From Lysobacter antibioticus HS124 (lineage in GTDB: Bacteria > Pseudomonadota > Gammaproteobacteria > Xanthomonadales > Xanthomonadaceae), in NCBI RefSeq assembly GCF_000336385.2, contig NZ_HG424467.1, positions 1 to 40,150 of the forward strand: 40,150 bases of DNA. Direction: 5' to 3'. Both the position numbers and the translations under genes were made by a program. The notes under the pieces are model-generated. The model was not told where the DNA came from. It made no database searches and worked only from the letters and a program-made list of their open reading frames with translations. Of the stretch, positions 1 to 40,150 are shown one piece after another; position 1 is the stretch's first letter; the number at the start of each line of letters is the position of its first letter.

Positions 1-114
1 CCTTGGACAAAGAAAGTGACCCGGCCGCTTGCGGACGGAAGCTTTGCTTTGGAGTTTTGGGGCTTTGGAGCTTCAGAGACCTGAGAACGATAAACGCCGC
101 GAGACCGCAAGAGC

Positions 115-146
115 GCGGTCGCGGCTTACGCCGCTCCTACAGGGGG
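115..146 (-). repeat. GTAG-type REP copy 1
   Basis: On the minus strand this reads CCTGTAGGAGCGGCGTAAGC followed by CGCGACC. It is a short imperfect palindrome (GCGGC / GCCGC) that starts with the GTAG tetranucleotide typical of REP sequences in Stenotrophomonas, Xanthomonas and Pseudomonas. The same unit recurs five more times in this window, always outside or at the edge of genes. Confidence 0.75.
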
Positions 147-180
147 CAAAGGGCAAAGACGCGGCGAGAGTGAAGCATGG

Positions 181-208
181 CGGTCGCGACTTGCGTCGCT
201 CCTACCCC
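181..208 (-). repeat. GTAG-type REP copy 2, diverged
   Basis: On the minus strand this reads GGTAGGAGCGACGCAAGTCGC and onward. The palindrome arms have both changed (GCGAC / GTCGC), so pairing is kept by compensating changes relative to copy 1. Compensated arms suggest that the hairpin, rather than the exact sequence, is maintained. Confidence 0.7.
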
Positions 209-266
209 GCGAGGGTGTCGGGCTTCGATCGACGGCGAAGAGGTTGGTTCTTCTGCGCGTCCCGGG

Positions 267-295
267 GGCGCGGCTTACGCCGCTCCTACAGGGGG
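267..295 (-). repeat. GTAG-type REP copy 3, overlapping a stop codon
   Basis: On the minus strand this reads CCCCCTGTAGGAGCGGCGTA and onward. The TAG inside the GTAG signature is the in-frame stop codon of the metallo-hydrolase gene (286-288), so the last codons of that gene and the repeat share bases. Confidence 0.75.
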
Positions 296-1164
296 TCGCT
301 GTCGTCGAGTACGGCCTGCGGGTGACGGGCGCGCCATTGCGCCAAAGTGTCGGCGCAGTGCGCGGGAATCACCCACGCCTGCGGATGCTCGCGCTGGAAG
401 CGCACCAGCTTTCGCACCGTGTCGCGATAAGCCGCCCCATCGTCCACCGCCAGCCAGCGCGTCAGCCAGGGCAGTTCGACCTCGCGCTGCAATTGCTCGC
501 GACGCCAGAATGCGTCCGCGGCAAGCAGCGCCCGCTCCCCCTCGACGGTGCGCAAGGCCAGACCGATCTGCCCGCGCGCATGGCCCGGCAAGGACACCAC
601 GGCTACGCTGCCGTCGTCGAACAGATCCCAGCCCAATCCGAGACCGGCCAGATCCCCGTCGAGCGCGCGTGCGCCGCGCTCGTCCAGGCATTGCAGGCGC
701 GCGGCGAAGTCCGCCGGCAGCAATTCCTTCCAGATCTGCGCGTGCAGCAGGCCGAACCAGCCGCCGCGCCGGACCTGGCGCCAGGCCTCGGCGTGGACCA
801 CGAACCGGGCGTTGGCGAATGGCGCCAACCCGCCGATGTGATCGGGGTGAAAATGGCTCAGCACCACCGTGCCGATATCGGCGCAACGCAGGCCGCGCTG
901 TTGCAGCAGACTGGCCGCGTCGGTGTGCGCCGCCGAGCAGGCGTGGATCACATGCCGGTAGATCCGGCGCAGGCCGCGGCGCATCGCCGCGCGCGCGGCG
1001 GCGCCGTAACCGCAGTCGAACAGGACCGCGCCGTGGCGCGGATGTTCGATCAGGGCCCAGCCGGCCGGGAAGCGCAGCACCGGTCCGCCGCCCAGGCCGA
1101 GGTGGCGCGGCGACGCGCAGCTATGGCCGGACACGCCGAGGCTGAGCGCGACCCCGGCGCTCAC
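286..1164 (-). CDS. MBL-fold metallo-hydrolase (third gene of ole-like unit)
   Basis: This 292-residue protein has the metallo-beta-lactamase fold. The metal motif HFHPDH lies at about 104-109. A later GH (in LPGHARGQ), an aspartate in AADAFW and a C-terminal IPAHC complete the usual metal ligands. Members hydrolyse esters, thioesters or lactones; the substrate here is unknown. The start is GTG at 1164-1162, overlapping the TGA of the epimerase gene in a GTGA arrangement, so translation is probably coupled. No signal peptide is evident, so it is likely cytoplasmic. The stop codon is provided by a REP element. The context with an OleA-like enzyme and an OleD-like reductase suggests it releases or hydrolyses a product of long-chain condensation. 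That role is inference. Confidence 0.85.
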   Translation of the reverse strand: MSAGVALSLGVSGHSCASPRHLGLGGGPVLRFPAGWALIEHPRHGAVLFDCGYGAAARAAMRRGLRRIYRHVIHACSAAHTDAASLLQQRGLRCADIGTVVLSHFHPDHIGGLAPFANARFVVHAEAWRQVRRGGWFGLLHAQIWKELLPADFAARLQCLDERGARALDGDLAGLGLGWDLFDDGSVAVVSLPGHARGQIGLALRTVEGERALLAADAFWRREQLQREVELPWLTRWLAVDDGAAYRDTVRKLVRFQREHPQAWVIPAHCADTLAQWRARHPQAVLDDSDPL

Positions 1165-2180
1165 CGCCGCGGTTCCTTGCGCGCCAGTTCGGCCAGGGTC
1201 CGGTTCAAGGCCTCGTCCATGCCAACGCGCGGACGGTACCCGAGCTCGGTACGGGCGCGGCCGATGTCCAAGGTCATGTCCACGCTCAGTAGTTCGATGC
1301 CGTAACGCAGCAGCGGCGGCTCGCGATCCGGACGCAGGCGGCGGTAGCCGGCCTCGACCGCGCTGGCCAGCGCCAGCACCAACGGCCGCGGCAGGCGCCG
1401 CTGTGGGCGCGGCAGCGACAGCGCGTCGGCGAGACGATCGATCACGCTCCAGATCCGCACCGGCTCGCCGTTGCTGATGTTGTACACGCGGCCGGCCAGG
1501 CGCCAGGACGCATCCATCGCCAGCACGATCGCGTCGACCGCGTTGTCGACATAGGTCAGGTCGACCTCGCAGTCCTCGGCGCCGAGGCGCGGCAGGCGGC
1601 CGCGACGCAGCGCATCGGCCAGGCGCGGCAGGATCGCGCTGTCGCCGGGACCGAAGATCGCCCGCGGCCGCAACGCGATCGCGGCCACTCCGCCGGCGGC
1701 GCAGCGCGCCAGCAACCGTCGTTCGGCGATCAGCTTGGTCGCGGCATAGTCGTTCACCGCGCGCGCCGGCAGCGGCTGGTCTTCGCGGATGTTCCGATGC
1801 GGACGGCCGTCGTGATAGATGCCCGGGGTGGAGATGTGGACCAAGCGGCGCACCTGATGAGCGACGCAGGCCTCGGCGACATGCTCGCTGGCGTCGACGT
1901 TGGCGGCGACGAAATCGGCGCGCCGGCCCCAGGGGCTCGACAACGCGGCCGCATGGACGACGATGTCGGCGCCGCGCAGCACGCGATGCACCGCCGCGGC
2001 GTCGGTCAGGTCGAGCGCGGCGAATTCGACGCCCTGCGCCTGCAGCGCGCGGCCGCGCACCGCGTCGCGGCCGAGGCCCAACACCCGGTCCCAGGGCCGG
2101 GCCGCAGCCAGATGGCGCGCCAAGGCGCCGCCGAGGAACCCGGTGGCGCCGGTGACGACGATGCGGCGCGGCGCGCTCAT
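1161..2180 (-). CDS. NAD-dependent epimerase/reductase, OleD-like
   Basis: This is a 339-residue extended short-chain dehydrogenase. The N-terminal Rossmann motif GATGFLGG lies near residues 11-18. An active-site Ser in STPGIY and the Tyr/Lys pair in DYAATK follow. The family covers 3-beta-hydroxysteroid dehydrogenases and OleD, which reduces the 2-alkyl-3-keto acid made by OleA. It starts 66 nt after the condensing-enzyme gene and overlaps the downstream hydrolase gene, which implies one transcript. Canonical ole clusters encode an alpha/beta hydrolase (OleB) and an acyl-CoA-ligase-like protein (OleC) beside OleD; neither is present here. The protein could act on another ketosynthase product, so the OleD name indicates resemblance only. 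Confidence 0.85.
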   Translation of the reverse strand: MSAPRRIVVTGATGFLGGALARHLAAARPWDRVLGLGRDAVRGRALQAQGVEFAALDLTDAAAVHRVLRGADIVVHAAALSSPWGRRADFVAANVDASEHVAEACVAHQVRRLVHISTPGIYHDGRPHRNIREDQPLPARAVNDYAATKLIAERRLLARCAAGGVAAIALRPRAIFGPGDSAILPRLADALRRGRLPRLGAEDCEVDLTYVDNAVDAIVLAMDASWRLAGRVYNISNGEPVRIWSVIDRLADALSLPRPQRRLPRPLVLALASAVEAGYRRLRPDREPPLLRYGIELLSVDMTLDIGRARTELGYRPRVGMDEALNRTLAELARKEPRR

Positions 2181-2246
2181 GCCCGCCGCTCCGACGCATG
2201 AACCGCGTACGAGCGCCGGAGTCGGTTCGTCTTCGACGCCGGCATG

Positions 2247-3335
2247 TCAGTAGGTCAACGTCATGCCGACGCCGGACAGACCGGCGCCGGTGCCGAGCAA
2301 CACGCCGCGTTCGCCGCGGCGGATCGCGCCTTCGCGCACGCCCTGTTCCAACGCCAGCGGAATCGAAGCGGCGATGCAGTTGCCGGTCTGCTCCAGCGTG
2401 CGCACCAGGCGCGCGCCTTCGAAGCCGATCTGCTCGATCACCTCCAGCGCCGCTCGGCTGGCCTGGTGGCTGACCACCCAACGCAGCTCGCGCCGCGCCT
2501 GACGGTCTTCCAGCGCCAAAGCGCGCATCACGTGCGGGACCAGGCGGATGCCGCTGCGCAGCGCGGCCGGCCCCTGCATGCTGAAGTACGCGTCCTCCGG
2601 CCGGGTCGACGCGCCCAACGGCGGCCGCCAACTGCCGCCGCCGCGCAAGGTGGTCAGCTCCACGCCTTCGCCCAGCGTGCGCCAGGCGACGCGATGGATG
2701 CGGCTGGGGCAGTCGTCCGGCGCGCGCTCCAGTACCGCCGCCGCAGCGCCGTCGCCGAACAGCGTGCAGACCTCGGCGTCGGCGAAGCTCAATCCGACCG
2801 AGGCGATCTCGCTGCTGACCACCAAGGCGCGTTCGATCCGGCCGTGATGGATGCGCTCGGCCGCCAGCTCCATCGCGGCGACGAAACTCAGGCAGGTCGC
2901 ATGCACCGACAAGGCCGGAATGCCCGAACGGCCGAGTCCGAGTTCGCGCTGCAATAGCGGCCCGCCGTCGGGAATCGCGCGCTCGGCCGAGCCGGAGGCG
3001 TTGACGATCAGGTCGACCTGCTCCGGTGCGATGCCGGCGCGCTCGCAGGCCTCATGCGCGGCCTGCGCTCCCATCCAACTGGCGCGCTCGCGCTCGGGTT
3101 CGGCCCAATGGCGAAAAGCCACGCCGCTGTACTGCAGAGCCCAACCGTCCGGCAAGCCCGCGCGCGCCTCGATTTCGGCGCTGGCGACGCGGCGCTGCGG
3201 CAGATAGCGGCCGAGCCCGGCGATTCGCACCCGCCAATCCAGGTCGGGGCCGGCGCCGCGGCGGCGGATCGCGCCGCCCGCATCGGAAGCCAAGTCCGGA
3301 TTCGATTCGCTGTCCCTGTTCTGGATATCACTCAT
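2247..3335 (-). CDS. 3-oxoacyl-ACP synthase III-like condensing enzyme (OleA-type)
   Basis: This 362-residue thiolase-superfamily enzyme has the KASIII triad: Cys148 in HATCLSF, His290 in VVSHQAS and Asn319 in QTGNC. FGDGAAAAV (about 193-201) is the usual FGDGAGA loop. KASIII and OleA enzymes join acyl thioesters in a Claisen condensation; OleA joins two fatty acyl-CoAs. I chose ATG 3335-3333. The open frame continues upstream, but that extension is antisense to the divergent PAP2 gene and has no family content. The start lies 30 nt from the PAP2 start, so the two promoters must overlap. The enzyme is the first gene of a three-gene unit with a reductase and an MBL hydrolase, which suggests a condensation-reduction-hydrolysis pathway for a lipid-like product. 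Confidence 0.87.
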   Translation of the reverse strand: MSDIQNRDSESNPDLASDAGGAIRRRGAGPDLDWRVRIAGLGRYLPQRRVASAEIEARAGLPDGWALQYSGVAFRHWAEPERERASWMGAQAAHEACERAGIAPEQVDLIVNASGSAERAIPDGGPLLQRELGLGRSGIPALSVHATCLSFVAAMELAAERIHHGRIERALVVSSEIASVGLSFADAEVCTLFGDGAAAAVLERAPDDCPSRIHRVAWRTLGEGVELTTLRGGGSWRPPLGASTRPEDAYFSMQGPAALRSGIRLVPHVMRALALEDRQARRELRWVVSHQASRAALEVIEQIGFEGARLVRTLEQTGNCIAASIPLALEQGVREGAIRRGERGVLLGTGAGLSGVGMTLTY

Positions 3336-3365
3336 CGCGATGCAGTATGAGCCCTGCATCGCGGT

Positions 3366-4112
3366 TTGCCGATACGCGCCAGCGGCGTCGCGCCCCTGGC
3401 CGAGCGCGCGCGGATCGCCCATGCTCGACATCCGTTCCCCTTCCGTCGCCGCCCTTTGTCCGCGATCGCCGCCTCGCCGCCCGCCGTTCTGCCCTGGCCG
3501 CAGCGCCTCGCCGTCGTGCTCGCGGCGACCGCGCTCGGCGCCGTGGTGTACCTGGGCATCAATGCGCACCCCTGGCGCCTGCCGGCGAGCCTGCCGCGCA
3601 CCGTGGTGGACGATGCGATCGGTTGGCGGGCCTGGGCGATCTGGCCGTACTGGGCGATGTTGCTGACCGGGCCGGCACTGGCGTTGGCGATCCGCGAACG
3701 CGCGCTGTTCTACGCCACCCTGCGCGCCTTCGCTCTCGCCGCCGGGCTCAACGCGGCGATCTGGCTGGCCTGGCCGACCCGGATCGCGCGACGAGCGCTG
3801 CCGGAGGGGCTCGATGCCTGGACCCAGGCCGCCTGGCGCGCGTTGTACGCACTGGACGCGCCGCACAACTGTTTTCCCTCCGGTCACATCACCGTGCCGG
3901 CGGTGGCCGCGGTCGGTTTCGCCTTGCAGTATCCGCGCGCCCGGCCCGCCGCCGCGCTGGGCCTGGCCGCGCTGGCGCCGAGCGTGGTCGCCACCGGCCA
4001 GCACTACGCCTGGGACGTCGCCGGCGGCCTGGCGACCGCGACCCTGGGTCTCTTGCTCGCCGGGGCGCCCTCGTGGCGATCTGTCGCTCCCCCCGCCGTC
4101 ATCTGCCGCTGA
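3366..4112 (+). CDS. PAP2-family membrane phosphatase
   Basis: This roughly 248-residue membrane protein has several hydrophobic segments and the PAP2 phosphatase motifs: CFPSGH (motif 2) and an ATGQHYAWDVAGG block whose His and Asp fit motif 3. The usual N-terminal KxxxxxxRP motif is not clear. Members remove phosphate from lipid phosphates such as undecaprenyl pyrophosphate or phosphatidic acid on the outer face of the inner membrane. Its start is uncertain: TTG at 3366 gives a basic, non-hydrophobic 35-residue leader, while TTG at 3456 begins just before the first membrane segment and may be the true start. It is divergent from the condensing enzyme, and a small membrane protein gene follows 11 nt downstream. 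Confidence 0.8.
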   Translation: MPIRASGVAPLAERARIAHARHPFPFRRRPLSAIAASPPAVLPWPQRLAVVLAATALGAVVYLGINAHPWRLPASLPRTVVDDAIGWRAWAIWPYWAMLLTGPALALAIRERALFYATLRAFALAAGLNAAIWLAWPTRIARRALPEGLDAWTQAAWRALYALDAPHNCFPSGHITVPAVAAVGFALQYPRARPAAALGLAALAPSVVATGQHYAWDVAGGLATATLGLLLAGAPSWRSVAPPAVICR

Positions 4113-4123
4113 AGGACGCCGCC

Positions 4124-4357
4124 ATGCCCGCTCCCCCGCCCCCTTCCGGCAAGCCCTCGCGCGATGCGGTCGGTTTCTGGTTCCTCGGCCTCGGCCTGCT
4201 CGGCCTGGTGCGTTCGCTGATGCGCGCCAACCGCAACGGCAGCTTCGACGCCGATGCGATCACCCTGCTGTGGCTGATCGGTTCGATCCTGCTGACCGCG
4301 ATGGGCGCGCTGCGGCTGTGGCGCAGCTGGCGCGAGGGCCGTCCGCCGCGCGCCTGA
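4124..4357 (+). CDS. Small two-helix membrane protein, hypothetical
   Basis: This 77-residue protein has a Pro-rich N-terminus and two hydrophobic stretches (about 17-30 and 46-61) separated by a short polar loop. It ends in an Arg-rich tail, which suggests a cytoplasmic C-terminus. It starts with ATG 11 nt after the PAP2 gene and is probably cotranscribed with it. I do not recognise a family, and the function is unknown. Its codon use matches its neighbours, which supports a real gene. Confidence 0.65.
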
Positions 4358-4440
4358 ACCGCGCGGCTTTGCGAAAACCCGGCGACAGGCGCAAGCTTTT
4401 ACACCCCATTCGCAGCCCTTGCGCGCACCGCCCCGGTCTC

Positions 4441-5427
4441 ATGCCCGCCCGAACCGCTTCCGAATTCGCCCTCGACCCCGCCGACAGCGAGCGCCTGGCC
4501 AACCTCAACGGCCCGTTCGACGGTCACCTGCGCATGATCGAACTGCGCCTGGGCGTGGAAATCGCCAATCGCGGCAACGTGTTCCGCATCGACGGCCCGC
4601 TGGCCGCGGTCGGCAAGACCGAAAAACTGCTGCGCAGCCTGTGGCGGGAAGCGGCCGAGCAGACCCTGGACGAGAACGCGATCCACCTGGCGCTCAGCGA
4701 AGCCGGCGTCGAACAGGTCGTCGCCGACGACATCGAGCCGCAGGAGGTCGCGATCCGGGTCAAGCGCGGCACCATCCGCGGTCGCGGCGCCAATCAGGCC
4801 AAGTACCTGCACGCCATCGCCACCCACGACATCAACTTCGGCATCGGCCCGGCCGGCACCGGCAAGACCTTCCTGGCCGTGGCCAGCGCGGTCGAAGCCC
4901 TGAACGAAGCACGGGTGCAGCGCCTGATCCTGGTGCGTCCCGCGGTCGAGGCCGGCGAGAAGCTCGGCTTCCTGCCCGGCGACCTGACCCAGAAAGTCGA
5001 CCCCTATCTGCGCCCGCTGTACGACGCCCTGTACGAAATGCTCGGGGTGGAGAAAGTGGTCAAGCTGCTGGAAAAGAACGTCATCGAGATCGCGCCGCTG
5101 GCCTATATGCGCGGCCGCACCCTCAACGACGCCTACGTGATCCTCGACGAAGCGCAGAACACCACCATCGAGCAGATGAAGATGTTCCTGACCCGCATCG
5201 GCTACGGCAGCACCGCGGTGGTCACCGGCGACCTGACCCAGATCGACCTGCCCAAGCACCAAAAATCCGGGCTCAAGGACGCGCTGGACGTGCTGCGCAA
5301 CGTCAACGGCATCAGCTTCACTTTCTTCGAGGCCAAGGACGTGGTCCGCCATCCCCTGGTCGCGCGCATCGTCAACGCTTACGACGCGCGCGACGCCAAG
5401 GACGCCGAGACCGGGCCCTCGGCCTGA
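4441..5427 (+). CDS. ybeZ: PhoH-like ATPase (YbeZ)
   Basis: This 328-residue cytoplasmic P-loop ATPase has an N-terminal region of about 120 residues, then a PhoH ATPase domain with Walker A GPAGTGKT at 136-143 and Walker B VILDEAQN at about 233-240. [12 protein letters not shown] follows as a sensor-like motif. YbeZ proteins partner YbeY and are linked to RNA and ribosome quality control; the helicase-like fold fits an RNA substrate. I chose ATG 4441, which gives a length close to family size; upstream in-frame codons overlap the previous gene. ybeY follows after 92 nt, the standard proteobacterial order. Confidence 0.92.
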
Positions 5428-5519
5428 TCCGGCCGGGTGCCCGCGGGTCGGCGCTTCCGCTCGCGGCACCCCGGCAGCTCTCATCGCGAAGCCCCGCACT
5501 CCATGCAGCGAACGCCGTA

Positions 5520-5999
5520 ATGACCCAAGGCCCCGTCCGACTCGATGTCACCGTCAACTATGCGATGCCGCGCAAAGGCCTGCCGGCCGCGACCAGCTTC
5601 CGCAAGTGGGTCGCGGCGGCGCTGGCCGGACGCATCCGCGAAGCCGATCTGGCGATCCGCCTGGTCGACAGCAAGGAAGGCCGCGCGCTCAACCGCCACT
5701 ATCGCGGCCGCGACTACGCCACCAACGTGCTCAGCTTTCCCGCCGACCTGCCCGAAGGCCTGCCGGAGGGCGTGCGCCTGCCGCTGCTCGGCGACCTGGT
5801 GATCTGCCCCCCGGTGGTCGCCCGCGAAGCGCGCGAGCAGAAGAAAGCGCTCAACGATCACTACGCCCACCTGACCGTGCATGGCGTCCTGCACCTGCTC
5901 GGCTGGGACCACGAGGACGAGCGCGAGGCCGAGTGCATGGAGCAACTCGAGCGCGAGATCCTCGCCGGGCTCGGCATCGCCGATCCGTACCGCGAGTAA
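5520..5999 (+). CDS. ybeY: Endoribonuclease YbeY
   Basis: This 159-residue metalloprotein carries the YbeY signature [11 protein letters not shown], with His121, His125 and His131 as zinc ligands. The conserved block NVLSFP is at about 69-74. YbeY acts in 16S rRNA 3' end maturation and 70S ribosome quality control. The start is ATG at 5520, whose A is the last base of a TAA. Length and motifs match the family fully. It lies between ybeZ and a pseudopilin gene on the same strand. Confidence 0.95.
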
Positions 6000-6187
6000 G
6001 CGCGTTACGGACGCAGGCGGATCAAGCGCGCCATCCCTTCCGTCCTTGCCCGTGTCAGCCGGCACATTCGTCCGGGCAAAGTTCCGACATCCGCGCCCGG
6101 AAAATCCGACCCCGCGTCGCGCCGGGCGCCGATGCCCGCCGGCGTTGCCGCAACCGACACTGAGCGCCTCTTCCAGGAGGAATGCTC

Positions 6188-6727
6188 ATGCGCCGGATGC
6201 GCGGGATCACATTGATCGAGGTCGCGATCGCACTGACGATCGGCTTCCTGCTGTTCGGTTTCGCCGTACCGGCCATGCACCAGGCCGTGGCCCGCACCCG
6301 CATCGGCCACGCCCAGCTGGCCTTGGCCGAGAGTTTCCTGCATGCCAATCGGGTCGCCGTCGCCACCGGCAGCGCCACCGTGATCTGCCCTGCGCCGCAA
6401 GACGGCGGCTGCCGCGCCAGCACCGACTGGAGCGCAGGCTGGCTGGTGTTCGCCGACGTCGACGGCGACCGCCGCTACGGCCCCAGCGACACCCTGATCC
6501 AACGTCGGCGCGCGCTCGCCGGCGACATTCGCCTGCTCAGCACCGCCGGCCGCACCCGCATCGTATTCCAGCCCGAGGGCGACGCCGCCGGCTCCAACCT
6601 GACCTTCACCCTGTGCTCGCGCGGCGCCGGACAGGCGGGCCTGCTGGTGCTGTCCAACCCGGGCCGGGTGCGCCTGGATGCCGCCAGCGCCGCCCAGACG
6701 GCGGCCTGCCGGTACGGACCCGGCTGA
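6188..6727 (+). CDS. GspH/FimT-family pseudopilin
   Basis: This 179-residue protein has a type IV prepilin leader. A short basic peptide ends in Gly, followed by ITLIEVAIAL, so prepilin peptidase would cut after Gly6 and leave Glu at position +5. One long hydrophobic helix follows, then a GspH/FimT-type beta domain. There are Cys residues near ICPAP, GCRAS, LCSRG and ACRYG, possibly forming disulfides. A perfect AGGAGG at 6175-6180 sits 7 nt before ATG 6188, which favours that start over the ATG at 6182, too close to the same site. No other pilin or secretion gene lies nearby, so it is an orphan minor pseudopilin inserted between ybeY and corC. Confidence 0.87.
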   Translation: MRRMRGITLIEVAIALTIGFLLFGFAVPAMHQAVARTRIGHAQLALAESFLHANRVAVATGSATVICPAPQDGGCRASTDWSAGWLVFADVDGDRRYGPSDTLIQRRRALAGDIRLLSTAGRTRIVFQPEGDAAGSNLTFTLCSRGAGQAGLLVLSNPGRVRLDAASAAQTAACRYGPG

Positions 6728-6892
6728 CCCGCTCGGCGGCCTCGCGCGCCGATGCGGCGCGTGACCGACAGCGCAGTCCGCGCCCGCCGCGCCCGCCGGG
6801 ACCGCCCGCACCGGACCGTGCCGCGGCGACGGGCGGAACGCGGCGGCAGGGCGGACGGCGATCCTGCCACCGTCCCCTACGACCTTCCGGGT

Positions 6893-6898
6893 TAGACT
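6893..6898 (+). promoter_or_regulatory. Possible -10 box for corC
   Basis: TAGACT lies 33 nt before the corC start in an otherwise GC-rich leader (GGGTTAGACTTGG). No good -35 hexamer is visible 16-18 nt upstream. It is the only -10-like word in the 204-nt gap. Confidence 0.4.
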
Positions 6899-6931
6899 TG
6901 GCGTACGGCCCTCCCCCCGGGGGCACGGTTC

Positions 6932-7810
6932 ATGAATCGAATGTCCGAGGACGACAGTAGTAGCACCCACGCGCCGGAACACCATGAGAAACGGCGCTCC
7001 TGGCTCGACCGCATCAGTTCCGCGCTGTCGGGCGAACCCAGTTCCCGCGAAGACCTGGTCGAATTGCTGCGCGATGCGCAATCCGACGGGCTCATCGCCG
7101 CCGACACCCTGCGGATGATGGAAGGCGCGATCGCCGTGTCCGACCTGACCGTCGGCGACGTGATGATCCCGCGCTCGCAGATGGTCGCCCTGCCGGCCGA
7201 CGCCAAGTTCCTCGACCTGATGAAACTGGTGGTCGAATCCGGTCACTCGCGCTTCCCCGTCCATGGCGAAGACAAGGACGAGATCCTCGGCATCCTGCTG
7301 GCCAAGGACCTGCTGCGCGGCGTGGTCGCCGACAACGGCCCCGGCACCATCCACGAGTTGCTGCGGCCGGCGGTGCTGATCCCGGAGTCCAAGCGCCTGG
7401 ACGTGCTGCTGCGCGAGTTCCGCCAATCGCGCAACCACATGGCGATCGTGATCGACGAGCACGGCGGCGTCGCCGGCCTATTGACCATCGAGGACGTGCT
7501 GGAGCAGATCGTCGGCGAGATCGACGACGAGCACGACGATGCCGAAGACCCGAACGCGCTGATCGCGGCCCAGGCCGACGGCCAGTACGTGGTCGACGCG
7601 TTGACCCCGATCGCCGACTTCAACGAGCGCTTCGGCGCCGATTTCGACGACGACGAGTACGACACCATCGGCGGCCTGATCACCGCCGCGATCGGCCACC
7701 TGCCCGAAGCCGGCGAGGAGCTGACCTTGGACCGCTTCGTATTCCGCGTCGCCAGCGCCGATGCGCGCCGGGTGCACGCCTTCCACGTCGGCGTGCTCGG
7801 CAACGGCTGA
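6932..7810 (+). CDS. corC: CorC/HlyC-family CBS-domain protein (YbeX)
   Basis: This 292-residue soluble protein has an acidic N-terminal segment, then a tandem CBS pair beginning near VGDVMIPRSQMVAL (about 73-86) and extending to about residue 200. A CorC/HlyC C-terminal domain follows, with an acidic linker rich in Asp and Glu. YbeX/CorC is linked to Mg2+ and Co2+ efflux and to ribosome metabolism; CBS domains bind adenine nucleotides. The order ybeZ-ybeY-corC is conserved in proteobacteria, here interrupted by a pseudopilin gene. The ATG at 6932 and a second in-frame ATG at 6941 are both possible. The Mg transporter corA is encoded 1.6 kb downstream. Confidence 0.92.
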   Translation: MNRMSEDDSSSTHAPEHHEKRRSWLDRISSALSGEPSSREDLVELLRDAQSDGLIAADTLRMMEGAIAVSDLTVGDVMIPRSQMVALPADAKFLDLMKLVVESGHSRFPVHGEDKDEILGILLAKDLLRGVVADNGPGTIHELLRPAVLIPESKRLDVLLREFRQSRNHMAIVIDEHGGVAGLLTIEDVLEQIVGEIDDEHDDAEDPNALIAAQADGQYVVDALTPIADFNERFGADFDDDEYDTIGGLITAAIGHLPEAGEELTLDRFVFRVASADARRVHAFHVGVLGNG

Positions 7811-8120
7811 ACCATCGCGGCCGGTGCTCGCGCCGGCCGCCGCATCGATAGCCCCCGAATGCCGCCCCGCCGCGCGCGGTCCGCCGAGCATTGCGCGTCC
7901 GCGCGTGTCCGTGGCCGCCGGCGATCCGGCCGGGCCCGGGAGCGGACACGCGCGCAGGCGCTCGAGCGCGCCCGCCGGCCTCGGCTCCGGTCGAAGGTAG
8001 ATGCGGCCTCGACGCCATATCCCGCGCGATCCGGCCCGACCGGAGCCTGCGCCGACCGGGCGCCGCCGAGGCCTGTTTACAATGGCCGCCACTCGCCCCG
8101 CTGGACCAGGCCGCCCGCCC
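7811..8120 (+). other. Gap between corC and the Lnb-like gene
   Basis: This GC-rich leader has no convincing gene. A TACAAT hexamer at 8078-8083 is the only promoter-like word and fits initiation just before the GTG start at 8121. The frame of the downstream gene is open from 8001, but that part is Arg/Pro-rich and precedes the signal peptide. Confidence 0.6.
8078..8083 (+). promoter_or_regulatory. Possible -10 box of the Lnb-like gene
   Basis: TACAAT occurs inside CTGTTTACAATGGCC, 37 nt before the GTG start. If it is a -10 box, transcription starts near 8090, downstream of the alternative ATG at 8082. It therefore favours GTG 8121 as the start. The -35 region is not recognisable. Confidence 0.4.
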
Positions 8121-9350
8121 GTGACCGCATTCCCCCGTTTCGTCCGGCTCTACGCCCTCGCCGCCCTGCTGCTCTTTTCCGCCTTCGTACACGCCGCACC
8201 GGCGCCGGCGCCGGCCCACGCCGCCGGCGCCAGGCCGCCGCGGATCGGCATGGTCACCATGCAGCCGGGCGAAGAGTTCTGGTCGCGCTTCGGCCACGAC
8301 GCCCTGGTGGTGCTGAATCCGGACAGCGGCGAGGCCATTTCGTACAACTTCGGCTACTTCGACCCCAGCGAACCCAACTTCGTCCAGCGCTTCGTCCGCA
8401 ACGACATGCGCTATCGCCTGCTGGCGTTGCCGTTCGACGCCGACATGTCGCAGTACGCGCACGAAGGCCGCGGGGTGAGCGTGCAATGGCTGGACCTGAC
8501 CCCGGCGCAGGCGCGCGAGTTGGCCGAGGCGTTGCGCATCAACGCCCTGCCGGAGAATTCTTACTACCGCTACCAGTACTTCGACGACAACTGCGCCACC
8601 CGCGTGCGCGACGCGATCGACCGCGCGATCGGCGGCGAACTGCGCCGCCAGACCGAAGGCCGCTCGCACGGCAACACTCTGCGCAGCGAAGCGCTGCGGT
8701 TGTCTTCGCCAGAGCCGTGGATGTGGGTCCTGCTCGATGTGATGATGGGCCCCAAGGCCGATTTGCCGGTGCCGGTATGGACCGAGTCCTACGTGCCGGG
8801 CCGGCTGGCCGCGGCCCTGCGCGAGGTCAAAAATCCGCAGGGCCGGCCGCTGGTGGCCGAAGAACGCAGCCTGCTGCCGCACCAGATCTCGCCCGAGCCC
8901 GAAGGCCGGCCGCTGCCGTGGTGGCCCTGGGCCCTGGCCGGACTGGCGTTGGGCGCGGCGCTGGCCTGGATCGGCGACCGCAGCCCACGCGTGCTCGCCT
9001 TCGCCGCGTTGCCGTTGTGGGGCGCGCTCGGCGCAGTCGGTGCGGTGCTGGTCTATGCCTGGGCCGGCACCGGCCACGACTACATCTGGGCCAACCGCAA
9101 CCTGCTGCTGTTCAACCCCTTGTGCCTGCTGCTGTGGCTGGGCGGTCTGCGCGCGCTGTTCGGCCGCGAGACCGGCTCGGTCTTCGTATGGCTGACCGCG
9201 CTGGTGGCCCTGTGCGCGCTGGCGGCGCTGTTCCTGTACTGGTTGCCGGTGTACCCGCAGCGCAATCTGCATTGGATCGCGCTGTGGCTGCCGATCCACA
9301 TCGGGCTGTGGCTGGGCTTCCGCAAAGCCGCCCGACTGCGCCTGGCCTGA
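8121..9350 (+). CDS. Lnb N-terminal periplasmic domain (former DUF4105) membrane protein
   Basis: This 409-residue protein has a signal peptide (hydrophobic about 9-24, AHA-type end), a periplasmic domain to about 260, then about five membrane helices. The periplasmic domain has the family's His in SRFGHDALV (His59) and Cys in FDDNCATRVRD (Cys158), a Cys/His pair like that of papain-type acyltransferases. The family was renamed after Lnb, a lipoprotein N-acyltransferase of Bacteroides; this is recalled knowledge. GTG 8121 gives a clean signal peptide; ATG 8082 and ATG 8001 would add Pro/Arg-rich leaders. The gene sits directly after corC, where enterobacteria have lnt, so a role in lipoprotein N-acylation is plausible but unproven. 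Confidence 0.82.
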   Translation: MTAFPRFVRLYALAALLLFSAFVHAAPAPAPAHAAGARPPRIGMVTMQPGEEFWSRFGHDALVVLNPDSGEAISYNFGYFDPSEPNFVQRFVRNDMRYRLLALPFDADMSQYAHEGRGVSVQWLDLTPAQARELAEALRINALPENSYYRYQYFDDNCATRVRDAIDRAIGGELRRQTEGRSHGNTLRSEALRLSSPEPWMWVLLDVMMGPKADLPVPVWTESYVPGRLAAALREVKNPQGRPLVAEERSLLPHQISPEPEGRPLPWWPWALAGLALGAALAWIGDRSPRVLAFAALPLWGALGAVGAVLVYAWAGTGHDYIWANRNLLLFNPLCLLLWLGGLRALFGRETGSVFVWLTALVALCALAALFLYWLPVYPQRNLHWIALWLPIHIGLWLGFRKAARLRLA

Positions 9351-9388
9351 GGCTTGCCCGTGCCGGCCGCGGCGGGCAGGATGCCGGC

Positions 9389-10381
9389 ATGACCACGCCC
9401 GCCCTGCCCCAATGCGTCATCAACGCGGCCGCTTACGACCGCAACGGCAAACGCCGCGACATCGGCCTGGACGAGATCAGCGACGTGCTCGCGGTCGACG
9501 ACGGCAGCTTCGTCTGGGTCGGCCTGTACGAGCCCGATGAAGGCATCCTGGAAAAGCTGCAGGAAGAGTTCTGCCTGCACGACCTGGCGGTGGAGGACGC
9601 GCACAACGCGCACCAGCGGCCGAAGATCGAGTCCTACGGCAACTCGCTGTTCATCGCCATCCATACCGCGCAGAAGATCGACAACCGGATCCGCTTCGGC
9701 GAGACCCACATGTTCGTCGGCCCCCGCTACCTGGTCACCGTGCGCCACGGCGCCTCGGTCAGCTACAAGAATGCGCGGGCAAGAATGGAGCGCGAGCCCG
9801 ACCTGCTCGAACACGGCCCCGGCGCGGCGCTGTACTCGGTGCTCGACAGCGTGGTCGACAACTTCATGCCGATCGTCGAGGGCTTCACCCTGGAGCTCAA
9901 CGAGTTGGAGAAGGACATCTTCGCCGAGGATTTCCGCAAGGACACCGTGCAGGAGCTGTACGACCTCAAGCGCGAGCTGACCCGGCTGCGCATGGCGGTG
10001 TCGCCCTTGCAGGACATCCTCGGCCAGCTCGCGCGTTCGCGCGGCGGGCTGATCGACGAGGAAATCCAGCTGTATTTCCGCGACGTCCTCGACCACGCCG
10101 TGCGCATCAACGAAACCACCGACACCCTGCGCGAGATGCTGACCACCGCGGTCAGCGTCAACCTGTCGCTGGTGACCGTACGCCAGGGCGAGATCGTCAA
10201 ACGCCTCGGCGCCTGGGCGGCGCTGCTGGCCGCGCCGACCCTGATCGCCAGTTGGTACGGCATGAACTTCACCCACATGCCGGAGCTGGCCGGGCAGTGG
10301 AGCTACGCCATCCTGATCGGGACGGTGGCCGTGGTCTGCATCGTGTTGTACTTCGGCTTCAAGCGGGCGAAGTGGTTGTAG
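9389..10381 (+). CDS. corA: CorA-family magnesium/cobalt channel
   Basis: This 330-residue protein is a CorA divalent cation channel. It has a large cytoplasmic alpha/beta N-terminal domain and a long helical stalk. Two C-terminal membrane helices follow: the first ends in the selectivity signature YGMNF (290-294), with MPEL in the following loop. The basic C-terminal tail ends in KRAKWL. It would act as a homopentameric inner-membrane channel for Mg2+. ATG 9389 lies 38 nt after the Lnb-like gene. Length matches the family. CorC upstream also links to Mg2+ handling. Confidence 0.93.
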   Translation: MTTPALPQCVINAAAYDRNGKRRDIGLDEISDVLAVDDGSFVWVGLYEPDEGILEKLQEEFCLHDLAVEDAHNAHQRPKIESYGNSLFIAIHTAQKIDNRIRFGETHMFVGPRYLVTVRHGASVSYKNARARMEREPDLLEHGPGAALYSVLDSVVDNFMPIVEGFTLELNELEKDIFAEDFRKDTVQELYDLKRELTRLRMAVSPLQDILGQLARSRGGLIDEEIQLYFRDVLDHAVRINETTDTLREMLTTAVSVNLSLVTVRQGEIVKRLGAWAALLAAPTLIASWYGMNFTHMPELAGQWSYAILIGTVAVVCIVLYFGFKRAKWL

Positions 10382-10874
10382 GGCGCGGTAAGGGCGAACA
10401 GCAACCTCCCCTGCCCCGTTTTTCAAAGGGGGGACAACAAAAGCAGCGGTAACTTCAAAACGACGACAACGACGGCGGCTAGGGCGGCGGCAGGCGCAGA
10501 TAACGCCAACTGCTTATGCGCCAACTCGTGCGGCGAACCACAACTCACCGCGGTACGCCGCAACGCGCTGCAGCGCGCGACAATTCGCCTCCTTTGAAAA
10601 AGGCGGCGGGCGCCTGAGGCGGCACGAAGTCCGGCGGCTCCAGCGGCGCCGGGATTTGCTTCGGCTTTGGGGCGCTTTGGCTTGGCCTTGGCTTCGCCCT
10701 CGCCGCACAGAGCCCGTCCAACCCATCATCGGCGCTCCCCGCCGCCCGAAACCGCATCGCCGACGCGCCGAGTCGCCCCCTAAGACCAAAGTATCAGCCG
10801 TGTTTGCGGCACTGCGCATTGACCCGTGCCGTCCCGGGGGCGACCCTTCCAAGGGTCAAACTGGGAGGCTCGTC
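10382..10874. other. Repeat-bearing gap upstream of cstA
   Basis: There is no convincing gene in this 493-nt interval. It holds an inverted repeat with the shared core TTTTTCAAAGG (10419-10429) and its complement (10591-10601), about 160 nt apart. A G/T-rich degenerate GGCTTTGG tract follows (10654-10698). Short Pro-rich frames across the right arm look repeat-derived. The cstA ribosome binding site GGGAGG lies at 10863-10868. Confidence 0.6.
10419..10601. repeat. Inverted repeat, possible miniature element
   Basis: The left arm holds TTTTTCAAAGG flanked by G and C runs, and the right arm holds its exact complement CCTTTGAAAAA. The arms are 11 bp with similar flanks and enclose about 160 nt of non-coding sequence. 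This could be a miniature inverted-repeat element or two inserted copies of one dispersed repeat. Confidence 0.45.
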
Positions 10875-12947
10875 ATGAAAGGTGGTCTCGGCAAATTGGG
10901 CTGGGCGGCCCTCGCAGTCCTCGGGGCGTTCTGCCTCGGCACCATCGCGCTGCGTCGCGGCGAACACATCAATGCGCTGTGGATCGTGGTCGCGGCGGTG
11001 TCGATCTACTTGGTCGCCTATCGCTACTACTCGCTGTTCATCGCCGACAAGGTGATGCAGCTCGACCCGACCCGCGCCACGCCGGCGGTGATCCACAACG
11101 ACGGGCTCGATTACGTCCCGACCAACAAGCACGTGCTGTTCGGCCATCACTTCGCCGCCATCGCCGGCGCCGGCCCATTGGTCGGTCCGGTGCTCGCCGC
11201 GCAGATGGGTTATCTGCCCGGTCTGCTGTGGCTGATCGTCGGCGTGGTGTTGGCCGGTGCGGTGCAGGACTTCATGGTCCTGTTCGTCTCCAGCCGCCGC
11301 AACGGCCGCTCGCTCGGCGACCTGGTGCGCGAAGAAATGGGCCGCGTGCCCGGCACCATCGCCCTGTTCGGCGCGTTCTTGATCATGATCATCATCCTCG
11401 CGGTGCTGGCGATGATCGTGGTCAAAGCCCTGGCCGAAAGCCCCTGGGGCATGTTCACGGTGATGGCGACGATTCCGATCGCGGTGCTGATGGGCGTGTA
11501 CATGCGCTACATCCGCCCGGGCAAGATCGGCGAGATCTCGATCGTCGGCCTGGTCCTGCTGTTGGCGGCGATCTGGTACGGCGGCAAGGTCGCGGCCGAT
11601 CCGGTCTGGGGCCCGGCCTTCACCTTCACCGGCACTCAGATCACCTGGATGCTGATCGGCTACGGCTTCGTCGCCGCGGTGCTGCCGGTGTGGCTGGTAC
11701 TGGCGCCGCGCGACTACCTGTCGACCTTCCTCAAGATCGGCACCATCGTCGGCCTGGCTATCGGCATCTTCATCGTCATGCCCGACCTGCGCATGCCGGC
11801 GCTGACCCAGTTCACCGACGGTACCGGCCCGGTGTGGAAGGGCGGGCTGTTCCCGTTCCTGTTCATCACCATCGCCTGCGGCGCGGTGTCCGGCTTCCAC
11901 GCCCTGATCTCCTCCGGCACCACGCCCAAGCTGCTCGCGAACGAATCGCACATGCGCTACATCGGCTACGGCGGCATGCTGATGGAGTCCTTCGTCGCGA
12001 TCATGGCCTTGGTCGCCGCCTCGGTGATCGACCCAGGCGTCTACTTCGCCATGAACAGCCCGGCCGCCCTGGTCGGCAGCGACGTGCAGACGGTGTCGCA
12101 GACCATCAGCAGTTGGGGGTTCAGCGTCACTCCCGACGTGCTGGAAGCCACCGCCAAGGACATCGGCGAGCACACCATCCTCGCCCGCGCCGGCGGCGCG
12201 CCCACGCTCGCGGTCGGCATCGCCCAGATCCTGCACAACGTGCTGCCGGGCGAGAACACGATGGCGTTCTGGTACCACTTCGCGATCCTGTTCGAGGCCT
12301 TGTTCATCCTCACCGCGGTCGACGCGGGCACGCGCGCCGGCCGCTTCATGCTGCAGGACCTGCTGGGCAGCTTCGTGCCGGCGCTGCGCCGCACCGAGGC
12401 CTGGGGGCCGAACCTGCTCGCCACCGCGGGCTGCGTCGCGCTGTGGGGCTACTTCCTGTACCAGGGCGTAGTCGATCCGCTCGGCGGCATCAACACGCTG
12501 TGGCCGCTGTTCGGCATCGCCAACCAGATGCTGGCCGGCATCGCCCTGATGCTGTGCACGGTGGCGCTGTTCAAGCTCAAGCGCGACCGCTACGCCTGGG
12601 TCACCATCGTGCCGACCGTGTGGCTGCTGATCTGTACCAGCGCCGCCGGCCTGATCAAGATCTTCGACGGCAACCCGGCGGTCGGCTTCCTCGCCCAGGC
12701 CAACAAGTACAGTGCCGCGATCGCCAAGGGCGAAGTCACCGCGCCGGCCAAGAGCATCGAGCAAATGCAGCAGATCATGGTCAATAGCTACGTCAACACC
12801 GGCCTGACCGCGCTGTTCCTGTTCGTGGTGTTCAGCGTGCTGGTGTATTCGGTTGGCGCCATCCTCAAGGCCCGCGCCAACCCGCAGCGCAGCGACCGCG
12901 AATCGCCCTACGTGGCTTTGAAGCCGCACGAAATGGGGAACCTCTGA
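10875..12947 (+). CDS. cstA: Carbon starvation protein CstA / pyruvate transporter family
   Basis: This 690-residue integral membrane protein has about 16-18 hydrophobic segments. It carries the CstA core with HHFAAIAGAGP near residues 90-100, a hallmark of the family. CstA and BtsT import pyruvate, and CstA is also linked to peptide uptake under carbon starvation. ATG 10875 follows a GGGAGG site by 6 nt. The length is close to E. coli CstA. The next gene starts 1 nt after its stop and encodes the small YbdD/YjiX partner, as in E. coli. The 493-nt non-coding region before it is long enough for complex control. Whether it is CstA- or BtsT-like cannot be decided here. Confidence 0.92.
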   Translation: MKGGLGKLGWAALAVLGAFCLGTIALRRGEHINALWIVVAAVSIYLVAYRYYSLFIADKVMQLDPTRATPAVIHNDGLDYVPTNKHVLFGHHFAAIAGAGPLVGPVLAAQMGYLPGLLWLIVGVVLAGAVQDFMVLFVSSRRNGRSLGDLVREEMGRVPGTIALFGAFLIMIIILAVLAMIVVKALAESPWGMFTVMATIPIAVLMGVYMRYIRPGKIGEISIVGLVLLLAAIWYGGKVAADPVWGPAFTFTGTQITWMLIGYGFVAAVLPVWLVLAPRDYLSTFLKIGTIVGLAIGIFIVMPDLRMPALTQFTDGTGPVWKGGLFPFLFITIACGAVSGFHALISSGTTPKLLANESHMRYIGYGGMLMESFVAIMALVAASVIDPGVYFAMNSPAALVGSDVQTVSQTISSWGFSVTPDVLEATAKDIGEHTILARAGGAPTLAVGIAQILHNVLPGENTMAFWYHFAILFEALFILTAVDAGTRAGRFMLQDLLGSFVPALRRTEAWGPNLLATAGCVALWGYFLYQGVVDPLGGINTLWPLFGIANQMLAGIALMLCTVALFKLKRDRYAWVTIVPTVWLLICTSAAGLIKIFDGNPAVGFLAQANKYSAAIAKGEVTAPAKSIEQMQQIMVNSYVNTGLTALFLFVVFSVLVYSVGAILKARANPQRSDRESPYVALKPHEMGNL

Positions 12948-12948
12948 C

Positions 12949-13170
12949 ATGGGCACCGCACTCGTTCCCGCCAGCCAGTACCAGCTGTACAAGCGCACCT
13001 GGCGCCGCCTGGTGCAGACCGCGCGGCTGTGCTGCGGGGTGCCGGACTACGACAACTATGTCCGTCATCTGATGGAGAAGCACCCGGAGCGGCCGATTCC
13101 CGACTACGCGACCTTCTTTCGCGAGCGCCAGGAGGCGCGCTACGGCGGCGGGCGGTTCGGTTGCTGTTGA
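12949..13170 (+). CDS. ybdD: YbdD/YjiX family small protein
   Basis: This 73-residue protein matches the YbdD/YjiX family. It has CCGVPDYDNYVRHL at about 28-41, a central HPE motif and a Cys-Cys end (RFGCC). It is encoded 1 nt after cstA and is almost certainly cotranslated. Members always accompany CstA/BtsT transporters and are thought to be needed for their activity; the mechanism is not known. It is the last gene of its transcript, with a strong terminator 30 nt downstream. Confidence 0.92.
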   Translation: MGTALVPASQYQLYKRTWRRLVQTARLCCGVPDYDNYVRHLMEKHPERPIPDYATFFRERQEARYGGGRFGCC

Positions 13171-13200
13171 GCCGCTGCGACGCGATCTACAGAAAACGCG

Positions 13201-13230
13201 AAGGGCCGCCTCCGGGCGGCCCTTGCTTTT
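13201..13230 (+). terminator. Rho-independent terminator after cstA-ybdD
   Basis: A perfect 10-bp stem AAGGGCCGCC / GGCGGCCCTT with loop TCCG is followed by GCTTTT. It lies 30 nt after the ybdD stop. Confidence 0.88.
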
Positions 13231-13261
13231 GCGACGTTCTTTTTGCGGCGTTGCCGCTCCC

Positions 13262-13288
13262 CCTGTAGGAGCGGCGCAAGCCGCGACA
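13262..13288 (+). repeat. GTAG-type REP copy 4
   Basis: It reads CCCTGTAGGAGCGGCGCAAG followed by CCGCGAC on the plus strand, with stem GCGGC / GCCGC around a GCAA tetraloop-like centre. With copy 5 (minus orientation, about 140 nt away) it forms an inverted pair between two convergent genes. Confidence 0.8.
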
Positions 13289-13401
13289 ACCGAAGCGGTG
13301 CGATACCACGCCACCGACCGCAGCCGATGATCGCGGAGATTCGCTTCGGACACCGCGCTCGCGTACGTCGCGTCTCCTGTCGTGCCTTATGACCGGAGGA
13401 A

Positions 13402-13431
13402 ACCCCTGCGGGACGCCGCTGCTACAGGGGC
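13402..13431 (-). repeat. GTAG-type REP copy 5, diverged
   Basis: On the minus strand it reads CCCCTGTAGCAGCGGCGTCC followed by CGCAGGGG. The GTAG start and GCGGC arm are kept and the other arm is changed. The outer CCCCTG / CAGGGG ends can pair instead. It sits at the 3' end of the DUF819 gene. Confidence 0.6.
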
Positions 13432-13433
13432 AT

Positions 13434-14693
13434 TCAAACCGGCGCGGCGCCGGCCAGCGAGCGCAGGGTGACCCCGACCACGTAAGCCAGGCCGGTGCCG
13501 GTCGCATAGCCCAGCGCGCCGAGCAAGGCGCCGACCGGCGCCAGCGAAGGATGGAAGGCCGAGGCCACCACCGGCGCCGAGGCCGGGCCGCCGATGTTGC
13601 TCTGCGAGCCGATCGCGAAATAGAACAGCGGCACCCGCAGCAGACCCCCCACGCCCCACAGGATCAGGATGTGCACGGCGATCCAGATCAGCCCCAGCGC
13701 GAACAGCCAGGGCTTGTCGAGCAAGGCCAGGATGTCCATCTGCAGGCCGATGCAGGCGATCAGGAAGTACAGCAGCAGGCTGCCGATCTTGGACGCGCCC
13801 GCGCCTTCCAGCTCGCGCGCGCGGGTGAAGCTCAACGCCAGGCCGGCGAAGGTGGACACCGCCACCACCCAGAAGAACGGCTCGTGCAGGCTGACCGTGC
13901 GCGCCCAGGACACGTTGGCGCCGAACCAGGCCGACAGCGGCGCGGCGACCGCGTGCGCCAGGCCGACCACGCCGAAGGCGATGCCGACGATCATCGCCAG
14001 GTCGGTCAGGCTGGCCACGCGCTGGTGCTGGGCCTGGAAACTCTCGATACGGCGCTTGAGCTCCTCGATGCCGCGGGTGTCCGCGCCGCTGCGCGCATCG
14101 ATCCCCTGGGCGCGGCTGGCGAGGAAGATCAGCACCGCCATCCACACATAGCCGACGCCGACGTCGACCACCGCGAACTGGCCGAAGGTGGTCGCATCGA
14201 CCTGGAAGATCTCCTTCATCGCCAGCATGTTGGCGCCGCCGCCGATCCAACTGCCGGCCAGCGCGGCCATGCCGCCCCAGGTGTCGCCGGCCACGGTTTC
14301 CGGGTGCAGCGCGCGCATGGCCAGGAACGCGACCACCGCGCCGAGCATCACGCTCAGCGAGGACACCGCATACATGACCAGCAGCTTGGGGCCGAGCTTG
14401 AGCACGCCCTTGAGGTCGATGGTCAGGGTCAGCAGCACCAGCGCGCCGGGCAGCAGCACGCGGCTGGCGACCGGGTTGTAGAGCTTGGTGTTCTGGCCGT
14501 CGACCAGGCCGATGGTGTTGTAGATGCCGGGAATGAAGTAGCACAGCAGCAGGGCCGGAACGAAGGTGTAGAACTTCTTCCAGAAACCGGTCTGCCGCGA
14601 GGAAGTCCAAAACACCGCGCCGAGGGTGGCGGCGATCAGGCCGAGGACGACGATGTCGTTGCTGATGAGCGCCGTGCGGGCGGGTTCTTGCAT
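13434..14693 (-). CDS. DUF819 family membrane protein
   Basis: This 419-residue inner-membrane protein has about ten hydrophobic helices in two halves joined by a charged linker near 205-230. A conserved-looking glycine block GSWIGGGANMLA lies near 147-158 and SQSNIGGPASAPV near 364-376. Both resemble the paired discontinuous-helix motifs of DUF819 proteins, which are related in fold to bile acid/sodium symporters. The substrate is not known. ATG 14693 is the only reasonable start. It is transcribed alone, convergent with cstA-ybdD. Confidence 0.85.
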   Translation of the reverse strand: MQEPARTALISNDIVVLGLIAATLGAVFWTSSRQTGFWKKFYTFVPALLLCYFIPGIYNTIGLVDGQNTKLYNPVASRVLLPGALVLLTLTIDLKGVLKLGPKLLVMYAVSSLSVMLGAVVAFLAMRALHPETVAGDTWGGMAALAGSWIGGGANMLAMKEIFQVDATTFGQFAVVDVGVGYVWMAVLIFLASRAQGIDARSGADTRGIEELKRRIESFQAQHQRVASLTDLAMIVGIAFGVVGLAHAVAAPLSAWFGANVSWARTVSLHEPFFWVVAVSTFAGLALSFTRARELEGAGASKIGSLLLYFLIACIGLQMDILALLDKPWLFALGLIWIAVHILILWGVGGLLRVPLFYFAIGSQSNIGGPASAPVVASAFHPSLAPVGALLGALGYATGTGLAYVVGVTLRSLAGAAPV

Positions 14694-14803
14694 GCCGGAC
14701 TTCTCTGGGCTTGGGTGACCCCGCTTTTACTTCGGATCGGCGGCCGCGGGCAAGGGCCGGCGGTGTTGAGGCACGGGTTCAGGCGGCGCCTGTCGCCCGA
14801 AGC

Positions 14804-14830
14804 CCTGTAGGAGGGGCGCAAGCCGCGACC
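14804..14830 (+). repeat. GTAG-type REP copy 6
   Basis: It reads CCCTGTAGGAGGGGCGCAAG followed by CCGCGACC on the plus strand. The left arm has a C-to-G change (GAGGGGC instead of GAGCGGC) that weakens the stem. It lies between the starts and ends of flanking minus-strand genes, in the promoter region of the DUF819 gene. Confidence 0.72.
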
Positions 14831-14944
14831 GCGAAACCTGGCTTGCGTCGCAGGTGCGATGTCGCGGCCGCTTGCGACCGCAGCCCCCCCCTTGGGACAC
14901 AGCGCCTACGGTCGAGTACCCGGCGACGACGATATCCGATGCAA

Positions 14945-14976
14945 AAAAGAAGGCCGCCCGAAGGCGGCCTTCTTTT
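14945..14976 (-). terminator. Strong intrinsic terminator of the first S9 peptidase
   Basis: An 11-bp stem AGAAGGCCGCC / GGCGGCCTTCT around the loop CGAA is extended by A/T pairs. Read on the minus strand it ends in six T residues, 15 nt after the peptidase stop. The A/T extension would also allow weak plus-strand termination. Confidence 0.9.
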
Positions 14977-14990
14977 GGTCTGCGCGACGC

Positions 14991-17072
14991 TTACTGGCCG
15001 ATGTGCTTCTTCAGCCAGGCGTTGACCGTGTCGTGCCACTGCACGCTGTTGTGCGGCTTGAGCACCCAGTGGTTCTCGTCCGGGAAGTACAGGAACTGGG
15101 ATTCGATGCCCTGGCGCTGCAGCGCGGTGAACACGCCGATGCCCTGCTCGACCGGAATGCGGAAGTCCTGCTGGCCGTGGATCACCAGCATCGGCACCTT
15201 CCAGTCCTTCACATGGTTGACCGGGTTGAACTTCTCGTAGCTGGCCGGCTTGTCGTACGGCGTGCCGCCCTGCTCCCACTCGGTGAACCACAGCTCTTCG
15301 GTGGCGTAGCCCATCATGCGCTGGTCGAACACGCCGTCGTGGCTGACCAGGCACTTCCAGGGCTGCGGCCAGTTGCCGGCGATCCAGTTGACCATGAAGC
15401 CGCCGTAAGACGCGCCCAGCGCGCAGGCCTTGTCGCCGTCGAGGAAGGGGTACTTCTTCTGCGCCGCGGCCCAGCCCTTCTGCAGGTCTTCCAGCGGACG
15501 GTCGCCCCAGTGCTGGCTGATCGCGTCGGTGAAGGCTTGGCCGTAACCGGTCGAGCCGTGGAAATCGATCATCACCACCGCATAGCCCTGGCCGGCATAG
15601 GTCTGCGGGTTCCAGCGGTAGCTCCAGCCGTTGCCGAAGCTGCCCTGCGGGCCGCCATGGATCAGGAACGCGACCGGGTACTTCCGGCCTTCCTGGTAGT
15701 TCCACGGCTTGACCACGTAGCCGTACACCGTGTCGCCGTTCCAGCCCTTGAAGTCGAACTGTTCGAAATCGCCGAACTTGACCCCGGGCAGCAGCTCCGA
15801 CGCGCTCGGCGTGATCGCGCGCTGCGGCGCGCCGTCGAGACCGCCGACGAAGATCTGGTCGCCGCTCTTGAGGCTGTTGCGGGTGAAGGCCAAGGTCTTG
15901 CCGGCCAACGCGACCGAGCCGACCGAGCCGTCGCCGATCAGCAAGGTCGCCTTGCCGCTGGCGATGTCGACGCCGAACAGCGGCTGCTGGCCGAGGTCTT
16001 CGGTGGTGGTGTAGATGCTCTTGCCGTCGCCGGACAAGACGATGCCGGAAGCCGAACGGTCCCATTGCGGCGCAATCTCGCGCGCTTTGCCGCTGGCCAG
16101 GTCGAGCGCCATCAGGCCGAAACGGTCGGCCTCGAAGCCCGGGCGCTTCATCGCACGGTAGTAAAGCGTCTTGCCGTCGGCGCTGAACACCGCGCCGGTG
16201 TCCCAGGCGGGATTCGCAGCGGTCAGGTTCTTGGCCGGGCCGCCGTCGGCGCCGACCTGGTACAGATCGAAATTGGTCGACCACGGCTCCTTGGCATCGG
16301 CCTGGCGCGCGCTGAACACCAGCGAGCGGCCGTCCGGCGCCCAGGTGTATTCGCTGCTGTCGCCGAACGGGCGCGAGGGCACGTCGCCGTTCACTTCGCC
16401 GCTGACCAGCTTGACGCTGGATACGGTCTTGCCGGCGGCCGGCAGCTCGGCGACGAACAGCCGGTTCAGGCGACCGTCGTTCCAGGCGTCCCAGTGACGG
16501 ATGAACATCCGGTCGAAGACCTTGCCGGTGGCTTTGTTCTTCTCAGCCGCGTCGAGCTTCTTCTTGCTGCAGGCCAGATCGGCGGCGCAGTCGGGATAGG
16601 CCTCGGCGTTGAAGGCGACACGCTTGCCGTCGGGCGAGATCTGGAAGCCGCCGACGTCGCCGTCGAAGGCGGTGATCTGCTTCGGCGTGCCGCCACTCAG
16701 CGGCAACGAATACAGCTGCGAGCTGCCGTTCTTGCTGCTGAGGAAGTACACGCTCTTGCCGTCCGGCGCGAACGCCGGCGAGTTGACGTTCCAGCCTTCC
16801 GGGCTCAGGCGCTTGGGCGGCGCGGCGTCGCGCGCGAACAAGTCTTCGATCCACAGCGAAGTGGTCGATTTGTTGGCGGCGAAGTCGACGCTGCGCTTGG
16901 CGAACACCAGTTGGCGGCCGTCGGGCGACAGCGTCGGCGAGGAGAAGCGGTCCATGCTGGCCAGATCGCGGATCTGCAGTCCCTGCGGCGCCGCCGGGGT
17001 GAGCGAGAAAGCCGGCGCGGATGCGCAGGCCAGGGTCAGGGCCAGCGGCAGGAGAGCGTGGCGTGGCGTCAT
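14991..17072 (-). CDS. S9-family prolyl-oligopeptidase-type peptidase (secreted)
   Basis: This 693-residue secreted or periplasmic serine peptidase has a signal peptide of about 22 residues (ACASAPAFS-type end). A WD40-like beta-propeller with repeated SPDG/APDG/SADG motifs (about 45-410) follows, then an alpha/beta hydrolase domain. The catalytic triad is Ser555 in GASYGG, Asp636 in GQQDFRIP and His668 in ENHWVL. The family includes dipeptidyl peptidases 4 and 5 and acylaminoacyl peptidases, which remove dipeptides from short peptides. It is the first of two S9 enzymes flanking two peptide transporters. It starts 115 nt downstream of the OPT transporter, on the same strand, with a hairpin between, so it may have its own promoter. 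Confidence 0.92.
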   Translation of the reverse strand: MTPRHALLPLALTLACASAPAFSLTPAAPQGLQIRDLASMDRFSSPTLSPDGRQLVFAKRSVDFAANKSTTSLWIEDLFARDAAPPKRLSPEGWNVNSPAFAPDGKSVYFLSSKNGSSQLYSLPLSGGTPKQITAFDGDVGGFQISPDGKRVAFNAEAYPDCAADLACSKKKLDAAEKNKATGKVFDRMFIRHWDAWNDGRLNRLFVAELPAAGKTVSSVKLVSGEVNGDVPSRPFGDSSEYTWAPDGRSLVFSARQADAKEPWSTNFDLYQVGADGGPAKNLTAANPAWDTGAVFSADGKTLYYRAMKRPGFEADRFGLMALDLASGKAREIAPQWDRSASGIVLSGDGKSIYTTTEDLGQQPLFGVDIASGKATLLIGDGSVGSVALAGKTLAFTRNSLKSGDQIFVGGLDGAPQRAITPSASELLPGVKFGDFEQFDFKGWNGDTVYGYVVKPWNYQEGRKYPVAFLIHGGPQGSFGNGWSYRWNPQTYAGQGYAVVMIDFHGSTGYGQAFTDAISQHWGDRPLEDLQKGWAAAQKKYPFLDGDKACALGASYGGFMVNWIAGNWPQPWKCLVSHDGVFDQRMMGYATEELWFTEWEQGGTPYDKPASYEKFNPVNHVKDWKVPMLVIHGQQDFRIPVEQGIGVFTALQRQGIESQFLYFPDENHWVLKPHNSVQWHDTVNAWLKKHIGQ

Positions 17073-17148
17073 GGCGAACCTCTGAGCGTGATCGATACGG
17101 GGACGGCGGCGCCGCGCGCGGCCGGGCTTGCGGAATCGGAACGGAAAC

Positions 17149-17180
17149 GCGACGGCCCGGCATCGCTGCCGGGCCGTCGC
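17149..17180 (-). terminator. Hairpin after the OPT transporter gene
   Basis: A perfect 12-bp GC stem (GCGACGGCCCGG and its complement) with an 8-nt loop lies 7 nt after the OPT stop. On the minus strand only a weak T-rich tail (GCGTTTCCGTTCC) follows. It is a likely terminator or attenuator between the transporter and the S9 peptidase. Confidence 0.6.
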
Positions 17181-17187
17181 CTGGAAC

Positions 17188-19134
17188 TTACGCCTGCGGC
17201 ACCGCCGCGTTCTTGCTGCTGCGGTAGAACAGCCACACCACCGCAGCCAGAACGGCCAGACCGACCAGCGAACCGAAGTGGAACTGCTCCGGCAGCGCCA
17301 ACACCTCGCGGTTGCTGGTGATCACGATCGGGAAGGCGATGGCGATGCCCATCAGCGCCTCGCCGGTGATCAAACCGGCGGCGAACAGGGTGCCCGGACG
17401 GTGCACACGGTCGCTTTCCTCTTCGCTGCTGTTCGCGGTCAGGCCGCGACGGCGGCCGACGATGTGCGACAGCAGGCCGCCGAGGAAGATCGGCACCATC
17501 AGCTCCAACGGCAGGTAGATGCCGATCGCCGCGGCCAGCACCGGCACGCGGAACTTGGCTTTGCGCGACTTCAGCCATTCGTCGAAAGCGATGATGAGCG
17601 CGCCGATGCCGGCGCCGATGCCGATCATCGTCCACGGCAGCTCGCCGCCGAACAGCCCCTTGGCCACCGAAGCCATCAGCGTCGCCTGCGGCGCCGCCAG
17701 CGCGTTGGGATGCTCCGGCGTCGGCGCGCCGATGCCGTAGGCGGCGGACAGCAGGTTCAGCACCGGCGCCATGATCAGCGCGCAGGAGAACGCGCCGATG
17801 CCCAGCATCAGCTGCTGCTTCCACGGCGTGGCGCCGACGATGTAGCCGGCCTTGAGATCCTGCAGGTTGTCGCCGCCGACCGCGGCCGCGCAGCACACCA
17901 CCGCGCCGATCATGATCGCGGCGACCGCGCCGATCGGCGAGTCGCGCCCCAGCATCAGCACCAGCACCGCTGAGGCGAACAGGATGGTGGAGATGGTGAT
18001 GCCCGAGACCGGGTTGTTGGACGAACCGATCAGGCCGGCCAGATAGGCCGACACCGACACGAACAGGAAGCCGGCGACGATCATGATGACGGTCATCGGC
18101 ACGCTGACGAACCAGTTGCCGACGATAGCCTGGTACAGCAGCAACAGCGGCAGCACGAAGCCGACCAGGGCGACCAGCATCCACTTCATCGGCAGGTCGC
18201 GGTCGGTCTCGGCGACGTCGCCGGCCGCCGCGCTCTTGCGCGCCGCGGCCAAGCCGCTCTTGACGCCCGACAGCAGCGACTTGCGCAGCGAGAACAGGGT
18301 CCACACGCCGCCGATCAGCATGGTGCCGACGCCGAGGTAACGCACCTTCGCCGACCAGATCGCGCCGCCGATGTCGGCTGCGCTGCCGCCGGCGATGCGC
18401 GCCGCCAGGGCCGGATCGGAGTCGAGGAAGAACATGTGGTAGATCGGAATCGCGAACTGCCAGGACAGGATCGAACCCGACACGACCACGATGCCGACAT
18501 TGAGGCCGACGATGTAGCCCACGCCGATCAACGCCGGCGACAGGTTGGTGCCCATGTAGCCCAGGTACTTGCCCATGAAGCCGGAGATCACCGCGTTGTC
18601 GGGGATCAGCTTCATGCCGCTTTCGGCGGCGAGCTTGAGCACCGCGCCGATGCCGCCGGCCAGGCCGAGGATCTTCATGCCGGGGCCCGGGTTCTCGCCG
18701 GCCTTGAGCACCTCGGCCGCGGCCTTGCCTTCGGGGAAGGGGAGCGGGTCTTCGACGATCATCGAGCGCCGCAGCGGCACCGAGAACAGCACGCCGAGCA
18801 GGCCGCCGAGGCCGGCGATGGCCAGCACCCAGGAATAACGGAAGTCGTTCCAGTAGCCCAGGATCACCAAGGCCGGGATGGTGAAGATCACGCCGGCCGC
18901 GATCGACGAACCGGCCGACGCGCCGGTCTGGACGATGTTGTTCTCCAGGATGGTGCCGCCGCCGAGCAGGCGCAGCACCGCCATGGAGATCACCGCGGCC
19001 GGGATCGCGGTGGCGATGGTCAGGCCGGCGAACAGGCCCAGGTAGGCGTTGGCGGCGGCCAGGATCACCGCCAGGAAAATCGAGAGCGCGACGGCTCGGA
19101 AGGTCAATTGCTTCTGCGTTGCGGGCGATGCCAT
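17188..19134 (-). CDS. OPT-family oligopeptide transporter
   Basis: This 648-residue inner-membrane protein has about 15 hydrophobic helices and family-typical blocks: NAYLGLFAGLTIATAIPAAV near 28-47, GGTILENNIVQTGASAG near 58-74 and EDPLPFPEGKAAAEVL near 127-142. OPT proteins are proton-driven importers of oligopeptides or metal-peptide chelates. I prefer ATG 19134: GGAG lies 6 nt before it, inside the codons of the alternative ATG at 19146. An S9 peptidase gene follows on the same strand. A POT transporter gene is divergent. Import by OPT and cleavage by S9 enzymes would form a peptide-use pathway; whether cleavage precedes uptake depends on where the S9 enzymes act. Confidence 0.9.
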   Translation of the reverse strand: MASPATQKQLTFRAVALSIFLAVILAAANAYLGLFAGLTIATAIPAAVISMAVLRLLGGGTILENNIVQTGASAGSSIAAGVIFTIPALVILGYWNDFRYSWVLAIAGLGGLLGVLFSVPLRRSMIVEDPLPFPEGKAAAEVLKAGENPGPGMKILGLAGGIGAVLKLAAESGMKLIPDNAVISGFMGKYLGYMGTNLSPALIGVGYIVGLNVGIVVVSGSILSWQFAIPIYHMFFLDSDPALAARIAGGSAADIGGAIWSAKVRYLGVGTMLIGGVWTLFSLRKSLLSGVKSGLAAARKSAAAGDVAETDRDLPMKWMLVALVGFVLPLLLLYQAIVGNWFVSVPMTVIMIVAGFLFVSVSAYLAGLIGSSNNPVSGITISTILFASAVLVLMLGRDSPIGAVAAIMIGAVVCCAAAVGGDNLQDLKAGYIVGATPWKQQLMLGIGAFSCALIMAPVLNLLSAAYGIGAPTPEHPNALAAPQATLMASVAKGLFGGELPWTMIGIGAGIGALIIAFDEWLKSRKAKFRVPVLAAAIGIYLPLELMVPIFLGGLLSHIVGRRRGLTANSSEEESDRVHRPGTLFAAGLITGEALMGIAIAFPIVITSNREVLALPEQFHFGSLVGLAVLAAVVWLFYRSSKNAAVPQA

Positions 19135-19490
19135 CGGCGTCTCCATCGCGGTAGGTCGGGCGGTAAGGCGGCGTATGGGCGGGTGGGGATCGCCGCCGGG
19201 CGGCGCCGCACAATCCGCCGATGATCGCATCCGCCGCGGGCGCCTGTAAAAGTGCAGTGCGGCAAAAAGCGTGATTGCGCAAACCTAGGCCGCGCCGCGG
19301 CAAAGCGGGGTTTTCCGCATTCATCGGGGAAAAGCGCGATCGCGCCCCGCCGCGGTGGGCCGCCCGGCACAGACGCCGTCCGCCGTAGCGACGGGCGCGC
19401 CGCCCGCTCCGGCCTATACTCGCGCTTCCCGGTACGGTCCGGCCCGGACCGGCCGGGACCGGGCTGATCCCACGAGAGGAACGTCCGCAC
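19135..19490. promoter_or_regulatory. Divergent promoter region of OPT and POT transporters
   Basis: This 356-nt interval has no gene. On the plus strand TATACT at 19415-19420 is a good -10 box for the POT gene, with no clear -35. A T-rich patch on the minus strand (about 19246-19290) is the likely OPT promoter area. GAGAGGA at about 19473-19480 is the POT ribosome binding site. The shared region would allow joint control of both peptide importers. Confidence 0.55.
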
Positions 19491-21263
19491 GTGCCCGCCA
19501 GCCCCGCCCTGCCCGCCTCCGCCGCTTCGCGCGCCGACGAGTTCCTCGGCCATCCCAAGGGTCTGTACGTCTGCTTCTTCACCGAGATGTGGGAGCGCTT
19601 CTCCTTCTACGGCATGAAGGCGCTGTTGCTGCTGTACTTGCTCAAGTACCACCTGTTCGGCGACGACGCCGGCTACGACCTGATCGGCGCCTACGGCGGC
19701 CTGGTCTATGCCGTGCCGGTGATCGGCGGCCTGCTCGCCGACCGGTATCTGGGCATGCGCAAGGCGGTGGTGCTGGGCGGCGTGCTGCTGGTGCTCGGGC
19801 ACCTGGGCATGGCCTACGAGGGCCATGCGGCGAAGATGGTGAACGGCGTGGCGGTGCGCGACGAGACCGCGTTGCAGGTGTTCTATCTGTCGCTGGCGTT
19901 GATCATCGCCGGAGTCGGCTTCCTCAAGCCGAACATCTCCACCATCGTCGGCCGGCTCTACGCCGAGAACGACCCGCGCCGCGATTCGGGCTTCACCCTG
20001 TTCTATGCCGGGATCAACGTCGGCGCGCTGTTCTCGGCCTTGATCTGCGCCTTCCTCGGCGAGACCTACGGCTGGAAGTACGGCTTCGGCGCCGCCGGCA
20101 TCGGCATGGTGGCCGGCCTGCTGATGTTCCTGTGGGGCCAGCGCTATCTGCACGGCCATGCCGAACCGGCCGACCCGGCCAGGCTGCGCGAAACAGTCCG
20201 CGGCCTGTCGCGCGAGGCCTGGATCTACCTGGGCAGCGCCGCCGGCGTGCTGGCGCTGTGGGGCACCATCCAGCTGGCGTCGCAGGTCACCCTGCGCCTG
20301 GGCAGCCTCGACTTCACCGCCGCGCTGGGCATCATGCTGGCGACGCTGGCGGTGTTCCTGATCTGGTTCTTCGGCTTCATCGCCCGCCATTGCGGCCAGG
20401 TCGAACGCCAGCAGATGCTGGCCCTGGTGGTGCTGATCTTCGCGGTGCTGATCTTCTTCACCCTGTACGAGCAGACCTACGGCTCCTGGGTGACCTTCAA
20501 CGATCGCCTGATGACCAAGGACATGTTCGGCCTGGCGGTCGGACAGTACGCGCCGACCCTGCCATGGTCGCTGTTCTCGATGGCGGCCAGCCCGCCGCTG
20601 ATGGTCGCCGCCCTGGTCGCCAGCGACCGCGGACGCGACGGCCTGGCCAAAATCCTGGTGGCCGTGCTGGTGTTCGGCCTGGCTCTGGCGACCGCGCACG
20701 ACGTGGTGCTGGTGCCGCAGACCGCCGGCTCGCTGACCTACCTGGGCGCGTTCTTCATCGTCGTGCTGGCGCCGTTGTTCTCCTGGCTGTGGCCGTGGCT
20801 GGCGCGGCGCGGGCGCAGCCCGGGCAAGCCGGTGACCATGGCCCTGGGGCTGGTCTTCGCCGGCCTGTCGTTCCTGCCGCTGGTGGCCGCGGCCGATATC
20901 GCCGCCGGCGGCGTCATGGCCAGCGTGTGGTACCTGGTCGCGGCGTATTTCATTCTCGAGGTCGGCGAAATGTGCCTGTCGCCGATCGGTCTGTCGGCGG
21001 TGACCCAGCTGTCGGTCGCGCGCGTGGTCGGCCTGATGATGGGCGCGTTCTGGCTGGCGACGGCCTTCTCGGAAGTGCTGGCCGCACAGTTGGCCAAGAT
21101 CGCCTCGGTCGAGATTCCCGAAGGCGGCGCGATCGACATGGCCGCGGCCGCCGCCAAGTACGGCGAACTGTTCTCGATGCTGATGTGGCTGGGCGTCGGC
21201 TCCGGCGCCGTCTTCCTGCTGCTGGCGCCGCTGCTGCGGCGCTGGATGCATGGCGTGAAATGA
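19491..21263 (+). CDS. POT-family proton-dependent di/tripeptide transporter
   Basis: This 590-residue major-facilitator protein has at least 12 helices. It carries the POT signatures: ETMWERFSFYG-like FTEMWERFSFYGMKALL (about 30-46, the ExxERFxYY-type motif) and GFLKPNISTIVG (about 143-154). A FYAGINVGAL block follows near 174-183. POT proteins import di- and tripeptides with protons. The start is GTG 19491 with GAGAGGA upstream; no nearer ATG fits. Loops after helix 6 and the extra hydrophobic segments give a length above the 450-520 usual for bacteria, resembling the longer gammaproteobacterial group. It is divergent from the OPT transporter and convergent with the second S9 peptidase. Confidence 0.93.
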   Translation: MPASPALPASAASRADEFLGHPKGLYVCFFTEMWERFSFYGMKALLLLYLLKYHLFGDDAGYDLIGAYGGLVYAVPVIGGLLADRYLGMRKAVVLGGVLLVLGHLGMAYEGHAAKMVNGVAVRDETALQVFYLSLALIIAGVGFLKPNISTIVGRLYAENDPRRDSGFTLFYAGINVGALFSALICAFLGETYGWKYGFGAAGIGMVAGLLMFLWGQRYLHGHAEPADPARLRETVRGLSREAWIYLGSAAGVLALWGTIQLASQVTLRLGSLDFTAALGIMLATLAVFLIWFFGFIARHCGQVERQQMLALVVLIFAVLIFFTLYEQTYGSWVTFNDRLMTKDMFGLAVGQYAPTLPWSLFSMAASPPLMVAALVASDRGRDGLAKILVAVLVFGLALATAHDVVLVPQTAGSLTYLGAFFIVVLAPLFSWLWPWLARRGRSPGKPVTMALGLVFAGLSFLPLVAAADIAAGGVMASVWYLVAAYFILEVGEMCLSPIGLSAVTQLSVARVVGLMMGAFWLATAFSEVLAAQLAKIASVEIPEGGAIDMAAAAAKYGELFSMLMWLGVGSGAVFLLLAPLLRRWMHGVK

Positions 21264-21364
21264 GCGGGGCCGAACGAGGGAGAAGATGAGCGTAGAAGCG
21301 GCGGGCATGCGCGGCGGCGGAGGCTCCGCAAACGCCTCGCTCCGCCGCGCTCGCTCCTGACCTT

Positions 21365-23365
21365 CTACTTCGCCCCGGTCGACGCGGCGGCCCCCGCAGG
21401 CGCCGCCGTCCGGCCGCCGAGCGAGCGCGACAGGAACGCCAGCAAGCGGGTGTAGAACTCGCGCTGGTGCTCATCGACGTAGAAGCCGTGGCCTTCGGTC
21501 TTGTAGTACAGGGTTTCCACCGGCACCCCGGCGGCGCGCAAGGCCTTCTCCATCTTCTCGCTGTGCGCGATCGGCGCGCGCTGGTCTTCGCCGCCCGCGG
21601 CCAGGAACACCGGCACCTTGATCTGTTGCGCCAGTTCGGTCGGCGAGACTTTGGCGGTCTCTTCCTTGGAGCCGATCCATTCGCGGAGGTAGGTTTCGCC
21701 CGAACCGGCCTTCTGGATGTCGCCGGTGCTGTGCATCATCGGCAGGTCGTAGACGCCGACGTAACCGGCCGCGCACTTGTACAGCGCGGGCTCCTTGGCC
21801 ACGCCCATCAGCGAGGCGTAGCCGCCGTAGCTGGCGCCGTACAGACAGATCCTGGCCGGATCGGCCACGCCCTGCTCGATCGCCCAACGGGTCGCATCGG
21901 TGAGGTCGTTCTGCATCGCGCCGCCCCACTGGCGCTGGCCGGCGAGCCGGAACGCACGCCCGTAGCCTGCGGAGCCGCGGTAGTTGAGCTGCAGCACGGC
22001 ATAGCCGGCCTGGGCCAGCATCTGCGCGTCGCTGTCGAACTGCCACACGTCCTGGATGCCGAACGGACCGCCGTGCGGCATCACCACCATCGGCAAGGAC
22101 TTGCCGCTGCTGTCCTTGGGCGTGGTCAACAGGCCGGACAGCGCCAGGCCGTCGCGGGCTTTGAGCCGGATCGGACGCACCGGCGCCATCTTTTCCGGGT
22201 CGACCCAGGAGCCGCGGCTGATCACATGCGCGGCATGCTTCTTGGCGTTGTCGTACAGGAAAATGTCGCCGGGGTTGCGGTCGCTCCAGCTGCGCAGCAG
22301 AGCCAGACCGCCGTCTGCGGTCTCGGAGGTGATGCGCACGCCCTCGCCCTTGAACGCGGCTTCCAGGCTGCGGTACTGCTTGGCCTCCGGCGAATTCTTG
22401 TCGAAGAATTCGCTGCGCGGCACGCCGTCGGCGAAGAACACGCCGACCGGGGTATTGCTGTTGCGACGATAGATCACCCGATCCGGATCGGCGACCGCGT
22501 CGCGCAGGATCTCCTTGCGGGTCTGGTTGGCGATGTCGAAGGCGACGATCGCATCCGGGCCCTGCGGCTGCTCGCTGCGGAAGTAGGCGATGCTGTCGTC
22601 GGCGGAGAAGCCGATCGGATGATCGATGCCCTCGCCCTGCGCGTCGGAACGCAGCAACTGCCAGTCCTTGCCTTCGCCGGCGCGGTAGAACAGCTTGCGC
22701 ACGTTGTCGGTGCCGTAGCCGAGGGCGAAGCGGACCACGCCCTGGTGGTCGGTGGTGAAGTCGGCGTTGCGCACCGGCGCGATCGCGATCTGGTTGCGGC
22801 GACCGGTGTACACGTCCAGGCGCTCGGCGCGGGTGTAGGCGTCGGCGGCGAACTGCTGCACCGAGATCACCACATTCTTGTCGTCGCCGGGCAGGTCGTC
22901 GACCAGGAAGGCGGCGACCTCCTCGACCTTCTTCGGCTGGATGCGGGTGCCGGCGCCGGCGCCGCGCACGCGGTAACCGACCAGCACGTCGATGCCGGTG
23001 CCGTTGGCGTTCATCGCATAGATTTCGCCGGTCAGCTGCGGCTGGTCGCGCGAACCCAGCTTCTGCGCCATGCCGATCAGCACCCGGGTCGGGCTGACCC
23101 AGTGGAAGTCGTGCACGTGATTGTTCTTGCCGAGCCGGAATGCGCCGGTCATCTTCATGCCCTCGCGGGTGAAGATCACCAACATGGTTTCGTTCTCGGC
23201 CGGCACCGAGGCGGCGTAGAACTCGCCGGTCGGCGAAAGCTTGATGTCGACGAAGGCGTCGCGCTTGACGAACGAGGCCACGTCCACGCCGTCCGCAGCG
23301 CTCGCGCCCGCCGGCAGTGCCGCCAGCCCGGCGGCCAGCAGCAGCGAATATCCCCAGAGTTTCAT
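21365..23365 (-). CDS. S9-family peptidase, second copy (secreted)
   Basis: This 666-residue protein has a signal peptide (hydrophobic about 6-20, ending GASA) and a diverged propeller-like N-terminal domain. It ends in a prolyl-oligopeptidase catalytic domain with Ser512 in GASYGG, Asp594 in GGEDQRAP and His626 in EGHGFY. It is clearly different from the first S9 protein: its propeller lacks the repeated SPDG motifs. The C-terminal tail is rich in Ala, Gly and Pro. ATG 23365 fits the signal peptide; a longer frame upstream has no family content. A TTGTGC-18-TATGAT promoter lies 70-100 nt upstream. Probable role: cleaving oligopeptides in the periplasm or outside the cell. Confidence 0.91.
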   Translation of the reverse strand: MKLWGYSLLLAAGLAALPAGASAADGVDVASFVKRDAFVDIKLSPTGEFYAASVPAENETMLVIFTREGMKMTGAFRLGKNNHVHDFHWVSPTRVLIGMAQKLGSRDQPQLTGEIYAMNANGTGIDVLVGYRVRGAGAGTRIQPKKVEEVAAFLVDDLPGDDKNVVISVQQFAADAYTRAERLDVYTGRRNQIAIAPVRNADFTTDHQGVVRFALGYGTDNVRKLFYRAGEGKDWQLLRSDAQGEGIDHPIGFSADDSIAYFRSEQPQGPDAIVAFDIANQTRKEILRDAVADPDRVIYRRNSNTPVGVFFADGVPRSEFFDKNSPEAKQYRSLEAAFKGEGVRITSETADGGLALLRSWSDRNPGDIFLYDNAKKHAAHVISRGSWVDPEKMAPVRPIRLKARDGLALSGLLTTPKDSSGKSLPMVVMPHGGPFGIQDVWQFDSDAQMLAQAGYAVLQLNYRGSAGYGRAFRLAGQRQWGGAMQNDLTDATRWAIEQGVADPARICLYGASYGGYASLMGVAKEPALYKCAAGYVGVYDLPMMHSTGDIQKAGSGETYLREWIGSKEETAKVSPTELAQQIKVPVFLAAGGEDQRAPIAHSEKMEKALRAAGVPVETLYYKTEGHGFYVDEHQREFYTRLLAFLSRSLGGRTAAPAGAAASTGAK

Positions 23366-23435
23366 TGCCCGTCCCCCCAATGAACGTCGTCCGTGGCGGC
23401 CGCCGAAGCGACCGCTGCCGCTGCGCGACGGGTCG

Positions 23436-23465
23436 ATCATAGGGGTTGCTACCGCGGTCGCACAA
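23436..23465 (-). promoter_or_regulatory. Sigma-70-like promoter of the second S9 peptidase
   Basis: On the minus strand TTGTGC (23465-23460) and TATGAT (23441-23436) are separated by 18 nt. Transcription would begin near 23429, about 64 nt before ATG 23365. Confidence 0.5.
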
Positions 23466-23471
23466 ACGCGT

Positions 23472-23498
23472 GCACATCGCGGCCCAAGCCGCGTGTAC
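23472..23498 (-). terminator. Hairpin after rmlD
   Basis: CGCGGC / GCCGCG around CCAA, extended by imperfect GTGCA / TGTAC ends, lies 25 nt after the rmlD stop. It has no T tract, so it is only a possible terminator for the rml operon. Confidence 0.35.
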
Positions 23499-23522
23499 GG
23501 GCTGCGGCAGGGGTCGCCGGGC

Positions 23523-24422
23523 TCAGCCGGCCGGCCGGTCCAGCGTCGCGCTCAGCGCCTGGCGCCAGTGCGGCACGTCCAAGCCGTATTCGGCCCGCAG
23601 GCGGCCGCTGTCCAGCACCGAATACGCCGGGCGCCGGGCCGGGGTCGGATAGTCGGCGGTGCCGATCGCCTCGACCCGCGGCCGGCGCGCGATCAGGCCG
23701 CGCGCTTGCGCTTCCTCGAAGATCGCCTCGGCGAAACCGTGCCAACTGGTTTGGCCGCCGGCGACCAGGTGGCGCACGCCGGACTGCTTGAGCCCCTGCC
23801 GCAACACCTGCGCCGCGGCGTCGGCCAACAACCAGGCCGGGGTCGGCGAACCGTGCTGGTCGGCGACCACGCGCAATTCCTCGCGTTCGCCGCCCAGACG
23901 CAGCATGGTGCGCAGGAAGTTGTGGCCGCGGGTGGCGTAGACCCAGGCCGTGCGCAGGATCAGATGCTCGGCGCCGCTGGCCCGGATCGCCTCCTCGCCG
24001 GCCAGCTTGCTCTCGCCATAGACGCTGATCGGGCCGGTCGGATCGGTTTCGAGATAAGGCCGGCTGCCGCTGCCGTCGAAGACGTAGTCGGTCGAATAGT
24101 GGATCAGGCCGATCCCATCCGCCGCGCACAGCTGCGCCAGCCGCGCCGGCGCCTGCGCATTGACCGCGAAGGCGAGCTCGCGCTCGCTCTCGGCGCGGTC
24201 CACCGCGGTATAAGCGGTCGCGTTGACCACGTGATCCGGGCGCACCCGCCGCAGCAGGGGTTCGATCGCGTCGGCCTGGGCCAGGTCCAGGGCTTCGCAC
24301 TCCGCCCCGTCGTCGGCCAGACGTCCGCTGCGCGTGGTCGTCACCACCTCGCCCAGTGCGGACAGGCTGCGGCGCAGTTCGTGGCCGACCTGGCCGTCGC
24401 CGCCGAGCAGCAACAGCCTCAC
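23523..24422 (-). CDS. rmlD: dTDP-4-dehydrorhamnose reductase
   Basis: This 299-residue NADPH-dependent reductase carries out the last step of dTDP-L-rhamnose synthesis. The Rossmann motif GGDGQVG lies at 7-13. The catalytic Thr/Tyr/Lys are in HYSTDYVFDG and VYGESKLAGE. TAYTAVDRAE is the family block near the nicotinamide site. GTG 24422-24420 overlaps the rmlC TGA as GTGA, which gives translational coupling and fixes the start. It is the last gene of rmlBACD. Confidence 0.95.
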   Translation of the reverse strand: MRLLLLGGDGQVGHELRRSLSALGEVVTTTRSGRLADDGAECEALDLAQADAIEPLLRRVRPDHVVNATAYTAVDRAESERELAFAVNAQAPARLAQLCAADGIGLIHYSTDYVFDGSGSRPYLETDPTGPISVYGESKLAGEEAIRASGAEHLILRTAWVYATRGHNFLRTMLRLGGEREELRVVADQHGSPTPAWLLADAAAQVLRQGLKQSGVRHLVAGGQTSWHGFAEAIFEEAQARGLIARRPRVEAIGTADYPTPARRPAYSVLDSGRLRAEYGLDVPHWRQALSATLDRPAG

Positions 24423-24976
24423 GGCGCGTACACCGGCAAGCGGTCCTCGGCGATGTCCTTCAACCGCGGCGCGACCGCGTCCTTGGCCGACAGGCCGGGC
24501 TCGCTGACCGGCCAGTCGATCGCCAGGTCCGGGTCGTCCCAACGCACGCCGGCATCGGCCTTGGCGTCGTAGACGTGGGTACACAGATAGCTGAACACCG
24601 CACGCTCGCTGAGCACGGCAAAGCCGTGGGCGAAACCTTCCGGTATCCATAAATGGCGCTTGTTCTCGGCGCTGAGGACCGCCGCGGTCCAGCGGCCGTA
24701 ATGCGGCGAGCCGCGGCGGATGTCGACCGCGACGTCCCAGACTTCGCCTTCAAGCACCGAGACGTACTTGCCCTGCGGATTGGGCCACTGGTAATGCAGG
24801 CCACGCAGCACGCCGCGCGCCGACGAGGACACGTTGCCCTGCACGAAGCGCGGGTTCAGGCCGTGCGCGGCGAGCTTGTCCTGGTTGAACGATTCGTAGA
24901 AGAAGCCGCGCGCGTCGCCGAACACTTGCGGTTCGATGACGACGCAACCGGGCAGATCGGTTTCGATGACTTTCAA
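24419..24976 (-). CDS. rmlC: dTDP-4-dehydrorhamnose 3,5-epimerase
   Basis: This 185-residue cupin is typical in length for RmlC. His61 in RGVLRGLHYQ is the catalytic base position and a Tyr in FSYLCTHVY (about 130-136) the acid. KRHLWIPEGFAHGF (106-119) is a family signature. I infer TTG at 24976-24974 as start, with GAGGA just upstream; the longer frame runs back into rmlA and cannot be real there. It lies 10 nt after rmlA and overlaps rmlD. It epimerises C3 and C5 of dTDP-4-keto-6-deoxyglucose. Confidence 0.94.
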   Translation of the reverse strand: MKVIETDLPGCVVIEPQVFGDARGFFYESFNQDKLAAHGLNPRFVQGNVSSSARGVLRGLHYQWPNPQGKYVSVLEGEVWDVAVDIRRGSPHYGRWTAAVLSAENKRHLWIPEGFAHGFAVLSERAVFSYLCTHVYDAKADAGVRWDDPDLAIDWPVSEPGLSAKDAVAPRLKDIAEDRLPVYAP

Positions 24977-24986
24977 ACGGTCTTCC

Positions 24987-25871
24987 TCACGGTACGAAGC
25001 CGCGTTCGGACAGGCCGAGCAGGTACTGGCCGTAGCCGTTCTTGGCCAGCGGGCGGGCCAGTTCGACCAATTGGGCGGCATCGATCCAACCATTGCTCCA
25101 GGCGATTTCCTCGGGGCAGCAAACGCGCAACCCCTGGCGGGCTTCGATGGTTTCGATGTAGTTGGACGCTTCCAGCAGCGATTGATGGGTACCGGTGTCG
25201 AGCCAGGCATAGCCGCGGCCGAACCGCTCCAGATGCAGCGAGCCCTCTTCCAGGTAGATCCGGTTGAGGTCGGTGATCTCCAGCTCGCCGCGCGCCGACG
25301 GCTTGAGCCCGGCGGCGAATTCGCTGGCGCGGCCGTCGTAGAAGTACAGGCCGGTGACCGCATAGTTGGAGCGCGGCTTGGCCGGCTTCTCTTCCAGGCC
25401 GATCACCTGCCCTTCGCGGTCGAACTCGGCCACGCCGTAGCGCTCCGGATCGCTGACCCAATAGCCGAACACGGTCGCGCCGCGCTCGCGCTGGTCGGCG
25501 CGCTTGAGCATCGCGGTCAGGCCGGGGCCATGGAAGATGTTGTCGCCGAGCACCAGGCAGCTGGGCTGGCCGGCGACGAAATCCTCGCCGATCAGATAGG
25601 CCTGGGCCAGGCCGTCCGGGCTCGGCTGCACCGCGTACTCGATCTTCATGCCCCATTGCGAACCGTCGCCCAGCAGGTTCTTGAACAGCGCCTGCTCGTG
25701 CGGGGTGTTGATGATCAGCACTTCGCGGATGCCCGCCAGCATCAGCACGCTGAGCGGGTAGTAGATCATCGGCTTGTCGTACACCGGCAGCAGCTGCTTG
25801 CTGATGCCCTGGGTGATCGGATACAGCCGGGTGCCGGAGCCGCCGGCGAGAATGATGCCCTTGCGGTTCAT
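24987..25871 (-). CDS. rmlA: Glucose-1-phosphate thymidylyltransferase
   Basis: This 294-residue nucleotidyltransferase is full length. The signature GGSGTRLYP is at 10-18, with Lys in [22 protein letters not shown] holds the metal-binding Asp and EEKPAKP the conserved Lys. It joins glucose-1-phosphate and dTTP into dTDP-glucose, and is usually inhibited by dTDP-rhamnose. ATG 25871 lies 10 nt after rmlB, and rmlC follows 10 nt later. Confidence 0.96.
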
Positions 25872-25881
25872 GCGCGCGTCC

Positions 25882-26934
25882 TCAGGCCTGACCGATGCGT
25901 TCCAGGCGGTAGCTGCCGTCGAGCACTCGCTGCACCCAGGCCTGGTTGTCCAGGTACCAATCGACGGTGCGGGCGATGCCCTGTTCGAAGGTCAGGGTCG
26001 GCGCCCAGTCCAGCTCGCTCTTGAGCTTGGAGGCGTCGATGGCGTAGCGGCGATCGTGGCCCGGCCGGTCGGTCACGTAGGTGATCAGCGACTCGCGCGC
26101 GCGGCCGTCGGCCAGCGGCCGGCGCTGGTCGAGCAGCGCGCAGATGGTCTTGACCACGACGATGTTGGCGCGTTCGGCGTCGCCGCCGACGTTGTAGGTC
26201 TCGCCGATGCGGCCGGCCTCCAGCACTCGCGCGATCGCCGAGCAGTGGTCGCCGACGAACAACCAGTCGCGCACGTTAAGGCCGTCGCCGTACACCGGCA
26301 ACGGCTCGCCGGCCAGGGCCTTGGCGATGATCAGCGGGATGAGCTTTTCCGGGAACTGATACGGCCCGTAATTGTTCGAGCAGTTGGTGGTCAGGACCGG
26401 CAGGCCGTAGGTGTGGTGGAAAGCGCGCACCAGGTGGTCGGACGCGGCCTTGGAGGCCGAGTACGGCGAATTCGGCGCGTACGGCGTGGTCTCGGTGAAC
26501 TTGCCGGTCTCGCCCAGGCTGCCGTAGACCTCGTCGGTGGACACGTGCAGGAAGCGGAAGCCGTCGCGCGCCGGCGCGTCGAGCTGCTTCCAGTAATCGC
26601 GCACCTGCTCCAGCAGGCTCAGGGTGCCGACCACGTTGGTGTGGACGAACGCGGCCGGGCCATCGATCGAGCGGTCGACGTGGCTTTCGGCGGCGAAATT
26701 GATCACCGCGTCGGGGCGGTGCTCGGCCAGCAGGCGCTTGACCAGGGCCGCATCGCCGATGTCGCCCTGGACGAAGACGTGGTTCGGGTTGCCTTCCAGG
26801 CTGCCGAGGGTGTCGAGGTTGCCCGCGTAGGTCAGGGCGTCGAGGTTGACGACCTTGATGCCCTTTCGCACCGCATCGAGAACGAAGTTACCGCCAATAA
26901 AGCCGGCACCGCCGGTCACAAGCCAAGTAGGCAC
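25882..26934 (-). CDS. rmlB: dTDP-glucose 4,6-dehydratase
   Basis: This 350-residue SDR dehydratase is the first gene of rml[12 protein letters not shown] at 8-15 binds NAD. STDEVYG and the YSASK motif (Tyr and Lys) form the active site. [15 protein letters not shown] is the family substrate block. The start is GTG 26934-26932 with AAGGAG 8 nt upstream, a strong site that decides the start. A TACAAT box at 27049-27044 predicts a leader of about 100 nt. The product feeds rhamnose into LPS or exopolysaccharide; no glycosyltransferase genes lie in the window. Confidence 0.96.
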
Positions 26935-27043
26935 TCAGGACACTCCTTTATTTGATCGACGTAAGATCCGCCAACCTGGCCGCGCCCCAGCGCTCGCCGC
27001 TGCGGGCTGTTCAGCGAGCCTGGCGGATCCGAACGAGTGCCGG

Positions 27044-27049
27044 ATTGTA
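27044..27049 (-). promoter_or_regulatory. Probable -10 box of rmlBACD
   Basis: On the minus strand this reads TACAAT within GGCATTACAATCCGG. It is the same hexamer as at 8078. No consensus -35 is visible. The predicted leader to the GTG of rmlB is about 100 nt. Confidence 0.45.
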
Positions 27050-27278
27050 ATGCCTATCCGGCCCTCGGCCGCGGCGGGCCGGGCAGGCGATTAGGTCTCC
27101 TACAGCTTGATCGCCGTGCCGCCGGCGCATTCGTTGCGTGATGGAGCGCGCATCCCGTCGCGGTCGGCGCCGATCGCCCCCGGGAAGGCCGGACAGGAAT
27201 TCAAGACGTAATACAAGCATGAAAGCGCCGTATACGATACAGCGGCCATGCCGTCGCCGCCGGCCCGCCCCCGGATGG

Positions 27279-27302
27279 GGCCGCCCTCCCGGGAGGGCGG
27301 CC
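27279..27302 (-). terminator. Perfect palindrome after the glycosidase gene
   Basis: GGCCGCCCTCCC and its exact complement lie back to back 14 nt after the stop of the glycosidase gene. The folded form has at least a 10-bp GC stem. There is no T tract, so a terminator role is likely but not certain. Confidence 0.5.
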
Positions 27303-27316
27303 TGCCCGCCACGGCC

Positions 27317-28744
27317 TCAATCCACCGTCACCACCACCACGCTCATCCACGGCACCTGCACCACCACCCGTCCCTGCGCGAACGCGACCGCGTTGGCGAT
27401 CCGGGTCGGCGCGCGGAACTGGGCGCCGGCGGCGAAATCGGCCGGATTCATGCCGCGGCCGTGGCGCCAGGCCGAGTAGACCCCGCTGGCCTGCCCGCGC
27501 AGATCCATCACCACGCGCCGGTCGAGCGAGGCCGACTTATTGACCAACACGATCTTCTTGCGGTCGTCGGTAGCGAACACTTCCAGCTCCGGAATCGCAC
27601 TGGTCGCAGCGACCATGGTCGAGCCGTAACGGCGCGACCAGGTGCCGCCGGTCCATACGCTCAAGCCCCAATAGGCCGGCAACCGTACGTGCTGCCCCTG
27701 CGGCTGATCGTTGCGATCGGTGCCGTCGGTGATCAGGCCGAGCGGTCCGTTGTTGTCGGCGTATTGGTAGGCGCTGCCGCCGGCATTGAGCACGTGGCCG
27801 ATCACCGATGCGGTATGCACCAGATTGCGCGAAGTGTAGAACGCCTCGCGCCAACTGCCGTCGTACCAGGAGTTGTAGTTGAACTCGCCGACCTGGATCG
27901 CGATGCCGCTCGCGCGGTCGCCGAAACTCGCATCGATCTCCTGGCGCAGCCAGGTGATCGCGTCGGCGTACTGGCCGGTGCGGCGCAGATTGTCGACGCG
28001 CTCGCCGTCGCCGTACTTGTGGAAGTCGACCACGTCGACGTCGGCATGGCGAGCGGCGAAGAACTTGCGGAAATCGCCGAACTTGTAGTCGGCCCAGGTC
28101 ACCAGCGACGGGCCGGCGATCGACAGCGGCCGCGCGCTGGCGCCGCGCATCGCCACGGCGATGGCGTGAAAGCCGTCGCTGCCGTTGCCGCCGTGGATGT
28201 AGGGGGCCATGCCGAAGCCGTTGTCGGGTTCGTTGCCGATGATGTAGTCGTCGACCGGACCGCCATGGCTGCCGCCGTTGTCGTTGAAGTAGCGCACCAG
28301 CGCCGCGGCGTCACCGGCGCGGATGTCGTTGTCGTTGCTGCTGCCGCCGACGGCGATCATCGGAATGCCGCCGATGCTCTTGATCGCGCGCACATAGGCT
28401 TCGCCTTCGTTGCCGCCGTGCACGCCGCCGGCGGCGGAACCGACCTGGCCGTCGTGGTGGTACAGCGGAATGCGCCAGACCAACGGGCCGAGCTCGCCCA
28501 GGTAGCGCTGCCACAGCGCCTGGTTCGGGCCCTTGATCAGATTGCTGCCGCCGTCGGCGAAGGTCGACACCGTCGAGCCCAGCGAGTACGCCGAGGTCGG
28601 CTGGCGATGCGCGGTGAAATCGACCACCACATTGGCGGCTTCGGCTGCATGCAGTCGCGGCCCGCCGATCAGGGCGAGCGCGCCGGCGAGGATGGCGGCG
28701 AGACGGAACGAAGGCGGTGCGGACCTGCGGAATTGCGAATGCAT
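27317..28744 (-). CDS. Secreted retaining glycosidase-like protein (TIM barrel, clan A-like)
   Basis: This 475-residue protein has a signal peptide (hydrophobic about 14-27, ending LHAAEA). The rest looks like a (beta/alpha)8 glycosidase. Candidate acid/base Glu172 is in YIIGNEPDNG and candidate nucleophile Glu287 in IQVGEFNYNSW, the NE...E arrangement of clan GH-A retaining enzymes; VVDFHKYGDG near 238-247 fits the barrel too. A C-terminal beta sandwich of about 110 residues follows. I cannot assign a GH family: GH39, GH51 and GH79 members share this layout. ATG 28744 with GAGG upstream fits the signal peptide. It lies upstream of rmlB on the same strand, probably as a separate transcript. 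Confidence 0.72.
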   Translation of the reverse strand: MHSQFRRSAPPSFRLAAILAGALALIGGPRLHAAEAANVVVDFTAHRQPTSAYSLGSTVSTFADGGSNLIKGPNQALWQRYLGELGPLVWRIPLYHHDGQVGSAAGGVHGGNEGEAYVRAIKSIGGIPMIAVGGSSNDNDIRAGDAAALVRYFNDNGGSHGGPVDDYIIGNEPDNGFGMAPYIHGGNGSDGFHAIAVAMRGASARPLSIAGPSLVTWADYKFGDFRKFFAARHADVDVVDFHKYGDGERVDNLRRTGQYADAITWLRQEIDASFGDRASGIAIQVGEFNYNSWYDGSWREAFYTSRNLVHTASVIGHVLNAGGSAYQYADNNGPLGLITDGTDRNDQPQGQHVRLPAYWGLSVWTGGTWSRRYGSTMVAATSAIPELEVFATDDRKKIVLVNKSASLDRRVVMDLRGQASGVYSAWRHGRGMNPADFAAGAQFRAPTRIANAVAFAQGRVVVQVPWMSVVVVTVD

Positions 28745-29088
28745 GGGAAGCCTCGAGAGAGCGGACAGGATGCGATTCGCCCGCGGCTGCGCAGGCACGC
28801 GACCCGACACGACCCGAGGCCGCGCCGGCGCGCTCCCACGCGGCGCCACGGACCGGCAACCGCGGCGCGGACCCTAGCGCCCCACGCCCCGCCGAAACGC
28901 GACGCGCATTGGCGATGCACAGGCGTTTACAGCCCGCGAACGGAACCGCTGCCGATCTCACACCCCTGACTTGACAGCGATCCCACGCACGGCGATCGGG
29001 CCTGCAGAGGCGCCGCCAGCTGGATAGTTCCTAATGTTTCTGGGCCAAAAGTGAAATGATCCAGACAAGGCCGATGGCCCGGGAAGCC
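28745..29088. other. Gap between glycosidase gene and transposase remnant
   Basis: I see no gene in these 344 nt. It would contain the glycosidase promoter on the minus strand, but no convincing pair of hexamers is visible. The right end, from about 29020, falls in AT content and probably belongs to the decayed insertion element. Confidence 0.5.
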
Positions 29089-29876
29089 TTATCCAGCAAA
29101 GCTTGCAAGCCTTCGGGCCCGGTGGTTGTAGCGATAGCAGACTTCACCCAATACAAGAGCAGGAATTAGCGGGGCACCCGCAGTACCGGCCGGCCAGCTC
29201 TTGGCATAGCTCCAAAACCCTTCGATGCCGGCGATGTGGTCGCGTCCGACCGGCTTACCCTTCTCATTGCGGATCATCGCATGGCCGCCTCGTAGCCTCA
29301 GCGTGGCGCACGCCTGCCTGCAGCCGATGTACTACATCGACCCTTCGCGGGTGTGCGCCTCGATCTGCTGCATCACGCTGTCGCGATCGTGCGCAGCGAT
29401 CGGCATGACCTTGATTTGAGCGTTGCGCTTGACGGTGCCGAACGCGATCACCCTGTCGGCGGCACCCAACCGGTTTTGCCATGACAAATACCGCCAAACG
29501 TGGTTTGGTCGCATCCCGCGCCCGCGTCGGACGGCCTTCGCCACTGCTCTTCGAAGACGCAGCAGGCCCGCAGGACGCGGCAGAACTTTTCCGCTGTGGC
29601 CAGGTTGCACACGGGCTGGAATCGCTGCCGGTAGACCGGTACGCCAGGAGCAAAACGTTCGATCAATTGCCGCCTCTGCGAAGCGCTCAAGCGGACCGAT
29701 TTCCGGGCTGCGACGACCGGACGAAGGCCATGGGTGCCGGTCAGCCACTTGAGCCGTCCATCATTCAATTTCCAAAGCCGCGCAGGTTGGCTAGCCGGAT
29801 ATTTTTGCATCTTGAACCAGCTTAATCCGGTCCAGACTCGTAGGGAATCGCGTCCGATTTCGATTCGCATCGCCAT
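29089..29876 (-). pseudogene. IS1595-family transposase, decayed
   Basis: About 788 nt, near the full length of the family, but broken. The first part (29876 to about 29465) has VWTGLSWFKMQKYP, then LWKLNDGRLK and LSASQRRQLIERF, GVPVYRQRF and CDQTTFGG. The zinc-ribbon Cys pairs expected around LWKLNDGRLK are gone. A frameshift near 29465-29475 leads to a second frame (VIAFGTVKRNAQIKVMPIAA). A TAG at 29334-29332 stops it where family members have a Tyr-Tyr-Thr-Asp-Asp stretch, so a catalytic Asp is also lost. The same frame goes on with GRDHIAGIEGFWSYAK and GEVCYRYNHR. I saw no clear terminal repeats. The family is recalled from sequence patterns. Confidence 0.82.
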
Positions 29877-30270
29877 GGAACAAGAATTCAACAGCGACAC
29901 CGCATCCACGCCCGCAATGAACATCCGCCATCGCACTTCCTTCCTCGAGAGGACATCGATAAGGACGACTGATCGATGGACTCAGTTCATGAATCAGGCT
30001 TCGGCATAAGTGTGATTAGGACGCACCAGGACAGAGATTGACTCAGTGGTGTCGCATACGAACCATAGAAAGTGTGCCTTCTTTAATTGTTGTCCATTCA
30101 AGTCGTTGATGACGGTCAAACGTGCCTGCTGGCACGTTTATTGCGGCAAGAATCTCCGGCAGGGCGGTCGCAGCGATCGGGATGGCTCTGCGACCGTGGT
30201 GGCCTCGCCGCCATATGTCCATCGACTCGGGCCGCTCCTGCCGTGGTCCGCACCGACACAGGATTTCTTC
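29877..30270 (+). other. Upstream region of the metzincin gene
   Basis: This 394-nt stretch is lower in GC than the flanks. I find no supported gene; a possible 44-codon frame from 29875 has no recognisable content. TTGACT at 30038-30043 is a fair -35 hexamer, but only weak -10 words (ACCATA area, 30062-30067) follow it. The protease start ATG at 30271 has CAGGA about 9 nt upstream. Confidence 0.45.
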
Positions 30271-32061
30271 ATGAAGCCGACGATCGCCTGTTTGATTCCC
30301 CTGTTCGCCTTGCTGTCCGCCCCCGCCGCCGCCACCGACCTCAGTCCCAATCAGGTCGGCGGCGACATCCCGGGCAACTACGCCCAGATCGATTTCTATC
30401 TCAAGAACGGCGATTGGGCGCCCAAGCTGACCCTGTCCAACGCCGCCGGCGACGGCTACACCGTCGCGATCCATTCCACCGCGGGCTACGACAGCCAGTT
30501 GGCGACCGGCAACACCGACTATCCACTGAGTTCGATGCCTATCCGGGCCGGCGATAGCCTGTCGTTCGTCTACCGGGCCGGCCAACGGCAATGGAGCCTG
30601 GTCGGCCCCTCGCTGAGCCCGAACGGCAACGGCGGCAGCGGCGCCATCGCCAGCTATCCGAACGCCCGCGTGCTGCGCTTCAACCTCGCCGATGGCGATT
30701 GGGCGCAGTCGGTCACCCTGCCCTCCAGCGCTCCGGACAACAGCCTGATCGTGGTCTCGTCCTCGGCCACCTGGAACAGCCGCATCAATCCGCAGAACAT
30801 CCAGTACGCCAGCAGCTTCAACCTGCGCAACGGCGACCAGTACGCTTTCCTGTACCGCACCGCGCTGCAGCGCTGGGTCAGCGTCAAAGCGCCGACGCAA
30901 GCTTTCGACGCCGGCAAGATCGGCACGCAGATCCCGACGCCGGTGGTGCCCAACACCCAGGTCAGGCTCGCCGACGGCAACTGGGTTTCCGAGCTCCGTC
31001 TGCCCGCCAACGCCGGCGACCGCGACCGGGTGAGCATCGTCTCCGATGCCAGCTGGACCGCGACCATCTCCGGCCAGAACGTGGATGCGGCCGCGACGAT
31101 GAAGCTGGTCGCCGGTTCGCGTTACGACTTCATCTACATCAAGGAACGCGCTCGCTGGGTGCTGCAGTCCAGCCCGACTCCGGCCTACACCGCGAACGGC
31201 CCGGGCGGATCGCAACTGCCCGACATGACGTCGCCGAACGCGCGCTACTCGGCTGCGGACGGCAACTGGGCCGCCACGGTGAAGCTGCCGGTCAACGCGA
31301 CCCCGGGCGACCGCGTCGTGGTCAAGAGCGACGCAAGCTGGGATTTCAACGTCACCGGCCAGAACACCACCTTCGGCACGGTTCCGGTCCGTCGCGGCGA
31401 GACCCTGCGCTTCGTCCGCACCGCGGCCGGCGCGTGGTCGCTCGACACCCGCCTGATCACCATGCTGTTGATCTACAGCGAGGAAGCGGCCGCGCAACTC
31501 GGCGAGACCGCAGCGCAGATGCGGCTGTGGGAAGGGCTGCGGCTGACCAATGAAGCGCTGGAGAACTCCCGGGTCAACTTCTACGTCAAGGCGGTCGGCA
31601 TGATCAAGCGGCAGTTCCAGGCCACCACGCTCGGCGACATCCTCAACGTCGCGCTCAAGGACTCGGTGGTCAGCTCGACCCGCACGCAACTGGCCGCCGA
31701 TGCGGTCTATTACGAGGGCACCGAGGAAGGCTGCGGCCTGGCCTGGGTCAACGCGAGCCGCGACAACATGATCGGCTCGGGCTCGCTGGGCTGCGGCACC
31801 ACCGTGATGCGCCATGAGTTCGGCCACAACATGGGCCTGAACCACGGCGACGACGCCAGCGGCGGCTCGGCGCCGTACGCCAAGGGCTACAGCCTGATCT
31901 CCGACATCATGGGCGGCAACGCGATCCCCTACTACTCCAATCCAAACCTCTACACGACCGACACCGAAGTCGCGACAGGCCTGCCGATGGGCATCGCCAA
32001 CGTCACCGACTCGGTGCGGGCGATGAACGAGCGCTCCCAACTGGTTTCCGAGTTCTATTGA
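30271..32061 (+). CDS. Secreted metzincin (reprolysin-like) metalloprotease with four tandem repeats
   Basis: This 596-residue protein has a signal peptide of about 21 residues, then four tandem beta-rich repeats (about 40-110, 135-205, 229-298, 325-391). Each has a D/N-G-(D/N)-W element, a Ser-Ala-Thr/Ser-Trp-like turn and an aromatic end. The catalytic domain (about 395-596) carries HEFGHNMGLNH at 515-525 (zinc ligands His515, His519, His525; Glu516 catalytic) and a Met-turn in SDIMGG (Met547). Cys488 and Cys508 may form a disulfide. Related proteases normally carry an N-terminal propeptide; here repeats occupy that place. A propeptide-like protein is encoded next. A longer frame from 30046 lacks family content. 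Likely an extracellular protease whose repeats bind polymer or cell wall. Confidence 0.85.
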   Translation: MKPTIACLIPLFALLSAPAAATDLSPNQVGGDIPGNYAQIDFYLKNGDWAPKLTLSNAAGDGYTVAIHSTAGYDSQLATGNTDYPLSSMPIRAGDSLSFVYRAGQRQWSLVGPSLSPNGNGGSGAIASYPNARVLRFNLADGDWAQSVTLPSSAPDNSLIVVSSSATWNSRINPQNIQYASSFNLRNGDQYAFLYRTALQRWVSVKAPTQAFDAGKIGTQIPTPVVPNTQVRLADGNWVSELRLPANAGDRDRVSIVSDASWTATISGQNVDAAATMKLVAGSRYDFIYIKERARWVLQSSPTPAYTANGPGGSQLPDMTSPNARYSAADGNWAATVKLPVNATPGDRVVVKSDASWDFNVTGQNTTFGTVPVRRGETLRFVRTAAGAWSLDTRLITMLLIYSEEAAAQLGETAAQMRLWEGLRLTNEALENSRVNFYVKAVGMIKRQFQATTLGDILNVALKDSVVSSTRTQLAADAVYYEGTEEGCGLAWVNASRDNMIGSGSLGCGTTVMRHEFGHNMGLNHGDDASGGSAPYAKGYSLISDIMGGNAIPYYSNPNLYTTDTEVATGLPMGIANVTDSVRAMNERSQLVSEFY

Positions 32062-32068
32062 CCGCCGG

Positions 32069-32097
32069 TCCGCCGGCGGGTCTCGCCCGCCGGCGGA
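32069..32097 (+). terminator. GC hairpin between protease and propeptide-like gene
   Basis: A perfect 12-bp stem TCCGCCGGCGGG / CCCGCCGGCGGA with loop TCTCG begins 7 nt after the protease stop. It is followed by TCTCTCCCCC, not a T tract. It may attenuate read-through or protect the protease mRNA, and so set the ratio of the two products. Confidence 0.55.
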
Positions 32098-32123
32098 TCT
32101 CTCCCCCGCAAGGACATCCCGAC

Positions 32124-32813
32124 ATGCCTCTCTCGCGAAACCGGGCCCTGATTCTCGGACTCGTCCTGACCGGCGCCGCCACTGTCGGCCTGCTGGTGTA
32201 CTACCGGACCGCCCCCGGCGCCACGGGCAACCTGCTGCAGGACCCCGCCTACCGACCGAATGCATCGCCCGTCGCCGTTACCACCCGCTCCGGAACCGAC
32301 GGCATAGAGGCCTTCGTCGCCCGCCGCAGCGCTACGTTCTCGCTGGACCGCGCACGCCTGCAGAGCGCGCGTGCGCGCAAGGACCTCCTGCAGCTGGTCG
32401 ATCCGGCCAAGGTCGCCGCCGGCGCCCTGAAACCGACGCCGCGCCAGATGGGCGACGGTCGCCAGTTCGTCGCCTACGACGCCTATGTACTCGAGTCCAA
32501 GGGCGTCGGCGACGATATCGAAGTCTACGTCCCGAACCTCGGACTGACCCTGCACGGCGTGATCGACAACGTCGAAGTCAACGGCGACATCGTGCGCTGG
32601 TCGGGCATGTTCGAAGACTTCAATTCGACCATGAGCAAATTCTCGATCAGCCAGACCATGGTCGACGACTACGTACTGGGCAGCTTCGACACGCCGATGG
32701 GCAGCTACAGCCTGGAAGCCAAGAACGGTCTGGGCTGGGTGGTCGAGCAAGGCGCCGACTTTCATTTGCCGGCCGACGGCAAGGACTACATCGAAGCGAC
32801 GCCGCAGCGCTGA
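32124..32813 (+). CDS. Membrane-anchored, propeptide-like partner of the metzincin
   Basis: This 229-residue protein has one N-terminal membrane helix (about 9-26) after a short basic start, so most of it faces the periplasm. The rest resembles the propeptide of bacterial M12/M72-type metalloproteases: a basic SATFSLDRARL segment (about 69-79), a central DIVRWSGMF strand, then VLGSFDTPMGSYSLEAKNG (about 184-202), a pattern I associate with prodomain ends. It has no catalytic motif. ATG 32124 follows AAGGAC by about 9 nt. It lies 62 nt after the protease, which itself lacks a propeptide. By analogy with Lif lipase foldases, it may fold or inhibit the protease in trans. That is inference from pattern and position. 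Confidence 0.75.
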   Translation: MPLSRNRALILGLVLTGAATVGLLVYYRTAPGATGNLLQDPAYRPNASPVAVTTRSGTDGIEAFVARRSATFSLDRARLQSARARKDLLQLVDPAKVAAGALKPTPRQMGDGRQFVAYDAYVLESKGVGDDIEVYVPNLGLTLHGVIDNVEVNGDIVRWSGMFEDFNSTMSKFSISQTMVDDYVLGSFDTPMGSYSLEAKNGLGWVVEQGADFHLPADGKDYIEATPQR

Positions 32814-33125
32814 GCGAGAAGCCTCGCACTGGATGCCCGGCCGGTTGTTGTCTTTTCCGGCCTGGACAGCCGGGCAAGCCGCGGACTGGGCGAGCGGACG
32901 GCGGAGACCCCGGCCCGAGACGCGCGGCCAAAGGACAACGAAAATAGCGGCTTAGTTCGCCAACGGCTTCCCCATCAGAGCGGCCGTCGCGGCCACGCCG
33001 ATGAACCACTCGATTCCAAGCGTTGCCTTGGGAACAGGGCATGTCTCTGTCGGCGCCGAGCGTGCCGCCTGCGGCCCCCACCTGTAGCCGCCGGGCTCGC
33101 CCCGCCCAAGCCGGATAAATGTGCG

Positions 33126-33155
33126 TTGATGCACAGCGCGGCAACCTGTTATAAG
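33126..33155 (+). promoter_or_regulatory. Sigma-70-like promoter
   Basis: TTGATG (33126-33131) and TATAAG (33150-33155) are separated by 18 nt. It is one of the best promoter matches in the window. The predicted start near 33162 lies inside the adjacent palindrome. The first convincing gene downstream begins only at 33724. Confidence 0.55.
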
Positions 33156-33180
33156 CATTCGTATACCGTATACTGAATGC
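33155..33180. promoter_or_regulatory. Operator-like palindrome
   Basis: GCATTC-GTATAC-C-GTATAC-T-GAATGC is a near-perfect 26-nt palindrome. It abuts the -10 box and covers the predicted transcription start, the usual place for a repressor. Repeated GTATAC half sites resemble those of GntR-type regulators; no regulator gene lies nearby. Confidence 0.55.
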
Positions 33181-33249
33181 CTTGCGGTTTCGGCAGCATC
33201 GCGTAGCGAAGAAGGTTCCGCGTACGCGCAGCAATGGCTGGAACCGGAA

Positions 33250-33359
33250 CCGCCGCTTCGGCGGCGGCGGGCAGGGGTATCGGTATGGCTTGGGGATCGC
33301 CTGACCGGATCGGGCTTCTCTCCCCCGAAAGTAGCCACTTCGGGCAGGCATCCCCAAGC
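33250..33359 (+). ncRNA. Structured RNA candidate
   Basis: A 15-bp outer stem pairs GCTTGGGGATCGCCTG (33288-33303) with CAGGCATCCCCAAGC (33345-33359), with one bulged base. Inside it, CCCGAA (33324-33329) pairs with TTCGGG (33339-33344). A separate hairpin CCGCCG / CGGCGG lies just before (about 33250-33265). A promoter about 90 nt upstream reads into it. It could be a small RNA, a leader element of the DUF885 gene or a folded mobile element. No T-run terminator follows directly. Confidence 0.4.
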
Positions 33360-33723
33360 GCTTCACAGGAGGAGGACGTCGCGGCGGACAACGTGTGTCG
33401 CCTGCCGCCCAGGCAGCTACCCACAGACAACCTGCATTGCCTTAGGACCGGCGATCCACGGGCTCCGTTTGACCAGCGGTTCATGCCCGCTCGACGCTGC
33501 CGCGTCACGAGCGGCTTCGTTGCCCGCCGAACATGAGCGACGACTAAACAGTTCCAGCGTCGATCGCACGGATTCCGCTACCTATCCTGTAGCACGCGAC
33601 AAAGGCGGCCCCGCTCCCCAAGACTCGCCCAGCCGCCTCGAGCCGTCCCTACGCCGCCGATCATCGAGCATGCAGGATCTCGACTGGCCCGAATCCTTCC
33701 ATCCCACGACAAGCGAAGCAGCC

Positions 33724-35043
33724 ATGGCACTCCGTCTCCTCGCACTCTCACTGACCTTGCTGGCCGCCTGCTCTTCCAGTCAGCGCCTGACTGCGGACCA
33801 GCCGGCAACGCTCGATGCGGCCGCCGAACAGTATGTGCGCCTGACCCTGAGCATCGGCGAGCACGAGCCCGGCTACGTCGATGCCTACTACGGACCGGCG
33901 GAATGGGCGGATGAAGCAAAATCGGTCAAGCGCCCGCTTGCCGAACTGCGCGCGGCGGTGATCGACCTCGACCGCCGATTGCACCGCATCGACACCGTGT
34001 CCCTGTCCGCGATGGAAGCCAAGCGCAAAGCCTTCCTTTCCGCGCAACTTGCCGCCGCCAGGACTCGGCTGGACATGCTGGCCGGGGCAAAACTAAGCTT
34101 CGACGACGAAGCCGAAGGCCTGTTCGCCGTCCGTCCCGAACTCAAGCCGCTGTCGGCATACGATCCGATTCTTGCGGAGATCGATGCGCGCTTGGCCGGC
34201 ACCGGCCCGCTGTGGAAGCGCTTCGACCAGCGTTCCAGCCGCACTGCAATCCCCAGCGCCCGCCTCGACGGCGTCATGCGGGCATCCATCGACGAGTGCC
34301 GACGCCGGACCGTCCGACACATCGCTCTCCCGCCCGGCGAACAATTCACGCTCGAATTCGTCACCAAGCAGTCCTGGTCCGGCTACAACTGGTACAAAGG
34401 CAACGCCACGAGCCTGATCCAGATCAACACCGATTTGCCGGTGCTGATCAGCCGTGCGGTCGACCTGGGCTGCCACGAGGGCTATCCCGGTCACCACGTG
34501 TTGAATATGCTGTTGGAGCAGCGTTTGTACAAAGGCCGGGGATGGGTCGAGTTCTCGGTGTATCCACTGTACAGCCCGCAATCCCTGCTCGCCGAAGGCT
34601 CGGCCAATTACGGAATAGAACTCGCGTTTCCCGGCGAGGACCGGCTGGCGTTCGAAGCCGGCACGCTCTACCCCTTGGCCGGGCTCGACCCCGCCACGGC
34701 CGCACAGGATTTCGAGCTGTTGCAGATGCGCAACAAGCTGTCGGGCGCGCGGCTGACGATCGCCAAAGACTACTTGGACGGCCGGATCACCCGGGACGAA
34801 GCGGTGAAGCTGACGCAGAAGTACCAACTCCTGTCGCCCGAACGCGCCGAGCAATCCATCGACTTCACCGGCAAATACCGAACCTATGTCGTCAACTACG
34901 GATGGGGACTCGAGCTGGTCAGGCGCTTCGTTTCCTCCGCCGGCGCCTCGCCCACCGACCGCTGGGCCGCGATGGAGCGGATATTGTCGGAACCGACCAT
35001 TCCCTCCGACCTGATGCAGCCGTCGACGTCCGCCACGAAGTAA
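33724..35043 (+). CDS. DUF885 family lipoprotein, putative zinc peptidase
   Basis: This 439-residue protein starts with a lipoprotein signal ending LLAAC, so Cys16 would be lipidated. The DUF885 signature CHEGYPGHHV (His251, Glu252, His257, His258) and EGSANYG (Glu291) are the putative metal and catalytic residues. The surrounding domain is mostly helical, as in the family, which is distantly related to zinc peptidases. ATG 33724 fits the signal; an upstream in-frame ATG at 33670 would bury it. A racemase gene follows after 53 nt on the same strand. Likely site: anchored in the inner or outer membrane, facing the periplasm. Substrate unknown. Confidence 0.85.
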   Translation: MALRLLALSLTLLAACSSSQRLTADQPATLDAAAEQYVRLTLSIGEHEPGYVDAYYGPAEWADEAKSVKRPLAELRAAVIDLDRRLHRIDTVSLSAMEAKRKAFLSAQLAAARTRLDMLAGAKLSFDDEAEGLFAVRPELKPLSAYDPILAEIDARLAGTGPLWKRFDQRSSRTAIPSARLDGVMRASIDECRRRTVRHIALPPGEQFTLEFVTKQSWSGYNWYKGNATSLIQINTDLPVLISRAVDLGCHEGYPGHHVLNMLLEQRLYKGRGWVEFSVYPLYSPQSLLAEGSANYGIELAFPGEDRLAFEAGTLYPLAGLDPATAAQDFELLQMRNKLSGARLTIAKDYLDGRITRDEAVKLTQKYQLLSPERAEQSIDFTGKYRTYVVNYGWGLELVRRFVSSAGASPTDRWAAMERILSEPTIPSDLMQPSTSATK

Positions 35044-35096
35044 CGGCCGCGCCGGTTGCGTCCTTCAGCCGCAGTTTCGTCGGAGACGACGCTTCC

Positions 35097-35792
35097 ATGA
35101 GAACCATCGGCTTGATCGGGGGCACCTCCTGGCATTCGACCATCGAGTACTACCGCGGCATCAACCAAGCCATCAACGATCATTTCGGCAACAACACCAA
35201 TCCGCCGCTGATCCTGCACAGCCTCGATCAACACGAGATCCATCGCCTGCAGGCCGCGGACCGCTGGGACGCGATCGCCGGCCTCCTGGCGAATGCCGCG
35301 GCGAAACTGGAGGCTTCCGGCGCGGAAGCGCTGGTGTTCTGCGCCAACACGCCGCACAAGGTCTATCCGGAGGTCGCCAGCTCGGTCCGAATACCGATCT
35401 TGCACATCGCCGATGCCGTCGGCTCCGCCGTCCGCCGCCTGAATCTGAGCGAAGTCGGGCTGATCGGAACCCGCTATACGATGGAAGACGGCTTCATCCA
35501 GCGCTGGCTGCTGGAACGCTACGGCATAAGCGTGATTACGCCCTCGTCCGACGAAGCCAGGGACCGGTTGCAACGAATCATCCAGCTCGAGCTGGCCTTG
35601 GGCGACTTCGGACAGGACACGAAACGCTATGTCATCGAGCAGATTTCGATCCTGCGGACACGAGGCGCACAAGGCATCGTACTGGGCTGCACCGAATTTC
35701 CGTTGCTCCTCGCCCAACACGAGCTCGATCTTCCCAGCTTCGATACCTTACAACTCCACGCCCGGATGGCCGTCGATTTCATCCTCAGCTGA
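35097..35792 (+). CDS. Aspartate/glutamate racemase family protein
   Basis: This 231-residue cofactor-independent racemase has the two active-site Cys: Cys82 in VFCANTPHK and Cys198 in VLGCTEFPLL. The N-terminal GLIGGTSWHST motif is typical of the YgeA/aspartate racemase group. It interconverts L- and D-aspartate, glutamate or a broader set of amino acids in the cytoplasm. ATG 35097 lies 53 nt after the DUF885 gene, with GGAG about 12 nt upstream, so the two are probably one transcript. Length matches the family. Confidence 0.9.
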   Translation: MRTIGLIGGTSWHSTIEYYRGINQAINDHFGNNTNPPLILHSLDQHEIHRLQAADRWDAIAGLLANAAAKLEASGAEALVFCANTPHKVYPEVASSVRIPILHIADAVGSAVRRLNLSEVGLIGTRYTMEDGFIQRWLLERYGISVITPSSDEARDRLQRIIQLELALGDFGQDTKRYVIEQISILRTRGAQGIVLGCTEFPLLLAQHELDLPSFDTLQLHARMAVDFILS

Positions 35793-36013
35793 GCCCATAC
35801 CGCCATCGAGGAGGCGTTCCGCCCGCGACGTTGCAGAAAGGAAACACGTTATCGGGCGCAGATCGCTCGCTTCGGAACGATCCGAGCGCGGGAAAGTCCA
35901 CCCGCGCCCATTCGTTCAACGGAGCCAATGCATCGATGTCGCCGCGAGTTCGCCAGCGACCCATTGCGAGCCACCAGGCCGAGCTATGAGCGCTCCATCG
36001 TCGTCCTCGTGCG

Positions 36014-38005
36014 TCAATTGACCGTGCACGTCAGGGTCACGGTCACGGATGCGCCAGCGGTCAAAGTGCCCAGCGCGACACCGGCTTCCAGCCCGGCAAG
36101 GGAAATAGGCGACGCCGGACAGCCCGCGCCGCTGCAAGTGGGGGGCGTGGTGCAGGTCAGGCCGACCCGACCGGCCGGATCTTGCACCACGGCACCGGTC
36201 ACCGAACTGGAACCGTTGTTGGTCACGACTATGGCGTAGGTCGTGGTGGCGCCGCGAGCGAGACTGTCGGCAGGCTGGTCGCTGGGACCGACGCCCGGCG
36301 TGTTGGTCTTGGTGATCAGAAGATCCGCCGTAGCCGGGCCGCTGAACTCCGAAGTCGATCCGATCGAGGTCGTCGCGGTCGCGACGCAACCCGCGTTCTG
36401 GCACCTCGTAGCGGTCATCCTCAAGCTTGCAGGAGCAGCCCCGGAGACCGTGCAACTGCTAGGTGCGGTCGCGCTTACCCCCGTGACCACGCAAAAGCCT
36501 AGCCAGACCTGACCCTCGCCGAACCCTGTGGGGTCCAGGCCTGCGGGGTTGTTGTAAAAATCGATCCGATAGCCGTTGGCATTGGCCGCGGCATCCAAAG
36601 TGAAATTCACCGTGGTTCCGCTGATCCCCGACAGCACGGGAAAGTTCTGCAGCTCATTGGGGCCGGTGTCGCCATCGCCGGCATCGTTGAGCGTTACTCC
36701 GTCGTTGGACAGATCGATGCCCAAACCGCCGTTGCCCGAAATGTTGGTATTGGCATAGACGGCATTGCCGGTGGCCGTAGCGCCCGTTATCCGAACGCCG
36801 TCGCCGGTGTTCCCCGTTATCGTATTGCCCGTTATCGTATTCTGACCGATGACCGTGTTGGCGTTGCCGGTCAATGCGATGCCCGCCCCGCCGTTGTTGG
36901 TCAGAATATTTCCTTGCACCAGGTTGTCGTTGATCTGGGTCGCCCCGACGACTCCAGCCCCTTCGAAAGCGATGCCTGAACCGATGTTTCCGTTGATCGT
37001 ATTGTTGGTCAGCGTATTGCCATCGGTATTGCTGCCGACGCCGCCGAACTGGGGTACCAAACGGATGCCGGCGAAGTTCGTTCCGGTAATGTTGTTGGAA
37101 TCCACCAGCACGTTCGTGGCGCTTGCGACGCCGACGCCGTAATTCGTCCCGCTTATGGTATTGCCGGTAACCGTAGCGTTGTAGCCCGCGATCGCCGGGT
37201 TGTTGAAGATGCTGATGCCATAGAAACCGTTGGTGATGGTGTTGTTGGTCACCGTGCAGTTGTCGCTGTTGAAACAGCGGATGGCGTCCGCGCCGCCAAC
37301 GACGCCGGTGAACGTATTGCCGCTGATGACCATGTTGCTTACGCCGCTTACCGCCACGGCAGGCTGACCGAAATTGGTGATGCCGATATTCAGCAACTGA
37401 CTGTTCGTGGCCGTCGATAGGAACGAGAGGGCCGAAAAATTTCCGCCGCCGCCATTCAGCGTGATGTCGCCGCCGCCGTTTATCACTACCGTATCGCTGA
37501 TCGCCGGAAGCGCGGCTACCAAGTTGATGGTGCCCGCGCCGCTGAACACGATCGTGTCGTCGACGATCGCCGTCAGATCCGCTGCGGCCAGCGCCGCGCG
37601 CAATGTCGTACAACTGAAGTTCGGGGCGATACCGGTACAAACCGGGGGAGTCAATGTATCCGTTAGGCCGGTGACGGTGTAAGTCGCGCCGACCGCCGCC
37701 CCGGACATGAAGATTAGACAGAAGGCCGCGTATCGCCATCGACGTAACGGTGCGCGCGACCCATTATTGCGCCGTCGATCTTCTACCGCCGGCTCCTTCG
37801 CACCGTCCGTCGGCGGTCGATGCAAAGCGGAAGCCCGAACGCTCGCGTCGCGAGGACATCGCAGCGCACGCACCGGCCGATAGCCCCTCCCCCCGCGGCA
37901 CGCATCGCGAAATAGCCGAAATATCGGAACGACGGAAATAGTGCCCATCGACGCCCCCATGAGTCGAAGACCGTGACTGTTTCCCGCTTCCTTTCGATCA
38001 TCCAT
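36014..38005 (-). CDS. Secreted beta-helix protein with DUF11 domain
   Basis: The frame encodes 663 residues. A hydrophobic segment (about 91-107, ending AAVGA) looks like a signal peptide, yet about 90 basic residues precede it from ATG 38005. The true start may be inside; TTG at 37825-37823 is one candidate. After the signal, a right-handed parallel beta helix extends from about 125 to 430, with repeated N-x-I-x-G-N coils. A beta domain follows, then one DUF11 module (about 560-663: TADLLITKTNTPGVGPSDQP-type start). It ends right after this module, without an anchor, beta-barrel or sorting signal. Related proteins often have several DUF11 units. Probably an extracellular or surface adhesin-like protein; binding partner unknown. 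Confidence 0.75.
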   Translation of the reverse strand: MDDRKEAGNSHGLRLMGASMGTISVVPIFRLFRDACRGGRGYRPVRALRCPRDASVRASALHRPPTDGAKEPAVEDRRRNNGSRAPLRRWRYAAFCLIFMSGAAVGATYTVTGLTDTLTPPVCTGIAPNFSCTTLRAALAAADLTAIVDDTIVFSGAGTINLVAALPAISDTVVINGGGDITLNGGGGNFSALSFLSTATNSQLLNIGITNFGQPAVAVSGVSNMVISGNTFTGVVGGADAIRCFNSDNCTVTNNTITNGFYGISIFNNPAIAGYNATVTGNTISGTNYGVGVASATNVLVDSNNITGTNFAGIRLVPQFGGVGSNTDGNTLTNNTINGNIGSGIAFEGAGVVGATQINDNLVQGNILTNNGGAGIALTGNANTVIGQNTITGNTITGNTGDGVRITGATATGNAVYANTNISGNGGLGIDLSNDGVTLNDAGDGDTGPNELQNFPVLSGISGTTVNFTLDAAANANGYRIDFYNNPAGLDPTGFGEGQVWLGFCVVTGVSATAPSSCTVSGAAPASLRMTATRCQNAGCVATATTSIGSTSEFSGPATADLLITKTNTPGVGPSDQPADSLARGATTTYAIVVTNNGSSSVTGAVVQDPAGRVGLTCTTPPTCSGAGCPASPISLAGLEAGVALGTLTAGASVTVTLTCTVN
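36813..36842 (-). repeat. 15-bp tandem duplication in the beta helix
   Basis: CCCGTTATCGTATTG occurs twice in direct tandem (one mismatch at the last base). On the coding strand it duplicates an N-T-I-T-G unit of the helix. It keeps the frame. Confidence 0.75.
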
Positions 38006-38112
38006 TAATGCCTATCGACATAGCAATAGGTTTGACTGTTGAATTTACGTCGCGAAAGTCAAGCAAAAATCGTGCCAAGTACTCGGAGCGACGAAGCTCG
38101 GCGGATGACCCA

Positions 38113-40008
38113 TCACCTCGGCGCATAAATTTGCGACAAGCGATCCGGACGCCCTTGGATTCGCTCGAGCTTGGGATACCTGTGGCCTCCGCGGTAGTCG
38201 ATGCGGACCGATTTGATTGCATCGCCATCCTTGATCAGCAAGTCGATCCCCCGCCCCGCCTCTTTCGCAGCCGACACCGCATCCTTGAGCCGCTCGCCAC
38301 TGCTAGCGTAGCCGTCGATCGCGATCACCGTGTTCCCGGGCGCGATGCCAGCTTCGAAGGCCGGCCCGTCCCAGCGCACGCTGGCCACCACGGAATCGGC
38401 CTTGGACATACTCATCCCCAGCGAGTAGGTCAGATCCACGGTCTTCGTCTTTTCTTCGGAGAACTTCTCGAAGTCGCCCGGAACCTCGCCGTACACCAGC
38501 GTCCAACCGCTCGCAGCCAGACCGTCCAGAGGCGGCGCATGAGCGCCGAGGCGGTCGCGCAGATAACCGGCCCAGTCGAACTCGACGATTCCGTCGAGCG
38601 CCGACACCACTTGTTCGAAATCGTAGGCTTTGACCCGATACTCTCCGTTCCCGCCGCCGAAAAACGCTCGGGCGAAGTCGTCCAGAGAATGCCGTTCGGC
38701 GCTGAGTTCGCGCAACTTGGCGTCGACCGCCAGCCAGACCAGTTGCGCGCCGGCATAGTAGTCCTCGGCGAGCTGGTAGCTGGTGTACGACTTCGGCCTG
38801 CGTTGGGCGATGACCGGGTCGTAGACGGTGTCCTGCAACGTGCGCCAGGCCAGACCGGGCCGATCTTCGCTATAGCGCGCCGCGGTCTGCGCCAAGGCCT
38901 CGCGGGCGAACTCCGGCCGCCATAAGCCGGAGCGCGCGGCCAGGACCTGTCCCCAATACTTGGTCTGACCTTCGTAAACCCACAGCAGATCGCCGCTAAG
39001 CGGCGAGTTGACGTCGGACGACACGATGCCGGCCGGACGCCGGTACTTGCCGTTCCAGGCATGAACCAGCTCATGCGCCAGCAGGTCGTGCCTCAGCACG
39101 CCGGGGCCATCCCAGGAAGTGAAATAGTCGACGTCCAAACCGTTTTCGCTAGAGCGTTGATGCTCCAGGCCTATGCCCCCCATTTGCCCAGACAATGAGA
39201 ACAGGAAATCGTAGCGGTCGAACGGATGCGATCCGAACAACTTGTACGCCTGGCTCAGCAATTCGCGATGGAACCGGATCTGCTCGGGCGTAGCCTCCAG
39301 GTACTTTGCGGCGTCGGCAAAAACGTTGAGCCGCACCGGCGTCTGCGCCCCCGGGCTCAGATCGAACTGCCTGTAGTGACGTCCGGCGAATACCGGCGAA
39401 TCCAGCAAGGTATCCAACGACACCGGGCGATAATTCAGGTACCCGCCCTGGTGCGATCCGACCTCCAGCGCCGAGGCCGACTGCCAACCGCTCGGCAACT
39501 TCAACCCCGCGGCGACCTCGACGTCGCGCACGTCGCTCCCGGCCGGATACAGCACGACTTGGTTCCACTGCACGTTGAGCATGTCCGGCGTCATGACCAC
39601 TCTCCCCTGGGTACCGCCGGTGGGGGTCAGCATGTCGAAGCGCAGCTCCAGCTCGGCCACACCGTCGGGCACGACCAATCTGAAGGCGTAGACATTCAGC
39701 GCATCGCGATGCCAGGCGATGGGCCGACCGTTGCCGAGGATGCGCAGACCGGCGAACTTGTCGATCGGACCAACCGGCGAGTGATGCCCCTGAATCCATT
39801 GCGGAAACAACAACGTCAGCGCGCCCGGCCGCACCGGGACACGCTGACGCACGCGCAGGACCCGCCGCGCCACATCGGTGGCGTCGACTTCCAGCCGAAG
39901 CATGCCCGGCGGTCGCGCCTGGCCGGGCGAGACCGCCTGAGCATCCGGCGACGACAGCGAAACGGCGATCAACAGCGCCGGAGCGAGAATGCGAACGGCA
40001 AGGGTCAT
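38113..40008 (-). CDS. M61-family metallopeptidase with PDZ domain
   Basis: This 631-residue secreted or periplasmic zinc aminopeptidase has a signal peptide (hydrophobic about 8-19, cleavage near DAQA) and an N-terminal beta domain to about 220. A thermolysin-like catalytic domain carries HELVH (His312, Glu313, His316), GIGLEHQRSS (278-287) and the probable third ligand in VYEGQTKYWG. A C-terminal PDZ domain (about 520-600) has a SLGMSM carboxylate loop and PGNTVIAIDG. M61 enzymes are glycyl aminopeptidases, and this length and domain order are typical. ATG 40008 has GGAGAAG just upstream. It starts 19 nt after the stop of the next gene upstream, so the two may form an operon. Confidence 0.92.
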   Translation of the reverse strand: MTLAVRILAPALLIAVSLSSPDAQAVSPGQARPPGMLRLEVDATDVARRVLRVRQRVPVRPGALTLLFPQWIQGHHSPVGPIDKFAGLRILGNGRPIAWHRDALNVYAFRLVVPDGVAELELRFDMLTPTGGTQGRVVMTPDMLNVQWNQVVLYPAGSDVRDVEVAAGLKLPSGWQSASALEVGSHQGGYLNYRPVSLDTLLDSPVFAGRHYRQFDLSPGAQTPVRLNVFADAAKYLEATPEQIRFHRELLSQAYKLFGSHPFDRYDFLFSLSGQMGGIGLEHQRSSENGLDVDYFTSWDGPGVLRHDLLAHELVHAWNGKYRRPAGIVSSDVNSPLSGDLLWVYEGQTKYWGQVLAARSGLWRPEFAREALAQTAARYSEDRPGLAWRTLQDTVYDPVIAQRRPKSYTSYQLAEDYYAGAQLVWLAVDAKLRELSAERHSLDDFARAFFGGGNGEYRVKAYDFEQVVSALDGIVEFDWAGYLRDRLGAHAPPLDGLAASGWTLVYGEVPGDFEKFSEEKTKTVDLTYSLGMSMSKADSVVASVRWDGPAFEAGIAPGNTVIAIDGYASSGERLKDAVSAAKEAGRGIDLLIKDGDAIKSVRIDYRGGHRYPKLERIQGRPDRLSQIYAPR

Positions 40009-40027
40009 GGTCTTCTCCGACGATGGC

Positions 40028-40150
40028 TTACAGCGCCATACCCTTCAGCGCCGGATGGATCAGCTTGCCGCCCTCGACGTTGATGCCGCGCACCAAGGCC
40101 GGGTTGTTGCGCCACTCGTTGCCGGCCGCCAGCTTGTTGACCCACGGCAG
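40028..40150 (-). CDS. C-terminal 40 residues of a probable alanine dehydrogenase (cut by window edge)
   Basis: The frame is open to the window edge and ends in TAA at 40030-40028. The last 40 residues include LPWVNKLAAG, NPALVRGINV and GGKLIHPAL. Their spacing resembles the C-terminus of alanine dehydrogenases (LPYVLKLA, PAL..GLNV..GKVT). Only a short tail is visible, so the assignment is tentative. The M61 peptidase gene follows 19 nt later on the same strand. Coupling alanine oxidation with peptide breakdown would be reasonable but is inference. Confidence 0.5.
   Translation of the reverse strand: MPWVNKLAAGNEWRNNPALVRGINVEGGKLIHPALKGMAL

What the first reader, a model, noticed from the sequence alone, without database searches (positions are those of the whole stretch)
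30271..32813. Metzincin protease followed by a membrane-anchored, detached propeptide: a possible trans-acting foldase/inhibitor
The 596-residue protease has the zinc site HEFGHNMGLNH and Met-turn but no classic prodomain between signal peptide and catalytic domain. The next gene encodes a protein with one N-terminal membrane helix and no catalytic motif. Its segments (SATFSLDRARL, DIVRWSGMF, GSFDTPMGSYSL) look like those of prodomains in bacterial M12/M72 proteases. A split prodomain anchored in the inner membrane would parallel the Lif foldases encoded downstream of lipase genes. It could hold the protease inactive at the membrane until export. I know of no described metzincin system of this type, but I could not search.
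Basis: partly seen in the sequence, partly recalled or inferred. Interest (0 to 1): 0.72.

Follow-up and report, generated by a model that had tools for sequence, protein, structure and literature searches.

The report
CpaA protease with prodomain-like chaperone CpaB
A bacterium carries a known kind of secreted protease next to the gene of its membrane-held helper, and sequence comparison suggests that this helper is a piece that related proteases carry built in and that here became a separate gene.

Summary
At 30271-32062 lies a 596-residue metzincin (HEFGHNMGLNH, Met-turn) without a prodomain before its catalytic domain, and at 32124-32813 a 229-residue protein with one N-terminal hydrophobic helix. 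In Acinetobacter, CpaB is CpaA's membrane-anchored type II secretion chaperone and its tail blocks the active site (PMC4713064, PMC7542363, passages).

CpaB's periplasmic domain resembles cis prodomains of M72/M12-type metzincins: profile comparison gives probability 86-93%, 300 shuffles at most 13%. In a blind scan of 200 genomes 3 of 8 non-self hits fell in metzincin prodomains. The link is remote and several tests missed it. All 5 loci found through CpaA have a small, apparently exported gene just downstream; two of these seem to lack the anchor.

Verdict: new member of a known system; CpaB probably descends from a detached prodomain, which I found in no paper that I could search.

The parts
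30271..32062 (+). cpaA: secreted metzincin CpaA, 596 aa
   Evidence: NCBIfam NF033511 855.9 bits (cut-off 750), profile 2-575 of 575; PDB 6o38_A E 1.5e-116
30271..30336 (+). Sec signal peptide of CpaA (about residues 1-22)
   Evidence: by reading; 6o38_A aligns from residue 21
30388..31446 (+). four StcE_b-sandwich (PF20944) domains where a prodomain would be expected
31813..31845 (+). zinc site HEFGHNMGLNH
   Evidence: sequence
31909..31911 (+). Met of the Met-turn (SDIMGG)
   Evidence: sequence
32124..32813 (+). cpaB: membrane-anchored type II secretion chaperone CpaB, 229 aa
   Evidence: NCBIfam NF033512 260.5 bits (cut-off 90); PDB 6o38_G E 1.8e-12
32145..32204 (+). N-terminal membrane anchor of CpaB (about residues 8-27)
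   Evidence: hydrophobic stretch by reading; helix 5-29 in a low-confidence model
32463..32753 (+). prodomain-like domain of CpaB (residues 114-210), with W-S-G at 32598-32606
   Evidence: hhalign against 47 N-terminal segments of M72/M12-type metzincins
32736..32810 (+). C-terminal tail of CpaB; FHLPADGKDY resembles the SRMPADHPADY that follows the domain in some cis prodomains
   Evidence: tail listing, patterns chosen by eye; that the Acinetobacter tail blocks the active site is from PMC7542363

Best explanation
This is a CpaA/CpaB pair. CpaA is exported by Sec into the periplasm. There the inner-membrane-anchored CpaB binds it, makes or keeps it folded and stable, and covers the zinc cleft with its C-terminal tail until CpaA passes to the type II secretion system; CpaB stays behind. 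CpaB works, and evolved, as a detached prodomain: its domain is homologous to the cis prodomain that related metzincins carry in front of the catalytic domain, a segment that CpaA lacks. Shown here: identity of both genes by family models, their linkage, a secretin gene in the genome, and a remote profile match of the CpaB domain to cis prodomains. Taken from papers on Acinetobacter: need of CpaB for secretion, 1:1 complex, tail in the active site. Inferred: that the pair in this window behaves in the same way, and the direction of change (a cis prodomain became a separate gene, rather than the reverse).
For: Identity: NF033511 855.9 bits and NF033512 260.5 bits, both over cut-off; 6o38 chains A and G. 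GspD over cut-off in 5 of 5 CpaA genomes. Linkage: 5 of 5 loci found through CpaA. Prodomain homology: hhalign of 6 CpaB-type proteins against 47 segments, prob 85.6%, 91.0%, 92.9% trimmed, 92.0% with the Acinetobacter stretch added, P 5.6e-6 to 3.8e-7; the four divergent ones alone 84.2%. 150 block shuffles for each of two query alignments score at most 20.3 and 25.1 against 44.4 and 45.7; reversed profile at most 16.3, catalytic domains at most 11.1. Leaving out any one CpaB gives 77-94%. Blind six-frame scan of 200 genomes with the CpaB profile: of 8 non-self hits at E <= 0.01 per genome, 3 (L075 E 1.2e-5, the best; L078 1.3e-3; L080 2.6e-3) lie before the catalytic domain of a metzincin ORF. 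NCBI's own CpaB model touches the L075 segment at E 0.0049, far under its cut-off. Reciprocal: the prodomain profile finds the CpaB-type gene of G288 at E 0.042, next after three strong matches; among 2780 ORFs of 87 loci the prodomain HMM's best ORFs without a zinc motif are the CpaB-type genes of L014 (E 0.0034) and L013 (E 0.2). CpaA is one group (100/100) in a tree with 51 relatives taken from ORFs with such an N-terminal segment. Acinetobacter work: PMC4713064, PMC7542363, PMC6299215 (passages).
Against: With the two closest CpaBs alone (window and L005) hhalign is not significant (prob 2.7%, P 0.017). The prodomain profile does not find 6o38_G in the PDB at E <= 10 and misses 4 of 5 CpaB-type genes in their genomes at E <= 10. 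By subgroup of prodomains the match is 63.5%, 35.1% and 91.9%. Five of the 8 non-self hits of the blind scan look unrelated or spurious, one (L076, a frame opposite another gene) with the second-best E; about 2 chance hits are expected at that limit in 200 genomes. DELTA-BLAST in PMC4713064 had suggested an SRPBCC/Aha1-like domain. The CpaB structure prediction failed (mean pLDDT 37.6), so no fold comparison was made. The 47 segments were cut by distance from the zinc motif, not checked one by one. The tail is not conserved: L016 ends 2 residues and L015 11 residues after the G-x-GW. CpaA hangs on a long branch and its join to L080 is flagged as a possible long-branch artefact.
Confidence: 0.8

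Rival explanations
1. CpaB here is mainly a periplasmic inhibitor that protects the cell from its own protease (like BamI for Mep72 or AprI for AprA), and the chaperone role is secondary.
For: The Acinetobacter CpaB tail blocks the active site (PMC7542363, passages); BamI relieves Mep72 toxicity in E. coli and binds it (PMC4334185, passages); the Mep72 model weakly matches the CpaA catalytic part (61.2 bits, cut-off 645).
Against: In Acinetobacter loss of CpaB stops CpaA secretion (PMC4713064) and CpaA stability depends on it (PMC7542363). The tail that would plug the site is 2 residues in L016 and 11 in L015. The BamI model gives only E 0.071 to one CpaB-type protein, L014.
Confidence: 0.12
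2. CpaB is an SRPBCC/Aha1-like chaperone; its likeness to prodomains is convergence of short beta-strand patterns.
For: DELTA-BLAST result in PMC4713064; the profile link is remote and some tests miss it.
Against: P0002 matches no Pfam family at E <= 1. Shuffled, reversed and catalytic-domain controls do not give the signal, and the blind scan's best non-self hit, with two more of the eight, lands in metzincin prodomains, the biologically matching place.
Confidence: 0.1
3. The two genes are unrelated neighbours.
For: None found.
Against: Both belong to families known to form a complex, and 5 of 5 loci found through CpaA have such a gene there.
Confidence: 0.01

Closest known systems
CpaA/CpaB of Acinetobacter (PDB 6o38; PMC4713064, PMC7542363)
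   Same: Same protease family with four sandwich domains and a C-terminal catalytic domain, same gene order, anchored partner just downstream, type II secretin present
   Different: Another genus: the closest named relative found is Lysobacter antibioticus (CpaB 65% identical); the window's own genus is not named by the tools. Function here untested
Lif lipase foldases (LipB/LipH)
   Same: By PMC4713064 (passages): N-terminal membrane anchor, periplasmic steric chaperone for one secreted enzyme, gene next to the client
   Different: CpaB matches no lipase-chaperone model; Lif clients are lipases
Cis prodomains of M72/M12-type metzincins (e.g. L019 in the same genome)
   Same: Profile-level similarity over CpaB 114-210, W-x-G element (W-x-G invariant in the 47 segments)
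   Different: Covalent part of the protease, no membrane anchor; W-x-G is only partly kept in the divergent CpaBs
Mep72/BamI of Pseudomonas aeruginosa (PMC4334185)
   Same: Metzincin secreted by type II secretion with a separately encoded partner that binds it (passages)
   Different: bamI lies before mep72 and is described as an inhibitor; the sequence link of BamI to CpaB is not significant here

Membership tests
CpaA (NF033511) | score over the curated cut-off along the whole protein | tested here: met
   855.9 bits, cut-off 750, profile 2-575 of 575
CpaA (NF033511) | four sandwich domains followed by a metzincin catalytic domain with Met-turn | tested here: met
   PF20944 in 4 stretches and Reprolysin models over cut-off; Met-turn by reading
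CpaA (NF033511) | secreted by type II secretion; cleaves O-glycoproteins | not testable with these tools
   GspD present; secretion and specificity untested
CpaB (NF033512) | score over the curated cut-off | tested here: met
   260.5 bits, cut-off 90. The divergent relatives do not meet it: L015 47.4, L014 22.7 bits, L013 and L016 no match
CpaB (NF033512) | encoded directly downstream of cpaA | tested here: met
   61-base gap, same strand
CpaB (NF033512) | single N-terminal membrane anchor | tested here: inconclusive
   hydrophobic stretch about 8-27 by reading and a helix in a low-confidence model; no membrane-helix predictor was run
CpaB (NF033512) | binds CpaA and is needed for its secretion | not testable with these tools
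   reported for Acinetobacter (PMC4713064, PMC7542363)
metzincin (M72/M12-type) prodomains | profile similarity to cis prodomains above controls | tested here: met
   not significant with two CpaBs alone, missed and 4 of 5 genomes of 75
metzincin (M72/M12-type) prodomains | same fold | not tested
BamI (NF052435) | score over the curated cut-off of 180 bits | tested here: not met
   no match for P0002 at E <= 1; 12.9 bits for L014
SRPBCC/Aha1 | match to a Pfam model of that kind | tested here: not met
   P0002: 0 Pfam families at E <= 1; fold not compared
Lif lipase chaperone | match to a lipase-chaperone model | tested here: not met
   P0002: 0 Pfam families, only NF033512 in NCBIfam

The most novel reading that the evidence does not exclude
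CpaB-type type II secretion chaperones are metzincin prodomains that became separate genes: a built-in chaperone/inhibitor turned into a membrane-tethered trans-acting one, with unanchored (signal-peptide) forms in some lineages that may leave the cell together with the protease.
Probability: 0.75. Interest if true: 0.6.

Novelty: new member of a known kind. Interest (0 to 1): 0.45.

Why it matters
In PMC4713064 CpaB is a chaperone with only two weak orthologs outside Acinetobacter and a suggested SRPBCC likeness. A prodomain origin would explain why its tail sits in the active site as in a zymogen, would tie in a wider and more divergent set of loci in this order, and would show how a built-in chaperone can become a separate secretion factor. 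It is testable in one genome, since this one also carries three metzincins with strong matches to the cis-prodomain profile.

Tried and rejected
Rejected: 'no described system'. Not found: a cis fusion of prodomain, sandwich domains and catalytic domain; the PF20944 scan of 160 genomes gave the window's protease and one protein (L084) in which I see no zinc motif. Rejected as evidence: the AlphaFold model of CpaB from a 2-sequence alignment (mean pLDDT 37.6); no fold search was run on it. BamI: its model found no member over cut-off in 185 genomes, and the one sub-threshold hit (L073, E 3.4e-4) is a peptidoglycan-peptidase-like ORF by reading. Viral contigs gave no M72 relative, plasmids no CpaB at E <= 0.01. 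The class-wide CpaA scan (E <= 1e-20) found only the window's own genome among 369. Tail motifs: FPxC-like in 15, [ML]PxD/E-H or close in 13, neither in 20, of 48 segments; the patterns were chosen after looking at the sequences and are a lead only. Rows dropped: 2 of 51 candidate metzincin ORFs by a similarity filter, then duplicates, leaving 47 segments; further places listed were not fetched. L077 and L082 of the blind scan have stops in frame and were not read.

In print, as far as searched: 'CpaB' with 'prodomain' and with 'propeptide' give the same one paper, PMC13393428; in its passages for CpaB and propeptide, CpaB occurs only in the reference list. 'CpaB' + 'Lysobacter' + 'metalloprotease' gives none; the listing shows nothing on this subject. 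Of the 13 papers, 10 were listed and no new one was opened. The structure paper (Urusova 2019) and Kinsella 2017 are not held, so a remark on prodomains there cannot be excluded.

Full report
What is there. The window holds cpaA at 30271-32062 and cpaB at 32124-32813, both on the + strand, 61 bases apart. CpaA has a signal peptide, four StcE_b-sandwich domains and a C-terminal metzincin domain and matches NCBI's CpaA model at 855.9 bits against a cut-off of 750. CpaB matches NCBI's CpaB model at 260.5 bits against 90. Both have Acinetobacter relatives in one co-crystal, 6o38: E 1.5e-116 for chain A, 1.8e-12 for chain G. The genome has one match to the CpaB model, a type II secretin over cut-off and three metzincin ORFs with strong matches to the cis-prodomain profile.

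What is known. PMC4713064 (passages) reports that in A. nosocomialis CpaB is needed for CpaA secretion, calls it the first characterised type II secretion chaperone devoted to a protease, compares it to Lifs, suggests an SRPBCC-like domain, and mentions two weak orthologs outside Acinetobacter, both in Lysobacter antibioticus. [quoted passage not shown] PMC6299215 (passages) needed cpaB together with cpaA for complementation. So a trans-acting chaperone that also covers the active site is described.

Distribution. In 397 genomes of the order, CpaA-like proteases (E <= 1e-40) occur in 5, of which only the window's is over cut-off; NCBI's CpaB model (E <= 1e-5) finds 2. Reading the DNA downstream of the four other proteases shows a small, apparently exported gene in each: 154, 203, 202 and 179 residues (L013, L014, L015, L016). 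With the window this makes 5 of 5. L005 of L. antibioticus has the pair too but was found through CpaB. NCBI's CpaB model matches 4 of the 6 proteins at E <= 1 (P0002, L005, L014, L015) and not L013 and L016. By eye, L013 and L016 begin with a cleavable signal peptide rather than an anchor. The class-wide scan of 369 genomes at E <= 1e-20 found only the window's own, so the pair is rare in what was sampled.

Is CpaB a prodomain? The own-genome protease L019 was searched in 121 genomes of the order; 56 have a match at E <= 1e-10, some of them in the catalytic domain only. From the 30 loci returned, 20 further places and the loci, 51 candidate ORFs were found, 49 kept, and 47 distinct N-terminal segments cut at a fixed distance before the zinc motif. 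W-x-G is invariant in them. Profile-profile comparison with the six CpaB-type proteins gives probability 91.0% and P 1.1e-6, 85.6% and 5.6e-6 with the server's alignment, 92.9% with trimmed domains, and 92.0% with the Acinetobacter stretch added. The four divergent CpaBs alone give 84.2%, the window's and L005 alone 2.7%. Controls: 300 block-shuffled profiles (150 for each of two query alignments) reach at most 12.7%; the reversed profile and catalytic domains stay under 1%. Dropping each CpaB in turn leaves 77-94%; by prodomain subgroup the probability is 63.5% (Cys-tail group, 15), 35.1% (PxDHP group, 12) and 91.9% (the rest, 20).

Blind scan. The CpaB profile was run over 200 genomes of the order in six frames: 9 places at E <= 0.01 per genome, one being the window's, where about 2 would be expected by chance. 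Of the 8 others, 3 lie before the catalytic domain of a metzincin ORF: L075 (E 1.2e-5, the best), L078 (1.3e-3) and L080 (2.6e-3). Pfam Reprolysin models are over cut-off for L078 and L080 and just under it for L075. The other five look spurious or unrelated, including the second-ranked L076; L077 and L082 have stops in frame and were not read. The reverse search with the prodomain profile in the five CpaA genomes found the CpaB-type gene of G288 at E 0.042, right after three strong matches, and missed the other four CpaBs at E <= 10. In a local set of 2780 ORFs from 87 loci the prodomain HMM's best ORFs without a zinc motif were the CpaB-type genes of L014 (E 0.0034) and L013 (0.2). The prodomain profile found only antibody chains and a capsid protein in the PDB, not 6o38_G.

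Tree and tails. In a tree of 57 catalytic domains the six CpaA form one group (100/100) on a long branch; the other 51 rows come from ORFs with such N-terminal segments; the exact neighbour of CpaA is unsure. After the domain, 15 of 48 segments have FPxC-like tails and 13 of 48 have tails such as SRMPADHPADY; the window's CpaB tail reads FHLPADGKDY and that of L005 FYLPADGKDY. Cysteine and aspartate switches are recalled from the metzincin literature, and these patterns were picked by eye, so this is a lead. The tail is short in L015 and nearly absent in L016, which suggests that the domain, not the plug, is the conserved working part.

Mechanism. Most likely: CpaB meets CpaA as it emerges in the periplasm, helps it fold, covers the zinc cleft, and lets go at the type II secretion system. 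It is a prodomain acting in trans. Identity, linkage and remote homology were shown here; binding, folding aid and release are carried over from Acinetobacter or inferred.

Limits. 

Noticed in passing
L013 3520-3981 (-), L016 3496-4032 (-): CpaB-type proteins that begin with what looks by eye like a cleavable signal peptide instead of a membrane anchor, so possibly soluble partners.
   Followed up: partly
L016, CpaA-like ORF (3932-5728 of the reverse complement): The zinc motif reads HELGHLLGIYD, with Asp at the place of the third His ligand.
   Followed up: no
L036 1516-2754 and 2980-4089 (+): Two M72-type metzincins in tandem, the second with a shorter N-terminal segment.
   Followed up: no
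L075 1216-3237 (+), L078 1339-2895 (+), L080 1-1953 (-): Metzincins outside the close M72 set whose N-terminal segments are the nearest cis relatives of CpaB that the blind scan found.
   Followed up: partly
window 23449-26934 (-): Genes that look like a dTDP-sugar (rml) cluster; read from the ORF list only.
   Followed up: no
window 14991-17072 (-) and 21365-23440 (-): Two S9-type peptidase-like genes on either side of transporter-like genes (17188-19230 -, 19491-21263 +); read from the ORF list only.
   Followed up: no
window, many places, e.g. 30043-32265 (-) opposite cpaA: Long antisense frames, usual in GC-rich DNA; such frames also gave likely false profile hits in relatives (L076, L079).
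   Followed up: no
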